This document shows, piece by piece, positions 1 through 64,000 of a stretch of DNA of 64,000 nucleotides. The notes beneath the pieces are model-generated. The model was not told the DNA's origin, did not search any database, and was given only the letters and a program-made list of their open reading frames with translations. Each line of letters starts with the position of its first letter. The first letter of the stretch is position 1. The position numbers and the translations under genes were made by a program. Location of the stretch: positions 62,001 through 126,000 of the forward strand of contig JAAFJX010000006.1 in the NCBI GenBank assembly GCA_013299045.1. The letters run 5' to 3'. The stretch comes from Cytophagales bacterium. GTDB lineage: Bacteria; Bacteroidota; Bacteroidia; Cytophagales; Bernardetiaceae.

Positions 1-633
1 TCGGTTTCCTTGCTGCCCGGAACAAAAAAGGAAGTGGAAAACGTGTTTGGTTTGTTCAATCAAAAAAAGCTGAAAGTAAACTTGCTTTTGGCCGAAAACG
101 CCACCGAAGAAGCCCTTAAAAACCTCAAAAGCCCCACCATTTTGCACGTGGCCACGCATGGTTTCTTCATTCCCGAAATCACGGATTCTGAAGTGCAAGA
201 TATGCAAACAGCCATGAACAGAAATCTTTTGAAAAACCCTTTTATGCGCTCTGGCCTTTTGCTGGCTGGCTGCCAAAAACCCAACCCAGAAGGCGAAGAC
301 GGCATTTTAACAGCCGAAGAAGTGATGAATTTGACGTTGGACAATACGGAACTCGTCGTGATGTCCGCTTGCGAAACAGGCTTAGGCGATATACAGGCGG
401 GTGAGGGCGTTTTTGGTTTGCAACGCGCTTTTCAGCAAGCGGGTGCAAAGTCCGTACTGATGAGCCTCTGGAAGGTAGATGATGAGGCTACCCAAACCCT
501 GATGACCGAATTTTACACAGCCCTACTCAAAGGCCAAAGCAAGCGCCAAGCCTTCAAAACAGCCCAAATGAACCTCAAAAAACGCTTCCCAGAGCCATAT
601 TACTGGGGCGCTTTTGTGATGGTGGGGGAATAA
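1..633 (+). CDS. TPR-CHAT protein, C-terminal part only (5' end outside window)
   Basis: This is the last ~210 codons of a gene that begins left of the window; the reading frame is open to base 1. The encoded segment is the C-terminal half of a CHAT domain, a caspase/separase-like cysteine peptidase fold: the His of an HVATHG motif is at bases 157-159 and the Cys of a SACETG motif at 370-372. Over the visible length it differs from the C-termini of the TPR-CHAT genes at 53290 and 55984 at a single residue (Thr for Lys before DSEVQD). The missing part is therefore inferred to be a signal peptide and a TPR array as in those genes. The 3' flank after the stop is not shared with the other two. 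Protease activity is a family-based inference; substrates are unknown. Confidence 0.9.
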   Translation, partial: SVSLLPGTKKEVENVFGLFNQKKLKVNLLLAENATEEALKNLKSPTILHVATHGFFIPEITDSEVQDMQTAMNRNLLKNPFMRSGLLLAGCQKPNPEGEDGILTAEEVMNLTLDNTELVVMSACETGLGDIQAGEGVFGLQRAFQQAGAKSVLMSLWKVDDEATQTLMTEFYTALLKGQSKRQAFKTAQMNLKKRFPEPYYWGAFVMVGE

Positions 634-858
634 CTGACAATAAACAGTACATTTCTTAAAATACGAGCAACTTGTTTTTCTTTACGACTTTGCGTAAAAC
701 TATTTGATTGGCTTTGTGGTATGGCAAATCTACACACCGATAAGATTGACTACTTGCTTAAAGATACACCCATTTTATTCACAACTTTTTCATAGCCTTG
801 TGTAAATACCATAATTTTACCATATTGCGGACTATACCAAGCATAGCAATATTGAATT

Positions 859-2148
859 ATGGAACAAAATAATCCCAAAGTCATTCATGGCTGGGCTATG
901 TACGACTGGGCGAACTCGGTTTATAGCCTTGTTATTACAACAGCGCTTTTTCCTATCTATTACAATGCTGCCACAGAGGCCACCTTTGGGGGAGACATGG
1001 TACAATTTTTTGGTATAACGCTAGACAAAACAGCGCTTTACTCTTATTCTCTGTCCGTATCATTTTGGATAATAGCTGTCATTTCGCCGCTTTTATCGGG
1101 TATGGCGGATTACGGTGGTAAAAAACGCCAGTTTCTGCAATTTTTTACCTATATGGGTGCGTTGGCTTGCATGACCCTTTTCTTTTTTACTGGTGCAAAT
1201 GTTGAACTGGCCATTTTGGCTTCCTTGATAGCAAGTATTGGCTTTGCGGGTGGCCAGTTATTCTATAATGCCTTTTTGCCTGAAGTCGCCAGCCCAGACC
1301 GGGTAGATGCTGTAAGTGCCAAAGGCTTTGCATACGGCTATGTAGGCAGTGTTATTTTATTGATTTTGAACCTTGTTCTGATTGAAAAATACAATTGGTT
1401 TGGCTTTGAGAGTAAAGCCTTGCCCACACGCCTGAGTTTTTTGATGGTTGGTTTTTGGTGGGTACTTTTTGCTCAAATTCCTTTTCGTGTTCTGCGCGAT
1501 AACCCTGCGCACACCCATAAAGGCAATTTACTCAAAAAAGGCTTTGAGGAGGTACTGAAGGTATGGGCTTATATCAAGCAAGATGCGTCTATGCGTATGT
1601 ATTTGCTTGCCTTTTTTTTCTTCAATATGGGAGTGCAAACCATTATGCTTCTGGCCACATCTTTTGGACAAGAAGAGCTTGGTTTACAAACTGGTGAACT
1701 AATTGCGGTATTGTTGGTTATACAATTAGTGGCTATTGGTGGAGCTTATTTATTCGCGTATCTGGCTGGGCATTTTGGTAATAAGCTGGCTATCAGCACG
1801 ATGCTGGTCGTTTGGGCGGGCATTTGCTTAGTAGCTTACTTTGTTAAGGAAGCCGCACATTTTTATGCCCTAGCTGCTGTGGTTGGGCTTATGATGGGCG
1901 GCATACAGTCTTTGTCGCGTTCTACATTTTCAAGACTGATTCCGCCAGAAAGCAATGACACAGCCTCATTTTTTAGTTTTTTCAATGTAGCTGATAAAAT
2001 TGCTTACGCTGGTGGTACTTTTGTTTTTGCCCTGATTGTACAACTAACTGGCAGTATGCGAAATGGAGCTTTAGCCATGAGCGTTTTTTTTGTTGTTGGT
2101 CTTATCATTCTTGGGCTGACTAAATTGGACTTCAAACGAACCGAATAA
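859..2148 (+). CDS. MFS transporter, UMF1/Atg22-like
   Basis: A 429-residue polytopic inner-membrane protein with about 12 hydrophobic segments. The N-terminal stretch around residues 11-32 (GWAMYDWANS followed by VYSLVITTALFP) is typical of the UMF1 branch of the major facilitator superfamily, related to yeast vacuolar effluxer Atg22, and the length fits. The bacterial substrate of this branch is not established, so only a general efflux or transport role can be stated. It stands alone: 225 bp after the CHAT gene end, convergent with the gene at 2341, with a mobile-repeat end in between. ATG start; no clear TAnnTTTG promoter is visible upstream. Confidence 0.85.
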   Translation: MEQNNPKVIHGWAMYDWANSVYSLVITTALFPIYYNAATEATFGGDMVQFFGITLDKTALYSYSLSVSFWIIAVISPLLSGMADYGGKKRQFLQFFTYMGALACMTLFFFTGANVELAILASLIASIGFAGGQLFYNAFLPEVASPDRVDAVSAKGFAYGYVGSVILLILNLVLIEKYNWFGFESKALPTRLSFLMVGFWWVLFAQIPFRVLRDNPAHTHKGNLLKKGFEEVLKVWAYIKQDASMRMYLLAFFFFNMGVQTIMLLATSFGQEELGLQTGELIAVLLVIQLVAIGGAYLFAYLAGHFGNKLAISTMLVVWAGICLVAYFVKEAAHFYALAAVVGLMMGGIQSLSRSTFSRLIPPESNDTASFFSFFNVADKIAYAGGTFVFALIVQLTGSMRNGALAMSVFFVVGLIILGLTKLDFKRTE

Positions 2149-2224
2149 CTGGTCTGTCATGTTGGTCGTAACAGTAGAATTTCTCTATCAAAGCACTCAT
2201 CGTCTTCACAGGGTGGTTATTCCG

Positions 2225-2320
2225 TAGTCCTCCCTAAAAATAGATATAAGATATTTTAAAGACGAAGTGTCTGTTTAATTTACTGATAACAAATACCTTA
2301 GATATATTTTAAGGGACAAC
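2225..2320. repeat. Short copy of the GTCCCTTAAAA-ended mobile repeat
   Basis: About 96 bp bounded by TAGTCCTCCCT on the left and AAGGGACAAC on the right, imperfect inverted ends. Bases ~2260-2320 (GTTTAATTTACTGATA ... TTAGATATATTTTAAGGGAC) closely match the right end of the 466-bp element at 45419-45884 and the inverted left end of the element at 41150. It looks like an internally deleted, non-autonomous member of the family. It sits between two convergent genes, where an insertion would be tolerated. Confidence 0.7.
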
Positions 2321-2340
2321 CAAATAATGGCATATCTGAA

Positions 2341-3354
2341 TCATTCTTGCCCAAAAATTCTTTCAAAGAACTGTCCTAGCATTTGCTGACCTTCTTTAAA
2401 ATCATTCTCTCGTTGCTCAAAGGCGCAGGGTTTGGTGCGTGTATCCATAAAATAAGCAAAAACGAAGTTGCCAGTACCATCTTTCCAGCCTGTCGTTTGT
2501 CCAAAACGCAAATCATTGATAACAAATCCATTATCCATCTTTTCCACGGTATAATAGCCTTCTGTAACTTCCAAAAGCTGCTGTAATTTTTCTTCTTGCC
2601 AATGTGGGGTCAGCAAGTAGTGGTTTTTAGGAAAGCGATGAAAAACAATGCTTGGCGACTCGTCCAAGAGCGAATAGTAGCCGCTATAATATGCCGAATC
2701 GGACTCAGCAGTACAGTTCCAGAGCAAATTATTGAGCGGAGTGGGTTTGGTTTCATACTTTTTGAAGCTAAGCCCTTGCCGCGCTAGTTCTGCCTCAAAA
2801 ACACTGTTGATATAGAACTTGTTACAGACTGTTAGCAACAAATAAGTTGAACTCAGCGCAATACCCAGCCAATTCCAAAAGGCGCGTTTGGGCATTGTAC
2901 GCTTGATGCAGGCTGCAATAACAAGACAAATCAAAAAAGGCAGGGTGTAGATAGGGTCTACCACAAAAATACTTTTGAAACTCACGCCGTAGTTCGTAAA
3001 GGGATAGAAAAGTTGAGTCCCCCAAGTGGTAAAGCTATCCAACAAAGCGTGTGTAATAAAGCCCCAAAGATAAAGATGCGTCCATTCGGGTAGGGTGCTA
3101 TCGTCTTTTTGATGCAACTTTTTGGTTAGAAACGCAAAAAAAGGTGCGCTAAAAATAGCAAAGACAAAGCTGTGTGTAAGACTACGATGCCAGCGCACTT
3201 CAGCCACCACGTCCAGAAAAGGACTAGCGAGTATATCAAGGTCTGGGATAGTACCAGCCACAGCGCCCCAGAGCATGGCCTTGTTGCCAACTTTACGGCC
3301 TAGTATGGCTTCGCCAACAGCAGCACCTAACACGATTTGGGTAAGAGAATCCAT
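2341..3354 (-). CDS. YdjM/DUF457-family membrane protein (putative metal-dependent hydrolase)
   Basis: A 337-residue inner-membrane protein. The N-terminal half carries the family's acidic/His signatures: PDLD at residues 37-40, WHRSLTHS at 55-62 and HALLDSFT at 102-109, with several hydrophobic segments around them. These match the YdjM/DUF457 family, annotated as membrane-bound metal-dependent hydrolases; the metal-binding assignment is by family, not demonstrated. The C-terminal ~150 residues are soluble and less characteristic. ATG at 3354 (MDSLTQIV) is preferred over an upstream in-frame start at 3393 because the family begins with this hydrophobic segment. Divergent promoters were not found; the kinase gene ends 66 bp upstream on the same strand. 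Confidence 0.8.
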   Translation of the reverse strand: MDSLTQIVLGAAVGEAILGRKVGNKAMLWGAVAGTIPDLDILASPFLDVVAEVRWHRSLTHSFVFAIFSAPFFAFLTKKLHQKDDSTLPEWTHLYLWGFITHALLDSFTTWGTQLFYPFTNYGVSFKSIFVVDPIYTLPFLICLVIAACIKRTMPKRAFWNWLGIALSSTYLLLTVCNKFYINSVFEAELARQGLSFKKYETKPTPLNNLLWNCTAESDSAYYSGYYSLLDESPSIVFHRFPKNHYLLTPHWQEEKLQQLLEVTEGYYTVEKMDNGFVINDLRFGQTTGWKDGTGNFVFAYFMDTRTKPCAFEQRENDFKEGQQMLGQFFERIFGQE

Positions 3355-3420
3355 TTGCTTGTGCGTTTGATGTGTATTTTTTAGAACGCACAAATAAACA
3401 CAAAAACAAGGATAAATCCG

Positions 3421-6400
3421 CTACTCAACTTTCTTACCTATCCAAATGCAAACGGTTTGGAGGAGCTGTTCATAGTCCACGGGTTTAGGTATATAAGCAT
3501 TTGCACCAGCAGCTAAGCACTCCAGACGGTCTTCTTCTTGGGCTTTTCCAGTAATGGCAACAATGGGCAGGTGTTTGAGTTTAGGATTAGCACGTATGGC
3601 TTTGATGGCATCTAAGCCATTCATTTCGGGCATAATGGTATCCATCATAATCAAGTCCACGCGCTCTTCGGTCAGCACATCAATAGCCTCTTTGCCATTA
3701 AGAGCCTCCAGTATATTGGCCTCAAAGTTTTCAAGAGCAGAGGCAATGACAAAAATATTGCGAATGTCATCGTCCACCACCAAAACATTCTTGTTTTTGA
3801 TGAGCTTGGCTGCCTCTGCCTCCGAATAAACTTTCTCTATGGGGATTTTGCCAGTGGCCTGTTGAATCTTTATTTTTTCGGCCACTGCTTTTTCTATACG
3901 TTCCTCGATGGAGGTGCTATTATCAAGGTCGTCGGAGTGGTATGAACCATCTTCTTTGTACTCGTCTTCAAAGGCGGCAGGAAGCGTTTGTTGAACATCA
4001 TCTTCTTTGTTTTTGATATGCTTCTGGAGCTTTTCTTTATCAAAATTTCTTTCCATGCGGTGTAAAAAGAGAGAAACTTCATCTTTGAGTTTTTCGTCAT
4101 TGTCTTGTGTTTTCAAGATAATGCTTTGAGCAGCTTTGCGCAGTTTTTTCTCTTCGCTGGCAGTTAGGCTACGGCCAGTATAAATGATGACGGCCACTTT
4201 TGGATAGTTTTCATTGATGTAGGTGCAAATATCGTAACCGCTGCCTTCACGCAAGCCCAAATCTACAATAGCTGCATCATAAATACCCTTTTGAATTTCG
4301 GCAATGGCCTCTGCCTGAGTTCTTACGCCTTGAACTTCAATGTCGTCGGCACGCAAAAGTTCGGTGAGGGCGTGTAGCTGCATATCGTCGTCTTCTACGA
4401 TGAGCAAATCTTTGATAGATTTCGCACCAAAATTGACAATTTCGTTCATGGCATTCCTCAAAAGATGCTCATCTACAGGCTTTTGTAGAAAACCTATTGC
4501 GCCCTTACCCAGTAGGCTCATGTCTTTGTCTCGTGCCGAAATGATTTCAACAGGTATGTGCCGCAACTCACGTACTGATTTGATTTGACGCAAAACCTCC
4601 GAACCGTCCATATCGGGCAGACCTAAATCCAGAATAATGCCTTTGGGTTTGTATTTTTTTGCAAAATCAATGCCTTCGGCACCGCTCATGGCAATAATAA
4701 CCTTGATTCTTTCATTACGAATGACTTCCGCCATGCTTTCAGCAAACTGAATTTCATCTTCGATGATGAGAATGATTTTGTCCTCGTCTTTCAAATTGTT
4801 GCGGTCGTCGTCAGCACGTAGCTTAACGTTTTCGGAAAGGGCAGTGGTTTGTTCGTCCTGACTATCTGTTTTTTCATTGTGGGTTCGGCCAGTGCTGGGT
4901 TTTATGTTATCTAAAACCTCACTAACGGAAAACTGATTGGTTTTTTCTATTTGTTTATCGTAGGCTGCATCTTTGACTATTACCACGCTGTTATTTTTTA
5001 TTTCCTCCTCACTGATACCGTCTTCATTAATTCGGATTGGTAATACAAGGGTAAAATTGCTTCCTTTAGTAGGTTCGCTCTCCAGTTCTATGCGGCCTTG
5101 CAGGAGCTTGGCCAGCTCGCGGGCAATGGAAAGCCCCAGACCCGTGCCGCCATACTCACGTGATGTTGTGCCATCTGCCTGCTTAAAGGCTTCAAAAATA
5201 ACCTGTTGTTTGTTTTTGGGAATACCAATGCCTGTATCAATGACGCTCAGCATAGCCAAAGAGCTGTTTTGTGGATGCAGGGCTACTTTGAGTGTTATAC
5301 TGCCCTTTTTGGTAAACTTAACGGCATTAGAGAGGAAGTTGCGGAGCACCTGCGCCAGGCGGTCTCGGTCTGTAAAGAGGTTAATTTTGGCTTCGTCTTG
5401 CAAATGAAACTGAATGCCCTTTTCCTGCGTGAGTGTGTGGAAGAGGTCGTGCATATCAGAAAGTATTTCGTTGGAACTGAAGACTGTAGGGTGAATAACC
5501 ATCTTGCCTGCTTCAATCTTAGAGAGGTCAAGAATGTCATTGATAAGGCGCAGAAGTTCTTCACCAGATTTATGAATTATCTGCGATTTTTTAACGTCTT
5601 TTTCAGAAAGATTCCTTTGCTCATTCTTGCCCAGCATTTTAGAGAGCATGATAATAGAGTTCAGCGGGGTGCGCAACTCGTGCGACATATTGGCCAAGAA
5701 CTCGGACTTATACTTATTAGAAAGCTCCAACTGCTCGGCGCGCCTATCGAGTTCCTCTTTGGCCAAAATAAGGCTGTCGTTGCGTTTGCGCAATTCTTCG
5801 GACTTATTCTGAAGCTCCTTGCGTTGTTCTTCCAACTTAGCGTTTACGTGTTCAATCTCTTTGGCTCTGGCTTCAGCGCTTCGTGTGGCTTCTTCCGAAA
5901 TAGCCAAAAGCCCTTTGACCTTGTCTGTTTGTTGTACGGAATAGAGATACGTGCCCACATTGCGGCCAGCTTGCTCTAAAAACTCGCGCTTGAGGAGTGT
6001 GTAAACCTCAAAAGAGGACATTTCTAAAACACCATAAAGCTCGCTTTCAAACACAAGCGGCAAGGCATAGACGTTCAGCGGTGGTTCTTCAATGAGGCCG
6101 CTGGCAATAAATGTTTCGCCACGCCTGATGTTGCGAAGCAAAATAGGACTACGCTCCAAAGCCACCTGCCCCACAATGCCTTCGCCGAATTTGAAGTGAT
6201 TGGCTAAGGCATTGCGCTCTGTGAAAGCATAACTAGCGTAGAGCTTGAGTATTTCAGCCTCTTTGTCGTAAACATAAATGACACCGCTGCCAGAGTCGCT
6301 ATAGCGCGCCAAGAAGGTAATGGCTTTTTGGCAAAGTTCTTTGAGGCTTAAATTACCCGACAATTCTTGCCCCAGGCGGTTGATGCCGTCCTTAATCCAG

Positions 6401-7488
6401 TCTTGTTCGGTGGACTCTTGCTTGTTTTTGCGCAAGCTGTCTGTCATCAGCTGAAGAGCAGCACCAAGTTCGTCGCTTTCGCTTCGCAAATTGATATTGA
6501 CGTTATAATCGCCTCTTGCAATGATTTTAGCCTGATTGATAATGGTTTTGAAGTTATCAATCATCTGGTTAATAGAAACAGCGAGTAAGTCTTTTTCACT
6601 TTTTACGCGGACACGGCGCGCAAAATCGCCCTTGGCAATGTTGTTCGTAATTTCGGCCACTTCGCGTAGGGTTTCCACCATCAGACGTATAGAAGAGTAC
6701 ATCCCTGTACCGAGCTTGTCAAAGGCCATGGTGAGGTCTCCTTCAGACACTCGCCGTGTAATGAGGGCAATGTCGCGGGGTTCGCCACCAATCTGACGCA
6801 GCAAGTTCAGGAATATTACCACAGCAACCACGATACTAATCACTACGGATACAATCATGGATAAGAAAATGAGCAAACGCGAGGACATATAAATTTCGGT
6901 GCTGCGTTTGGCAGCTTCAGCACCACCGTTAAGGTTATCTTGCGTGAGTTGGCTCAAGAGTTGGTTGCATTCTTCAAAGGCTTTGTAGGAGTCGTCGCGG
7001 AGTTTTTCTTTGGCTTCTTCTTTATTGTTCATGCGCGAACTATCCACTATGGCTTCATTTTCAGCCATATAACGCATAAAAGTTTCTTTGTATAAATCAA
7101 ATAACTGTCCGCTGCGCTTCACGGACTCTTCATCTTTGAACTGCTCGGAACGCTTTTTGAGCAAGCTGGTATATTTTTTATCATATTCGTTTACGAGCGC
7201 CTTTATATCATCCATTTGGCGTTCAATAGCAGCCATTTCTACCTCCGAAAGCGCAAAAATATGCTGCTGTTGTAAAATCATAATATTGGAGGTATTCGTG
7301 TTAATGTCCGATACTGTGTAAATGCTGGGCATCCAGTTCTCGCTGATTTCAATGGCCACGTCTTGCACTTGCTGCAAGCGCAGAATGGCGAATATATTTA
7401 CCGTTATAGAAAGCCCCAAAATTACCGAAAAACCAACAATAAGTTTGGCTGATAATTTTAAGTGGCTCAAACGCTGTAACCAAGTCAT
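3421..7488 (-). CDS. Hybrid sensor histidine kinase with HAMP, GAF and three receiver domains
   Basis: A 1355-residue membrane sensor. In order: a TM segment near residues 15-37, a ~170-residue periplasmic four-helix-bundle-type sensor, a second TM (~200-225), a HAMP tract with further HAMP-like repeats, a GAF domain (~380-520), a coiled coil, HisKA with phospho-acceptor His603 (MSHELRTPLNS), HATPase_c (DTGIGIP, GGTGLGLS), then three receivers with acceptor Asp954, Asp1076 and Asp1283. No Hpt domain is visible, so phosphate must leave through a separate protein if it is relayed. An in-frame TTG at 7542 would add 18 residues; ATG at 7488 is preferred. It is divergent from the TPR-SpoIIE phosphatase gene, which suggests but does not prove a shared signalling role. 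The ligand is unknown. Confidence 0.93.
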   Translation of the reverse strand: MTWLQRLSHLKLSAKLIVGFSVILGLSITVNIFAILRLQQVQDVAIEISENWMPSIYTVSDINTNTSNIMILQQQHIFALSEVEMAAIERQMDDIKALVNEYDKKYTSLLKKRSEQFKDEESVKRSGQLFDLYKETFMRYMAENEAIVDSSRMNNKEEAKEKLRDDSYKAFEECNQLLSQLTQDNLNGGAEAAKRSTEIYMSSRLLIFLSMIVSVVISIVVAVVIFLNLLRQIGGEPRDIALITRRVSEGDLTMAFDKLGTGMYSSIRLMVETLREVAEITNNIAKGDFARRVRVKSEKDLLAVSINQMIDNFKTIINQAKIIARGDYNVNINLRSESDELGAALQLMTDSLRKNKQESTEQDWIKDGINRLGQELSGNLSLKELCQKAITFLARYSDSGSGVIYVYDKEAEILKLYASYAFTERNALANHFKFGEGIVGQVALERSPILLRNIRRGETFIASGLIEEPPLNVYALPLVFESELYGVLEMSSFEVYTLLKREFLEQAGRNVGTYLYSVQQTDKVKGLLAISEEATRSAEARAKEIEHVNAKLEEQRKELQNKSEELRKRNDSLILAKEELDRRAEQLELSNKYKSEFLANMSHELRTPLNSIIMLSKMLGKNEQRNLSEKDVKKSQIIHKSGEELLRLINDILDLSKIEAGKMVIHPTVFSSNEILSDMHDLFHTLTQEKGIQFHLQDEAKINLFTDRDRLAQVLRNFLSNAVKFTKKGSITLKVALHPQNSSLAMLSVIDTGIGIPKNKQQVIFEAFKQADGTTSREYGGTGLGLSIARELAKLLQGRIELESEPTKGSNFTLVLPIRINEDGISEEEIKNNSVVIVKDAAYDKQIEKTNQFSVSEVLDNIKPSTGRTHNEKTDSQDEQTTALSENVKLRADDDRNNLKDEDKIILIIEDEIQFAESMAEVIRNERIKVIIAMSGAEGIDFAKKYKPKGIILDLGLPDMDGSEVLRQIKSVRELRHIPVEIISARDKDMSLLGKGAIGFLQKPVDEHLLRNAMNEIVNFGAKSIKDLLIVEDDDMQLHALTELLRADDIEVQGVRTQAEAIAEIQKGIYDAAIVDLGLREGSGYDICTYINENYPKVAVIIYTGRSLTASEEKKLRKAAQSIILKTQDNDEKLKDEVSLFLHRMERNFDKEKLQKHIKNKEDDVQQTLPAAFEDEYKEDGSYHSDDLDNSTSIEERIEKAVAEKIKIQQATGKIPIEKVYSEAEAAKLIKNKNVLVVDDDIRNIFVIASALENFEANILEALNGKEAIDVLTEERVDLIMMDTIMPEMNGLDAIKAIRANPKLKHLPIVAITGKAQEEDRLECLAAGANAYIPKPVDYEQLLQTVCIWIGKKVE

Positions 7489-7663
7489 AATCAAAAAGCT
7501 ATATACATTAAATTTTTTAGGAAGCCAAGCAAGAATGTTCAAATTACGTTAATTGCAAAATCATTACCAAATATGAATTTTGTTTAAAAAACTTTTGGCT
7601 AATCAATAGTATTTTACCAAATGGCTCTGGTCTTTGCATTTAATCCAAAAAAAATAGAAACAT

Positions 7664-7697
7664 TTGTAACCACAATAAGTTGAATATTCTAACTTTG
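7664..7697 (+). promoter_or_regulatory. Bacteroidota-type promoter for the TPR-SpoIIE gene
   Basis: TTG at 7664-7666, a 23-bp spacer and TAACTTTG at 7690-7697 match the TTG / TAnnTTTG pattern. Predicted start of transcription is about 80 bp before the chosen ATG at 7785. Confidence 0.5.
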
Positions 7698-7784
7698 GCT
7701 TTAATTTTGAACACTTGTACCCGAACACTTAATCGTCTCAGTGCAAAACACCGCATTGTTGGGGTAACTAAAATAAGAACTAGC

Positions 7785-9953
7785 ATGAGGCCTATTCTAA
7801 TACTTATAGCAGCATTTGTGCTAGTATTCGTTGCTAAAAAGACCGTTTTAGCACAGGAAACTAACCTTGACTCTCTTTTTGTGCAGTCTAAAAGAGCCAT
7901 AGGCTATGATTTAGACAATGCGCTTCTCAAAGCCCAAGAGGGGTTGCGCTTGAGCCAAGAAAGAAAAGACCAGGCGAGAGAAATAGATTTTTTGAGTGTG
8001 TTGGCGGAAGTTTATAGCAGAAGTGATAACTTTGAAGCGGCCCTTAGCTGCGCAGTAAAACAAGAAAAACTAGCCAAGATTCTTAATAATAAGCAAGGCG
8101 AGGCCTCTGCTTTGAATGCGCAAGGCTTAATTTACAGGCAAAATGGCAATTTTGTTGATGCGCTTGTTTATTTGGAGCGCGCGCTCAAAATTTTTGGCAA
8201 ACAGCCACAAAACAAAACAGTTATTATCAGCATGGCTTCTATTGATGCCAACATGGGTAATCTACTACAAAATTTTGAAGAATTTGAGCTAGCGCATTTG
8301 CACTTGAGCCGTGCGCTGGTGGCTTTTCAGCAGCAAGATGAAACAATGTTTGCCAATATGTGCAAGCTACACCTCTCTAGCACTTTAAAAAACACCAACA
8401 GATTGGACTCAGCTTATCTGCTTGCTAATGAGGCTAAAAAGTTTTATTTAAAAAGCCCGCGTTTGGATTATCTCGCATTTAGTTATTTGTACTTAGGCGA
8501 TATAGAACGCAGGCGAAGTCATTACGACTCTGCCATTAAGCATACTAAAGAATTTCTAAGACTTCATAAAACGGCCATCAAAAACTCTAATAACGAGCTT
8601 CTTGGCATATTTCAACTGGCAGAGATATATACGGCCTGTAAGAAACCGAAAGAGGCATTGAGCACCATTTCTGTATTTTTTCAGGATAGCGCCAAGCTAG
8701 ATGCGGACTCGCGTGTTGTGTTTTATGAGCGCCTCGCAGAAACCTATAGCCTATTAGCGGAGCCTTCCAAAGCCTATTTATATATGCGTTTATCTAGTAT
8801 TCTAAAGGATTCTATCCAAACAAAAAACAAACATGAACTTTTGTTGAGGGCTAGAAAGAGCTATGAACTTGCTCAGCGTGAGGTGGCTATGGAGCATCAA
8901 AAAGCTACGCTTGCTACCGAAAACCTTAAATTAGAAACCCGTAGATGGGTAGTTATTTCTTTGGTTGTGAGTGCCATTATAGCTGTGAGCGCTTTTTTGT
9001 GGGCTTGGCAAAAATACCGCAAAGCAGCGCTTGTTAATAGGCGCAATGGGGAGATTACGGCTAAACTACAAGAAAAGCAAGCACAGCTAGATGAACAGAT
9101 ACGACATACAAAGCTCCACAGCCTGCTCCTTGAAGAAATCAATAAGGATATTGCCAAAAAGCAAGAGGATATGCAAGCTAGCTTGCGTTATGCACAAACG
9201 ATACAGGAAGCCTTGTTGCCACATAAGGAAAAATTGACAAGAATCTTTGGCGACTATATGCTTGTGTTTAAGCCACGCGCCATCGTAAGTGGAGATTTTT
9301 ATTGGTGTGGAGAGATTAAAGAAAAAGACAATGGGCTGCTTGGAAAAACCATCAAGGTAGTAGCCGTTGGAGACTGCACTGGGCACGGTGTACCGGGAGG
9401 TTTTATGTCTGTTTTGGCAATGAGTATGCTCAATGAGCTTATCAAATTTGGTAAGCACCAGAACGTGAGCTATATCTTGGACAAAATGCACAAAAATTTG
9501 CGTGAGGCTCTCAAACAGCGCCGCCGCATCAACGAAGATGGTATAGACCTTGCTCTTTGTATCATTCAAGAGAACAACGACGGGACACGCCAACTCTCAT
9601 TCGGAGGGGCAGGCCGTCCGCTTTATCTTTATAGCCAAAAAAACTTTCTTGAAATAAAAGGCAATAAAAAATCCATAGGTGGTAAACAAAAAGAAACAGT
9701 TAGGCGCTTTGAAACTGAAAATATTATACTGAAAGATTCACCAGCAACTATTTATCTTGTTACGGACGGTTTTGCAGACCAATTTGACCCACAAAGGCGT
9801 AAGTTTACCAGCACCAAACTCAAAAATTTATTGCTTTCTGTCGCGCATTTGGACTTGGACGTTCAGCAACACATCGTGGAGTCTGGCCTCACTGAACATA
9901 GTGTAGGCGCTGAACAACAAGACGATATAACCTTGCTAGCAGTGCGCATATAA
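7785..9953 (+). CDS. TPR-repeat membrane protein with SpoIIE/PP2C phosphatase domain
   Basis: A 722-residue protein: signal peptide (MRPILILIAAFVLVF, cleavage near LAQE), ~350 residues of periplasmic TPR-like helices, one TM at about residues 386-408, a coiled coil, then a cytoplasmic SpoIIE-type PP2C serine phosphatase from about residue 490. The phosphatase shows the metal-site motifs SGDFYW and GDCTGHGVPGGF and a late VTDGFADQ. The family dephosphorylates serine/threonine-phosphorylated proteins such as anti-sigma-factor antagonists; no such partner is visible here. An in-frame upstream extension to 7680 lacks a signal peptide and overlaps the promoter, so ATG 7785 is chosen. It ends at a strong bidirectional terminator. 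Confidence 0.9.
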   Translation: MRPILILIAAFVLVFVAKKTVLAQETNLDSLFVQSKRAIGYDLDNALLKAQEGLRLSQERKDQAREIDFLSVLAEVYSRSDNFEAALSCAVKQEKLAKILNNKQGEASALNAQGLIYRQNGNFVDALVYLERALKIFGKQPQNKTVIISMASIDANMGNLLQNFEEFELAHLHLSRALVAFQQQDETMFANMCKLHLSSTLKNTNRLDSAYLLANEAKKFYLKSPRLDYLAFSYLYLGDIERRRSHYDSAIKHTKEFLRLHKTAIKNSNNELLGIFQLAEIYTACKKPKEALSTISVFFQDSAKLDADSRVVFYERLAETYSLLAEPSKAYLYMRLSSILKDSIQTKNKHELLLRARKSYELAQREVAMEHQKATLATENLKLETRRWVVISLVVSAIIAVSAFLWAWQKYRKAALVNRRNGEITAKLQEKQAQLDEQIRHTKLHSLLLEEINKDIAKKQEDMQASLRYAQTIQEALLPHKEKLTRIFGDYMLVFKPRAIVSGDFYWCGEIKEKDNGLLGKTIKVVAVGDCTGHGVPGGFMSVLAMSMLNELIKFGKHQNVSYILDKMHKNLREALKQRRRINEDGIDLALCIIQENNDGTRQLSFGGAGRPLYLYSQKNFLEIKGNKKSIGGKQKETVRRFETENIILKDSPATIYLVTDGFADQFDPQRRKFTSTKLKNLLLSVAHLDLDVQQHIVESGLTEHSVGAEQQDDITLLAVRI

Positions 9954-9978
9954 CCTATAACCTTTGGAGCGTGGAGAC

Positions 9979-10017
9979 CAAAAAAGAGGCTATTCGGTTG
10001 GAACGGCCTCTTTTTTT
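9979..10017. terminator. Bidirectional rho-independent terminator
   Basis: Stem AAAAAAGAGGC / GCCTCTTTTTTT with a loop of about 14 bases. T-runs exist on both strands, so it can serve the SpoIIE gene and the convergent DUF4249 gene. Confidence 0.85.
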
Positions 10018-10031
10018 GAGCAAATCAAGAA

Positions 10032-10868
10032 TTACTTTTTAATGATTGTTTCTACGCCAGTAACAGAGGCCGTGTTGAATATGCCCAAGGCTCCACCCTT
10101 TAAGTTGGTAACTGGATTGGCGGGAGGAGGACTAAAAAGGCCACCATCGTTAAAAATAACCGCTTGAACTTGCTGATAAAACAAAAAGGTAGGCTCTGTT
10201 ATGCCATACTGTTCTATTCGCACGGTATCGCCCTCCTCAAAAGGGTAAGGCAATTCTAAATTGCTAATTTTTGTTTTGATGAAATCGTCGCTGGCAATCA
10301 AAATATCTTCCACAGAGTCATAGAGAGAGTCATTTTCATAAACCTGCCAACGATACCAGTTTTTTTGATTGGGCGGGTCTGTACCATAATAGTAAATGTA
10401 GTAACCCTCCTCTTTGAAAGTGGTTTTCTTGACAAAACGAACCTGTACGGAATCAATGGGGGTAATAGCTGGCAGCACGGACTCGGAGGTGATGGTACGG
10501 TCTGTGAGTTTAACCTCTAATGTATATTTTCGTCCTATTTCACCTTTAAAATTGTCGTTTTCAGGAATATAAACACCATACTCATCGCCTGGCATTAATA
10601 CAAACTTCTCTTTGTTGCCTTTGTCATCGCTAACAACAATTTGCGCATTTTTAACGGGCTTTCCCCCTGTTGATTTGTAGAAGTCGGCGGTCTCTGTAAC
10701 ACGTATGTAGGACATACCCTCTTGGTTGATGACGTGCGCCTCAATGAAGGGAATAGGCGCGTCAGCACCGTCTAGCTTGAGGTCAATAACGCGCTCGCAG
10801 GAACTGAGCAAAAAAATTGAGGCCAAAGCAGAGGCCAAAACAAGTACGATTAATTTTAAAGATTTCAA
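10032..10868 (-). CDS. DUF4249-family lipoprotein
   Basis: A 278-residue predicted lipoprotein of the Bacteroidota-specific DUF4249 family: lipobox LLSSC with Cys24, then ERVIDL and a beta-rich domain starting with a statement of residues typical of the family (IPFIEAHVINQ, YIRVTETADF). Such proteins usually accompany a TonB-dependent or carboxypeptidase-regulatory-like outer-membrane protein, but none is next to it here. No ATG precedes the lipobox: the frame is open to a TTG at 10943, and a TTG at 10868 gives a clean signal peptide (MKSLKLIVLVLASALASIF), so 10868 is used with moderate certainty. Function unknown; likely periplasmic or surface, attached to a membrane by lipid. Confidence 0.8.
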   Translation of the reverse strand: MKSLKLIVLVLASALASIFLLSSCERVIDLKLDGADAPIPFIEAHVINQEGMSYIRVTETADFYKSTGGKPVKNAQIVVSDDKGNKEKFVLMPGDEYGVYIPENDNFKGEIGRKYTLEVKLTDRTITSESVLPAITPIDSVQVRFVKKTTFKEEGYYIYYYGTDPPNQKNWYRWQVYENDSLYDSVEDILIASDDFIKTKISNLELPYPFEEGDTVRIEQYGITEPTFLFYQQVQAVIFNDGGLFSPPPANPVTNLKGGALGIFNTASVTGVETIIKK

Positions 10869-11287
10869 TGTTTGGGAAATTTTACGATAAAGCAGACTTT
10901 TTGTGCTAGTACGCTGAATGGAACAAGTGGGGCAGCACACCAATGATACTATATAGACACTTCAAAGGCTCAAAAAGTTGCTCAAATTGTCCTTTTTTTT
11001 CGCTGCCTGCTGCTAAAATTTCCATTCAAACAAAAAAGAGCACTCTTTTAGGCGCTCTTATCTTTTATACGACTAGGTACGTCCAACAACATCAATAACT
11101 GCTAGTAGTGAATGCTCAACAGCAAACGATGCTATAAATTAAACATTTTTTGCATAAAGTTCCCAGAAAATTGATAAAAGTATAAAGGAATTAGCCACTA
11201 CCTTTGCCGCTTCAAAAGCTAAAAAGCGTTAAAAAAACAAGCAAGAAGTACTGAGATACTATCTTTGTGCTTCTTTTAAACAAAAAA
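10869..11287. other. Intergenic region between divergent genes; no gene seen
   Basis: About 420 bp, AT-rich, between the DUF4249 gene and the outer-membrane protein gene. A weak AAGAGC...GCTCTT hairpin lies near 11035-11060. From 11211 onward it is the first copy of a perfect 119-bp repeat that holds the promoter of the next gene. No ORF or RNA gene is supported. Confidence 0.6.
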
Positions 11288-11329
11288 ATGTATTTTATCA
11301 TGCCTTATCATCTTGCGTTATTAGCTTTA
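11211..11329 (+). repeat. 119-bp perfect direct repeat, copy 1 (promoter plus first codons of the outer-membrane gene)
   Basis: Identical base for base to 12824-12942. It contains the -7 element TATCTTTG at 11260-11267, the short leader and the first 14 codons of the following gene. No convincing -33 TTG is present. Confidence 0.95.
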
Positions 11330-12037
11330 TCAGCCTTTTTGAGCGTGTTTTTCTTGGAGGCCAACGCGCAACAAGACAGCAGCACACACAAGCACGAAAT
11401 AGGCTTCAATACAGCCAGCCCTGTTGGTGAGCTTTTTCTACAAATAGATAGAGAACTAGAAGACGCTTTTCCCGTAAAAGTGCAAAGCCCTTTTGAGTTA
11501 TGTTATAAGCGTAGGCTTAAAACCAATAACTTTCTTAGGTTTAGTGCTGGTGCGTGGATACAGACGAATAATCACCCTAGTCCTTATTATTATGCCAAAA
11601 AAATCAATGGGCATCTTATCCTGTTGGGTTTGGGCTACGAAAAACGTCTGATGCTCGATAAACATTTTGCTCTGGCCTTTGGTGTGGATGTTAATCTAAG
11701 GACTGTTGATTTGTGGAAATTAGAAAATGATGATTATTCAGCTAGGGATTCAGCAGGGACTTTGACCCTTTACAAAAGTATAACAACTATTAAACACCAA
11801 CTCTATGCTTTGTTTTTAAGCCCTCTCGTTGAGTTGCGCTACCATCTCAATCAACGATTTGCGCTAGTAGGCCAAGCCCGGCTAAGAACTGGTTATCAAT
11901 TTGGCAATAGGGAAGAAAATACTAATACCATAGAAAAACCTATGCCTGAATACGATAAACAATATCATACTCAATATTCGCAATGGCTATTACAAGTCAA
12001 TCCGATGGCCAATATCGCCTTATACTACTCCTTCTGA
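11288..12037 (+). CDS. Putative outer-membrane beta-barrel protein, paralogue 1
   Basis: A 249-residue exported protein of unknown function: signal peptide ending near NAQQD, then HKHEIGFNTASPVGEL and alternating aromatic/polar strands ending in an aromatic residue (NIALYYSF), as in outer-membrane barrels. It is clearly related to the next gene: both share the (Y)KH(E/Q)IGFN start, a PxEFCYK-like strand, LLSPxxExxYHLNxR and the NPxxNxALYY end, while the middle diverges. The TATCTTTG at 11260-11267 puts transcription start just before ATG 11288; an ATG at 11300 is also possible, and a GTG at 11267 overlaps the promoter and is rejected. The next gene follows after 10 bp, so they are probably co-transcribed. 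Confidence 0.8.
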   Translation: MYFIMPYHLALLALSAFLSVFFLEANAQQDSSTHKHEIGFNTASPVGELFLQIDRELEDAFPVKVQSPFELCYKRRLKTNNFLRFSAGAWIQTNNHPSPYYYAKKINGHLILLGLGYEKRLMLDKHFALAFGVDVNLRTVDLWKLENDDYSARDSAGTLTLYKSITTIKHQLYALFLSPLVELRYHLNQRFALVGQARLRTGYQFGNREENTNTIEKPMPEYDKQYHTQYSQWLLQVNPMANIALYYSF

Positions 12038-12047
12038 TTAACTCTTT

Positions 12048-12818
12048 ATGCGTCCACACTTCACTTCTCTCCTCATACTTCTGTTTTGCGCTTTCTGGCA
12101 CAATAGCTTTGCGCAGCAAGATAGTACTTCCTACAAACACCAAATAGGCTTCAATGTAGGCACTGCTGCTGGGGCATTATGGGGGCAGATGGGTTCTGCT
12201 TTGATAGAAATAATGACCAGCAACCAAATGCCCCTAGAGTTTTGTTATAAGAAAGCGCTTAAAAATAACCGTTATTTGAGATTAGGCACAGGTTTTTGGC
12301 ATCGATACGCATACACTGACCTACCCAATACTAATGTAACAGACTCGAACGCAACATACTACATCAACTACAACAATTATAGTACAAATGGTCTTATTCT
12401 TTCAGCGACAATCGGTATAGAAAAGCAGTTTTTTGTCAGCAAACGAATAACTTTTGCATTTGGGGCAGACATCATTCCACGTTACACCCGCACTCACTAT
12501 AAAAGAGTAATTGATTATTTATTTGACAATGAAATTGATGGTGAGCGCACAACGCTCTATGTGGTAAACACAAAATTTATCACGCAGCATTTTCAAACGC
12601 TTTTACTGAGTCCTTTTATAGAAATGCACTATCACTTGAACAAGCGCTGGGTCTTGGCGGCGCAATCTAACCTACGGGTTAGTTTTACCCGCTATAGAGG
12701 TCATGATAGGGTAAAGCTCAACCAAACGTATTCTTCTAGTCATGATAAGTACACAGGCTCACAATTTGCCCTCCAAGCCAACCCTGTTGGAAATGTGGCT
12801 CTGTATTATAGGTTTTGA
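12048..12818 (+). CDS. Putative outer-membrane beta-barrel protein, paralogue 2
   Basis: A 256-residue protein with a signal peptide (cleavage near SFAQQD) followed by a barrel-like sequence ending in VALYYRF. It is the diverged tandem paralogue of the gene at 11288, with the same length class and conserved first, central and last strands. It lacks a promoter of its own in the 10-bp gap and is inferred to be read from 11260. Immediately downstream lies a perfect copy of the promoter and head of paralogue 1, showing that the array once had, or was rearranged from, a further copy. Function not recognised. Confidence 0.8.
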   Translation: MRPHFTSLLILLFCAFWHNSFAQQDSTSYKHQIGFNVGTAAGALWGQMGSALIEIMTSNQMPLEFCYKKALKNNRYLRLGTGFWHRYAYTDLPNTNVTDSNATYYINYNNYSTNGLILSATIGIEKQFFVSKRITFAFGADIIPRYTRTHYKRVIDYLFDNEIDGERTTLYVVNTKFITQHFQTLLLSPFIEMHYHLNKRWVLAAQSNLRVSFTRYRGHDRVKLNQTYSSSHDKYTGSQFALQANPVGNVALYYRF

Positions 12819-12823
12819 GGCCG

Positions 12824-12942
12824 TTCAAAAGCTAAAAAGCGTTAAAAAAACAAGCAAGAAGTACTGAGATACTATCTTTGTGCTTCTTTTAAACAAAAAA
12901 ATGTATTTTATCATGCCTTATCATCTTGCGTTATTAGCTTTA
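12824..12942 (+). repeat. 119-bp perfect direct repeat, copy 2
   Basis: Exact copy of 11211-11329, 1613 bp downstream, starting 6 bp after the stop codon of paralogue 2. It carries the promoter element TATCTTTG (12873-12880) and 14 codons, then sequence identity stops abruptly. Confidence 0.95.
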
Positions 12943-12954
12943 AAAACTTTATAG
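12901..12954 (+). pseudogene. Severed 5' head of a third outer-membrane paralogue
   Basis: ATG at 12901 opens the same first 14 residues as paralogue 1 (MYFIMPYHLALLAL) and then reads KTL and a TAG at 12952. The rest of the gene is absent. The promoter element is intact, so a short transcript running toward queA is possible. The rest of the gap to queA (12955-13160) shows nothing recognisable. Confidence 0.85.
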
Positions 12955-13162
12955 TCGTGAGATAAAATAGAATGTTATCTATGCAACCACCTAAACGTCC
13001 ACTGCCTCAGGTTTGCCCACCTAGTCCGCGTTATTACAATTAGGCGACGAAAATGAATACGAATGAGATTGGTGGTTCTTTAAAAGGTTCATCATATTAT
13101 CACCCTTAATACTTGTCTGAACGGCTTTGTTTTTTTATCTACAAAATCGCTTGGGTTAGTTC

Positions 13163-13193
13163 TTGCATTTGATAATTAAATTTCGTACTTTTG
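13163..13193 (+). promoter_or_regulatory. Bacteroidota-type promoter of queA
   Basis: TTG at 13163-13165, 20-bp spacer, TACTTTTG at 13186-13193; the queA ATG follows at 13232. Confidence 0.65.
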
Positions 13194-13231
13194 CAGATTC
13201 AAAAAAGCGAGTATTACGTTTTACAATTCTT

Positions 13232-14278
13232 ATGAAGCTATCTGCCTTTAAGTTTGATTTGCCTGAGGAGCGCATTGCCAAGTATCCGCGTCCGGAGCGC
13301 GATGATTCGCGTATGATGGTCGTTCACCGAAAGACTGGACAAATTGAACACAAAGCGTTCAAAGATATTCTAGAATATTTTACAGACGGCGATAGGCTTA
13401 TCTTTAATGATAGCATGGTGTTTCCGGCACGTTTGCATGGCACCAAAGAAAAAACGCAAGCTCAAATAGAGGTCTTTTTGCTGCGCGAACTCAATAGCAA
13501 CGCCCACCTCTGGGATGTGCTAGTAGACCCTGCACGCAAGATTCGCGTGGGTAACAAGCTCTATTTCGGTGACGGTGAACTCGTTGCAGAAGTTATAGAT
13601 AATACCACTTCGCGTGGCCGCACTATCCGCTTCTTGTATGATGGTAAGGACGATAGTTTTTATAAAACGCTTGATGAGCTTGGGCAAGCGCCTATTCCGA
13701 AGGATTTGGGCCGCGAAGCTGAAGCCATTGATAGAGAACGCTACCAGACTATTTTTGCAAAACACAAAGGCGCTGTTGCTGCGCCTACTGCTGGTATGCA
13801 CTTTACCCCTCAAATAGTGAAACGTCTTGCCGTACAAGGTGTTGATATGAGCGCGCTCACCCTACACGTCGGTTTGGGTACTTTCCGCGAAGTGGACGTA
13901 GAAGACCTCACAAAACATAAGATGGACTCCGAGAATTACGAAATTTCTAATGTAACCACCAATGTAGTTAATGAAGCACTGGACGGACGTAAAAATGTTT
14001 GTGCTGTAGGCACTACCGTCATGCGTGCATTAGAAACATCTGTAACGGCTAGCCATAGGCTCAAACCTAGCGCTGGCTGGACGGACAAATTCATATTCCC
14101 GCCCTATGAGTTCAAAATTTGTAAGTCCTTGCTCACCAACTTTCATAAACCGCAATCTACATTATTGATGATGGCGTGTGCTTTTGGCGGTTATGAACTT
14201 ATTATGCGCGCTTATCAAGAGGCTGTGAAGGAAGAATATAATTTTTATAGCTACGGCGATGTCATGCTCATTCTTTGA
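13232..14278 (+). CDS. queA: S-adenosylmethionine:tRNA ribosyltransferase-isomerase
   Basis: A 348-residue cytoplasmic enzyme of queuosine biosynthesis; it transfers and isomerises the ribosyl part of AdoMet onto preQ1-modified tRNA to give epoxyqueuosine. The sequence matches QueA along its length: [25 protein letters not shown] at the start, [29 protein letters not shown] and [15 protein letters not shown] near the C-terminus. The ATG at 13232 is preferred to an in-frame upstream start at 13163, which lies inside the promoter. The glycosyltransferase gene follows after 26 bp and may be co-transcribed. No other queuosine genes are in the window. Confidence 0.96.
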
Positions 14279-14304
14279 ATCAGATGAATTGAATAGAGCG
14301 TAGT

Positions 14305-15255
14305 ATGTCGGTCAAAGAACTAGATATTTCGGTTGTCATTCCCTTGCTCAACGAGGCAGAATCTCTACCAGAACTTCACGCATGGCTTGTACGCATCATG
14401 CAGCAGAATGCCTACACCTACGAAATAATTTTTGTAGACGACGGGAGCACGGACAACTCTTGGGAGGTCATCAAGGCGCTGAAAGCAGAGAACCCTGCCG
14501 TGCGTGGCGCTTCTTTCTTGCGGAACTACGGTAAATCTGCAGCGCTGGCCATAGGTTTTGAGAGAGCACGTGGACGTGTCGTAATTACGATGGATGCAGA
14601 CCTTCAAGATAGCCCAGACGAGATACCAGAGCTTTATCAGTTGATTGTCGTAGAGAACTATGACCTTATTTCGGGTTGGAAGAAAAAACGCTACGACCCT
14701 CTTTCAAAAACAATTCCTACACGCCTCTTTAATAGCGCAACACGCCTACTGACTGGCATTAAGCTCCATGATTTTAATTGTGGGCTTAAAGCTTATAAAC
14801 ACAAGGTGGTCAAGAACGTGGAGCTTTATGGTGAAATGCACCGCTATATACCTGTTTTGGCCAAGTGGAGTGGGTTTAAAAAAATAGGCGAAAAAGTAGT
14901 GCAGCATCGCGCTAGGCAGTATGGAGTTACTAAATTCGGCTTAGAGCGCTTCGTAAATGGCTTTCTAGATTTGCTCTCTGTTACTTTCATTACACGTTTT
15001 CGCAAAAAACCCATGCACTTTTTTGGGCTTTTAGGCACGTTGTCCTTTCTGGCTGGCTTCGGCATTACGCTTTGGCTTGGTTTGGAAAAGCATTTTGGGC
15101 TCAATACACGTGAAGTGGTCGAACAACCTCTTTTCTATTTATCCATAGCCGCTCTTATCATTGGCACACAACTATTCTTGGCAGGGTTTTTAGCCGAAAT
15201 GGTAGTCATACATACCAACAGACGAAACGAGTACAAGATTGAAGAGCAAATATAA
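14305..15255 (+). CDS. Family 2 glycosyltransferase, DPM1/GtrB-like membrane protein
   Basis: A 316-residue protein with an N-terminal GT-A domain (SVVIPLLNEAESL, VDDGSTDNSW, DADLQDSPDEI) and two C-terminal TM segments (about 238-257 and 275-297). This layout is that of polyprenyl-phosphate glycosyltransferases (DPM1, GtrB, ArnC), which move a sugar from a nucleotide donor to a lipid phosphate at the cytoplasmic face. The exact sugar cannot be read from the sequence. It follows queA by 26 bp, a common but functionally unrelated pairing. Confidence 0.88.
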   Translation: MSVKELDISVVIPLLNEAESLPELHAWLVRIMQQNAYTYEIIFVDDGSTDNSWEVIKALKAENPAVRGASFLRNYGKSAALAIGFERARGRVVITMDADLQDSPDEIPELYQLIVVENYDLISGWKKKRYDPLSKTIPTRLFNSATRLLTGIKLHDFNCGLKAYKHKVVKNVELYGEMHRYIPVLAKWSGFKKIGEKVVQHRARQYGVTKFGLERFVNGFLDLLSVTFITRFRKKPMHFFGLLGTLSFLAGFGITLWLGLEKHFGLNTREVVEQPLFYLSIAALIIGTQLFLAGFLAEMVVIHTNRRNEYKIEEQI

Positions 15256-15390
15256 TGCAGCAGATATGTTTGTAAAAAAAATCCTGAAATCGGCTTAGTA
15301 TTTGATAACATTTTGTTAAACGGAATATGCAAAACAACAAAACGCGCCTTCTTTCCGTCATGTTTAGAAAAATACAACTCCAAAACGACT

Positions 15391-15813
15391 ATGATACGGA
15401 TTTTTTTGGCTGCTCTCTTCTGCTTCGCTCTTACTCAACAGGCTATGGCTCAACTTATCTTTGAGAACAAGAGCAACCAGACCCTTAAACTCGCTACTGC
15501 TTATTATCTAGAAACTGACGCAGAGCAATGTTATCATACCAAAGGCTGGTTTACCATCAAACCAAATGAGAGCCTTGTGCTTATCAAAGAAAAATTAGGG
15601 CATCGTTACTACTACTTTTATGCAGAGAAAACACCCTCTGGAACAAAATGGGAGGGAGACGGAAGTTTCAAATATGCGGTTCAATCCGCTGAAGTTGCCT
15701 TTGACATCAAAGATTCTGATGCAGTTGCCACAAACCCCACGGCCACTTTCCAAAAGTTTATTCAGGTGGACGTAGGCGATAACGAAACATATACAGTCAG
15801 CTTCAAAGATTAA
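15391..15813 (+). CDS. Small secreted protein of unknown function
   Basis: A 140-residue protein with a clear signal peptide (MIRIFLAALFCFALTQQAMA, then QLIFENKSNQ). The mature part starts with a beta strand and contains a GWFTIKPNESL segment and YYYFYAEK, reminiscent of the DUF1036-type fold in which a small exported protein begins with FxNxS and has a GWW/GWF ... PG/PN motif; this resemblance is weak and only suggestive. ATG 15391 is chosen because it starts the signal peptide; the frame is open upstream to 15313. It stands alone after the glycosyltransferase gene. Confidence 0.7.
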   Translation: MIRIFLAALFCFALTQQAMAQLIFENKSNQTLKLATAYYLETDAEQCYHTKGWFTIKPNESLVLIKEKLGHRYYYFYAEKTPSGTKWEGDGSFKYAVQSAEVAFDIKDSDAVATNPTATFQKFIQVDVGDNETYTVSFKD

Positions 15814-15911
15814 ACAGCTTATTGCTTCTTTTGAAAGATTATCTTCTTTGGCGCTGTATATAGACGCAAACTGCTCGGCCGGAATCAACAGGAAGAAATA
15901 AGTTCTTAATC

Positions 15912-15956
15912 AGTCTTCCCTGAAAATGTATCTAAGATATTTTTTAAGGGAAGACT
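15912..15956. repeat. 45-bp palindromic end of the mobile-repeat family
   Basis: AGTCTTCCCTGAAAA and TTTTTTAAGGGAAGACT form a near-perfect inverted repeat around 13 bases. These are the same ends as in the longer elements at 30323, 41150 and 45419, so this is either the smallest deletion derivative or a joined pair of ends. It could also fold as a hairpin in RNA. Confidence 0.65.
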
Positions 15957-15967
15957 ATTTAGTACGT

Positions 15968-16067
15968 CTATTGGCCTGTATTTGCGTTAGTGAGTCGGCG
16001 GGTTTAGTGCGTAGCACCGAAGCGAAGCCCAAAGACGAACGACCGCGAAGCAGGAATGCCCCAATAG
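15968..16067. other. Strongly paired 100-nt intergenic segment (candidate structured RNA or folded repeat)
   Basis: Nested complementary blocks: CTATTGG 15968-15974 with CCAATAG 16061-16067; CCTG 15975-15978 with CAGG 16051-16054; TTTGCG 15981-15986 with CGCGAA 16044-16049 (one G-U); GTCG 15994-15997 with CGAC 16040-16043; GGGTTT 16000-16005 with AAGCCC 16025-16030; GTGC 16007-16010 with GCAC 16014-16017. It is visibly richer in G and C than the surrounding spacer. No known RNA family is recognised, no promoter or T-run terminator is evident, and its position just after the palindrome at 15912 leaves a mobile-repeat origin open. Confidence 0.45.
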
Positions 16068-16069
16068 AA

Positions 16070-16156
16070 TTGTAGATAAAGAGAAATATTGAAAAGGCCG
16101 GATATAAGGCTTTTGGCAAAAAGTTATTTGAAAACGCGAGAAAAGTTTATCTACAA
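16070..16156. repeat. Inverted repeat TTGTAGATAAA / TTTATCTACAA
   Basis: An 11-bp perfect inverted repeat (16070-16080 and 16146-16156) encloses 65 bp next to the paired segment. The rest of the spacer to 16262 shows only a small AAAAAG/CTTTTT hairpin near 16183-16197. A related TTTATCTACAAAA lies at about 13135-13147. No function assigned. Confidence 0.5.
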
Positions 16157-16262
16157 AAGTAAAAAGAGGGCAATTAGGAACTCAAAAAGGGCTTTTTGAC
16201 GACTCAAGAGGGGTTAAAATACTCTGTGTGCTATCTGAACCAAAGCACATCAAAAGCAAACA

Positions 16263-17339
16263 TCATTTCGGCGCTCGCCAATAAAGCACCAAAGCCACCA
16301 TTGCAAACAAAATTGAGGGGCCACCAACAGCGAATGCGGGGTGTAAACTACCTGCCTGACCCATGCTTCGCCCAATAATAACCAGAATTAAAAACAAAAA
16401 GGCCAATGCAAAGCCTATTGCTATTTGAGCGCTTGTGCCCTGTCGCGACTTTTGGGCAGAAATTACCACCCCCATGATGGTTAGAATAATAATCGCAAAA
16501 GGCGACAAGTAGCGCTGATAGCGTTCTACGTAATAAATACCTAAATTACTCAAGCCCCGCGAAAGTTGCTCACGGATATACATATCAATTTGGGGCAAAG
16601 TAAGTGTCTCTTGGTGCAAATGCTTGCTTTCAAAATCATTAGGTGTTATTTTGAGTAGAGTATCCAGATTTGTGCCGTGCTTAATGCTTTCTTTTTCACC
16701 ATCAAAATAATGTATTTTATAGCGTTCTATTTTCCAGCGGTAAGTGAGCGAGTCCCATACAATGAGGTCGGCAGACATCTTTTCTACAAGTTGGCGGTTG
16801 CGCAAGCGCTCAAGCGTAAACTGATAGCCCGTGGCGTTCAAATTGTTGTAACTCTGCATATAAGCGTAAATGTTGCTATCTAGCTTAAAATGAACGTGCC
16901 GCGCATCAAAATAGAACTTAGACCGCGTGTAATTGATTTCAAACTGTGCCTTTTCACGATTGGACTTTGGCATTATCCAGCCATTTAGAAAAAATGTAGT
17001 AATGGCTAGCAGCAGAGCGCCCAAAAAATACGGCCACAAAATGCGCTTTAAGCTGATACCCCCGCTCAAAATGGCAATAATTTCCGTATGACCAGCCATT
17101 TTGGCCGTAACGAAAACTGCTGCGATAAACGCAATCAGTGGGGTAATTAAATTCACAATATAGAGAATAAAATTGACGTAATACTCCGAAAAAATAACCC
17201 CCATGCTCAGATTATGCTTCATGAAGTCATCTGTTTTTTCGCTGTAATCAATCACGCAAATTACCAAAACGAGAATACCCACCGCAAAAAAATAGGTGGT
17301 GAGAAATTTTTTAAAAATGTATGCGTCTAGCAATTTCAT
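16263..17339 (-). CDS. LptF/LptG-family lipopolysaccharide export permease
   Basis: A 358-residue inner-membrane protein of the YjgP/YjgQ family, the permease subunit that with LptB extracts lipopolysaccharide from the inner membrane. It has three N-terminal TM segments (starting MKLLDAYIFKKFLTTYFF), a ~160-residue periplasmic jellyroll domain, and three C-terminal TM segments. The sequence alone does not decide between LptF and LptG, and no second permease gene is adjacent. A -7 element TAGATTTG lies at 17383-17390 (minus strand), about 45 bp upstream of the ATG. Its partner genes are elsewhere. Confidence 0.9.
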   Translation of the reverse strand: MKLLDAYIFKKFLTTYFFAVGILVLVICVIDYSEKTDDFMKHNLSMGVIFSEYYVNFILYIVNLITPLIAFIAAVFVTAKMAGHTEIIAILSGGISLKRILWPYFLGALLLAITTFFLNGWIMPKSNREKAQFEINYTRSKFYFDARHVHFKLDSNIYAYMQSYNNLNATGYQFTLERLRNRQLVEKMSADLIVWDSLTYRWKIERYKIHYFDGEKESIKHGTNLDTLLKITPNDFESKHLHQETLTLPQIDMYIREQLSRGLSNLGIYYVERYQRYLSPFAIIILTIMGVVISAQKSRQGTSAQIAIGFALAFLFLILVIIGRSMGQAGSLHPAFAVGGPSILFAMVALVLYWRAPK

Positions 17340-17453
17340 GGATTCAAGGACAGACAGCCCAACTAGGACAGCTTTGCGGCTGCAAATCTAATAGTTTAGT
17401 GCACAAAAAAGGCATGGAAACTTCAAATTAACAGAATTTAAGACAAAAACGAT

Positions 17454-18479
17454 TTATTTTCGCTTGCGGAGACCGTAATAATAAACCAAAGAAAGCTCCC
17501 AGCGTGTCAGACTCTGCGCCTGTCCCTGCCCGAACGCGATGTTTTGCGTTTGGCCATTATAAGCAAAGTCAAATCGCCTAATAACCGCATTAAAATTAGA
17601 AAGCTCTATAGCTATAGCGCTTTTTTCAGTAATGGGATAGTCCAAACCCAGCATGAATTGAAGATTAAAATCGGCGGCAGAAATTGTAATTTTTTCGTCC
17701 ACCAGTGTCATGTTATTTTGATAAGCTATAACATTGCCACCAAGTTTGGAATATAAAGCGCCACCATTAGGAAAAATACTAAAGTAAGCACCATAAAAAA
17801 GCCCCACGCTCGTAACACTAATTTTATCAACAAGGCTTCCTGTTATAGTCTGTAGCCGGACGCTATCATAATAGGAAAAACCGCCAATGCTACCTGTACG
17901 CCACCAACGCGCTACCGCTACCGAAAGGCTAGATGACGGACGGTGCATATAGGTCATATCCAAGCCCAGATTTGTCCCTCTTCGCAAATTTTTATAATGC
18001 TCATCAAAATTAGGTGGTAACAAGCCTGTTATAAAACTGCCGGTGGTCAAGCCATTTTCTGACCCCATGTAGCCAGCACCCGCCTTGAGCGCACCTATAA
18101 ATTGGTAATTGGTACGGTCAAAAAGATTAACCTTATCGCTAACTGGGCGGCTTTTGCGGGTTCTCCCGCCCCCGGCTATACTCAATGAAGTCGTGTCTTT
18201 GGTCAGTTCGGGGGCTGTATTGGTTGTTCCATAAAAGTTGTACGCATAGTATTTGACTTGTACAAGTTTCATGACGGCTTGCTGAGGGCGTTCACCCGTT
18301 TCAGCGTAGCGAAATTTGATGTAAGTATCATCAACTTTTGTAATCTTGCAATTAATGCTGTCCCCTCTGTCATTAACGATAAGGTCTTGGGCTTGGGCAT
18401 AGAACTTGGCTAAAAACAAGCAAAGTAAAAGGCTTATGGTTGCTCGGCAGCAAAAAGTATGTTTTGGTGATGTAAGCAT
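17454..18479 (-). CDS. Putative outer-membrane protein of unknown function
   Basis: A 341-residue exported protein: signal peptide from MLTSPKHTFCC to about FYAQAQ, an N-terminal module DLIVNDRGDSINCKITKVDD followed by YIKFRY and a KLVQVKYYAYNF strand, as seen in many Bacteroidota exported proteins of unknown role, a linker, and a C-terminal beta-barrel-like half ending in LSLVYYYGLRKRK. The frame is open upstream to 18902 but that part is only the opposite reading of paaA; ATG 18479 begins the signal peptide and sits right after a good promoter. It is 92 bp downstream of paaA on the same strand but has its own promoter. Confidence 0.75.
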   Translation of the reverse strand: MLTSPKHTFCCRATISLLLCLFLAKFYAQAQDLIVNDRGDSINCKITKVDDTYIKFRYAETGERPQQAVMKLVQVKYYAYNFYGTTNTAPELTKDTTSLSIAGGGRTRKSRPVSDKVNLFDRTNYQFIGALKAGAGYMGSENGLTTGSFITGLLPPNFDEHYKNLRRGTNLGLDMTYMHRPSSSLSVAVARWWRTGSIGGFSYYDSVRLQTITGSLVDKISVTSVGLFYGAYFSIFPNGGALYSKLGGNVIAYQNNMTLVDEKITISAADFNLQFMLGLDYPITEKSAIAIELSNFNAVIRRFDFAYNGQTQNIAFGQGQAQSLTRWELSLVYYYGLRKRK

Positions 18480-18505
18480 TTTTTTGAATTTGGTTTTAAG
18501 ACTCA

Positions 18506-18535
18506 CAAAAATACAGCAACTAATCAAAAAAACAA
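18506..18535 (-). promoter_or_regulatory. Bacteroidota-type promoter of the 17454-18479 gene
   Basis: Read on the minus strand: TTG at 18535-18533, 19-bp spacer, TATTTTTG at 18513-18506, then ATG at 18479. Spacer length is the consensus value. Confidence 0.65.
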
Positions 18536-18570
18536 TGACTAGTTGCTGTATTCTGGCAGGCAAAAAGACT

Positions 18571-19515
18571 TTAGGCTTGCTTTGAAGCGTAGGCCAATGC
18601 AGCTTCACGCACCCAGGCTCCCTCTTCGTGGGCTTTTTGGCGCGCCCGCATCCGTTGCTTGTTGCAAGGGCCATTACCGCGGATAACATGGTTAAATTCA
18701 GCCCAATCAATTTCACCAAAGGTGTAAGACTCAGTTTCTGGGTGAAACTTGAGTTTATCATCTGGAATGCGCAGACCCATAAATTCGGCCTGCGGTGCCA
18801 CCCTATCAACAAATTTTTGACGGAGCGTGTCGTTTGAGTCAGACTTAACTCGCCAAGCCATGAGGTCAGCGCTGTTGGGCGAGTTGTCATCAGGCGGGCC
18901 AAACATCATCAAAGAAGGCCACCACCAGCGGTTTAATGCGTCCTGAGCCATTTTTTTCTGCGCATCAGTCCCACTAGCGAGCGTGTTCATTATTTCAAAA
19001 CCTTGTCGCTGGTGAAAGCTCTCTTCCTTGCAAATGCGAACCATGGCGCGAGCGTAAGGCCCATAAGAGGCTTTTGTGAGCGCTACTTGATTGATGATAG
19101 CTGCGCCGTCCACCAACCAGCCTATTGCGCCTATGTCTGCCCAGCTGAGGGTAGGGTAATTGAAAATACTAGAGTACTTGGCCTTCCCGCTATTGAGCTG
19201 ATAAATAAGCTCTTCGCGCTCTATGCCTAAGGTTTCGGCAGCGCTATACAGATAGAGGCCGTGCCCTGCCTCGTCTTGCACCTTGGCCAAAAGAGCTGCT
19301 TTGCGACGTAAAGACGGAGCGCGAGTAATCCAGTTGCCTTCTGGCAGCATACCTACGATTTCGGAATGTGCGTGTTGCGACATCATGCGAATCAGTTGCT
19401 TGCGATAACGTTCTGGCATCCAGTCTTTAGGCTCTATTTTTTCGCCTGCGTCTATACGTGCTTGAAAGGCTTTTTCTTTGGCCAATTCTTTTTCGTCTTG
19501 TACTTGAACCTGCAT
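18571..19515 (-). CDS. paaA: 1,2-phenylacetyl-CoA epoxidase, catalytic subunit
   Basis: A 314-residue protein matching PaaA, the diiron catalytic subunit of the PaaABCE multicomponent oxygenase that epoxidises phenylacetyl-CoA. The expected ferritin-like diiron ligands are visible in [15 protein letters not shown] and [13 protein letters not shown], and the [13 protein letters not shown] and NGPCNKQRM segments are typical. Normally paaA is followed by paaB, C, D and E; here it is followed by an unrelated outer-membrane gene and preceded by a repeat-rich spacer, so it is separated from its partners. Full length and intact. No clear promoter was found upstream. Confidence 0.93.
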
Positions 19516-20316
19516 AGTTTATCGTTTTTTTGTAATTGCGTTGCTAAGTTATGGTGTTCCGATTTATAAAGCAAATTGTAAAGAACTTTTGTTTTAAAAA
19601 AGGCGTTATTTCTGGGGTCAGCGCAAAATCATAATTCACATTTTTTTTGATACGTTTTGCATGAATAAAAAATGATTGACTTTGGTTCAGGCTGTGCATA
19701 GGCTTCCTCGGCATTCGCAGGTCTTTTGCGTGGTACGTGGCAGGCTTGAAAGATGGAATATAGGCTTTGCACCGCTGGTTACTTTTGAACTGCATTTAAA
19801 ATTTCTTAAGTTTTAGGCTATTCGGTCAGAAAATTGGCAAAACTCAAGGTTTCTCGCGGCCTGTTATGCCTCTCATCAGACAAAAGCAAATGCCTCAAAT
19901 CTCAGAGGGTGAGATTTTCTGTGCAAAAAAATGTCTTGTAAAAATATCCAACCAAAGAAAAAATATTTGCAGTTTTTGATAAAAAAAGTAACTAGAAATC
20001 TTGAGTGTGCGTCTAAAACACCAAATCATTAAGAATCAATTTGTAAGATATGCCAATAAAGCCTTTTTAAGGGACAATCCTGTAGAGTGTTTCTTGGATT
20101 ATTAAGCCTTATTTCTGTCAATTATAAAGAGAGATACAGTGCTTTTACGCAATATTGAAGCATAATTCATTTCATATCCGCCAATTTTTAGGGTTTTACT
20201 GCACGGTTTGCATTATTTTTGATAACTTTGCGCCAAAACAGAAACAAAGAGGAGTTTACTTATGTATATTGGGTCAATTAGGCTTTGTTTTTTTGCAGAA
20301 CCTACTCAAGAAATTT
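19516..20316. other. 800-bp intergenic region with a degenerate mobile repeat
   Basis: No gene is supported. The part 19797-20080 is a mobile-repeat copy (separate entry). The part 20081-20316 is the aspS leader, with a -7 element TAACTTTG at 20223-20230 but no clear -33 TTG. The part 19516-19796 holds nothing recognisable. Confidence 0.6.
19797..20080 (+). repeat. Degenerate copy of the ~470-bp mobile repeat
   Basis: Bases ~19800-19950 align with 41225-41370 (plus strand) and with the reverse complement of the 45419-45884 element: shared blocks include TTGGCAAAACTCAAG-like sequence, CATCAGACAAAAGC and CAGAGGGTGAGATTT. The central stem region is missing or unrecognisable, and the copy ends with the family terminus TTTTTAAGGGACAA at about 20065-20078. 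Same orientation as the copy at 41150. Confidence 0.7.
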
Positions 20317-22080
20317 ATGTATAGAACCCATAATTGCGGCGAGCTTCGTTTAACACACCTTAACCAAAAAGTGGTTTTGAGTGGCTGGGTGCGCCGTGTA
20401 CGCAACGCTGGCGGAATTATCTGGATTGACCTACGCGACCGCTACGGCATTACGCAACTCATTATGGAAGAGCAATATACCACGCCTGAGCTTATACAAG
20501 TAGCTAAAAGTTTAGGTCGTGAATTTGTCATTCAGACGGAAGGGCTTGTCATTGAGCGGACATCAAAAAACCCTAAAATTCCTACAGGAGATGTAGAGGT
20601 TAAGGTAAGTAAAATAAAAATTTTGAACGAATCCAAACTGCCTCCGTTTCTTATCGAGGACGAAACCGATGGTGGCGAGGAGCTACGTATGCAGTACCGC
20701 TACTTAGATTTGAGGCGCAGCGTGGTGCAACAGAACCTCATCATGCGGCACAAGGTAGCCCAAGAGGTAAGAGCCTACATGAATAGTCAGGCCTTTTTGG
20801 AAATAGAAACGCCTGTATTGCTCAAATCCACTCCTGAAGGTGCAAGAGATTTTGTCGTTCCATCTCGTATGCACGCGGGCGAGTTCTATGCGTTGCCACA
20901 GTCGCCCCAAATCCTCAAACAACTCTTAATGGTGTCAGGCTATGACCGTTATTATCAGATTGTCAAATGCTTCCGGGACGAAGACCTCCGCGCAGACCGC
21001 CAGCCAGAGTTTACGCAAATAGACTGCGAAATGTCTTTTGTGAGTCAAGATGATGTTTTGACCATGTTTGAAGGACTCATCAAGCACGTTTTTAAGGCGA
21101 TTAAGCAAGTAGATTTGCCTAATTTCCAGCGCATGACCTTTGCTGATGCCATGCAGAATTATGGTTCTGATAAACCTGATTTGCGTTTCGGAATGTCATT
21201 CAAGTATTTGACTGAACTCGCCAAAAACAAAGGTTTTAAAGTGTTTGATGAGGCAGAAGCCATTGTTGGAATTTCGGTAGATGGCGGAGCCGAATTCACG
21301 CGCAAGCAAACTGACGAGCTGACGCTTTTTGTACAACGCCCACAGGTAGGTGCAAAAGGTTTGGTATGGGTGCGTTATGCCACAGACGGCACCCTAAAAT
21401 CTTCAGTGGATAAGTTTTTTACTACAGAGCAACTCAAAGAATGGGCAGGCCTTTTTGGCGCAAAACCAGGAGATATGCTTTTGATACTGGCTGGTGGCCT
21501 CAATTCTACACGCAAAGCACTCTGTGAGCTGCGTTTAGAAGTAGGCAATAGGCTCAATTTGCGCTCCAAAGATGTTTTCAAGCCACTTTGGGTCGTGGAT
21601 TTCCCCATGTTTGATGTGGACGAAGAGACTGGCGCATGTGCCTCTATGCACCACCCATTTACGTCCCCGCTCTGGGAAGATTTTGACAAAATAGAAACCG
21701 AGCCTGCTTCAGTACGCTCTTCGGGTTATGATATGGTCATGAACGGAGTAGAACTTGGTGGTGGCTCTATCCGTATTCATTCCAAGGAGGTACAGCGCAA
21801 AATATTCCGTATATTGGGTTTGAGCGAAGAAGAACTCCAAATGCAGTTTGGCTTTTTGCTAGAAGCCCTAGACTATGGCGCACCACCACACGGCGGCATC
21901 GCTTTTGGTTTAGACCGTCTTTGTACTATGCTTGGCGGCTTGGACTCTATCCGCGAGTTCATTGCCTTCCCCAAAAACAACGCTGGCCGCGATGTGATGA
22001 TGCAGTCGCCGTCTTTGCTTTCAGATGCCCAACTCAAAGAACTGTACCTGCGTATAGAAGCCGAAAAGGTAAGCAAATAG
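20317..22080 (+). CDS. aspS: Aspartyl-tRNA synthetase
   Basis: A 587-residue class II aminoacyl-tRNA synthetase charging tRNA-Asp. Order: OB-fold anticodon-binding domain (residues ~1-105, [11 protein letters not shown]), catalytic core with motif 2 ([18 protein letters not shown]), a bacterial GAD insertion (~290-410), and motif 3 ([10 protein letters not shown]) near the C-terminus. Length is typical of bacterial AspRS. ATG 20317 ([15 protein letters not shown]) is the family start; an in-frame extension to 20155 overlaps the TAACTTTG promoter element. A hairpin terminator follows. Whether it is a discriminating or non-discriminating enzyme cannot be told safely from the sequence. Confidence 0.97.
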
Positions 22081-22089
22081 GCGCACAAG

Positions 22090-22125
22090 AAGGCAGAAGC
22101 AGTCATTTTGGTACTTCTGCCTTTT
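22090..22125 (+). terminator. Rho-independent terminator of aspS
   Basis: Stem AAGGCAGAAG / CTTCTGCCTT with a loop of about 14 bases, then TTTT. Confidence 0.7.
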
Positions 22126-22229
22126 GCTACAAACAAAAAATACGATTTTATACCCCTTATTTTTTTGGAAAGCAGTCATAAAAATTGCTTTCTTTGCAAT
22201 GAAACTAAAAAAGCTAAAAGGCATTGGCA

Positions 22230-23489
22230 ATGGCTCTAATAGAAATTTGCTTACCCAAAATCGGCGAAAGCGTCAATGAAGCAAAAGTCATTAATTGGCT
22301 CAAGAAAGTAGGAGACTACGTCAAACCCAACGAGGTAGTGCTTGAGGTAGCTACCGACAAGGTAGATTCTGAAGTAGTAGCCGAGCACGAAGGATATGTT
22401 GAAGCCTTGCTCTGTGTGGTGGGCGATACTGTTACGACTGGCCAAGCTCTTATGCGCCTAACCCCCCCAAAAGCAGAAAATGCGCCCCAAAGCCCAAAAG
22501 ACGCGCCAATAGCTTCACTGCCAGATAGCAGCAATGGCGCTAAATCCAAAGATAAAGGGCGCTTTTATTCTCCACTGGTGCGTGCCATCGCCGAAAAAGA
22601 ACAAATATCAAGCCTAGAGCTTGCGAACCTAGAAGGCTCTGGTCAAGATAAGCGCCTAACTAAGAGCGACTTGATAAACTTTTTGGCTATGCGCAAAGCT
22701 GATTTAGAGTCAGTTGTTGTGCCTAAAGCCACCTCCGTGTCTACACCCACGAGTAAAGCAAACGCACCACTTGCCATGCACGGCGACGAGCTGATAGAAA
22801 TGGACAGAATGCGTAAGCTCATTGCAGACCACATGGTGCAGTCCAAACAGACTTCGCCACACGTAACGGCCTTTTCGGAAGCAGATTTAACCAATTTGGT
22901 AAACTGGCGCGAGGCTATAAAAAGTAACTTCGAAACAATACACAACGAGAAACTAACCTTTACGCCCATTTTTTTGGAGGCCATTGTCAAGGCTATTAAA
23001 GACTTTCCCCTCATCAATGCCTCTGTGGACGGCTATAACATCATCAAGCGTAAACAAGTGAATATTGGCATGGCTGCGGCTTTGCCTAATGGCAACTTGA
23101 TAGTGCCAGTCATAAAAAATGCTGATGAACTGAACCTTGTAGGCTTGGCTAAACGGGTAAATCAACTAGCCGACAAAGCACGAAAAGGTTTACTCAAGCC
23201 AGACGATATTCAAGGCGGCACTTTTACACTCTCCAACGTGGGTGCATTTGGCAACATCATGGGTACGCCCATTATCAATCAACCACAAGTAGCTATTTTA
23301 GCAACAGGAATTATCAAAAAACGCCCCAGTGTCATCAAAACAGCACATGGCTACAGTTTAGGTATTGCCGATGTCATGTATCTGTCTCTTTCGTTTGACC
23401 ATCGTGTGGTAGATGGTGCTCTAGGTGGACGTTTTGTAAGCCGCGTGGCAGAGTATCTTGAAAACTTTGATATGAACAGAAGCATTTAA
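22230..23489 (+). CDS. 2-oxoacid dehydrogenase E2 (dihydrolipoamide acyltransferase)
   Basis: A 419-residue E2 core enzyme that carries acyl groups on a lipoyl arm to CoA. Domains: one lipoyl domain (1-78, lipoylated Lys44 in EVATDKVDSE), a Pro/Ala/Ser linker, a peripheral-subunit-binding domain (~112-151, YSPLVRAIAEKE), a second linker, and the catalytic domain with SFDHRVVDGALGG near the C-terminus. Substrate (pyruvate, branched-chain or 2-oxoglutarate) is not decided by sequence; the fused E1 at 28190 is of the branched-chain/pyruvate type and is a likely partner, though four genes separate them. ATG 22230 is chosen over a TTG two codons upstream. Confidence 0.9.
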   Translation: MALIEICLPKIGESVNEAKVINWLKKVGDYVKPNEVVLEVATDKVDSEVVAEHEGYVEALLCVVGDTVTTGQALMRLTPPKAENAPQSPKDAPIASLPDSSNGAKSKDKGRFYSPLVRAIAEKEQISSLELANLEGSGQDKRLTKSDLINFLAMRKADLESVVVPKATSVSTPTSKANAPLAMHGDELIEMDRMRKLIADHMVQSKQTSPHVTAFSEADLTNLVNWREAIKSNFETIHNEKLTFTPIFLEAIVKAIKDFPLINASVDGYNIIKRKQVNIGMAAALPNGNLIVPVIKNADELNLVGLAKRVNQLADKARKGLLKPDDIQGGTFTLSNVGAFGNIMGTPIINQPQVAILATGIIKKRPSVIKTAHGYSLGIADVMYLSLSFDHRVVDGALGGRFVSRVAEYLENFDMNRSI

Positions 23490-23679
23490 CTCAGCAATGA
23501 TATACTTCATCTTAGGTGCTGCTATTGTATCCCTCTTTGCTGTATAAGAACCCAGAAGCATAATTTTATAAGACTCCGCCATAAAAAAGATAAAATAAGT
23601 GCCATTTTTCTGAAATAAACAAATTATATTTGGCTCGTTCATTCCGTAAATTACGTTTTTACAGCTAAATATCAGCACT

Positions 23680-25065
23680 TTGACTCTTATCAAATCCATT
23701 TCTGGCATACGTGGTACAATAGGCGGGCGTGAAGGCGAGGCGCTCACCCCACTCGATGTAGTGAAATTTTCGGCAGCCTACGGTGTTTGGGCTTTGAGCA
23801 AAAGCGATAGAAAAAAGATTATACTTGGACGTGATGCACGTGTATCTGGAGCATGGGTTTCTTCTTTAGTATCGGCTACGCTTGTTGCTTTGGGCATAGA
23901 AGTGATTGATGCAGGTTTAGCGACTACGCCTACCGTTGAAATGGCCGTTAAGTATGAAAATGCTGCAGGAGGAATTATTCTCACAGCCAGCCACAATCCT
24001 GGAAACTGGAATGCACTCAAACTATTGAATGCCAATGGCGAATTTATTTCAGCAGAAGAAGGACAATACATTTTAGATTTGGCTGAAAGTGGCCAAATAG
24101 AATTTGCTAAGGTCAGCCAACAAGGAAGCTATGCAACCAATTTCACTTTTTTACAGAGGCATATTGCGGATATTCTTGCGCATCCACTGGTGGATAAGGC
24201 TGCCATTGAAGCCAAAAACTTCAGTATAGTGGTGGACGGTGTCAATTCTGTAGGTGGTGTAGCAGTACCTGCTTTGCTTAGTGCGTTGGGGGTCAAGCGT
24301 ATAGAAAAATTATACTGTGAACCTACTGGTGTGTTTCAGCATAATCCTGAACCTCTGCCCGAAAACCTCACACATATTTGCCAAACCTTAGAGAAGGGTA
24401 ATTTTCATTTGGGCATAGTAGTAGATCCAGACGTGGACAGACTGGCCTTGATATGCGAAGACGGTACGCCATTTGGCGAAGAATATACCCTTGTAGCGGT
24501 GGCAGACTATGTCTTGAGCAAGAAAGGAACAGGTAATACAGTTTCAAACTTATCGTCTACTCGGGCGCTCTCCGACATCACACAAAAGTATGGAGGTCAG
24601 TATTTTAGCTCGGCTGTAGGAGAAGTAAACGTCGTTAAAGCCATGAAAGCTAACAATGCCATTATAGGCGGTGAAGGCAACGGCGGAATCATAGTGCCTG
24701 AATTGCATTATGGGCGAGATGCACTCATTGGCATCGCCCTATTTCTGTCGCACCTAGCCAACTTCAAGGGTTCTGCCAATATGTTGCGCAACAAATACCC
24801 CAACTACTATATTTCCAAGAACAAGATTGAACTAACGCCACATATCAATACGGATTCTATTTTGCGCTCCATCAAAGAACGCTATAAAAATCAGCCTATA
24901 AACGACATTGATGGCGTTAGAATTGATTTTGGGAAAGAGTGGGTGCATTTGAGACGCTCCAATACTGAACCTATCATTCGCATTTATTCGGAGTCTGAGT
25001 CAGAGGCCACAGCCAATCATCTGGCCCAAAAAATTATTTCCGACATAAGAGAAATCATTAAATAA
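23680..25065 (+). CDS. glmM: Phosphoglucosamine mutase / phosphomannomutase family protein
   Basis: A 461-residue alpha-D-phosphohexomutase. The phosphoserine loop TASHNPGNWN, the metal-binding DPDVDRLALI, the sugar-binding GEGNGGII and the phosphate-binding RRSNTEPIIRIY motifs are all present in order. In Bacteroidota this type is usually taken as GlmM, converting glucosamine-6-phosphate to glucosamine-1-phosphate for cell-wall synthesis; a mannose role is possible. The start is TTG at 23680: no ATG exists nearby and the N-terminus TLIKSISGIRGTIGG is the family start. A -7 element TATATTTG lies at 23625-23632. The serine hydrolase gene follows after 43 bp. Confidence 0.88.
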   Translation: MTLIKSISGIRGTIGGREGEALTPLDVVKFSAAYGVWALSKSDRKKIILGRDARVSGAWVSSLVSATLVALGIEVIDAGLATTPTVEMAVKYENAAGGIILTASHNPGNWNALKLLNANGEFISAEEGQYILDLAESGQIEFAKVSQQGSYATNFTFLQRHIADILAHPLVDKAAIEAKNFSIVVDGVNSVGGVAVPALLSALGVKRIEKLYCEPTGVFQHNPEPLPENLTHICQTLEKGNFHLGIVVDPDVDRLALICEDGTPFGEEYTLVAVADYVLSKKGTGNTVSNLSSTRALSDITQKYGGQYFSSAVGEVNVVKAMKANNAIIGGEGNGGIIVPELHYGRDALIGIALFLSHLANFKGSANMLRNKYPNYYISKNKIELTPHINTDSILRSIKERYKNQPINDIDGVRIDFGKEWVHLRRSNTEPIIRIYSESESEATANHLAQKIISDIREIIK

Positions 25066-25108
25066 TAGCTCCTTTTTGTAATAAAAAAAGCCATTTTTAA
25101 GTATTTTT

Positions 25109-26464
25109 ATGATGAAGTGGACTTCGCCCTTGGTAGCGGCGGCTTTTGTATTACTAATATTTTGCGCCATTTTACCCTTCCATGCAACCTTTTTGAGAGA
25201 AGAAGATTCTGAAATCGCTGATTATGATTTTTTAGACTCACTCCCCAAAAACAATGCGCCCACCATGCTGGAGCTAGATACCAGTTTCATTACTAGCACC
25301 AACTTAGCCCATGCGCCTGATGCCAACGTTAAGTACTTTGAATATCTACTCAAACGCTTTGTGCGTAAGGCGCGCGTGGCTGGGGCTTCGGTTTCAGTCA
25401 TGAAAAATGGACGTTTGGTGTATCAGCGTGGTTTTGGGTATGCCAACAAGGAAAAAAAAGAACGTATGACCCCGAACCATCTGCTCAGGGTAGCCAGTAT
25501 TTCAAAGTTACTGACCGCCACAGCCATCATGCAGTTGAAAGAACGTGGTCAGTTAAAACTCACCGACAAAGTTTTTGGCCCCAACGGCATTCTTAAAGGC
25601 GGCCCCTATGCCACCCGCCCCCGAGACCGTAGGCTCTATAAAATTACAGTAGCGCATTTGCTACAACACACTGCTGGCTGGGACAACGACGATGATAAAA
25701 ATGGAGATTTTATGTTTGATTTGCGTAAAATTTCTTGGAATACCCAAGACCCGCTGCCTTTACAGAAAGAAAGTATTGTTCTGTATGCTTTCAGACAGCG
25801 TCTTTATGCCTCACCCGGAAAAGAGTACAGCTATTCTAATTTTGGCTATTTTTTACTGGGTGAAATCATTTCACGAAAAAGCGGCATGAGCTACGAAAAA
25901 TTTGTTCGTGAGCAGATTCTCAAACCGACAGATATTGACCAATATTTTCATTTATCCAAAACACTGCCCGAACAAAAACATTCTTTAGAGGTCAGATACT
26001 ATGATTATCGCGGTGCAGACTACGTGCCGTCTTGCTTAGGTAAGGAGCAGTGGTTGCCGCGCCCTTATGCCTCGTTTGACCTCAGTTTAGTAGGTGCAGC
26101 TGGTGCATGGGCAGCCACGCCCAACGCGTTGCTCAAGCTTTTGTGCCGCCTAGACCCCGCCGATGCCTACCCTGACCTCCTGAGCAAAGAATCTATCGAG
26201 GAGATGACTGCCTCAAATGCAGCACTCAAAAAATATGCTTACGGGTGGTCGGCTGCCAACTATGCGGCCTGGTGGCGTACTGGTACACTTTCTGGCACAT
26301 CAGCCCTAATGGTTCGCAAACGAAATGGCATCTCCTACGTCATTTTGCTCAATACAGGCTCCGAACGAGGCTACAAATTTGCCAAAGACGTGCAGCAGCT
26401 CATGGAAAAGGCCATTCATTCCACACAGAACTGGGGTAACGTGGATTTATTCTATACCAAATGA
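25109..26464 (+). CDS. Serine hydrolase, class C beta-lactamase-like
   Basis: A 451-residue protein anchored or exported by an N-terminal hydrophobic segment (residues ~7-27). It has the penicillin-binding/beta-lactamase family motifs: SISK at 130-133 (nucleophile Ser130, Lys133), YSN in YSYSNFGYF, and WRTGTLSG in place of the usual KTG box. It resembles class C beta-lactamase-like esterases and peptidases rather than a proven resistance enzyme. The ~80-residue spacer between the membrane segment and the catalytic domain is low in features. It follows glmM by 43 bp and may be co-transcribed. Confidence 0.85.
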   Translation: MMKWTSPLVAAAFVLLIFCAILPFHATFLREEDSEIADYDFLDSLPKNNAPTMLELDTSFITSTNLAHAPDANVKYFEYLLKRFVRKARVAGASVSVMKNGRLVYQRGFGYANKEKKERMTPNHLLRVASISKLLTATAIMQLKERGQLKLTDKVFGPNGILKGGPYATRPRDRRLYKITVAHLLQHTAGWDNDDDKNGDFMFDLRKISWNTQDPLPLQKESIVLYAFRQRLYASPGKEYSYSNFGYFLLGEIISRKSGMSYEKFVREQILKPTDIDQYFHLSKTLPEQKHSLEVRYYDYRGADYVPSCLGKEQWLPRPYASFDLSLVGAAGAWAATPNALLKLLCRLDPADAYPDLLSKESIEEMTASNAALKKYAYGWSAANYAAWWRTGTLSGTSALMVRKRNGISYVILLNTGSERGYKFAKDVQQLMEKAIHSTQNWGNVDLFYTK

Positions 26465-26506
26465 AACCAATGCTTTAGTTTTATGTCTTGTAAACAGAAC
26501 ATTTAG

Positions 26507-27946
<1,440 letters not shown>

Positions 27947-28008
27947 TTGTCTCTGAAAAGACATTTAGCCGCATTACAGGTCAAGCATTATAGCAAGTTG
28001 TACTACAA

Positions 28009-28080
28009 GAGATTTTAAAGCCAAAATATTTATTTAATTCATTGATAACGAACGTTTTATATATATTTTCAGGAACGGGT
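28009..28080. repeat. Degenerate solo end of the mobile repeat
   Basis: GATTTTAAAG ... TTTAATTCATTGATAACGAACG ... TATATATTTTCAGGAAC resembles 2250-2320 and the right end of the 45419 element, with several mismatches including in the terminal GGGAC. Only one end is recognisable. It lies 110 bp before the E1 gene. Confidence 0.45.
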
Positions 28081-28128
28081 ATTCAGGACGGAATTGATGC
28101 CAGTTCTATTTCTAGGCACAGACTCCTC

Positions 28129-28157
28129 TTGAATAAGAGAAATATTTTATATCTTTG
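28129..28157 (+). promoter_or_regulatory. Bacteroidota-type promoter of the E1 gene
   Basis: TTG at 28129-28131, 18-bp spacer, TATCTTTG at 28150-28157; the ATG is at 28190. Confidence 0.6.
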
Positions 28158-28189
28158 CCACAAATTTCTGCAAAAGACTTTGTTTGAAC

Positions 28190-30211
28190 ATGGAAAATAC
28201 AACCGCTAACGCTGCTGAGCGCAAGTTACATATTCATTTTGATAGGCATAACTATTCCGAAGCCACACTTTTGGGCTTGTATCGTGCCCTGCTCGTACCA
28301 CGCCTCATAGAAGAAAAAATGCTTATTTTGCTGCGACAAGGCAGAATCAGTAAGTGGTTCTCGGGCATTGGGCAAGAGGCTATATCCGTGGGTGTGGCTG
28401 AAGCACTTGAAGCCGATGAGTATATGCTCCCGTTGCACCGCAATTTAGGACTTTTTACGAGCCGAAAACTCCCTTTAGACCGACTTTTTGCGCAATTTCA
28501 AGGCAAAACCTTAGGCTATACCAAAGGCCGCGACCGCTCTTTTCACTTTGGCACAAATGAGCATCACATTGTTGGCATGATTTCGCATTTAGGCCCCCAG
28601 CTCGGCGTAGCTGATGGCATTGCCTTAGCTAATTTGTTACAAAAAGCCCCGAAAGTAACTGTAGCCTTTACTGGTGATGGCGGCACTTCGGAGGGCGATT
28701 TCCATGAATCTTTGAATGTGGCAGCGGTTTGGAATCTGCCCGTAATTTTTGTTATAGAAAACAATGGCTATGGTCTTTCTACACCCAGCGACGAGCAGTT
28801 CAAGTGTAAACAATTTATAGACAAGGGTATAGGTTATGGCATGGAAGCTGTACAAGTAGATGGCAACAATATTCTTGAAGTGTATCATACTGTCCGCAAA
28901 TTGGCTGAAAATATGCGCAAAAAGCCGCGCCCTGTTATCTTGGAGGCTATGACTTTCCGTATGCGGGGGCACGAAGAGGCTTCGGGGACGAAGTATGTGC
29001 CGCAGCATTTGTTTGATATGTGGCAACAAAAAGACCCCATAGAAAATTACGAGTTGTTTTTGCAGTTAATTGGAATTCTTTCGGACGACGAAAACCAAAA
29101 GATGCGGGCAGATATTAAAGCTGAGATTGAAGACGGGCTAGAGAAAGCCTTTGCTTTTCCTTACCCTACTGCCTCTACTGAACTGGAAGTAGGCGATATG
29201 TATGCACCTTTCAATCAGATAGTTGTTAATCCTGCTTCAGAGGCTACTACGCCTAAGCGTTTGGTGGACGCGGTGTCGGACGGCCTACGGCAAAGTATGG
29301 CTAAATATGACAAAATGGTCATTATGGGGCAGGACGTGGCTGAGTATGGTGGTGTTTTTAAGGTTACACAAGGGTTTGTTGAGCAGTTTGGTAATGAGCG
29401 TGTTCGTAATACGCCTCTTTGTGAATCCGCAATTGTAGGAGCTGGTTTGGGTCTTGCCATCAAAGGCTGGAAGTCGGTGGTAGAGATGCAGTTCGCAGAC
29501 TTCGTTTCAGAGGCTATGACCCAGATTATCAACAATTTGGCAAAGATTCATTACCGCTGGGGCCAAAACGCCGATGTGGTGGTGCGTATGCCTACTGGTG
29601 CTGGTGTGGCGGCAGGACCGTTTCACTCACAATCCAACGAAGCGTGGTTTTTTCATACACCAGGACTCAAGGTGGTATATCCGAGCAATCCGGCTGATGC
29701 CAAAGGTTTGCTCTGTGCGGCCATAGAAGACCCAAATCCTGTTATTTTCTTTGAGCATAAAGCACTTTATAGAGCTGCAGAAGAGCCTGTTCCAAACGAT
29801 TACTATACCCTCCCACTTGGAAAGGCACGCTTACACACCACTGGCTCTGACCTCACGATTGTAACCTACGGTATGGCAGTTCATTGGGCAACCAAAGCCA
29901 TGAAGGGCATCACTGATTATAGCGCCGACATTGTGGATTTACGCACCCTGCTCCCTTGGGACAAAGAAACCGTTTTGGCTAGCGTGAAGAAAACCAATAA
30001 AGTGCTTGTTTGTCATGAAGACTGCCTAACTGGCGGCGTGGGCGCGGAAATTGCCGCTTGGATAGCTGAAAATGCGTTTCAGTATCTGGACGCACCCGTT
30101 ATGCGCGAGGGCAGTTTGGATTCTGCAGTACCATTTACTCCAAATCTGGAAGCTAACTTCCTGCCAGAACAGCGCATCAAATCAAAGATTGAGGAACTTT
30201 TGAGCTATTAA
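28190..30211 (+). CDS. 2-oxoacid dehydrogenase E1, alpha and beta subunits fused
   Basis: A 673-residue thiamine-diphosphate enzyme that decarboxylates a 2-oxoacid and passes the acyl group to the E2 lipoyl arm. The N-terminal ~325 residues are the alpha part (GQEAISVGVAEAL, HRNLG, and the ThDP motif GDGGTSEGDFHES ending in VIENN). The C-terminal ~330 are the beta part (GQDVAEYGGVFKVTQG, ESAIVGAGLGLA, FADF, PFHSQSNEAWF, LTGGVGAEIA). The fused arrangement is frequent in Bacteroidota and is usually labelled branched-chain or pyruvate dehydrogenase; the substrate is undecided. Its likely E2 is at 22230. ATG 28190 is preferred to TTG 28184. A strong terminator follows. Confidence 0.92.
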   Translation: MENTTANAAERKLHIHFDRHNYSEATLLGLYRALLVPRLIEEKMLILLRQGRISKWFSGIGQEAISVGVAEALEADEYMLPLHRNLGLFTSRKLPLDRLFAQFQGKTLGYTKGRDRSFHFGTNEHHIVGMISHLGPQLGVADGIALANLLQKAPKVTVAFTGDGGTSEGDFHESLNVAAVWNLPVIFVIENNGYGLSTPSDEQFKCKQFIDKGIGYGMEAVQVDGNNILEVYHTVRKLAENMRKKPRPVILEAMTFRMRGHEEASGTKYVPQHLFDMWQQKDPIENYELFLQLIGILSDDENQKMRADIKAEIEDGLEKAFAFPYPTASTELEVGDMYAPFNQIVVNPASEATTPKRLVDAVSDGLRQSMAKYDKMVIMGQDVAEYGGVFKVTQGFVEQFGNERVRNTPLCESAIVGAGLGLAIKGWKSVVEMQFADFVSEAMTQIINNLAKIHYRWGQNADVVVRMPTGAGVAAGPFHSQSNEAWFFHTPGLKVVYPSNPADAKGLLCAAIEDPNPVIFFEHKALYRAAEEPVPNDYYTLPLGKARLHTTGSDLTIVTYGMAVHWATKAMKGITDYSADIVDLRTLLPWDKETVLASVKKTNKVLVCHEDCLTGGVGAEIAAWIAENAFQYLDAPVMREGSLDSAVPFTPNLEANFLPEQRIKSKIEELLSY

Positions 30212-30237
30212 GACTTGAGTTTAAGGATAAAAAAAAG

Positions 30238-30281
30238 AACACCTGCAAGGTTCAAAAATAGCTTGCGGGTGTTTTTTTTTT
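30238..30281 (+). terminator. Rho-independent terminator of the E1 gene
   Basis: Stem AACACCTGCAAG / CTTGCGGGTGTT with an 11-base loop and about ten T residues. Confidence 0.9.
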
Positions 30282-30322
30282 CTAGAAACAATGAAACCGT
30301 TGTTTAAAAACAAACTCTTGAA

Positions 30323-30676
30323 TAGTCGTCCCTTAAAAAGTCTCTAAGTTATTCTTTATGAATAAATTATTATTAAATTTATTTGCAAAAGACTTCCAGT
30401 TTTAGGATATTTGCCTTGTAAACCGTGCAAATAATCAAGATGATTCCAGAAAATTCGCTTGCTGATGCTCAAACATCTGCGCCATGTGTCTGATGAAAGT
30501 GTGGTAGAGCAGTGGGCAGAGAACATTTACTACCAATATTCTTCAAAAGAATGATGAACAAATGGAAAGCATCTTTTTGGCCCTTATTCCAAAAAATTAT
30601 TCCCACTTTACTAAGCGCTTCCCTAACAATTAATTTATTTTATCACAAGCTTAAACGTGTTTTTAAGGGAAGACTA
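30323..30676. mobile_element. Relic of an IS5-like insertion sequence with the mobile-repeat ends
   Basis: A 354-bp element bounded by TAGTCGTCCCTTAAAA (left) and TTTTTAAGGGAAGACTA (right). The first 23 bases, counted from 30321, are identical to those of the element at 45417-45439. A TA at each border may be a target duplication, as used by several IS5-group subfamilies. Inside lies a short transposase fragment (separate entry). The rest (30677-30875) is AT-rich and shows nothing recognisable before the next gene. Confidence 0.75.
30448..30612 (+). pseudogene. IS5-family transposase fragment (degenerate)
   Basis: Bases 30466-30546 from an ATG read MLKHLRHVSDESVVEQWAEN and then IYYQY before two stop codons. 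This matches the conserved N-terminal block of IS5-group transposases (leucine-rich segment, then SDE-VVE-W-EN-Y-QYF). After a frameshift, bases ~30561-30630 read ESIFLALIPKNYSHFTKRF, which resembles the following PxxxxxHFRKR block. The DDE catalytic region is completely missing, so it cannot be active. Confidence 0.7.
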
Positions 30677-30875
30677 GTTTAAATTATAAAGACTTTATAT
30701 AAAGAAGAATACAAAATTACTTTAAAATTCTACGGCTCTTGATTGATATTTAGTGAAGCTCGTATTATCGGTGTTTGGTAAAAATATAATAGAAAAATGC
30801 GTAAAAGCAACTTATGGCAAAATAAGATTAACTAATATTTTATTTAAATAAGTTTTTACTTTAATTTAATAGACA

Positions 30876-31421
30876 ATGCGTCAAACTATCAAAATAGTGT
30901 TTTTTGTTATCATAAACACAACTTTTGTCAATACATTTTTTACACAAGCACAATCAAATGAGGAATTATGGTTCTCATTTTATGACAGCACTAGTGAAAG
31001 TTATAGTTACCGCAATGAATTTGGTAAAGTTATGTTAGAAAGAAGCAAATTTGCTTATTGCTTTACAGATACCTTTCGTACTTACGCAATAGTGTTAGAC
31101 TCAACAAAAGGTTTTATTGCTATAAATCGTGCAGGCCAAGTTTTATACAATATTTTTGTTTATGATAATGGCCCAGATTACCCCGAACAAGGACTTTTTC
31201 GTATTATAAAGAATAACAAAATAGGTTATGCCAGTGCCAATACAGGCGTTATAGTTATAGAGCCTCAGTTTTCTTGTGCATGGCCTTTTGATGAGAGCGG
31301 CAAGGCCAAAGTGGCTTTAGAGTGCCGTATTGAAAACGACGGAGAGCACCAAGAATGGATGAGCAAGGCTTGGTTTTTTATTGACAAAACGGGCAAGCGC
31401 ATTAAACAAAAGAGCAAATAA
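30876..31421 (+). CDS. Secreted WG-repeat-like protein
   Basis: A 181-residue exported protein with a signal peptide (MRQTIKIVFFVIINTTFVNT, cleavage near TQAQS). The mature part has WG-repeat-like units in which a line such as FRIIKNNKIGYASANTGVIVIEPQFSCAWPFDESGKAKVAL describes a beta segment, and a last one (AWFFIDKTGKRI). WG-repeat proteins are common in Bacteroidota and have no agreed biochemical role. The upstream 200 bp is very AT-rich. It stands alone, downstream of the IS relic. Confidence 0.75.
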   Translation: MRQTIKIVFFVIINTTFVNTFFTQAQSNEELWFSFYDSTSESYSYRNEFGKVMLERSKFAYCFTDTFRTYAIVLDSTKGFIAINRAGQVLYNIFVYDNGPDYPEQGLFRIIKNNKIGYASANTGVIVIEPQFSCAWPFDESGKAKVALECRIENDGEHQEWMSKAWFFIDKTGKRIKQKSK

Positions 31422-31530
31422 CCCTTATAAAAACATTTCCTAAGCAAACTTTAAGAATATTCTCTCAAAGGCGTATCTTTGAGCAACGTTTTACGTGTGG
31501 AATGTATCTATTATCTAAACTTTAAGACTT

Positions 31531-31983
31531 ATGGAAGCGCTTTTGTTTGTAGTTGTGGCCGTGATTGTATTTGTAGTAGCCTTTTTTGTGCTTTCTCGGC
31601 GCAAGCATGAGGCCAATAACTCGCCGCAGACCAAGATTGGCGTTGTGGTCAAACGAACACCAAAGCGTTATCAAACCTATGGCGAACTGAAGGCAGAACT
31701 CACAAAGCCCATTGTTGTTGAGCCTAAAAAGGAAGTAGTTATTGAGCGCAAAAAACTGAAAGATATGGAGTTCACCCACAACGTTTTCAACCAAAAAAAT
31801 AAGCTGGGTTCTAAAGATGCTAAAAATGAGCACAGCAACGACACAGAATTTAAGCGCGACAAACACTACGACCTGGAGCCGAACAATGGCAACCACGATG
31901 TTTCTACTCTTTTGCAAAATCCGAACAGTTTGCGCAACAGTTTTATTATTAATGAGATATTCTCTAAAAAGTATTTTGATTAA
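31531..31983 (+). CDS. Small single-pass membrane protein of unknown function
   Basis: A 150-residue protein: one N-terminal TM (residues 2-21), a basic stop-transfer (SRRKHE), then a highly charged, low-complexity cytoplasmic tail with KK/EK-rich and N/D-rich stretches ending in NSFIINEIFSKKYFD. No domain recognised. The C-terminal ~20 residues are less biased and could be a docking motif; that is a guess. A -7 element TATCTTTG is at 31474-31481. The start codon ATG 31531 fits the membrane segment. Confidence 0.7.
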   Translation: MEALLFVVVAVIVFVVAFFVLSRRKHEANNSPQTKIGVVVKRTPKRYQTYGELKAELTKPIVVEPKKEVVIERKKLKDMEFTHNVFNQKNKLGSKDAKNEHSNDTEFKRDKHYDLEPNNGNHDVSTLLQNPNSLRNSFIINEIFSKKYFD

Positions 31984-32038
31984 AGCCAGGAGCCTTCAAT
32001 TAGTTTAGCAAAACGTATTCACCAACTAAAAAAAAACG

Positions 32039-33631
32039 ATGACCATCAAGTCGCTCTCATTCGGTATCCTATTTCTTTTTGTTCAGTTTTTGGCATGGGC
32101 ACAAGAACCTCGCCAATACGAAACCCAACACATTCTGCGCGGGCACGTAGGGGGAGTTTACAACCTGCGTTTCAGCCCAGACGGGAAAACTCTAGCCACT
32201 TGCGGCCTAGATGGCAATATTTTTCTTTGGGACGTGAACACTGGCGCTAACAAAAATGTTTTGAAAGGACACCTAAGCGATGTCATTGAGGTTACTTTCA
32301 GCCACGACGGCAAAAGGCTTGCCAGCGGTGGTGCAGACGGCACAGCCCGCATCTGGGACGTAGTAACTGGTAACCAGTTGAATCAATACACAGCAGATTT
32401 GCACAATACGCAAGGGCCTAAACGAAAAGGAATTTCCTTTGTAGTTTTTTCAATCGATGACAACACGCTTTATTACGGTGGCGAGAGTGGTTACCTCATG
32501 ACAGTTGGGCTAGGTGCGGGAGCAGCTCCCCCGCGTCGTCTATTTTCCACCAACAAGACAAATGGGGATTGGTACTCCAATATTACTGGTGGTGCTTTGT
32601 CCAATAATGGGCAATTTTTATATCTTTCGGTTGGAAACAACTTGATTGTCATTGATGTTACAACGGGTAGATATTCAAGCGGTATTACGCGAAGCGCAAG
32701 CGATTTCAACGATGTTATTTGTGGGCCTCAGCCTAACATGATGACTGCATGGGCTTGGGACGGAAAGGTGCTTATTTACGATGTTAGCACGCAAGCCGTC
32801 ATTAAAGAGCTGCAAGTAACCCAGACCAATAACTTTAGCTTGGCTTCTTTCAATAAAGAAAAAAATTTGCTTGTAACAGGCGCTGATGCGAATATGGCCA
32901 AAGTATGGGACTGGGAGAATAATGTGCGGGTGGCAATCCTGGCAGGGCATACACGCATAGTGCGTACAGCGCGTTTTTCACCTACCGAAGACGTAATAGC
33001 AACAGCCAGTTATGATGGTTCTGCACGAATTTGGCGGCAACCCAAAGACATTCCTAATACTCCTGAAATCAAAAAGCCAGACGACAACACAGTAGCCAAG
33101 AAAACTGACCCGCTAGTTATTCTGCGCGATACAATACGCGAAAAGGTGGTTGTTCGTGAGGAAGTGGTGCTCCGAGACACCGTGCGCGAAAAAGTGGTTT
33201 TAAAGGATACTGTTCGTGTTAAGGTAAAAGAAACGGTTACAGAAAAGGCTACAGAGGCCAGTATTACCGAAAAAGATTTGGAAGTAGGCAAAACGCTTAA
33301 TCTTAAAAATTTACAATTTAAGCAAGGTACTGCCGAACTTTTGCCAATGAGCAAGCCAGAATTAGAAAGACTTAGCGAACTGATGCGTAAATATCCTAAG
33401 CTAGTCATAGAGTTAGCTGGGCATACTGACAACGTAGGACAAGCCAGCTTGAATATGCGGTTGGCGGCAGACCGTGTGCGCGTGGTGCAAAACTACCTTA
33501 CAGGCGAAGGCATAGCCGAAAAGCGCATACTCACGCGCTCTTATGGTGGCACGAAGCCCATTGCCTCCAACGAAACCGAAGAAACGCGCCGCCTAAACCG
33601 CCGTGTGGAAGTTACAATTATCGCGCTTTAG
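32039..33631 (+). CDS. WD40 beta-propeller / OmpA-domain protein 1
   Basis: A 530-residue exported protein: signal peptide (MTIKSLSFGILFLFVQFLAWA), a WD40 propeller over ~residues 28-330 with clear blades (GHVGGVYNLRFSPDGKTLAT, GHLSDVIEVTFSHDGKRLAS, GHTRIVRTARFSPTEDVIAT), a charged linker built from repeated xRDTxREKVV units (~358-395), and a C-terminal OmpA peptidoglycan-binding domain (~415-530, with LAGHTDNVGQASLN and SNETEETRRLNRRVEV). The likely role is a periplasmic scaffold tethered to peptidoglycan. The layout recalls T9SS-associated PorE, but the TPR and carboxypeptidase-like modules of PorE are missing. The next gene is a paralogue. Confidence 0.85.
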   Translation: MTIKSLSFGILFLFVQFLAWAQEPRQYETQHILRGHVGGVYNLRFSPDGKTLATCGLDGNIFLWDVNTGANKNVLKGHLSDVIEVTFSHDGKRLASGGADGTARIWDVVTGNQLNQYTADLHNTQGPKRKGISFVVFSIDDNTLYYGGESGYLMTVGLGAGAAPPRRLFSTNKTNGDWYSNITGGALSNNGQFLYLSVGNNLIVIDVTTGRYSSGITRSASDFNDVICGPQPNMMTAWAWDGKVLIYDVSTQAVIKELQVTQTNNFSLASFNKEKNLLVTGADANMAKVWDWENNVRVAILAGHTRIVRTARFSPTEDVIATASYDGSARIWRQPKDIPNTPEIKKPDDNTVAKKTDPLVILRDTIREKVVVREEVVLRDTVREKVVLKDTVRVKVKETVTEKATEASITEKDLEVGKTLNLKNLQFKQGTAELLPMSKPELERLSELMRKYPKLVIELAGHTDNVGQASLNMRLAADRVRVVQNYLTGEGIAEKRILTRSYGGTKPIASNETEETRRLNRRVEVTIIAL

Positions 33632-33658
33632 GCAGTCTAGGAACTGCATCATACCGAG

Positions 33659-33690
33659 AAAAGCCTATGAGTCAAAATCATAGGCTTTTT
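33659..33690 (+). terminator. Rho-independent terminator between the two WD40-OmpA genes
   Basis: Stem AAAAGCCTATGA / TCATAGGCTTTTT with a 7-base loop; separates the paralogues into two transcription units. Confidence 0.85.
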
Positions 33691-33779
33691 GTATATATGA
33701 TGTTATTTTACAAATAGTTTGAAGAGAAGCCAGAGATTTATTTACTTTGTATTGTTGTCATTCACCAGTTCAATGAACC

Positions 33780-35378
33780 ATGCGTACCAAGATTATATTT
33801 TTTAGTATATTTTTTAGTTTTATCCCGCTTTTAGCTTGGGGGCAAAAACAAAAACCCTTAGCATATGAAACAGTCCATATTCTACGAGGTCATACGGATA
33901 AGGTTTACAACTTGCGCTTCAGTCCAGACGGCAAAACTCTCGCTACGTGTGGAATAGACGGGAAGATTTTTCTGTGGGACGTAGCCTCTGGGCAACAAAT
34001 GGCCATGTTGAGTGGTCATATCAAAGAAGTTATTGAAGTTACTTTCAGTCATGACGGAAGCATACTTGCAAGCGCAGGTTCAGACGGGACAGCCCGGGTA
34101 TGGGATTTGACGACCATGAGAGAAACACACCAATTCACCACACAATTACATCCTGTGGAAGGTATTAAACGTAATGGTGTTTCATTTGTTTGCTTCTCTC
34201 AAAATGACAAAACCCTTTACTACGGTGGTGAAAGCGGTTATGTTATGGTTGTAGGGCTAGCAAAAGACGCTGCTGAGCCACGTTGCTTGTTCTCAACAAA
34301 TGATTTAAAAACGGGTAATTGGTATTCGCACATTACAGGTGGAAGTCTGTCTCGCTCTGGAGCTTTGTTATATATTTCAATAGAAAACAACTTGATTGAA
34401 ATCAACGCCACCAATGGTGCTTATCAAACTGGCCTTTTAAGTCTTTCTAGTGCATATAATGATGTTTTCTGTGAGCCTTATCCCAACTACATTACCGCGT
34501 GGATGTGGAGTGGTCATGTACAGGTTTATAACATGGTTACGAAGCGATTGATTAAACAACTGAAAGTATCTCCAAATCTCACCTACAGTTTTGCCTCTTT
34601 CAACAAAGAAAAGAGATTACTCGCCACAGGCGGAGATGCCAGTTTAGCCAAACTTTGGGACTGGAAGAAGGGAAAAGTAGTTTCTACCTTGAGTGGTCAT
34701 TCCAATATGGTACGAGCGGTACGTTTTTCACCGACCGAAGACCTCATAGCCACGGCCAGCTATGATAGCACCACACGAATATGGCGGCAGAGCAAAGATA
34801 TTGTCCCTCAACTGATTCACCCTGACGGCGATAGTGTATTAGCAAAAAGCATAGAACCGACTTTAGTTGAGCAAGATACCCTTTCTGAAGAAATGATGAC
34901 ACGAAATGAGATGACTCTACGCGATACTTTGCCTAAAAGAATAAAGCGTAGTGATAATCTTGGAAGTAAAACGAAAAAAACTAATCGTAAAGAAATTGTA
35001 GAATTTGCAATAAATGAAGATGACCTAGTAGTAGGAAAAACGATAAAACTTGAAAACCTACAGTTCAAGCAGGGTACGGCGGAACTCTTGCCCATTGGAA
35101 AACCAGAACTTGAAAAGCTAAGATACCTTATGCTAAAATACCCCAGCCTAGTGATTGAATTGGCTGGGCATACTGATAATATAGGTTTACCGCATCTAAA
35201 CTTGAAACTTTCCTCCGACCGCGTACGAGTCATACAAAATTACTTAACAGGCGAAGGGATAGCCGAAAAACGCATCATTACGAGCGCTTACGGAGACACA
35301 AAGCCCATTGCCTCCAACGAAACAGAAGAAACGCGGCGCTTAAACCGCCGTGTGGAAGTTACAATTATAGCGCTTTAG
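33780..35378 (+). CDS. WD40 beta-propeller / OmpA-domain protein 2
   Basis: A 532-residue paralogue of the preceding gene with the same order: signal peptide (MRTKIIFFSIFFSFIPLLAWG), WD40 propeller (GHTDKVYNLRFSPDGKTLAT and following blades), linker, and OmpA domain (LAGHTDNIGLPHLN, ending in the same RRLNRRVEVTIIAL). The propeller and OmpA parts are well conserved, while the linker has lost the regular RDTxREKVV repeats of protein 1 and is basic instead. A near-match to the -7 element (TTTACTTTG) lies near 33740. It arose by tandem duplication; the terminator between the genes suggests separate control. Confidence 0.85.
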   Translation: MRTKIIFFSIFFSFIPLLAWGQKQKPLAYETVHILRGHTDKVYNLRFSPDGKTLATCGIDGKIFLWDVASGQQMAMLSGHIKEVIEVTFSHDGSILASAGSDGTARVWDLTTMRETHQFTTQLHPVEGIKRNGVSFVCFSQNDKTLYYGGESGYVMVVGLAKDAAEPRCLFSTNDLKTGNWYSHITGGSLSRSGALLYISIENNLIEINATNGAYQTGLLSLSSAYNDVFCEPYPNYITAWMWSGHVQVYNMVTKRLIKQLKVSPNLTYSFASFNKEKRLLATGGDASLAKLWDWKKGKVVSTLSGHSNMVRAVRFSPTEDLIATASYDSTTRIWRQSKDIVPQLIHPDGDSVLAKSIEPTLVEQDTLSEEMMTRNEMTLRDTLPKRIKRSDNLGSKTKKTNRKEIVEFAINEDDLVVGKTIKLENLQFKQGTAELLPIGKPELEKLRYLMLKYPSLVIELAGHTDNIGLPHLNLKLSSDRVRVIQNYLTGEGIAEKRIITSAYGDTKPIASNETEETRRLNRRVEVTIIAL

Positions 35379-35502
35379 GGTCAATTTTTCTAATTATTTT
35401 AGGAAAAAGCCAGATTAACAACTACCTTTGTGCCTGTTTCCGAATCTGTACAAGAAACAGGCGCTATCTGTTTCAATTTAAAAAAATTGATAAACAACAA
35501 CT

Positions 35503-35862
35503 ATGTATTTGAATATTCTTCTGCAAGCGGCTGGTGGTCAGTCTGGTTACATACAAATTGGATTATTTGCTGTGCTTTTTATTGTTATGTATTTCTTTAT
35601 GATAAGACCACAACAACAAAAACAAAAAAGCCAAAAAGAGTTCTTGGCTAGCCTTAAAAAAGACGACGTAGTGGTAACTGCTGGCGGTATTCATGGCCGT
35701 ATTACGTTTTTTTATGAAGATGGTTCTCTTCAATTAGAAATAGACAAAGGTGTGCGTGTTCGTGTAGAAAGAGGCTTCGTTTCTCAAGAAAATACTAAAA
35801 ATGCGCAGATAAAAGCACCAGAAAAAAGCGACCCTAAAACAGGCGCAGCACAAACCGCTTAA
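35503..35862 (+). CDS. yajC: Preprotein translocase subunit YajC
   Basis: A 119-residue inner-membrane protein with one N-terminal TM (residues ~18-36, ending FFMIRPQQQKQK) and the conserved cytoplasmic part (KKDDVVVTAGGIHGRI). YajC associates with the SecDF accessory complex of the Sec translocon. The C-terminal ~25 residues are low-complexity. secDF is not adjacent. A -7 element TACCTTTG is at 35423-35430; ATG 35503 starts the family sequence. Confidence 0.93.
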   Translation: MYLNILLQAAGGQSGYIQIGLFAVLFIVMYFFMIRPQQQKQKSQKEFLASLKKDDVVVTAGGIHGRITFFYEDGSLQLEIDKGVRVRVERGFVSQENTKNAQIKAPEKSDPKTGAAQTA

Positions 35863-35900
35863 AATAAAAGCAAGGCAGAGGCAAAATATTGTACAAAAAT

Positions 35901-35931
35901 TTGTAAATTTCTTTTCTCTCTCTTACCTTTG
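35901..35931 (+). promoter_or_regulatory. Bacteroidota-type promoter of tRNA-Ala
   Basis: TTG at 35901-35903, 20-bp spacer, TACCTTTG at 35924-35931, 14 bp before the mature tRNA. Confidence 0.75.
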
Positions 35932-35944
35932 CACTGCTTTTGAA

Positions 35945-36018
35945 GGGGCATTAGCTCAGCTGGCTAGAGTGCTTCCATGGCATGGAAGAGGTCATCGGTT
36001 CGACTCCGATATGCTCCA
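35945..36018 (+). tRNA. tRNA-Ala (anticodon GGC)
   Basis: A 74-nt cloverleaf: acceptor GGGGCAT / ATGCTCC (one G-U), D-arm with AGCTCAGCTGGCTAGAGT, anticodon stem CTTCC/GGAAG around loop ATGGCAT (anticodon GGC), and T-arm with the GGTTCGACTCC core. The 3' CCA is not encoded; the sequence after the discriminator A is CATT. A promoter lies directly upstream and a terminator directly downstream, so it is a single-gene unit. Confidence 0.95.
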
Positions 36019-36035
36019 CATTATTGTTTTTGAGG

Positions 36036-36069
36036 AACACACGGCTTGACTGGCTGTGTGTTTTTTTTT
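36036..36069 (+). terminator. Rho-independent terminator of tRNA-Ala
   Basis: Stem AACACAC(GGC) / (GGC)TGTGTGTT-type pairing followed by a run of nine T residues. Confidence 0.85.
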
Positions 36070-36168
36070 GACGCACACCTTGCTGATGCCAAAACTTTCC
36101 AAAAAATTATGCGTTTGATAGACAGTTATTACATATAGAACACACCTTTACAAAAAATTTGCAAAACT

Positions 36169-36825
36169 ATGCTAAATGGCCTCTTTGAACCAGGTTCTCT
36201 TATGACGACCATTATCCTGATAAGCACAATAGGTATGAGTATGTGGGCTTTCAGCGATGAAAAACTGATGCGTCGGTTAATGATGAATCCTTATCAAGTT
36301 AATAAAAAGAAAGAATATTATCGTTTTTTGACTTCTGGCTTCATACACGCAGACTGGATGCACCTAGCCTTTAATATGTTTTCCTTAATGCTTTTTGGGC
36401 GTATGGTGGAGTTCAATTTAGTGAGCGAGTATGGCATGACTCTGGGCAGTTCCCTTTATATGGGTATGTATCTTTCTGCAGTGGTCATATCCGATTTACC
36501 TACTTTCAAGCGCCATCTGAACAATCTTTACTACAATACTCTGGGTGCTTCTGGGGCAGTTTCTGCTATGGTTTTTGCTTTCATTCTATTCGAGCCTACC
36601 CATGAGTTATTGCTGTTTATGATTATTCCCTTGCCTGGTTTCATGCTAGGCATCATGTATTTGGCTTATTCTTACTATCAATCGCGCCTTCCGAGCCGCC
36701 ACGATAACGTAAACCATGATGCCCACTTATACGGTTCTCTCTACGGCTTGTTGTTTATTGGGGTAGCAAGACCTATAACTTTGCTAGAGTTCATACAGGA
36801 AATGAGCCAGTTCTCTTTGTTTTAG
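36169..36825 (+). CDS. Rhomboid-family intramembrane serine protease
   Basis: A 218-residue, roughly six-TM inner-membrane protein. The catalytic dyad is visible: Ser128 in LGASGAVSA and His186 in DAHLYGSLYG. The loop after the first TM contains the family's WxR-like region and HADWMHLAFNMFSLM with conserved His and Asn. Rhomboids cleave TM segments of other proteins; the substrate here is unknown. It stands between the tRNA-Ala unit and the efflux genes with no shared promoter apparent. Confidence 0.9.
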   Translation: MLNGLFEPGSLMTTIILISTIGMSMWAFSDEKLMRRLMMNPYQVNKKKEYYRFLTSGFIHADWMHLAFNMFSLMLFGRMVEFNLVSEYGMTLGSSLYMGMYLSAVVISDLPTFKRHLNNLYYNTLGASGAVSAMVFAFILFEPTHELLLFMIIPLPGFMLGIMYLAYSYYQSRLPSRHDNVNHDAHLYGSLYGLLFIGVARPITLLEFIQEMSQFSLF

Positions 36826-37002
36826 TGCTTGGAAACGAATGTTATGGCTTATCTCATGCTCTCTTTACAAAATAAGTGAACCAAAATTTTCTTTTATAGC
36901 AAAAATAGCTAATTTTGCGCGCCCTGACACCATACTACCACAAGTTTAGTTCACTACGCTCAATACGCTTGAACGGTTATTCGCGTTCTAAAGTCTTAAA
37001 AA

Positions 37003-38364
37003 ATGCCTTCTCAAACTATCAAACAGCTTTTCGGAGCGTTTCTGTGCTTTTTCTTTTGTGGCAGTGCCTTGCCAAGTTTAGCACAGCAAGTAGGTACAAA
37101 CAATTTTGACCTGACGGAGTGTATCAATTACGCCATTACAAACTCTGTTACAATTAAGAACGGCTTACTAGACCAACAGTCTGCACAGGCACGTGTGCGC
37201 GAAATCAAAGCCATTGGCTTGCCTCAGGTTTCGGCAAATTTAAACCTTGCCAGCAACTTGATTGTTCCAAAATCATTCATACCAGGCGAAATTGTGGGCA
37301 GACCAGGTGAATTTGTGCCTGTGGCCTTCCAGCCAGCATTCAGCGGCCAAACAGGCATAGATGTAAGCCAGTTGGTTTTTGATGGTGCATACATTTTGGG
37401 TTTAAAAGCAGCATCTGTTTTTACTCAAATTTCTGAAAAGAGCTTGGTTATGAACAAAATAACCATTGCTGAAAATGTGGCTAAGGCTTATTACACGGTG
37501 CTTATTAATCAGGAACGGCTCAAACTTTTGCAAAAAAACTATGCACGTTTAGACAGCCTGCAATACCAAACCAAAATGCTTTTTGAAAATGGTTTTGCCG
37601 AAAAACTAGATGTAAGCCGCTTGACAGTTTCTTTGAATAACTTAAAAGCAGAAATTCAAAAATTTGAACGCTTGATGAGCCTTTCACAAGACTTATTGAA
37701 GTTCCAGATGAGTATGCCGCTTTCAGAAACACTGACACTCAAAGGCGAACTCAAACAACTGACTCAGAGTACAAATACAGCGCCAGACCCTACCAAGCGT
37801 ATTGAGTACCAGTTGCTTTTTACTCAAAAAGAATTGGACGAATTGGCTATCAAAAACTTCAAAGTACAATATTACCCAACAGTTCGTGTGGGGTTGGGGC
37901 TAGGGGCAAATGCGGGTAACAATAAACTAGGCCAGTTTTTTAACGTTTTTGAAAACTGGTTTGGCAACTCGGCCTTTACAATTGGCGTAAATATTCCAGT
38001 TTTTGATGGCTTCCGTAAGCAAAACCAAATCAGACAAGCTCAGTATGCACTTCAAAAAACTCAAAATACACTGACTGACTTCAGCCGAATTGTTGATTTC
38101 CAAACTAGACAGGCCAGCTTAAGCCTTGAAAATGCAGTGCAAAGCATGGCTGCCCAAAAAGAAAACATGGTTTTGGCAGAGGAGGTTTACCGCGTTACAC
38201 GCATCAAATTCAAGGAAGGTGTAGGCACAAAGCTAGAGCTAATTGACGCAGAAACCTCCCTCAAAGAGGCCGAAACAAACTATCTCGGTGCCCTTTATGA
38301 TGCGATTATTGCTACCATAGACTATCGTAAGGCTGATGGTTCATTGCTGGAATCGTTCAAATAA
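37003..38364 (+). CDS. TolC-family outer-membrane efflux protein
   Basis: A 453-residue protein with a signal peptide (cleavage near SLAQQV) and the two repeated helical/strand halves of TolC proteins, with the typical start NFDLTECINYAITNS and end VGTKLELIDAETSLKEAETNYLGALYD. It forms the outer-membrane duct of a tripartite exporter. The adaptor gene follows after 38 bp, so the two form an operon. A -7 element TAATTTTG is at 36910-36917. Substrate unknown. Confidence 0.92.
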   Translation: MPSQTIKQLFGAFLCFFFCGSALPSLAQQVGTNNFDLTECINYAITNSVTIKNGLLDQQSAQARVREIKAIGLPQVSANLNLASNLIVPKSFIPGEIVGRPGEFVPVAFQPAFSGQTGIDVSQLVFDGAYILGLKAASVFTQISEKSLVMNKITIAENVAKAYYTVLINQERLKLLQKNYARLDSLQYQTKMLFENGFAEKLDVSRLTVSLNNLKAEIQKFERLMSLSQDLLKFQMSMPLSETLTLKGELKQLTQSTNTAPDPTKRIEYQLLFTQKELDELAIKNFKVQYYPTVRVGLGLGANAGNNKLGQFFNVFENWFGNSAFTIGVNIPVFDGFRKQNQIRQAQYALQKTQNTLTDFSRIVDFQTRQASLSLENAVQSMAAQKENMVLAEEVYRVTRIKFKEGVGTKLELIDAETSLKEAETNYLGALYDAIIATIDYRKADGSLLESFK

Positions 38365-38402
38365 TTGGCCTAAACTACCCTAAAACTCAATACTTAGTTG
38401 CA

Positions 38403-39575
38403 ATGCGTAAAACATATTTCAATTTATTAGTGGCGGCCTTTGTAGCCTTATGGCTTGGTGCTTGTGGCCAAAAAACAGACGAGGCACCTAAAACTCCTGA
38501 GGAGAAAAAACTCAAGCTGTCTGAATACAAAAAAGAATTAGCGGCACTACAAGCAAAAATTACTTTGCTGGAAACAGATTTACAAAAATCTGGAGCTGTG
38601 GCTTCTACGCTCCGCGTTGTGGAGCTCATGGCTTTAGCTCCCGAAACCTTCAGTCATTTTATTGAAGTTCAAGGAAATATAGATGCCGAACAAAACGTAT
38701 TGGTCATGCCTGAAATGCCTGGGGTCATAACCTCTCTGAACGTAAAAGAGGGACAAAACGTGGGTAGAGGCCAGGTTTTGGCGCGTTTTGACGCTGAAAC
38801 GCTGCGCAGAAATATAGAAGAACTCCAAAATCGTCTGACCTTTGCCGAAGACGTTTTTAAGCGCCGCGAAAATCTGTGGAAGCAAGGCATTGGTTCGGAG
38901 GTACAGTATTTGGAAGCAAAAAACCAAAAAGAAAGCATAGAAAAAAGTATCAGCACGGTGAAGTCGCAGATGAGCAAGTACAGCGCTCGTTCGCCAATTA
39001 GTGGTGTGGCCGAAGAGGTATTCGTCAAGCAAGGCGAAATGGCCAATCCGGGTATGCCTATCGCCCGTATTGTCAATCTTAGTCAAATGTTTGTAGAGGC
39101 AGAGGTGGCAGAGCTTTATCTGAAGAGTATCAAACTAAACGACAAAGTTATAGTGAGTGTCCCTGCATTAGGACGCGACCTTGAAGCCAAAATTAGTAAA
39201 ATTGGTCAGACTATAAATCCCGAAAACCGTACCTTTAAAGTGCGTATAGAACTCCCAAACAAAGATAATTTTTTGCGCCCCAATGCAGTGGCTGTGGTCA
39301 AGGTAAATGATTTTAACAAAGAAAAAGCCGTTAGTATTCCTTCTAATCTTATTCAACAGAGCACAGACGGCACTAAATATGTTTTGGCGGTGGAGACCAA
39401 AGAAAACAAGGCATTCGTAAAGCGTCATAGCATCAAAACTGGCATGGCTTATAAGGGCCGCACTTTGATAGAAGAGGGCTTGAGCGGAACGGAGCAGTTG
39501 ATTCTGAAGGGCTATAACGAGGTGAGCGAAGGTGAAGAGGTGCAAGTCAATGCAAATCCGGAAGTTAAGCCATAG
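38403..39575 (+). CDS. Efflux periplasmic adaptor (membrane fusion) lipoprotein
   Basis: A 390-residue lipoprotein (signal peptide ending LGAC, Cys21) of the membrane-fusion family that links an inner-membrane pump to TolC. After a short N-terminal coiled coil come the lipoyl halves (VMPEMPGVITSLNVKEGQNV and SARSPISGVAEEVFVKQGE) around a helical hairpin, then beta-barrel and membrane-proximal domains. The RND-type pump gene that normally follows is absent: the next gene is serS on the other strand, with no pump remnant in between. The pump must be encoded elsewhere, or the pair works with another transporter. Confidence 0.9.
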   Translation: MRKTYFNLLVAAFVALWLGACGQKTDEAPKTPEEKKLKLSEYKKELAALQAKITLLETDLQKSGAVASTLRVVELMALAPETFSHFIEVQGNIDAEQNVLVMPEMPGVITSLNVKEGQNVGRGQVLARFDAETLRRNIEELQNRLTFAEDVFKRRENLWKQGIGSEVQYLEAKNQKESIEKSISTVKSQMSKYSARSPISGVAEEVFVKQGEMANPGMPIARIVNLSQMFVEAEVAELYLKSIKLNDKVIVSVPALGRDLEAKISKIGQTINPENRTFKVRIELPNKDNFLRPNAVAVVKVNDFNKEKAVSIPSNLIQQSTDGTKYVLAVETKENKAFVKRHSIKTGMAYKGRTLIEEGLSGTEQLILKGYNEVSEGEEVQVNANPEVKP

Positions 39576-39768
39576 TTATCTTGCGCAACCCAAACGGAAT
39601 TAGAGATTCTGATTATAGACCTATCTTCTGGATGTTTGGCAGCAAATGGCAAGAGGGCTAGTATGCCTGCTTTTTGTGTGGTGAATAACAAAAGACACAA
39701 GACAATATTTTTTCTTGTATCCTAATAGAAATGAGGGATTGATTCCATTTCCTAGTATTTCAAAATAA

Positions 39769-41043
39769 TCATTGAATACGCTCAAAACCACAATAAGGGA
39801 CTAAAACAGCAGGGACTTTGATGCCGTCTGCCTCTTGATTGTTTTCTAGAAGTGCCGCCATAATACGCGGAAGAGCCATGGCGCTGCCGTTGAGCGTATG
39901 GACGAGTGCTTTGTTGTTCGTCTTGTCTTTGTAACGCAATTTGAGCCTATTGGACTGAAAGGTCTCAAAATTAGAGCATGAACTTACTTCCAGCCAGCGC
40001 TCTTGTGCGGCCGAAAAGACTTCAAAATCGTGGCAGAGTGCGGCATTAAAGCTAATATCGCCACCACAAAGACGCAGTATTCTATAAGGTAGCTCCATCG
40101 CTTCTAGCAAGCTAGAAATATGTTGGCACATTTCTTCGTGCAACTGATATGAATTGCTGGGGTGCGCTATTTGCACAATCTCTACCTTATCAAACTGGTG
40201 CAAGCGGTTGAGGCCGCGTACATGAGCGCCCCATGAACCAGCCTCTCGTCTAAAGCAAGGAGTGTAACCCGCATTTTTGATGGGCAGCTCGCGTTCATCA
40301 ATGATAAGGTCGCGATAAAGATTGGTAATTGGCACTTCCGCAGTGGGAATCAAGTAGAAATTGTCGGCAGTTGCATGATACATTTGGCCTTCTTTATCAG
40401 GAAGTTGGCCTGTTGCTATAGCGGAAGCCTCATTAACAAGCAAAGGTGGTTGTATTTCTAAATAGCCGGCTGCCTCAGCGCGGTCCAAAAAGAAATTAAT
40501 AAGTCCTCTCTGTAAGCGTGCGCCTTTGCCTTTATAAACAGGGAAACCCGCCCCGGTCAGTTTATTGCCTAGCTCAAAGTCAATGATGTCATACTTTTTG
40601 ATGAGTTCCCAGTGTGGCAATGCCTTAAAACCAAAAGTGGGTATAGCGCCGTGGCGGTGTAGCTCTTGGTTATCGTCTGCATTTTTGCCCTCCGGTACAA
40701 GCTCATGCGGCAAATTAGGTAACTCATAAAGTGCCTGGGTCAGGTTGTGGTCTGCTGCTGCGAGTTTGTCCTCAAGTGTTTTTATTTGAGGGCGCAGAGC
40801 GGCAGCGTGCGTTTTAAGTGCCTCTGCATCTTCTTTTTGACCATTTTTAAGCAAAAGAGGAATTTTTTTGGCAGCCTCATTAGACTCTGTCTGGAGCGCA
40901 TTCAACTGATTCTGCAAACCCTTGCGCTCATCGTCAATTCTAAGAACATTCTCTACGAGTACATCAGCGTTAAAAAGTCTTTTTTTATTCAAAGCCTTGA
41001 TAACTCTTTCTTTTTCTTGACGAATAACAGCAACTTGTAACAT
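39769..41043 (-). CDS. serS: Seryl-tRNA synthetase
   Basis: A 424-residue class II synthetase charging tRNA-Ser. Residues ~1-105 form the long antiparallel coiled coil that grips the tRNA; the catalytic core shows motif 2 (FRREAGSWGAHVRGLNRLHQF) and motif 3 (ALPRIMAALLENNQ). Length is normal. ATG 41043 is preferred to an in-frame upstream start at 41073, which is part of the promoter. Convergent with the efflux adaptor gene. Confidence 0.96.
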   Translation of the reverse strand: MLQVAVIRQEKERVIKALNKKRLFNADVLVENVLRIDDERKGLQNQLNALQTESNEAAKKIPLLLKNGQKEDAEALKTHAAALRPQIKTLEDKLAAADHNLTQALYELPNLPHELVPEGKNADDNQELHRHGAIPTFGFKALPHWELIKKYDIIDFELGNKLTGAGFPVYKGKGARLQRGLINFFLDRAEAAGYLEIQPPLLVNEASAIATGQLPDKEGQMYHATADNFYLIPTAEVPITNLYRDLIIDERELPIKNAGYTPCFRREAGSWGAHVRGLNRLHQFDKVEIVQIAHPSNSYQLHEEMCQHISSLLEAMELPYRILRLCGGDISFNAALCHDFEVFSAAQERWLEVSSCSNFETFQSNRLKLRYKDKTNNKALVHTLNGSAMALPRIMAALLENNQEADGIKVPAVLVPYCGFERIQ

Positions 41044-41070
41044 AATTTTACGGTTTTTGGAATCAGAGCG

Positions 41071-41101
41071 CAAAGTTAGTTGTTTATTTGCAAAAGAACA
41101 A
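41071..41101 (-). promoter_or_regulatory. Bacteroidota-type promoter of serS
   Basis: Minus strand: TTG at 41101-41099, 20-bp spacer, TAACTTTG at 41078-41071, ATG at 41043. Confidence 0.7.
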
Positions 41102-41149
41102 CAACCTTTTGTCTAAAAAACAAGCAACTAAACTTTCTCTAAAAGTACT

Positions 41150-41619
41150 TGGTTGTCCCTTAAAATACATCTAAGATTTTTACTATCAGTAAATTAAACA
41201 AGTATTTCTACTTTAAAATATCTTAATTTTTAGCTTATTTTATCAAATAACTGGCAAAATCTCAAGTGTTTTTTAAGTCCTGCACTGCCTCGCATCAGAC
41301 AAAAGCGAATGGCTCAAATGTCAGAGGGTGAGATTTCCTGTGCAACTCTGTTTTATAAGAGAATGAATCAGAGAAAAAGCCATTCGCTGGTTTAGATGAA
41401 AAAAGGCTATTTTTCCATCTAAATTGGCCTTTTGCGAGGCTTGATTTTTTTGCTATACCCTGCGGTCGGAACTTTCTGCTCGCGCTTCGGTTCTGCATTA
41501 AGGCAAAAAGTAGAGAAGAGAAGTCTATCAAAGGCCGTTAAGGTGTACCCAAAATAGGCAAGCTATCCTCCTTAAATTTAGCTTGCATCTATTGAATGTA
41601 ATTTTTTTAGGGACGACTA
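41150..41619 (+). mobile_element. ~470-bp non-autonomous mobile repeat, copy A
   Basis: Bounded by TTGGTTGTCCCTTAAAA (left) and TTAGGGACGACTA (right). It matches the reverse complement of 45419-45884 along almost its whole length. Shared internal features: an 11-bp inverted repeat AGCGAATGGCT / AGCCATTCGCT, a hairpin TTTAGATGAAAAA / TTTTTCCATCTAAA, and a GCCT-TTTGCG-AGGC hairpin. No open frame is conserved between copies, so it is non-coding. It sits in the serS-topoisomerase spacer; the remainder of that spacer (41620-41765) holds only a further repeat end. Confidence 0.85.
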
Positions 41620-41620
41620 C

Positions 41621-41661
41621 TTATAATAAATGCTTTATATACTTTTTAAGGAAAGACGACA
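41621..41661 (+). repeat. Solo mobile-repeat end abutting copy A
   Basis: TTATAATAAATGCTTTATAT followed by ACTTTTTAAGGAAAGACGAC resembles the right end of copy B (AATAAATGCTTTAGATATATTTTAAAAGAAGAC). It starts right after the right border of copy A, which suggests one element inserted at the end of another. Confidence 0.55.
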
Positions 41662-41765
41662 TATGACTATTAGTAAAAATGTAATCAAAGATTAAGACTG
41701 ATAGGCCTGAAAACCTCAAACTTACCCAAGCATCATTTGCTACATAAACTGGTTCTAGAGGTGGT

Positions 41766-44288
41766 TTAGAATAAGTTTTCGCCTGCCTCCTCTTCTTCCT
41801 CAAGAGCTTTAAACAAAACTTGCGTGATAACTCTCTCTTCTATCCGCCGCCCAATGGATTTCCAGCCCTTTACCTCCTCAAAATCATTGACTTTTACGCG
41901 CCTTGTTTGAACGCGCCCCGCAGGGCCAGGACTACTTATCTCAAGTTCTGAATTTTGTAAGGTGCTGATTGCAGTCAGTTTGGACTTAGGATTGCCGCCA
42001 ACAAAATTGAATTTTTTGGCCAAGGTGTTGGTTTCTATTCGAAAGCGTTTGAAGTAATAGTTTCGGTCTTCTGCATCATAATAAAGTGCAGAAATAACAT
42101 TTTCTAGCCGCAGTTTTTCTATGTGCAAGACTTGCTCAGCCTCGTAACGGTTTGTAAGGTCATGCGTGGTGAGTTCATAGTCGCCATTTTTATAAATAAT
42201 GAGAATTTGGTCGTTGCTCTCAAATTTACCCAAAGATTTGCCCAATTTATCTTTGTTCAGAATCCCCACGTTGGTATCGTAGAAAATTTCAACAGCATCA
42301 AGAGTAGATTTGCCTTTTTGCTTAAATTTGGCTCGCTTGACGGGATATTTTGTTAAAATATTGCCCTGAGCGTTTCTCCCTTTAATGTCCAGTTCGGCAA
42401 AGTCATAATCAAAAATTTTATTTTTGGCTTTGCAGTTGGGTGATAAATAAACCGTAATGACTTCGCTTTCGCCGTTTGGGTTAGCGCTAAAGTGATACAC
42501 CTTGCCATTAACATCTTCAGCGGCCAATTTATAGGGCCTATCTCGCGTAATGCCTTGCATCTGAAAGCGCTTAACGTAAGTACGCCCACTTTGCGGCTCT
42601 AGGTAGGCCAGGTGGTAAACCATACGTTCATCATTGCGGCGATACACGTCTAGGTGCATAATGTCCTTTCCAACGAATAGCTTATCTGCAATTTTAGATA
42701 TTTGGCAAGTGCCGTCGGCCAGAAAAACAATGATATCGTCTATATCGGAGCAGTCGCAAACAAATTCATCTTTTTTAAGCCCCATACCCACAAAACCCTC
42801 TTTACGATTGACATAGAGTTTGGCGTTATTGGCCACTACAGCCGTTGCTTGTATGGTATCAAAGGCGGCTATTTTGGTCAGGCGCAGTCTATCTTTACCG
42901 TATTTGCTTTTGAGGTCGGTAAAATACTGTATGGTATAAGCCACAGTATCAGAAAGATGCCGTTCTACATCGCGAAGTTCCGCATTCAGTTTTTGAATCA
43001 AATCTTCAGCCTTAAAAGCGTCATATCTGGAAATACGTTTTATTTTTATTTCGGTCAGCTTGATGATATCCTCCTGAACAACAGGGCGGTAAAAGTCTTT
43101 GACATAAGGCTCTAAGCCCTTGGCAATAAAGGACAAAACCTCTTCCCAAGTGCCAGCTTCTTCAATGTCTCGGTAAATGCCATATTCGATAAAAATGCGT
43201 TCTAAAGAGGAGAAAAAGAGTTTTTCTTTCAACTCATTGCGCTTAATGTTTAATTCTTGGGTTAGTAACGCTTTGGTATTTTCGGTAGAAAGGCGCAGTA
43301 ATTCATTAACCGTAACAAAATGTGGCTTGTTATCAATTATCACACACGCATTTGGCGAAATAGACACTTCGCAGTCCGTAAAAGCATAAAGAGCGCTCAT
43401 GGTAACGTCTGTGGACGTGCCCGGAATGAGGTGGATAGCCAGTTCTACGTCTTTGGCGGTATTATCCTGTACTTTTTTAATTTTTATCTTGCCCGCATCT
43501 GCCGCTTTGACAATGCTTTCTTTGAGGCTTTCGGTGGTTGTGCCGTAAGGAATTTCTTTAACTAGTAATGTTTTTTTGTCAAACTCTTCAATTTTGGCAC
43601 GTACCCGTACCTTACCACCGCGCAAGCCTCCGTTGTAGTTAGAAAAATCGGCCTGTCCTGCGGTTTGAAAATCAGGAAAAATGGAAGGGTTTTCACCTTT
43701 TAGAATGGCGATAGAAGCCTCAATCAGTTCGTTGAAATTATGAGGCAATATTTTGGTAGAAAGCCCAACCGCAATGCCTTCAACTCCTTGCGCTAACAGA
43801 AGCGGAAATTTTACGGGCAGTGTAATAGGCTCTTTTTTGCGGCCGTCGTAAGACATTTGCCACTCAGTTGTATTGGCATTAAAAAGCACCTCAAGGGCGA
43901 ATTTAGACAAACGCGCCTCAATATAACGGGGTGCGGCAGCGGAGTCGCCGGTGCGGAAATCGCCCCAGTTGCCTTGTGTATCAATTAGTAAATCTTTTTG
44001 GCCAACATTTACAAGTGCATCACCAATAGAAGCGTCGCCATGTGGGTGGTATTGCATCGTCTGACCAATAATATTTGCCACTTTATGGTAGCGCCCGTCG
44101 TCCATAACATTCATGGCATAAAGAATACGGCGTTGAACTGGCTTTAGGCCATCTAGAACGTGAGGAATGGCACGGTCTAGAATGACATAAGAGGCATAGT
44201 CTAGAAACCAATTTTCGTACATTCCCTGCACGGGAGGCGCATCATAGAGATGGTCGTTGTTATCCTGAACGGCATTGTCGTCTTGCAT
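41766..44288 (-). CDS. parC: DNA topoisomerase IV subunit A (type IIA, ParC-like)
   Basis: An 840-residue type IIA topoisomerase A subunit: N-terminal winged-helix/tower breakage-reunion domain with catalytic Tyr122 (SAAAPRYIEARLS), a coiled-coil dimerisation region, and a C-terminal beta-pinwheel DNA-wrapping domain. The C-terminal domain lacks an obvious GyrA box (QRRGGKG) and the length is between GyrA and ParC, so ParC (chromosome decatenation) is favoured. The parE partner is not adjacent. Very acidic C-terminus (EEEEEAGE). A -7 element TAGCTTTG is at 44344-44337 with a TTG 16 bp further upstream. Confidence 0.88.
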   Translation of the reverse strand: MQDDNAVQDNNDHLYDAPPVQGMYENWFLDYASYVILDRAIPHVLDGLKPVQRRILYAMNVMDDGRYHKVANIIGQTMQYHPHGDASIGDALVNVGQKDLLIDTQGNWGDFRTGDSAAAPRYIEARLSKFALEVLFNANTTEWQMSYDGRKKEPITLPVKFPLLLAQGVEGIAVGLSTKILPHNFNELIEASIAILKGENPSIFPDFQTAGQADFSNYNGGLRGGKVRVRAKIEEFDKKTLLVKEIPYGTTTESLKESIVKAADAGKIKIKKVQDNTAKDVELAIHLIPGTSTDVTMSALYAFTDCEVSISPNACVIIDNKPHFVTVNELLRLSTENTKALLTQELNIKRNELKEKLFFSSLERIFIEYGIYRDIEEAGTWEEVLSFIAKGLEPYVKDFYRPVVQEDIIKLTEIKIKRISRYDAFKAEDLIQKLNAELRDVERHLSDTVAYTIQYFTDLKSKYGKDRLRLTKIAAFDTIQATAVVANNAKLYVNRKEGFVGMGLKKDEFVCDCSDIDDIIVFLADGTCQISKIADKLFVGKDIMHLDVYRRNDERMVYHLAYLEPQSGRTYVKRFQMQGITRDRPYKLAAEDVNGKVYHFSANPNGESEVITVYLSPNCKAKNKIFDYDFAELDIKGRNAQGNILTKYPVKRAKFKQKGKSTLDAVEIFYDTNVGILNKDKLGKSLGKFESNDQILIIYKNGDYELTTHDLTNRYEAEQVLHIEKLRLENVISALYYDAEDRNYYFKRFRIETNTLAKKFNFVGGNPKSKLTAISTLQNSELEISSPGPAGRVQTRRVKVNDFEEVKGWKSIGRRIEERVITQVLFKALEEEEEAGENLF

Positions 44289-44503
44289 GGCTAGATGTTT
44301 TTTTCGTGTTTGGGCGCAGTATCCTCAATAAGGCCGCAAAGCTAGTTAAAAAGCCGCTTACAAGAAAGCATTTTTTGTTTTTTTGGCAAATGCCTCATAG
44401 TCAAGACGAAGATACCATCTGTTTGAATCTATGGCATTTTTTTTGAGTTTGCATCAAAAAAACACAACTTTGCCGATTGTTCTTTGGCTTAATTTTAATT
44501 CTG

Positions 44504-45298
44504 ATGGATTTTCTGGCTTTGGTAACCGATTATGGCTGGCCTATTTTGGCATTTTTAGCAGTGTTTTCATTTATAGCGGGCTTTATTGATGCAGTGGTGG
44601 GTGGTGGTGGTCTCGTACAACTACCTGCATTGCTCATAGCACTGCCTCAAAGTCCTTTGCCTACGCTTTTTGGCACCAATAAAATTTCAGCGCTTGCAGG
44701 CACGACTATTTCAGCACTTGAATTTGCCAAACGCATAAAGTTTGATTACAAATTACTCTTGACGGTTGCTTTTTGTGCTGGCCTAGCGTCTTTTTTGGGC
44801 GCAAAAGCAGTGAGTTTTATGGACGTAAACAAACTGAAGCCTATTGTTTTGGTGATACTGATAGGCATAGCTCTTTATACCTTTTTTAAAAAAGACTTAG
44901 GAACACTACCCAGTAAAAATCTTCCATTCAAAAAGCAGATGCTTTACGGAGCGCTTTTGGGCATAGTGGTCGGGTTTTATGACGGATTTTTAGGTCCTGG
45001 CACGGGTAGCTTTTTTGTATTAGGTTTTGTACTTCTTTTAGGTTTTGAATTTTTACGGGCTTCTGCCTACTCAAAAATCATCAACTGCATGACGAATATA
45101 ACAGCGTTGGTGGTGTTCGTCAGAGAAGGGCACTATCTGCTTGGACTGGCCGTTCTGATGGCTATCTGCAACTTGTCGGGAAGTTGGTTAGGCGCAAAAA
45201 TAGCCATGAAAAAAGGAAATGGCTTCGTTAGAATGCTTTTTTTGGTCATCGTAACGCTCATGATTTTTCGCTATAGCTATGATATTTTTTGGGTTTAA
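44504..45298 (+). CDS. TSUP-family (TauE/SafE) transporter
   Basis: A 264-residue inner-membrane protein with about eight TM segments and the two family half-repeats: FIDAVVGGGGLVQLPALL near the N-terminus and FYDGFLGPGTGSFFVLGF in the middle. TSUP proteins export or import sulfite, sulfonates and related small anions; the substrate is not readable. Divergent from parC; ATG 44504 is chosen over a TTG at 44477. Downstream is an imperfect hairpin (45331-45365) and then repeat copy B. Confidence 0.9.
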   Translation: MDFLALVTDYGWPILAFLAVFSFIAGFIDAVVGGGGLVQLPALLIALPQSPLPTLFGTNKISALAGTTISALEFAKRIKFDYKLLLTVAFCAGLASFLGAKAVSFMDVNKLKPIVLVILIGIALYTFFKKDLGTLPSKNLPFKKQMLYGALLGIVVGFYDGFLGPGTGSFFVLGFVLLLGFEFLRASAYSKIINCMTNITALVVFVREGHYLLGLAVLMAICNLSGSWLGAKIAMKKGNGFVRMLFLVIVTLMIFRYSYDIFWV

Positions 45299-45418
45299 GC
45301 CTAGTTTTGACAAATAAAATCAAACCTCAAGAGGCCAGTTTTGATTCAAAAAACTGCCTTTCCTTTTATTGGAATCAAGGAATGACTTTTTATACTTCTA
45401 CAAAACAAGATGACTCAA

Positions 45419-45884
45419 TAGTCGTCCCTTAAAAAGTCTGCATAAGAACAAGCACATCAATTGATTGATATGATTTATCTACTCTAGGGACATCCTCATG
45501 GTTTTTTGGGCTTTTTCTCTCTACTTTTTGCCTTGATGCAGCACTGAAGCGCGAGCTGAAAGTTCCGACCGTAGGGCATAGCAAAAAAATCAAGCCTCGC
45601 AAAAGGCCAATTTAGATGAAAAAACAGGCTTTTTTCATCTAAACCAGCGAATGGCTTTTTCTTTGATTCACTCTCTTGCAAAACATAATAGCACATAAAA
45701 TCTCACCCTCTGACATTTGAGCCATTCGCTTTTGTCTGATGGGAGGCAGTGCAGGCCGTAAAAAGCCCTTGAGGTTTTGCCAGTTTTTTGACAAAATAGG
45801 TTAAAAACTAAGAGATTCTGAAGATGAAATGCTTGTTTAATTTACTAAAAATAAATGCTTTAGATATATTTTAAAAGAAGACTA
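45419..45884 (-). mobile_element. 466-bp non-autonomous mobile repeat, copy B
   Basis: Bounded by TAGTCGTCCCTTAAAA and TTTTAAAAGAAGACTA, with TA at both borders. It is in the opposite orientation to copy A and shares the internal blocks listed there, including the AGCGAATGGCT inverted repeat (45649-45659 and 45719-45729) and a longer TTTAGATGAAAAAA / TTTTTTCATCTAAA hairpin (45610-45643). Base changes in the hairpin arms between A and B partly keep the pairing. Confidence 0.85.
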
Positions 45885-45912
45885 GATAAGCTATTGCCCT
45901 TGTGCTTATCCA

Positions 45913-45955
45913 TAAAACAGCCCTAAAAACGCAATGTGTTCTTAGGGCTGTTTTA
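45913..45955. terminator. Rho-independent terminator (both strands possible)
   Basis: Stem TAAAACAGCCCTAA / TTAGGGCTGTTTTA with a loop of about 15 bases; 31 bp past the end of the acyl-CoA dehydrogenase gene on the minus strand. Confidence 0.75.
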
Positions 45956-45986
45956 TTTTTACAAAAACAAAAAAGACAAATACCAA

Positions 45987-47162
45987 TTACTTCAGAATTG
46001 CTCTTGAAATAACTAATTTTTGAATTTCGGACGTACCCTCGCCAATGGTGCAGAGCTTGGAATCTCTATAATACTTTTCTACAGGATAATCTTTGGTGTA
46101 ACCATAGCCACCAAAAATTTGTACGGCTTCGTTGGCTACTTTTACAGATACCTCAGAGGCATAATATTTGGCATAAGCCGATTGCAGATTGACGTTTTGA
46201 CCTTTGTCTTTCATAGATGCTGCCTGAAAAGTAAGCAATTTAGCGGCTTCTACTTCCATAGCCATTTCGGCGAGCTTGAAGGCAATGGCCTGAAACTTTG
46301 AAATGGGTTGATTGAACTGATGACGTTCTTTTGAATAGGCCAGTGCGTGTTCGTAAGCGCCAGCCGCAATCCCCAAGCTAAGCGCAGCGATAGAAATACG
46401 ACCGCCGTCCAGTACTTTCATAGACTGAATGAAGCCTTCGCCCACTTTGCCCAGAATTTGGTCTTTATGAACGCGGCAATCTGTAAAAATGAGTTCAGTT
46501 GTTTCCGAAAGACGCATACCGAGTTTATCTTCTTTACGGCCAGCCGAAAACCCTGGGGTTCCTTTTTCTATGACAAAGGCTGTCATGCCGTGTGAGTCGC
46601 CCACTTCGCCTGTTCTCACAATGACGACGGCCACATTGCCTGATTTGCCATGCGTAATAAAGTTTTTAGCGCCGTTAATGATGTAATAATCGCCATCTTG
46701 AACAGCCACCGTGCGCATATTGCCTGCATCTGAGCCGGTGTTGGGTTCTGTTAGCCCCCACGCGCCAATCCATTCGGCTGTGGCCAAAAGCGGCAAATAT
46801 TTTTTCTTTTGCGCGTCATTACCAAACTGTAAGATGTGGCCTGTGCAAAGAGAGTTGTGTGCGGCCATAGAGAGGCCAATAGAGGGGTCAATTTTTGCCA
46901 GTTCAGAGATAGCCGTTACGTATTCTACGTAGCCAAGCCCAGAGCCGTTGTATTCTTGGGGCACAAGCACACCCATCAGACCGAGTTTGCCTAGTTCTTT
47001 AAAGACTTCAATCGGGAAATACTGGTCGTCGTCCCACTTGTTTCTGAAAGGAGTAATGTGCTTTGCGCCAAACTCTCTGATGGTTTGGGCAATCATTTGC
47101 TGGGTTTCGGTTTCAGCGAAATTCAAGCCTTGTTCTTGCAAATCTGTGTTGTAAGCACCCAT
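45987..47162 (-). CDS. Acyl-CoA dehydrogenase
   Basis: A 391-residue FAD flavoprotein that introduces the alpha-beta double bond in acyl-CoA and passes electrons to electron-transfer flavoprotein. Signatures in order: GAWGLTEPNTGSDAG (FAD/substrate), FITHGKSGNVAVVIV, QIFGGYGYTKDYPVEKYYRD, and the catalytic Glu375 in IGEGTSEIQ. Position of the catalytic base is that of short-/medium-chain enzymes, but chain length or branched substrate cannot be decided. Single gene, no other beta-oxidation gene nearby. Confidence 0.93.
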   Translation of the reverse strand: MGAYNTDLQEQGLNFAETETQQMIAQTIREFGAKHITPFRNKWDDDQYFPIEVFKELGKLGLMGVLVPQEYNGSGLGYVEYVTAISELAKIDPSIGLSMAAHNSLCTGHILQFGNDAQKKKYLPLLATAEWIGAWGLTEPNTGSDAGNMRTVAVQDGDYYIINGAKNFITHGKSGNVAVVIVRTGEVGDSHGMTAFVIEKGTPGFSAGRKEDKLGMRLSETTELIFTDCRVHKDQILGKVGEGFIQSMKVLDGGRISIAALSLGIAAGAYEHALAYSKERHQFNQPISKFQAIAFKLAEMAMEVEAAKLLTFQAASMKDKGQNVNLQSAYAKYYASEVSVKVANEAVQIFGGYGYTKDYPVEKYYRDSKLCTIGEGTSEIQKLVISRAILK

Positions 47163-47282
47163 TGTTAAATTTGAGTAAAAGTGTGAACGATGCGATTCAA
47201 TAAATGGCCATTAGACGCGCCTCTCATTAATTTTTTAGATAAAACAATCTTTTAGAAAAAATTGTTTGAGGCGCATTTGTTT

Positions 47283-48008
47283 TTAATCTTCTATATCAGA
47301 CATATCGAGGTTATGAAAAACGTTTTGAACGTCGTCGTCGTTTTCAAGTTTTTCTATAACATCAAGCACTTCCTTGGCGGCTTCGGGGCTGAGCTTGGTG
47401 GTATTTTTAGGTAAACGCTGTAGTTCGGCAGACACAACAGGTATTTGGCGGTCTTCTAAGCCTTTTTGCATTTGGCCAAAATCTTCAAAAAGGGTATAAA
47501 CGTAGATGTCGTCGCCATCAGTTTCAATTTCGTCTGCACCAAATTCTATGAGGTCAAGTTCTATATCTTCAAGTTTGGCTTGCTGTGCAGAGAGCTTGAA
47601 ACAAGCCTTTCTATCAAAGAGGAAGTCCAAAGAGCCTGTTTTGCCCAGAGAGCCTCCCGAGCGCGTAAAGTACATGCGCACATTAGCAACACTTCGTATA
47701 GAATTATCCGTAGCGCATTCTACCACCACAGCAATACCATGTGGTGCATAGCCTTCATAAACAATTTCTTCGTAGTCTTTTTCTTCTTTGGAGGTAGCCC
47801 TCTTGATAGCCGCTTCTATGCGGTCTTTTGGCATATTAACGGCCTTGGCGTTTTGAATAATAATTCTCAATTTGCCATTAGCGGAAAGGTCTGGTCCGCC
47901 TTGCTTTACTGCCATAGAAATTTCTTTGCCTAAGCGAGAGAACTGCCTAGACATTGCGTCCCAACGTTTGAACTTTCGGGCTTTTCGGTACTCAAATGCG
48001 CGTCCCAT
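47283..48008 (-). CDS. yebC: YebC/PmpR family DNA- or ribosome-associated regulator
   Basis: A 241-residue member of the YebC/TACO1 family: MGRAFEYRKARKFKRWDAMSRQF (Bacteroidota variant of the start), GGPDLSANGKLR, NMPKDRIEAAIKRA, and YEGYAPHGIAVVVEC. Members act as transcription regulators or as factors relieving ribosome stalling; which applies here is not visible. ATG 48008 is the family start, although the frame extends seven codons further. The acidic C-terminus (NLDMSDIED) is usual. Confidence 0.93.
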   Translation of the reverse strand: MGRAFEYRKARKFKRWDAMSRQFSRLGKEISMAVKQGGPDLSANGKLRIIIQNAKAVNMPKDRIEAAIKRATSKEEKDYEEIVYEGYAPHGIAVVVECATDNSIRSVANVRMYFTRSGGSLGKTGSLDFLFDRKACFKLSAQQAKLEDIELDLIEFGADEIETDGDDIYVYTLFEDFGQMQKGLEDRQIPVVSAELQRLPKNTTKLSPEAAKEVLDVIEKLENDDDVQNVFHNLDMSDIED

Positions 48009-48043
48009 AGTCAATAAATGCTTGTACAATTTTTTTGTGCTTG

Positions 48044-48075
48044 CAAATTTAGTAAAATGGACTTCGTAAATTCAA
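48044..48075 (-). promoter_or_regulatory. Bacteroidota-type promoter of yebC
   Basis: Minus strand: TTG at 48075-48073, 21-bp spacer, TAAATTTG at 48051-48044, ATG at 48008. Confidence 0.65.
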
Positions 48076-48211
48076 ATTCTTACTTATTTTTTTTAAAATA
48101 GACTTACTCTTTTGGCTTTACATACTTTTTTTAAATGCAATTTTGGGCTTTCAGCCACAAGCTGTTAATTTCGCCGCTGAATTTGATACACCAAAAATAA
48201 CCCTTTGAATT

Positions 48212-48820
48212 TTGAACAAGACGCTCGCCCATCTTATATCATATTTGTTTCACCCTTGCTTTTTGGGTACTTTGCTTTGTTTGTTGTTAAGCGAGCATAA
48301 TTTAACGCCTGTGCAAGGAGATTTTTTTTGGAGTTTTATGGGGCTGATAGCTATCTTTACCATTGTTTTTCCTATTTTGTTCTTGGTGCTTTTTTATAGG
48401 CTGGGGCTAGTAACTTCTTTGCACGTAGAAAGGCGCGAGGAGCGGCCTATCCTTTACGGTATCAGCCTATTGTTTTATGGAGTAACGGCCTACTTCCTTT
48501 ACAGCAAGGGCATAGCTGGCATACCTGTTGCTTATATGATGATGCACCTTACGCTATTGCTGGGCTTGGTTTTTATTCTAACTTTCTTTTACAAAGTAAG
48601 CGCTCATGCGGCTGGTTTGGGTGGTCTTTGCGGGTTTTGGTTTGCGCTAGCGGACTTTACAATGGCCGAATCAGTGCTTTATGGGGCCTCTTTGAGCTTT
48701 GCGTTCTCTGGCATCGTATTTTCGGCGCGTTTGAGTCTTTCGGCACATAGCTATGCCGAGTTGGTACTCGGTTGGTTACTAGGCTTTGGGTGTTTACTGA
48801 CTATGTTTTATGGCTTCTAA
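48212..48820 (+). CDS. PAP2-like integral membrane protein
   Basis: A 202-residue protein with about six TM segments. It has shortened PAP2 phosphatase motifs: RREERP (residues ~73-78, like KxxxxxxRP), SAHAAGLGG (like PSGH) and HSYAELVLGWLLG (like SRxxxxxHxxxD with the Asp changed to Glu/Gly). It therefore resembles membrane phosphatidic-acid-phosphatase-like proteins of Bacteroidota, though activity is uncertain because the last motif is altered. The start appears to be TTG at 48212, as no ATG exists before the first TM. Confidence 0.65.
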   Translation: MNKTLAHLISYLFHPCFLGTLLCLLLSEHNLTPVQGDFFWSFMGLIAIFTIVFPILFLVLFYRLGLVTSLHVERREERPILYGISLLFYGVTAYFLYSKGIAGIPVAYMMMHLTLLLGLVFILTFFYKVSAHAAGLGGLCGFWFALADFTMAESVLYGASLSFAFSGIVFSARLSLSAHSYAELVLGWLLGFGCLLTMFYGF

Positions 48821-48986
48821 CGAAGGTTTCATGCCTTGCTCAAACAACAAACTTGCATAGAATGTGCCATACGATGATAAAAGGTGGGCGCTTAACTGCC
48901 AATAATTTTCTCTTTGAAAAAAAATTAACATTCATTTTAAAAAAAATAATTAGCTTTGCAGCGCTAATTTTTATCAAACAGAAGCC

Positions 48987-50108
48987 ATGAAATTTGTTGT
49001 ATCATCTGCTCAGTTGCTCAAACAACTCAATGCCTTGGTAGGCATTATTCCTAGTAATCCTGTCCTTCCTATTCTAGAAAACTTCCTTTTAGAATTAGAA
49101 AACGGCGAGCTCAAAGTTACTGCTAATGATCTTTATGTGTCTATGGTAATGGTCGTTCCTGTAGAAAGCTCAGATTTTGGGGCAGTGGCTGTACCCGCAA
49201 AAATGTTTGTGGATACGCTTAAAAATCTACCTGAGCAGCCCATTACGGTTAGTGTAGATACTGAAAATTATACGCTCTCTATACAGTCTGAGTATGGTCG
49301 TTATAAAATTACCTGCGAAAATCCAGATGATTATCCGCAAGTTCAAGCACTGACAGACCCAGACTCTAGCTTTCAAGTAAGCTCAGACCAGTTGATTTCT
49401 GCGGCTGCACATACTATTTTTGCGGTTAGTAGCGACGAAATGAAACCCGCTATGCAGGGTGTTTATGTTCACTTTAGCAGCAATCAGATGATTTTTGCTT
49501 CTACAGACAGCCACCGTCTTGTGCGCTATCGCCAGTCGTACACAGGTTCAGAAGTGAAATCTACGCTTCTGATACCAGAAAAAGCGTTTAAACAGCTTCA
49601 GAAAGCACTTCCTTCGGATAACACGCCCGTTAGTGTCAATTTTACTGGTCGTCATGCCTCATTTGGCTTCGGTAAATACGTACTTTATTGCCGTCTTATT
49701 GACGAAAAATTCCCTGACTACGAAGTGGTCATTCCTAAGAATAATGACAAAAAGATGGTGGTAGATAAAGCTGCTTTGGTAAGTTCATTGCGCCGTTTGT
49801 CTATCTATGCGAATAAAAATACGAATCAAATCCGACTGACATGCTCGCCAAACACACTCAAAATTAAGGCAGAAGATATGGATTTTTCTAATGAAGCACA
49901 TGAGGCACTTGCGTCAGAATTTGAAGGCGAAGATTTTGAAATTGGATTTAACGCCAAGTTGCTCTTAGAAATGCTTAATGGTATTAACTCTGACCGCATT
50001 GTTTTTGAGTTCTCTGTCGCTAATCGTCCTGCTTTGATGACTCCTTACGAGCAAAATTCTGACGAAGACGTTCTAATGCTTTTGATGCCTGTTTTGATTG
50101 GTTATTAA
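48987..50108 (+). CDS. dnaN: DNA polymerase III sliding clamp (beta subunit)
   Basis: A 373-residue ring-clamp protein made of three similar domains (about 1-122, 123-245, 246-373). Family segments are clear: MKFVVSSAQLLKQLNALVGII, PAKMFVDTLKNLPEQPI, GVYVHFSSNQMIFASTDSHRL and the C-terminal LMPVLIGY. It gives processivity to the replicative polymerase. As in many Bacteroidota it is not next to dnaA. A -7 element TAGCTTTG lies at 48951-48958, 29 bp before the ATG. Confidence 0.97.
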   Translation: MKFVVSSAQLLKQLNALVGIIPSNPVLPILENFLLELENGELKVTANDLYVSMVMVVPVESSDFGAVAVPAKMFVDTLKNLPEQPITVSVDTENYTLSIQSEYGRYKITCENPDDYPQVQALTDPDSSFQVSSDQLISAAAHTIFAVSSDEMKPAMQGVYVHFSSNQMIFASTDSHRLVRYRQSYTGSEVKSTLLIPEKAFKQLQKALPSDNTPVSVNFTGRHASFGFGKYVLYCRLIDEKFPDYEVVIPKNNDKKMVVDKAALVSSLRRLSIYANKNTNQIRLTCSPNTLKIKAEDMDFSNEAHEALASEFEGEDFEIGFNAKLLLEMLNGINSDRIVFEFSVANRPALMTPYEQNSDEDVLMLLMPVLIGY

Positions 50109-50147
50109 GCAAAAATAAGCTGCTAAGCAGTTTAAATTCAAAGAATT

Positions 50148-50567
50148 ATGGAGGTTATCATAGAAACCACAAAGGGTAATTTGGGTGTAGATTTATTTGA
50201 AGAAGAAGCGCCTAAAACTGTTGCTAATTTTTTAAGGTTAGCACACCAGGGCTTCTATGATAACCTAGAATTTTTTAGACTGGTTCCAGAATTTGTCATA
50301 CAAACGGGCTGCCCCCGAAACGACGGTACAGGCAACGCGGGGTATTTCATAAAGTGTGAACTGAATGCAAAAGAACTAGAAACAGGTAGCCTAGCCATGG
50401 CGCACTGTGGCCGCAATACGGGCAGCTCACAATTTTTTGTTTGCCTCAGCGATCGTTACGTAGAAGGCTTACAGGGCAATCATACCATTTTTGGGGTTAT
50501 AACCTCTGGTTTAGATAATTTGAATGAACTTACTCTGGCCGACAAAATTATCACCGTAAAACTTTAG
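50148..50567 (+). CDS. Peptidyl-prolyl cis-trans isomerase, cyclophilin type
   Basis: A 139-residue compact cytoplasmic cyclophilin without a signal peptide. Family blocks are present: TTKGNLGVDLFEEEAPKTVANF, FFRLVPEFVIQTGCP (catalytic Arg and the FxxQ pair), GSLAMAHCGRNTGSSQFFVCL and GNHTIFGVI. It is close in size to the minimal bacterial enzymes. It follows dnaN by 39 bp and may be co-transcribed with it. Two variable positions (QTGCPRNDGTGN) depart from the usual GGDPTGTG. Confidence 0.92.
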   Translation: MEVIIETTKGNLGVDLFEEEAPKTVANFLRLAHQGFYDNLEFFRLVPEFVIQTGCPRNDGTGNAGYFIKCELNAKELETGSLAMAHCGRNTGSSQFFVCLSDRYVEGLQGNHTIFGVITSGLDNLNELTLADKIITVKL

Positions 50568-50612
50568 TTTTTCATTGAATCCAGTAAAAGGCTAATTTTT
50601 TTGAATAAGCCC

Positions 50613-51128
50613 TCAAAACAGATATACTGCTTGTTTTTCAGGCTCATCTAGTTTAACTCTAATCTCCTGGCCGATGGTGGTAGAAAGCGCATAGCCACTA
50701 TAATTTGAAGCTATTGGAAACTGATGGTGGCTTCTGTCCACCAAAATAGCCGTTTTAATAGACTTAACGCCCGCATTCAAGAAAGGCGCAAGTGCATAAG
50801 CGGTTGTTTTGGCAGTGTTCAACACGTCATCAACCAAAACGATAGCTTTTTCAGAAAGTTCGCTAAGGCTAGCACTCAAGGTAACCTCAGGTTGCATTAA
50901 GGCAGTTTTTTTAAGGCGTACCTCAATCAAATGGACTTTGATGGGCGCAATGCTTTCTAGAGCGGTTTTGAGTCTTTGTGCGAGCAAAAAGCCTTGCGGT
51001 GCAACTCCCGCCAAATAAATGGTTTCCTCTTCAAAATGGTCTTCATAGATTTCAAAGGCCATTCTGCGTATCATTTTGTTGATAGTAAGCGCATCAATAA
51101 TTTGATTTTCTGGTTTCAAGTCTGGCAT
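50613..51128 (-). CDS. Phosphoribosyltransferase, PyrR-like
   Basis: A 171-residue type I phosphoribosyltransferase. Residues AIVLVDDVLNTAKTTAYAL form the PRPP loop, with Ala-Lys where PyrR/UPRT normally have Thr-Gly-(R/K)-Thr; LVDRSHHQFPIASNYSGYAL corresponds to the DRGHRELPIRPDYVG block of PyrR. Best match is PyrR, a bifunctional uracil phosphoribosyltransferase/pyr attenuator in other phyla, but the altered loop leaves activity uncertain. No pyr genes or attenuator are near. Next to the Fe-S gene on the same strand (31 bp). Confidence 0.7.
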   Translation of the reverse strand: MPDLKPENQIIDALTINKMIRRMAFEIYEDHFEEETIYLAGVAPQGFLLAQRLKTALESIAPIKVHLIEVRLKKTALMQPEVTLSASLSELSEKAIVLVDDVLNTAKTTAYALAPFLNAGVKSIKTAILVDRSHHQFPIASNYSGYALSTTIGQEIRVKLDEPEKQAVYLF

Positions 51129-51159
51129 AAATAGTCAAGATTAAACATAGATTTACCAC

Positions 51160-52695
51160 TTATTTTTGCAAGTCTTCTGCCCATTTGAAGCGGTCTGAAG
51201 CAGGGAAAGCCCACGGCGCTTGGGTATTTTCTACATTTGCGAACATAGATTTCCAAGCATCTGGGACGTTGGCTTCTTCCATTGTAACGTGCCGCCTTAT
51301 TTGTAAGATAATATCTAAGGGATTGATATTAACGGGGCAGGCTTCTACACAAGCATTGCAAGTGGTGCAAGCCAAAATTTCTTCGCGCGAAATATGGTCG
51401 CCATATAGCGCTTTGTTGTCGTCCACCCATTGGCCATTATGATTGTCAAGATGCTCTCCTACTGTCTCAAGCCTGTCGCGGGTGTCCATCATAATCTTAC
51501 GTGGCGAGAGTTTTTTGCCAGTTAAGTTGGCTGGGCAAACAGAAGTGCAACGACCGCACTCCGTACAGGTATAGGCATCTAGCAGGTTTTTCCAAGATAG
51601 TTGTTGTACGTCTTTAGCGCCAAATGACATATCTAAAGGCTCATCTGCTGCGGCAGTGTCTTCTATAAGTCCCATGGCGAGCTTCACTTCTTTAGTAATG
51701 TTTTCCATATTCTTCATTTGCCCTCTGCTGCCCAAGTCTGCGTAATAGGTATTGAAAAAAGCCAAAACAATGTGCAAATGTTTGGAATAAGTAACGTAGA
51801 TAGAAAAACCTAAAATGCCTGAAATATGCCCCCACCAGGCCACACGCTCAAGTAAAATCAGAGAGGAGTCTGAAAGTCCATTGTAAAGCGGCATGACAAG
51901 CTGGCTACAGAGAAAACGCATAGGCTCGGCCCCTGCGTGTGCATAGCCCTCTACTCCACGTGCTTGCAAAAGGCTATCGGTGGCGTTCATGGTATAGAGC
52001 AAGCTAACCAACACCATTTCAAAGAACAGAATAAGGTTAGCGTCTGTAGAAGCCCAACCCTGCATTTCGGGTTTATGAAAACGGCCTAGCTTGAGAACAT
52101 TGCGGCGGGCTAAAAAGACCAAGCAAGATAGCGTTACGAGTAAGCCAGTTAGTTCAAAAAAACCTATTAACCAAGTATATACACCGCCCAGAAGCGACGA
52201 AAACAAGCGATGTTGCCCTGTGAGGCCGTCCAGCACAATTTCTAGCAATTCAATGTTGATGAGCAAAAAGCCCGCATAAATGACCAGGTGCATAAAACCT
52301 ACAAAGGGGCGCTCAAACATCTTTTTTTGGCCAAAGGCAATGAGCAACATATTGCGCATACGGCTAGGGTTATGGTCAATTCTTTCTTGTTGGCAAAAAT
52401 TTTTAGCAGCCTCATTTTCCGCTATTTCTCCACTCTGTCCTCTGCCTTGAGCCTGCATTTGGTCATTAATCAAAAGTTGGCTTTCAAAAACACCGTTTTG
52501 GGCCTTGGTTTGAAAACTGAGGTTTTTTTTATCTTTGCTTGCCCAGTCTTGCGCCCAAGTTTTGTAGAAAAAAAGCGGCTTACCGAGCAAAATATTGCGC
52601 TTGATATGCGTTACGCGCCCCCAAATGACCATAACTGCCGCGCCCAGCAGCATGACAAAAAGCGCAATAGGAACAATAAGAGCGGCTAATTCCAT
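51160..52695 (-). CDS. Membrane-bound Fe-S oxidoreductase (HdrC/narG-gamma-like)
   Basis: A 511-residue protein with an N-terminal TM, a soluble linker, about four to five further TM segments (~150-320), and a C-terminal ferredoxin-like domain with two [4Fe-4S] motifs (CTECGRCTSVCP and CTTCNACVEACP). This is the Bacteroidota 'Fe-S oxidoreductase' type, which normally precedes a CCG-domain (HdrB-like) partner that would accept the electrons. Here the following gene is the PyrR-like protein and no such partner is present. Function in respiratory electron flow is likely but not proven. Confidence 0.82.
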   Translation of the reverse strand: MELAALIVPIALFVMLLGAAVMVIWGRVTHIKRNILLGKPLFFYKTWAQDWASKDKKNLSFQTKAQNGVFESQLLINDQMQAQGRGQSGEIAENEAAKNFCQQERIDHNPSRMRNMLLIAFGQKKMFERPFVGFMHLVIYAGFLLINIELLEIVLDGLTGQHRLFSSLLGGVYTWLIGFFELTGLLVTLSCLVFLARRNVLKLGRFHKPEMQGWASTDANLILFFEMVLVSLLYTMNATDSLLQARGVEGYAHAGAEPMRFLCSQLVMPLYNGLSDSSLILLERVAWWGHISGILGFSIYVTYSKHLHIVLAFFNTYYADLGSRGQMKNMENITKEVKLAMGLIEDTAAADEPLDMSFGAKDVQQLSWKNLLDAYTCTECGRCTSVCPANLTGKKLSPRKIMMDTRDRLETVGEHLDNHNGQWVDDNKALYGDHISREEILACTTCNACVEACPVNINPLDIILQIRRHVTMEEANVPDAWKSMFANVENTQAPWAFPASDRFKWAEDLQK

Positions 52696-53289
52696 ATATA
52701 TCAGCTATTTAATAATGCTTTGTTTAGAATAATGATACTGTGTTGTGGCAAATATCTCTAAAAAAGAATTAGCTAGCAACTACAATCTTAAAAATATATG
52801 GACTTTTACAGCGTAGGCAAATTGCCTAATCCGACCAAATTTTTGATGAGTGAATTCTACAAAATGAGAGGCCACTTTGTCATTGCAGGCTTGCCGATTA
52901 AACTCTAGTTAGAGGTCATTTTTATAAAGCTACCTCCAAAAACACTAAATTTTGCCAATAGTTTGTGAAATTTCAGTCTTGGGTTGTATTAAAGTTTAAG
53001 TACATTTTTTTAATTTTTTTTATCGTAACTGGACGGCTCGGGTTCATTGGTGTAAAGCACAAAAAACCCTTACAATCAAGCACTTAATAGAAAAATATTC
53101 TACGTTTACAATACAAACATCTTATTCAGCCCCATACTACTGGGCATAAAAAAATTAAACTTACTCAAATAAAACAACATTTATGTTGCAGTTTTTAGAG
53201 GTAGTCAAGCAAAATTGATTGATAAATTATTGTGTGTTCAGCCTAGAAGAACTATATTTAGCAGCCGATATGTTTTAAAAGTGAGAACG
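52696..53289. other. AT-rich intergenic region before the CHAT array
   Basis: About 590 bp. No promoter of the TTG/TAnnTTTG kind is convincing. A 36-codon ORF at 52798-52908 (MDFYSVGKLPNPTKFLMSEF and on) is open but unrecognised and probably chance or a fragment. Nothing else is seen. Confidence 0.5.
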
Positions 53290-55947
53290 ATGCACACCCT
53301 GATAACAACTTTTTTCTTTTTTCTTCTAACTGTATGCCCCCTAGCCCAAGCCCAAACCTGGCAGCAGTTAGATAGTTTAGGGCAAGACCTTACTAAACAA
53401 CAAAAGTTGAAAGAGGCGGATTCTGTTCTGCAAATTGCACTTAAAAAAGTGGAGGCGCAGCATGGGAAAGATACCAGTTATACAAAGGTGGCCTTTAACT
53501 TGGGTTCTGTTTATCATGAATCGGGTTTGAACAATAAAGCCGAAACGCTCTGGTTGGAAGTTAAGCAGATTAATGAAAAATATTTTAGTAAGAAGCATCT
53601 TGTGTATGTGAGTGTTTGTAATGCTCTGGGAAGGTCGTATCAGAGGCAAGGGATATATGATAAGGCTGAGCAGTATTTTTTTGAGAGCATACGTTTTTAT
53701 GAAACCACTTTGGATAAAAGACATATTGGCTATACCACACCATGTAATAATTTGGCAACATTATATTCACAGCAAGGTCTATATGATAAGGCAGAACCTC
53801 TTTTTGTGGAAGTCCTAAGCATAAGAGGTGAAGTGTTGGGCAAAAAAGCCCCCATTTATGCGCTTTCCTGTAATAACCTTGCAACTTTGTATCTATTACA
53901 AGGACAATTCGAGAAAGCAGAGTCTCTTTTTATGGAGGCGATGGGTATATTGGAAGTAGTTTTAGGCAACAAACACCTTTCTTATGCTGGTACTTGCTAT
54001 AATTTAGCAATTTTATACCGTGAAAAAGGCGATTACAACAAGGCAGAGGTATTTTTTTTAAAGGCTAAAGATATAAGAGAGCAAGTTTTAGGTAAGAGCC
54101 ACTCTGACTACGCTGTTATTTGCAACAATTTAGGTATTTTGTATACCAACCAAGGGCTTTATGATAAAGCAGAACCATTCTATCTGGAAGCAATAAAAAT
54201 ACAAGAAGACATCCTAGGTAAAAAGCACCCTGCTTATGCCAGCTCATGCCAAAACTTAGGCAATTCATACTATGAACAGGAACTTTATGACAAAGCAGAG
54301 CCACTTTTTATTGAAGCCATTGAAAACAAGTACGAGCAAATTGTAGCTTTGTTTCCAAGCTTCTCGGAAGAAGAAAAGCAGGCGTACTGGTCGTCTATCA
54401 GCTTTTTTTATCATAGTTACGCTAATCTTTCATATCTCTACGCGGAGCAAAAGCCCGTCATCATGGGCAACCTCTATGACCAAACTATCTTCACCAAAGG
54501 CATCATTTTCTCCTCTACCCAAAAAATAAAAAATACCATTCTAAACAGCGGAGATACTCTTCTAGTCAATCAATACAACAACTGGAAGCAGCAACGCGAA
54601 ACCTACACCAAGCTCTACCAACTGCCCTTAGAAGAACAAAAAATGCAAAATTTGGACTTGGAAGGAATGAAAAATCAAATCAATGATTTGGAAAGAGACC
54701 TTTCTAAAAAGTCCGCCCTTTTTGGTCAGAACGTGCAAACAAAATCTTACAAATGGCAGGAAGTAAAAACCAAATTAGCTAAAAATGAAGTGGTTATAGA
54801 AATCATCAAGTCAGATTCTGCCTACATTGCCCTCTTCCTGACGGCTCAAACAGAAAACTATCCTGCTTTTTATCTCTTCAAAAATGCCCAAGAACTTGAA
54901 GACAAATTCTTGAAATATTACAAAAACTGCATTGAGTTCAGAATAGAAGACACGGTTTCCTACAACGCCTTCTGGAAGCCCATAGCCGATAAGTTATTGA
55001 CTTTGAACAAAAAAGGCTTCAAGAAAATTTATTTGTCGCCAGATGGTGTTTTTCATCAACTCAGCCTGAATACCCTCAAAAATCCTAAAACAGGCAAATT
55101 TCTTTTGGAAGAAGCCAATATTCAGCTCATTGGCAGCAGCCGCGACTTGATTGAATTGAATAAAAAAAGCCGCGATTTGAGCCAAAACTACGAGAATTAT
55201 CAGGCGCACCTGCTCGGCTACCCCATTTATGGGGCTGAGAATGGCGAACCTATCAAGAACCGCGACCGTGCAGCAGGTTTTTCAGGTGTGCAGTCCGCTG
55301 TGGGCGTGGCGGGTTCGGTTTCCTTGCTGCCCGGCACGAAGAAAGAAGTGGAAAACGTGTTTGGGCTTTTCAACCAGAAAAAATTGAAAGTAAACTTGCT
55401 TTTGGCCGAAAACGCCACCGAAGAAGCCCTTAAAAATCTCAAAAGCCCAACGATTTTGCACGTGGCCACGCATGGTTTCTTCATTCCCGAAATCAAGGAT
55501 TCTGAAGTGCAAGATATGCAAACGGCCATGAACAGAAATCTTTTGAAAAACCCTTTTATGCGCTCTGGTTTGTTGCTGGCTGGCTGCCAAAAACCCAACC
55601 CAGAAGGCGAAGACGGCATTTTGACGGCCGAAGAAGTGATGAATTTGACGTTGGACAATACGGAACTCGTCGTGATGTCCGCTTGCGAAACAGGCTTAGG
55701 CGACATACAGGCGGGCGAGGGCGTTTTTGGTTTGCAACGCGCTTTTCAGCAAGCGGGCGCAAAGTCCGTGCTGATGAGCCTCTGGAAGGTGGACGACGAG
55801 GCCACACAAACCCTGATGACCGAGTTTTACACAGCCCTACTCAAAGGCCAAAGCAAGCGCCAAGCCTTCAAAACAGCCCAAATGAACCTCAAAAAACGCT
55901 TCCCAGAGCCTTACTACTGGGGCGCTTTTGTGATGGTGGGAGAATGA
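53290..55947 (+). CDS. Exported TPR-CHAT protein 1
   Basis: An 885-residue protein: signal peptide (MHTLITTFFFFLLTVCPLAQA), then TWQQLDSLGQDLTKQQKLKE, seven 42-residue kinesin-light-chain-type TPRs (~75-355; typical unit NNLATLYxxQGxYDKAEPLF), a helical linker, and a C-terminal CHAT domain with His728 (HVATHGFF) and Cys799 (SACETG). CHAT domains are separase-like cysteine peptidases; the TPRs are expected to bind peptides or partners. The signal peptide implies action outside the cytoplasm. ATG 53290 starts the signal peptide; the frame is open to 53215. The next gene begins 36 bp after the stop. Confidence 0.9.
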   Translation: MHTLITTFFFFLLTVCPLAQAQTWQQLDSLGQDLTKQQKLKEADSVLQIALKKVEAQHGKDTSYTKVAFNLGSVYHESGLNNKAETLWLEVKQINEKYFSKKHLVYVSVCNALGRSYQRQGIYDKAEQYFFESIRFYETTLDKRHIGYTTPCNNLATLYSQQGLYDKAEPLFVEVLSIRGEVLGKKAPIYALSCNNLATLYLLQGQFEKAESLFMEAMGILEVVLGNKHLSYAGTCYNLAILYREKGDYNKAEVFFLKAKDIREQVLGKSHSDYAVICNNLGILYTNQGLYDKAEPFYLEAIKIQEDILGKKHPAYASSCQNLGNSYYEQELYDKAEPLFIEAIENKYEQIVALFPSFSEEEKQAYWSSISFFYHSYANLSYLYAEQKPVIMGNLYDQTIFTKGIIFSSTQKIKNTILNSGDTLLVNQYNNWKQQRETYTKLYQLPLEEQKMQNLDLEGMKNQINDLERDLSKKSALFGQNVQTKSYKWQEVKTKLAKNEVVIEIIKSDSAYIALFLTAQTENYPAFYLFKNAQELEDKFLKYYKNCIEFRIEDTVSYNAFWKPIADKLLTLNKKGFKKIYLSPDGVFHQLSLNTLKNPKTGKFLLEEANIQLIGSSRDLIELNKKSRDLSQNYENYQAHLLGYPIYGAENGEPIKNRDRAAGFSGVQSAVGVAGSVSLLPGTKKEVENVFGLFNQKKLKVNLLLAENATEEALKNLKSPTILHVATHGFFIPEIKDSEVQDMQTAMNRNLLKNPFMRSGLLLAGCQKPNPEGEDGILTAEEVMNLTLDNTELVVMSACETGLGDIQAGEGVFGLQRAFQQAGAKSVLMSLWKVDDEATQTLMTEFYTALLKGQSKRQAFKTAQMNLKKRFPEPYYWGAFVMVGE

Positions 55948-55983
55948 AAGTTTATCTTTAATCTTTTAAGCACGCTTAAAATC

Positions 55984-58887
55984 ATGAAAAACCTATTTTA
56001 CCTTTTGTTTTTATTGCTACACACAACACCTCTTTTTGCCCAAACCTGGCAACAGTTAGATAGTTTGGGGCAAGCCCTTACTAAACAACAAAAGTTGAAA
56101 GAGGCGGATTCTGTTCTGCAAATTGCACTTAAAAAAGTGGAGACGCAGCACGGGAAGGATACCAGTTATGCGAAGGTGGCTATTCACGCCGGAATAGTTC
56201 TTTTTGATAAAGGAGGCTATGATAAAGCAGACTTGCTTTATTCAGAAGGACGGCAGATTATAGAAAAATATGCTGGCAAAAAACATAGGCTCTATGCAGA
56301 TGCGTGTGCTGGTTTGGCTGAGATTTATCGCAAACGTAATTTTTACAGCAAGGCAGAACCGCTTTGTCTAGAAGCTAAAAACCTCAGGGAGGCTCTTTTT
56401 GGCAAAAAACATCTTTTGTATGCAGAGTCTTGCAATAGTTTGGGTATTTTATACAAAGAGCAAGGATTATACAACAAAGCAGAATCCGCTTATTTAGAGG
56501 CTAAAAAGATTCGCGAAGAGATAGTTGGCAAAAAGCATGAGGAATATGCCTTTTCATGCAACAATTTGGCAGTTTTATATGTGATTCAGGGTCTATACAA
56601 CAAAGCAGAAGAGCATTATTTAATCTGTAGAGATATCTTAAAAGAAGTTTTTGGTACAAAAAATCCTCACTATGCTTTTGTCTCTAATAATCTGGCAACC
56701 TTATACAAAGACGAAGGTCTTTACGACAAAGCCGCACCCCTTTATTTGGAAGCCAAGAACACGCGGGCAGAAATTCTTGGAAAAAAGCATACAGACTATG
56801 CCGAGTCATGCAATGGCTTAGCACTCTTACGCACCAGGCAAGGTACTTATGACGAAGCTGAGTTGCTTTATACAGAGGCTAAAGGTATTTGGAAAGAGGC
56901 TCTGGGCGCTAAGCATACAAATTACGCCATTGTTTGCATCAATATGGCAGCTTTGTACAGAGCTAAGGGGATGTACAGTCAGGCTGAGTTATTTTATTTA
57001 GAAGCAAAAGATATTTTATTGGAAACATTGGGCAGAAAACACGCAAACTACGCCATTGTGTGTAATAATCTGGCATCTTTATACAACCATGAAGGTTTTT
57101 ATGATAAAGCCGAACCGCTTTATTGGGAAGCAAAAAATATAAGAGAAGAAGTCTTGGGCAAAAAGCATCCATTGTATGCAGAAGCATGCAATAATCTAGC
57201 TGACCTTTATAGCCGTAAATCCCTCAAGGCGAAAGCAGAACCCCTCTATATGGAAGCAATTCAGAATAAATCCGAACAGATAAAAGTCTTGTTTCCTCAT
57301 TTATCAGAAAAAGAAAAAACAAGTTACTGGCGGTCTATTCGATTCTTTTTTGATAATACCATAGCTTTTTCGCAATACTATGCGACTCAAAAACCGGCTG
57401 TTATGGCCAGTCTTTACAATCAGGTGCTCTTCACAAAAGGAATTGTTTTTTCTTCCTCCCAAAAAATTAAGAACGCTATTCTTAATAGTGGAGATACCGC
57501 TTTGATTAGCCAATATAACAACTGGAAAAAGCAGAGGGAAACCTACACCAAGCTTTACCAAGCGCCATTAGACGAACAAAAAAAACAGAATTTGAACGCC
57601 GATAGCTTGAAAAGCCAAATCAATGAGCTAGAAAAACAATTATCGCATAAGTCCCTTGTCTTTGGCCAGAACGTACAGACTAAATCCTACCAATGGCAAG
57701 AAGTTAAACTGAAATTGACTAAAAATGAAGCGGTAGTAGAGATGGTAAAATCAAACTTTGGTTACATCGCCTTGTTTTTAACTGCCCATACGGACAGCCT
57801 GCCAGAATTTCTTATCCTTGCTGATATAAAAGAATTAGAAAATAAGTACCTGAACTATTACAAAAACTGCATCGAGTTCAAAATAGAAGATACGGTTTCC
57901 TACAACGCCTTCTGGAAGCCAATAGCCGATAAGTTATTGACTTTGAACAAAAAAGGCTTCAAAAAAATCTATTTTTCGCCAGATGGTGTTTTCCATCAAC
58001 TCAGCCTGAATACCCTCAAAAATACTAAAACAGGCAAATTTCTTTTGGAAGAAGCCAATATTCAGCTCATTGGCAGCAGCCGCGACTTGATTGAACTGAA
58101 TAAAAAAAGCCGCGATTTGAGCCAAAACTACGAGAATTATCAGGCGCATTTGCTCGGCTACCCCATTTATGGGACTGAAAATGGAGAACCCATCAAAAAC
58201 CGCGACCGTGCAGCAGGTTTTTCAGGTGTGCAGTCCGCTGTGGGTGTGGCGGGGGCTGTTTCCTTGCTGCCCGGCACGAAGAAAGAAGTGGAAAACGTGT
58301 TTGGGCTTTTCAACCAGAAAAAATTGAAAGTAAACTTGCTTTTGGCCGAAAACGCCACCGAAGAAGCCCTTAAAAACCTCAAAAGCCCAACGATTTTGCA
58401 CGTGGCCACGCATGGTTTTTTTATTCCCGAAATCAAGGATTCTGAAGTGCAAGATATGCAAACAGCCATGAATAGAAATCTTTTAAAAAACCCTTTTATG
58501 CGCTCAGGTTTGTTGCTGGCTGGCTGCCAAAAACCCAACCCAGAAGGCGAAGACGGCATTTTAACAGCCGAAGAAGTCATGAACTTGACGTTGGACAATA
58601 CGGAACTCGTCGTGATGTCCGCTTGCGAAACAGGCTTAGGCGATATACAGGCGGGTGAGGGCGTTTTTGGTCTGCAACGCGCTTTTCAGCAAGCGGGCGC
58701 AAAGTCCGTGCTGATGAGCCTCTGGAAGGTAGATGATGAGGCTACCCAGACCCTGATGACCGAGTTTTACACAGCCCTACTCAAAGGCCAAAGCAAGCGT
58801 CAAGCCTTCAAAACAGCCCAGATGAACCTCAAAAAGCGCTTTCCAGAGCCTTACTACTGGGGCGCTTTTGTCATGGTGGGAGAATGA
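55984..58887 (+). CDS. Exported TPR-CHAT protein 2
   Basis: A 967-residue paralogue of protein 1: signal peptide (MKNLFYLLFLLLHTTPLFA), near-identical segment TWQQLDSLGQALTKQQKLKE to about residue 65, nine TPRs of 42 residues (~60-435) that are different in sequence from those of protein 1, and a CHAT domain with His810 and Cys881 that is almost identical to protein 1 and to the fragment at the left edge. The N-terminal segment and C-terminal half are highly conserved between copies, and only the TPR block and linker vary. The 3' flank is followed by a severed third head. Confidence 0.9.
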   Translation: MKNLFYLLFLLLHTTPLFAQTWQQLDSLGQALTKQQKLKEADSVLQIALKKVETQHGKDTSYAKVAIHAGIVLFDKGGYDKADLLYSEGRQIIEKYAGKKHRLYADACAGLAEIYRKRNFYSKAEPLCLEAKNLREALFGKKHLLYAESCNSLGILYKEQGLYNKAESAYLEAKKIREEIVGKKHEEYAFSCNNLAVLYVIQGLYNKAEEHYLICRDILKEVFGTKNPHYAFVSNNLATLYKDEGLYDKAAPLYLEAKNTRAEILGKKHTDYAESCNGLALLRTRQGTYDEAELLYTEAKGIWKEALGAKHTNYAIVCINMAALYRAKGMYSQAELFYLEAKDILLETLGRKHANYAIVCNNLASLYNHEGFYDKAEPLYWEAKNIREEVLGKKHPLYAEACNNLADLYSRKSLKAKAEPLYMEAIQNKSEQIKVLFPHLSEKEKTSYWRSIRFFFDNTIAFSQYYATQKPAVMASLYNQVLFTKGIVFSSSQKIKNAILNSGDTALISQYNNWKKQRETYTKLYQAPLDEQKKQNLNADSLKSQINELEKQLSHKSLVFGQNVQTKSYQWQEVKLKLTKNEAVVEMVKSNFGYIALFLTAHTDSLPEFLILADIKELENKYLNYYKNCIEFKIEDTVSYNAFWKPIADKLLTLNKKGFKKIYFSPDGVFHQLSLNTLKNTKTGKFLLEEANIQLIGSSRDLIELNKKSRDLSQNYENYQAHLLGYPIYGTENGEPIKNRDRAAGFSGVQSAVGVAGAVSLLPGTKKEVENVFGLFNQKKLKVNLLLAENATEEALKNLKSPTILHVATHGFFIPEIKDSEVQDMQTAMNRNLLKNPFMRSGLLLAGCQKPNPEGEDGILTAEEVMNLTLDNTELVVMSACETGLGDIQAGEGVFGLQRAFQQAGAKSVLMSLWKVDDEATQTLMTEFYTALLKGQSKRQAFKTAQMNLKKRFPEPYYWGAFVMVGE

Positions 58888-58976
58888 AAGTTTATCTTTA
58901 ATCTTTTAAGCACGCTTAAAAATCATGAAAAACCTATTTTACCTTTTCTTTTTATTGCGACACATATATTATTAAC
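58885..58976 (+). pseudogene. Severed 5' head of a third TPR-CHAT gene
   Basis: From the stop codon of protein 2 the sequence repeats the spacer found after protein 1 (GAATGAAAGTTTATCTTTAA onward) and continues through an ATG at 58925 into MKNLFYLFFLLRH, the signal peptide of protein 2 with two changes, then IYY and a TAA. Only the upstream region and the first 13 codons of the paralogue are left. Confidence 0.9.
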
Positions 58977-59037
58977 TGATAAAACACGAATATCTGCACA
59001 TTTTGATACCTAAGCATCATAGATTCGGTTTATCATG

Positions 59038-59069
59038 TTGCAGAAATGAACAAAAAATGACTACCTTTG
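59038..59069 (+). promoter_or_regulatory. Bacteroidota-type promoter of der
   Basis: TTG at 59038-59040, 21-bp spacer, TACCTTTG at 59062-59069; ATG at 59108. Confidence 0.7.
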
Positions 59070-59107
59070 CGGCTTAATCAGTCTATTCAATCTAAAGAAA
59101 CAGCATC

Positions 59108-60415
59108 ATGGCCAATGTAGTAGCCATTGTAGGCCGTCCCAATGTGGGAAAATCTACTTTATTTAACCGTTTGGTGGAGGCGCGTCAGGCTATCACAGAT
59201 GACCAAAGCGGCGTTACCAGAGACCGCCATTATGGCGTAGGGGAGTGGTGCGATGTTTTCTTTTCGGTAATAGACACAGGCGGTTATGTTACGGAGTCTG
59301 AAGATGTTTTTGAGGCTGCCATTCGCCGTCAAGTAGAAATTGCGGTAGAGGAGGCTGATGCAGTGCTATTTGTGGTAGATTGCGCCGCTGGTCTTTCAGA
59401 ATTGGACAAATCCTTTGCACACGTATTAAGACGATACAAAAAAAGTACTTTTTTAGTAGCAAACAAGGCCGACACGCCTATCAAGACCCATGAGGCAGCA
59501 GAGTTTTATGCCTTAGGTTTTGATACAATTTATCCCATTTCAGCACAAAATGGCTCTGGCACAGGCGAACTTCTTGATGATGTCATTAAGCTCTTTCCTC
59601 AAAAAGGCGAAGAAGACCCCTATGCAGGCTTGCCACGTTTGGCCATTTTAGGCCGTCCTAACGTGGGTAAGTCTTCATTTTTGAATGCACTTCTTGGCAA
59701 GGAACGCAGTATTGTTTCAGAGATAGCTGGAACCACGCGCGACTCAATTGATACACATTACAAGCTATACGGTAAAGATTTTGTTTTAACTGATACGGCA
59801 GGCATACGCCGCAAAGCCCGTGTTAAAGAAAATATTGAGTTCTATTCCGTTATGCGCACACTCAAAGCTCTCGAGGATACAGATGTTTGTATCTTAATGA
59901 TAGATGCTGTAAAAGGCCTTGAAGCGCAAGATATGGCCATCATTCGTTTGGCGCAAGACCGCTATAAAGGCTTGATGATTATGGTCAATAAATGGGATTT
60001 GGTAGAGAAAGATAGCCATACGGCCTCTGCCTATGAAAAAACACTGCGCGAGCAGCTCGCACCTGCCGACCACATTCCTATTATGTTTACCTCTGTATTG
60101 ACAAAAAAACGTATTTTTCAGTGTATTGAGAAGGCTGTTGAGGTATATGAAAATCGTCGAACACAGATACCTACGTCCAAACTAAACGACGTGCTACTAC
60201 CCGAAATAGAGCGCTACCCGCCGCCTTCTTTGAAAGGTAAATACATTAGAATTAAGTATATCACGCAGTTGCCATCGCAAGTTCCCACCTTTGCTTTTTT
60301 TTGTAATCTGCCTCAGTACATTAAGCAACCCTACGTGCGCTATCTTGAAAATAAAATTAGAGACCACTTTGGCTTGGCAGGCTCACCAATTCGCTTGTTT
60401 TTTAGGCAAAAGTAA
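59108..60415 (+). CDS. der: Ribosome-biogenesis GTPase Der (EngA)
   Basis: A 435-residue protein with the two consecutive GTPase domains unique to Der: first P-loop GRPNVGKSTLFNRL (residues ~8-21) with NKAD, second P-loop GRPNVGKSSFLNAL (~181-194) with NKWD, and a C-terminal KH-like domain. It is needed for assembly of the 50S ribosomal subunit. Length and order are normal. A single-gene unit with its own promoter. Confidence 0.97.
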   Translation: MANVVAIVGRPNVGKSTLFNRLVEARQAITDDQSGVTRDRHYGVGEWCDVFFSVIDTGGYVTESEDVFEAAIRRQVEIAVEEADAVLFVVDCAAGLSELDKSFAHVLRRYKKSTFLVANKADTPIKTHEAAEFYALGFDTIYPISAQNGSGTGELLDDVIKLFPQKGEEDPYAGLPRLAILGRPNVGKSSFLNALLGKERSIVSEIAGTTRDSIDTHYKLYGKDFVLTDTAGIRRKARVKENIEFYSVMRTLKALEDTDVCILMIDAVKGLEAQDMAIIRLAQDRYKGLMIMVNKWDLVEKDSHTASAYEKTLREQLAPADHIPIMFTSVLTKKRIFQCIEKAVEVYENRRTQIPTSKLNDVLLPEIERYPPPSLKGKYIRIKYITQLPSQVPTFAFFCNLPQYIKQPYVRYLENKIRDHFGLAGSPIRLFFRQK

Positions 60416-60517
60416 AACTGCTTTTGGCCTGCCGCCTAACTCGGCGGTATTCGTGCAGCAGAATTGTATGAAAGTTTCGTAAAAAAAACAGCGCCTTTCA
60501 AATATTTTGCGTGCTTT

Positions 60518-60549
60518 TTGGCAATCTCTATTTCAAATTTCTATCTTTG
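60518..60549 (+). promoter_or_regulatory. Bacteroidota-type promoter of the 60655 gene
   Basis: TTG at 60518-60520, 21-bp spacer, TATCTTTG at 60542-60549. Confidence 0.65.
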
Positions 60550-60654
60550 CATGAAAAGAAGCTCTGGTGCGGCATCAGAATTTACTTTTGGCAACTTACC
60601 TCCGTAAATTTTATCATTTTATACACACCTCAAAAAACTTTAATAGCACAAAAA

Positions 60655-61323
60655 ATGAAAAAAAGTATTGCATCTCTTTTGTTTTGTATGGCGCTGGCAT
60701 TTGTGCAGTTGGCTCAGGCTCAGGATACAGGCTTTCGTTTTGGAATAAGGTTAAATCCACTAGTAAGCACTGTTCGTGTAACAGACCAAGACAAAAACAG
60801 CATTGACATAGGCCAAAAAGGCCGCGCTGGTATTGGTATTGGCCTTATGGCTACCTATAATTTTACCGATAAGTTTGGGGTTTATTCTGGCATAAACTAC
60901 GTAAGCAGAGGCTATAGAACAAAGTTCAAATCTGATACCTCCTCAAATGCAAATGTAGAAACCACAGCGAACATAGCATACATGGAGCTGCCCATAGCAC
61001 TCAAAATGCGTTCAGCTGAAGTTACTGAAGGGCTCCGCATACGCGGTATTGTGGGGACATCATTTGACATTGCGGTAGGCGGCAAAACCACCACCAAGGG
61101 CGGCCCCAATGCAGGCACAAAGCGCGGTACAAAAGACTATCTACCACTGGTTATGGACGTTGTGGCTGGGGCTGGCGTAGAATGGACGCTTGAAAATGTA
61201 GGTACTTTTGACCTCGGTTTTAGCTACCATCACGCACTTTGGAAGGCTGCTAAAACACCCGATAAGAGCGACCCTATCCTTAAAATGGGATACATTTCAT
61301 TGGACTTAGGCTACTATTTCTAA
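60655..61323 (+). CDS. Outer-membrane beta-barrel protein (PorT/OMP_b-brl_2-like)
   Basis: A 222-residue exported protein: signal peptide (MKKSIASLLFCMALAFVQLAQA), then FRFGIRLNPLVS and amphipathic strands (GIGIGLMATYNFTDKFGVYSGINYVSRGY, NIAYMELPIALKMRS) ending in the aromatic MGYISLDLGYYF. This is the pattern of the small eight-stranded porin-like barrel family common in Bacteroidota. Specific function unknown. ATG 60655 starts the signal peptide; the frame is open to 60511, upstream of the promoter's -7 box, so the longer form is rejected. Confidence 0.83.
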   Translation: MKKSIASLLFCMALAFVQLAQAQDTGFRFGIRLNPLVSTVRVTDQDKNSIDIGQKGRAGIGIGLMATYNFTDKFGVYSGINYVSRGYRTKFKSDTSSNANVETTANIAYMELPIALKMRSAEVTEGLRIRGIVGTSFDIAVGGKTTTKGGPNAGTKRGTKDYLPLVMDVVAGAGVEWTLENVGTFDLGFSYHHALWKAAKTPDKSDPILKMGYISLDLGYYF

Positions 61324-61341
61324 AACATTGTTGATTCTCTG

Positions 61342-61386
61342 AAATGGCTTTTTTGCTTTTTATAATGCAAAGAGGCCATTTTTTGT
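61342..61386 (+). terminator. Rho-independent terminator
   Basis: AAATGGC...TTTTTTGC pairs with GCAAAGAG...GCCATTTTTT; T-run follows. 18 bp after the barrel gene, so moaD-like 61399 is not simply read through. Confidence 0.7.
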
Positions 61387-61398
61387 TATAAAACCATC

Positions 61399-61641
61399 AT
61401 GCTAACTATACTTTTTTTTGGTATCACCAAAGACATTACCCAAAACGCACAGATAGAAGTGCCACTTGCTGGATTAGCGTTACTTAATGACTTAAAAGTT
61501 TTTTTGTACGAGAAGTACCCCGCTTTAGCAAACCTCAAAAGCCTCGAGTGGGCACACAACGAAGAGTACGTACATGATTTCAAAATAAGCTTAAAAGCGG
61601 GCGACTGTATTGCGCTTATTCCGCCTGTTAGCGGCGGTTAG
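61399..61641 (+). CDS. MoaD/ThiS-family sulfur-carrier protein
   Basis: An 80-residue ubiquitin-like protein: beta strand LTILFFG, helix LALLNDLKVFLYEKYPAL, and the C-terminal ALIPPVSGG ending in the diglycine that is thiocarboxylated in MoaD. In molybdopterin synthase it is the small subunit. No other moa gene is adjacent, so molybdenum-cofactor use is a family inference; a different sulfur-carrier role is possible. Its stop codon overlaps that of the convergent next gene by two bases. Confidence 0.85.
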   Translation: MLTILFFGITKDITQNAQIEVPLAGLALLNDLKVFLYEKYPALANLKSLEWAHNEEYVHDFKISLKAGDCIALIPPVSGG

Positions 61642-61943
61642 TTGAGCGAAAACTGCGATACAAAATGCGTAGCAGCGTTGTAAAATGTAAGCGGAAAAAT
61701 GGTGTACTCTGTGTATTTATGAAGTGGTAGTTTTGACAACAACGCTATAACAAGCGGTTCGCTTTCGGCATGAACTACCGCCCAAAGACGACCCTCCTCA
61801 AGAGAAAGCATATAGTTAAGAATCTGCTTATCGGTCATCAAATGGTTAATCATGTCGCGCTGGGCTGGTATCTTACCTATAAACTCAGCAGAAAATGGCT
61901 GGGGTGGCAGCGTAAATTCTATCATATAAAGGTTCTGACTCAT
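61638..61943 (-). CDS. Small protein, ferredoxin-like alpha/beta (muconolactone-isomerase/YciI-like?)
   Basis: A 101-residue protein: MSQNLYMIEFTLPPQP, a helix that includes QRDMINHLMTDKQILNYMLS, GRLWAVVHAESEPLVIALLSKLPL and a final YTEYTIFPLTFYN strand. This beta-alpha-beta-beta-alpha-beta order with a central GRLWAV block resembles dimeric alpha/beta-barrel proteins such as muconolactone isomerase or YCII domains, but identity is too low to name it. ATG 61943 is preferred over an in-frame start at 62096, whose extension is hydrophobic and unlike the fold. It is convergent with, and overlaps, the MoaD-like gene. Confidence 0.6.
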   Translation of the reverse strand: MSQNLYMIEFTLPPQPFSAEFIGKIPAQRDMINHLMTDKQILNYMLSLEEGRLWAVVHAESEPLVIALLSKLPLHKYTEYTIFPLTFYNAATHFVSQFSLN

Positions 61944-62304
61944 AAACGTGCTTGATTTAAACAATGAATGATAACCGTTACAAATATAGCAAAAATTTAT
62001 CCAAAGCAAAAAAAGACTAAAATTATGCTTGATTAAAGTAACAAAAATATCTTGGTTTGGCTGAATGCAAAATTTGCATATCGGATTCACCAACAAATAA
62101 AAAACATTTGCTTTAAACTATTTAAAAATGAAGTAGTTATAAATCATTTGGATACAATAAAATAAAAATCAAATAACTTTTTAATAAAACTTAGGAAAGA
62201 TGCACTTTTGGCAATACATTTGAACGATAATTATTGTATTGGCATTATAGCCTTTGACTACTACTTGCAGCATTAATACCTATTAGAGAATTTTATTCGT
62301 TGTC
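61944..62304. other. AT-rich intergenic region, no gene seen
   Basis: 360 bp between divergent genes, very AT-rich. A 7-bp inverted repeat CAATACA / TGTATTG lies near 62211-62242. An imperfect -7 match (AGCCTTTG) is near 62252. No ORF, RNA gene or repeat is supported. Confidence 0.5.
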
Positions 62305-64000
62305 ATGCTTTCACCACACAATGCCAACGTGTACAAAAAGTGGTTTTTCTCATTGGCTTTATGGCTTTTGGGTACTTTTTCCATGCTTTTTGTAGGCATT
62401 TGTTTTTTGAATCCGAGCCCCCTGCCTAACTTGCCTCTAATTGGCATACTGCTAGGCGCGGCTTATTGTGTCGCGGTGGTTTCTATCCTTTTTGTCTTTA
62501 AAAAGGCAATGGCTAAAGAAAAAGCAGACGCACAGCAAATCATATTGCGCTTAGAAACACAACTCAGCAACTCAAATGCACAGAAACAAAGCATGGAGGC
62601 AGACCTTATGGCGCGCATGACGGTTATGGTAGATGTTGGTGAGCAGCTTGAAGCCCAAAAGCGAAAACTAGATAGACAGGCCAAAACCTTGCACCATGCA
62701 CTAGACGACTGCTTTTTTCCTATCCTCATAACAAACCAAGACGGTGTAATCATATTTGCCAATACCTCTGCAACAGTACTTTGGCTTTATGACAATAGCA
62801 ACCTTTTGAATAGAAATATTCTTTCCCTCTTTGTGGAGTCGGCAGCCAAAGACTTTCAAAATTTTTTGTTACGCTTAGAATATGAACAAAAAAGGCAGGA
62901 AATTGAATTTGAGATTGTCAGAAAAGATAGTACACGCTCTTGGGTACACGTCAGCATGAGTAATAATTCGCTGCGGAGCGACTCTGAGGAATATACCTTT
63001 TTTATTGACGACATAGCTTTGCAACGAGCCGCTACACTTGAAGTTCAAAAACTATCACTGGTGGCAGAATACATTTCGGAATCAGTCATCATTACTGACA
63101 AAGATGGCCTGAGTATTTGGACAAACCCGTCCACAAAAAAATTAACAGGCTATGCGCCCGAGGAACTACTCGGCAAAAAACCAGGAGATTGCTTACAAGG
63201 CCCACTCACCGCACCCGAGCATATAGAGGCTGTTAGGGCTGGTATAGACCTCCAAATAGCGTTTAATCAGGAGATTCTAAACTATCATAAAGATGGACAC
63301 ACTTACTGGATTGATTTGAGCATAACGCCTATCTTTAAGGAAAATGGCGAGCTAGATTATTATATAGGCGTGCAGCGAGATATTTCCGTTCATAAAACAA
63401 ACCAAATACTGATAGAAGAAAGTAATCGTAGTCTTGCTCAGAACAATGCACGACTCGAGCAGGAAATTGACCGACGGGTGAAAGACATTAGAAACCAAAG
63501 CGAGCAGATAAGAGCAAGCATACAATATGCAAAACGGATTCAAGACGCTATCCTCCCATCTACAGCCAGCATCAGCTCCAAAATTCCCGATAGCTTTGTG
63601 TTTTTTGCTCCACGAGACATCGTCAGCGGAGACTTCTATTGGTTTGCAGACAAGTACGACAAGTCCATACTCGTTACAGCAGACTGCACGGGGCACGGCG
63701 TTCCGGGTGCTTTTATTTCCCTTATCTGTGAATCTTTACTCAATAAAATAGTACACGATTACGAAATACAACGCCCTGCACGCATTTTGTTGAAGATGAA
63801 CGAAGGACTCAAAGAAGTATTGAGGCGCGACTCTCAGTCTAATATGCGCGACGGTATGGAAGCTGCCATTTGTTATATTGACCACAAAAGAAATAAAATT
63901 ATCTTCTGCGGTGCAAAAAGCGGCTTGTTCTATGTCCAGAACGGTGCGCCAAACTTCATTAAGGGCACAAAAAATAGTATTGATGGTGGCGAAAACTATA
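62305..64000 (+). CDS. PAS-domain SpoIIE/PP2C phosphatase, 3' end outside window
   Basis: An open frame from ATG 62305 runs past the right edge (at least 565 residues). Order: two TM segments (~13-35 and 43-66), a coiled coil, a PAS domain (~132-240), a second PAS (~250-370; ISESVIITDKDGLSIWTNPS), a coiled coil, and a SpoIIE-type phosphatase from ~430 with SGDFYWF and DCTGHGVPGAF. The second PAS has the LOV-like GKKPGDCLQGP but not the photoactive Cys position, so flavin photochemistry is not expected. Its catalytic part resembles the SpoIIE gene at 7785. Likely a membrane-associated signal-dependent protein phosphatase. Confidence 0.9.
   Translation, partial: MLSPHNANVYKKWFFSLALWLLGTFSMLFVGICFLNPSPLPNLPLIGILLGAAYCVAVVSILFVFKKAMAKEKADAQQIILRLETQLSNSNAQKQSMEADLMARMTVMVDVGEQLEAQKRKLDRQAKTLHHALDDCFFPILITNQDGVIIFANTSATVLWLYDNSNLLNRNILSLFVESAAKDFQNFLLRLEYEQKRQEIEFEIVRKDSTRSWVHVSMSNNSLRSDSEEYTFFIDDIALQRAATLEVQKLSLVAEYISESVIITDKDGLSIWTNPSTKKLTGYAPEELLGKKPGDCLQGPLTAPEHIEAVRAGIDLQIAFNQEILNYHKDGHTYWIDLSITPIFKENGELDYYIGVQRDISVHKTNQILIEESNRSLAQNNARLEQEIDRRVKDIRNQSEQIRASIQYAKRIQDAILPSTASISSKIPDSFVFFAPRDIVSGDFYWFADKYDKSILVTADCTGHGVPGAFISLICESLLNKIVHDYEIQRPARILLKMNEGLKEVLRRDSQSNMRDGMEAAICYIDHKRNKIIFCGAKSGLFYVQNGAPNFIKGTKNSIDGGENY

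Follow-up and report, generated by a model that had tools for sequence, protein, structure and literature searches.

A MITE population in a Cytophagales genome with the ends of an IS5-family insertion sequence found intact in a relative

Elements in the window and in the source genome

The window, the whole 64,000-nucleotide stretch that was analysed (G000:C62:62001-126000), is part of a draft genome of 4.06 Mb in 79 contigs, and from our reading of the list of open reading frames (ORFs) its gene content resembles that of a Bacteroidota chromosome. Two elements of about 465 bp, a relic of an IS and several short pieces were all located between the listed long ORFs (Table 1). The ends of both long elements are GTCGTCCCTTAAAA, and their arms at 41160-41532 and 45502-45874 are inverted and 87% complementary. 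An earlier note on this DNA had described two long non-coding elements in opposite orientation; both were found to be real, but the bounds given there took in 2 flanking bases per side. The degenerate copy of the note was recovered by homology at 19848-19926, with 83-84% identity to both long elements, and the 23-base identity from 30321 and 45417 is visible in the sequence, as are the same ends on the relic. The four short or solo ends fared differently: those at 2225 and 15912 belong to two-ended elements of 94 bp and 43 bp, and those at 28009 and 41621 are arm fragments.

Table 1. Coordinates of the MITEs, the IS relic and related pieces in the window
Feature	Position	Strand	Remarks
94-bp mini element, two ends (2 and 1 mismatches)	2227..2320	.	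flanks 2/6 alike
43-bp minimal element, ends almost back to back	15913..15955	.	flanks TAATCA / TATTTA, 4/6
Degenerate copy of 465-bp family	19797..20080	-	outer bounds from earlier note; homology measured at 19848-19926
Degenerate right-arm fragment	28006..28086	+	68% to 2247-2327
Putative type I MITE, 350-bp internal-deletion derivative of IS5-family parent (relic)	30325..30674	+	end mismatches 0 and 1
Relic block, IS 1-47 (relic 1-47)	30325..30371	+	81%
Relic block, IS 310-394 (relic 135-219), transposase DUF772 part	30459..30543	+	82%
Relic block, IS 1332-1370 (relic 217-255)	30541..30579	+	74%, E 0.005; weak alone
Relic right end, IS 1440-1454 (relic 336-350)	30660..30674	+	93%, E 0.06; weak alone
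Left target duplication of 41152 element, TACTTG	41146..41151	.	5/6 bases as right one
465-bp MITE family member, left-arm type B, 466 bp	41152..41617	- (relative to copy at 45421)	14-bp end bounds; flanks TACTTG / TACTTA, 5/6
Right target duplication of 41152 element, TACTTA	41618..41623	.	
Right-arm fragment adjoining 41152 element	41618..41663	+	78% to 45843-45888
465-bp MITE family member, left-arm type A, 462 bp	45421..45882	+	flanks TCAATA / TAGATA, 4/6

When up to two mismatches were allowed, the end AGTCGTCCCTTAAAA was found 396 times in the source genome compared to 17 times for the reversed pattern. It occurred once in the sole other genome of the genus (84% complete) and 0-9 times in each of nine other genomes of the family, under the control count in every one. 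A 20-base core, GCCTCGCAAAAGGCCAATTT, gave 117 occurrences in the source genome with up to three mismatches (control, 0) and was absent from the same-genus genome at that threshold; three same-family genomes had 1, 3 and 1 matches, all with 3 mismatches. The BLAST search proposed in the earlier note, with the full 466-bp query, returned at least 51 matches in the source genome when the best 40 of 314 candidates were scored. Across 59 genomes including the source, where no more than 11 candidates were scored in each, matches to the element were found in the source and in genome G005 alone, the latter being a single 44-base stretch. The exact core had one match among general genome contigs, in Paenibacillus macerans, where by our estimate about 0.5 would be expected by chance (the source genome is possibly not included in that collection), and none among viral contigs.

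Only 11 of 52 end flanks lay inside ORFs of at least 200 aa, though such ORFs cover 72% of the sample; the MITE load of the source genome is mostly intergenic. The lengths of paired elements ranged from 41 to 1013 bp, and several subfamilies with common ends are therefore present. The mini sizes recur elsewhere in the genome, 94 bp at loci L050 and L059, 41 bp at L151 and 45 bp at L096. The elements have the features by which MITEs are recognised: they are short and non-coding, with terminal inverted repeats, a target-site duplication, dispersed copies and ends in common with an autonomous element, the last being in another genome of the order.

Target duplication and the intact IS in a relative

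Flanks were sampled from 464 kb of the source genome, made up of the window and 20 stretches chosen for their matches (not at random), which held 30 paired elements. Pooling of the loci from the source genome gave 56 non-redundant paired elements with no more than 2 mismatches at either end. Identical 6-bp flanks were found in 13 of the 56 (shuffle mean, 3.6; maximum, 9 in 2000 shuffles), and another 13 were alike at 5 of 6 bases. TANNTA stood on both sides of 32 elements, and the NN agreed in 13 of these compared to a shuffle mean of 4.4 and a maximum of 10. Judged from these flanks, the target duplication of the MITEs is the 6-bp TANNTA, which replaces the TA duplication suggested earlier and also applies to the IS loci described below. 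As TA does not vary in the target, the same flanks would also fit a 2-bp duplication of NN alone, the TA pairs then belonging to the element.

Joined MITE flanks matched no true empty site in the examined part of the source genome: the apparent matches were three 41-45-bp elements matching their own locus and L002, which is a MITE beside the arm of another. Ten same-family genomes were found to have the topoisomerase gene that adjoins the 41152 element. In the same-genus genome it was the only one found of six window-region genes, and the gene order was absent.

When the relic peptide was compared with the 59 genomes (source included), matches were found in 7. The best outside the source was in G033, a genome from another family of the same order, which matched in three places at 81-86% identity. 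Locus L108 (contig C1 of G033) contains an intact IS of 1454 bp at 461-1914, with one transposase ORF and both ends GTCGTCCCTTAAAAA, identical to the MITE ends. Its 440-aa transposase contains DUF772 and DDE_Tnp_1 and scored 472.9 bits against NF033578 (transpos_IS5_1, IS5 family; cut-off, 275), and the IS1182 and ISNCY models reached 133.7 of 270 and 158.2 of 325 bits, respectively, both under cut-off. The earlier note had held that the parentage would fail if a full-length IS with these ends carried a non-IS5 transposase; the one found belongs to the IS5 family. Residues D143, D326, E369 and K376 do not vary among 6 relatives and, going by the DDE motif, may be catalytic.

The G033 IS interrupts one member of a tandem pair of paralogous genes. 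By eye, the filled paralogue reads ...ACTACTTA-IS-TACTTACTATATT and the uninterrupted one ...ACTACTTACTATATT, indicating a 6-bp TACTTA duplication together with its empty site. IS5 itself uses a YTAR target, and the subgroups of IS5 have target lengths of their own. Among 291 genomes of the order, 12 had relatives of the G033 transposase (E ≤1e-30; at most 5 candidates scored per genome), and 12 of the 25 matched loci were examined for ends and flanks. Seven of the 12, from five genomes and including three loci in G135, had GTCGNCCCT-type ends and perfect TANNTA duplications, one of them with a mismatched end arm. At L128 the flanks can also be read as a direct repeat of 9 bp, longer than the duplication, with the end shifted; at L125 and L126 TANNTA flanks were seen by eye around related ends, the ends being unlike on the two sides; and L123, L127 and L133 had no ends of this type. 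These loci, together with the uninterrupted paralogue in G033, indicate a 6-bp TANNTA target for this clade of IS5-family elements.

The relic in the window is collinear with the G033 IS, with two internal stretches absent, and on this alignment it is a deletion derivative of a G033-type IS. The earlier reading of the relic as coding for a piece of an IS5 transposase is borne out by the match of its peptide to the DUF772 domain of the G033 protein. The DUF772 match of the relic itself was 22.2 bits, under the Pfam cut-off of 23.1; support for the homology comes from the DNA alignment and from the G033 transposase, to which the relic is 68% identical over 38 residues. Near-full-length copies of the relic were present on contigs C73 (86%), C36 (79%) and C40 (72%), along with partial copies, which makes it probable that the deleted form was itself multiplied. 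The relic's own flanks are TGAATA and TAGTTT, alike at 2 of 6 positions.

The source assembly contained 17 fragment matches to different parts of the G033 transposase and no intact copy when all 25 candidates were scored. Fifteen of the 17 fragment rows were inspected, the overlapping L221 and L230 being dropped, and 14 of the 15 lay less than or equal to 900 bases from an end having no more than 2 mismatches; the L220 and L228 rows are one locus. The relic copy on C36 (L036/L217) had no end nearby within 3 mismatches, and two ends near L216 pair together as an element beside the transposase fragment. The parent IS seems extinct in the source lineage; an assembly in 79 contigs could, however, lack an intact copy. 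Other candidates for the parent in the source genome were rejected. Another DUF772 IS (L031-L033) had an exact end beside L033 only, in arm-like sequence not seen by eye at the other two copies; L113, L115 and L116 had no end nearby within 3 mismatches; and at L114 the IS lies within a broken MITE.

The 465-bp family and its uneven core

From at least 117 cores, 52 copies were collected, of which 41 near-complete ones were compared. Nearest-neighbour identity was 84-96% and the median pair was 85% identical; every compared copy differed from the others by at least 4%, and by this measure there is no recent movement among the 41. Compared by BLAST with the IS, the complete copies L233 and L235 matched over 17-22 bases at one end, L233 also over approximately 45 bases (78%) at the other, and no internal homology was found in either. 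Of 117 core matches, 25 exact-core loci were examined. In 24 of them a candidate end with 0-4 mismatches lies 141-180 bp upstream, which argues against a core existing outside the element; the 25th, L200, has an upstream end 47 bp away that contains 3 mismatches and could be a chance match. In 16 of the 25 an end was seen 272-293 bp downstream, so that part of the copies are without a right end or have lost it. By eye, the left arms are of two types, A and B, and at least one copy (L028) is a mosaic.

The consensus has an open frame of 82 codons, which had no Pfam match. A hidden gene was rejected, as 36 of 45 copies had an in-frame stop, 33 of 45 had lengths not divisible by 3 and variation was flat by codon position. 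A structured RNA was rejected as well: the element had no match in Rfam, folding z-scores were weak (0.5 to -2.0) and none of 65 predicted pairs showed a compensatory change.

Variation is spread unevenly along the element. Counted per base and per copy in 36 full copies, shared variants stood at 0.015 in a 100-bp core, 0.095 in the right arm and 0.048 and 0.084 in the two ends, the core being approximately sixfold below the right arm. Private variants, which were taken as a proxy for post-insertion decay, were 0.0095 in the core and 0.0126 in the right arm (34 private mutations in 100 core sites and 50 in 110 arm sites). Since the private rates are close, decay after insertion was of similar size in both, and core and arm came to differ in the lineages that were multiplying or through recombination among copies. 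The whole core block was absent from 6 of 52 copies and most of it from a seventh. Three of the six had near-identical junctions at GGCTTTTTCT repeats, and the block may therefore be lost by short-repeat deletion or be a later insertion. The uneven core may reflect constraint, gene conversion or a younger core. That the core was kept near-constant in the multiplying lineages, with the arms varying and the ends less so, because it aids multiplication (e.g., by enhancing transposition or binding a host factor) or is of use to the host, is an unlikely reading.

Origin of the elements

It is very probable, on the sequence comparisons, that an IS5-family IS gave rise to the MITEs, moved them in trans and then decayed. 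The link between MITEs and parent is drawn because the ends of the intact IS are identical to theirs, the relic is collinear with it and TANNTA flanks are found on both the MITEs and the related ISs. A G033-type IS would have entered the source lineage and given rise to type I derivatives, through internal deletion, and to type II derivatives that keep only its ends. Trans-mobilisation of both by the DDE transposase of this IS would have placed them at TANNTA sites, most of them intergenic, a step that we infer from the common ends and the target duplication. Once every full-length IS had decayed, no transposase source would have remained for the MITEs.

Some observations count against this origin. 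The 465-bp family has terminal regions alone in common with the IS, and the intact IS comes from another family of the order and not from the host. The flanks of the relic mismatch each other, and the empty site that the earlier note had asked for was found for the parent IS, through the tandem paralogue in G033, but not as a site-level counterpart for the MITEs of the window. The first of these points, together with the lack of an intact parent in the source assembly and the presence of other ISs such as a 500-aa DDE element, would fit a spread of the 465-bp elements by a different transposase with ends matching by chance, the IS5 relic being coincidental. This is very unlikely, as the relic and the 45421 element have 23 identical left-end bases and TANNTA flanks are common to the paired elements and the related ISs. 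Moreover, the 500-aa DDE IS does not have these ends, one copy having none nearby within 3 mismatches and the other lying inside a broken MITE.

The element body could instead be a functional unit kept by selection, as a regulatory RNA or a DNA site bound by protein, and the ends no more than its vehicle, which would account for the rarity of shared variants in the 100-bp core. We regard this as quite improbable: private mutations in core and right arm are not very different, and neither compensatory pairs, an Rfam match, marked z-scores nor a conserved ORF was found. High copy number, mostly intergenic position and two-ended copies of 41-45 bp are also what repetitive extragenic palindromes (REP or BIME type) without DDE transposition would present; given the target duplications, which tell against it for the longer elements, the IS-matching ends and the sizes of up to 1013 bp, that explanation is hardly credible.

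With descent from an IS5-family IS as the preferred reading, the source genome would hold a large MITE population still present after the apparent loss of its parent. The probable stages can be followed from an intact IS in a relative through deletion derivatives and MITEs with the ends alone to mini elements of 41-94 bp. This is ordinary mobile-DNA biology of a known kind of element, and the uneven core is the more interesting part. The NF033578-type ISs of the IS5 family have the same ends GTCGTCCCTTAAAA, TANNTA flanks and a DUF772 and DDE_Tnp_1 transposase homologous to the relic, but are intact in G033 and were found in no intact copy in the source assembly. No description of the present element was found in the portions seen of the open-licence literature on MITEs, IS5 and TANNTA or 6-bp duplications, or by end sequence.

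In a review of prokaryotic MITEs, type I has internal homology to an IS and type II has terminal regions only (PMC10969869); the relic family fits type I and the 465-bp family type II, with no essential difference. MITECca01 of Cardinium is likewise reported to be IS-derived, high-copy (169 copies, 3.5% of the chromosome) and mostly intergenic or in other mobile elements (PMC9769881). It differs in its IS982-family origin, its size of approximately 240 bp and its remaining intact parents, whereas the source MITEs have a probable IS5-family parent that was not found intact. According to another report, BrickBuilt, MITE464 and MITE239 of Porphyromonas gingivalis, also in Bacteroidota, have IS5-family-like ends (GAGAC... 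or ACGT...) and approximately 10-20 copies each; BrickBuilt is intergenic, as the source MITEs mostly are, but BrickBuilt and MITE464 contain internal tandem repeats, and the target duplications of BrickBuilt vary or are absent (PMC4596501). ISCaa15 of Amoebophilus, reported as an IS1182 element of 1434 bp with a 457-aa product and 4-bp repeats in 2 copies (PMC3196728), is similar in size to the G033 IS and may be related to it.

Variation in the 465-bp MITE family and elements with a variant end

In the 465-bp MITE family (window copy at 45421-45882), the shared sequence variation at consensus positions 100-200 and 282-322 was found to be far below that of the arms. A variant end, GCCGTACTTTAAAA, with CGTAGTTG just before it, was paired with a normal end in three elements, which possibly represent another repeat family.

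Transposase-bearing elements

An element encoding a DDE transposase of 500 aa was located within a broken MITE in locus L114, and was 99% identical to the copy in locus L113. A DUF772 IS distinct from the MITE parent type was present in three near-identical copies, with a broken frame.

Other repeats in the window

Two copies of a direct repeat of 119 bp, 100% identical, flank two similar ORFs, one copy on each side. A putatively TPR/CHAT-like C-terminal region occurred in three copies, with DNA identity of 92-94% across 300-bp stretches; two of the three belong to full ORFs in tandem.

Positions of the elements and repeats
Feature	Locus	Coordinates
Normal plus variant end	L155	5905-6207
Normal plus variant end	L161	6070-6369
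Normal plus variant end	L163	5484-5818
DDE transposase element	L114	1291-2883
DUF772 IS	L031	C4:87170
DUF772 IS	L032	C4:117978
DUF772 IS	L033	C47:23231
Direct repeat	window	11211-11329; 12824-12942
TPR/CHAT-like C-terminal region (putative)	window	1-633; 53215-58887
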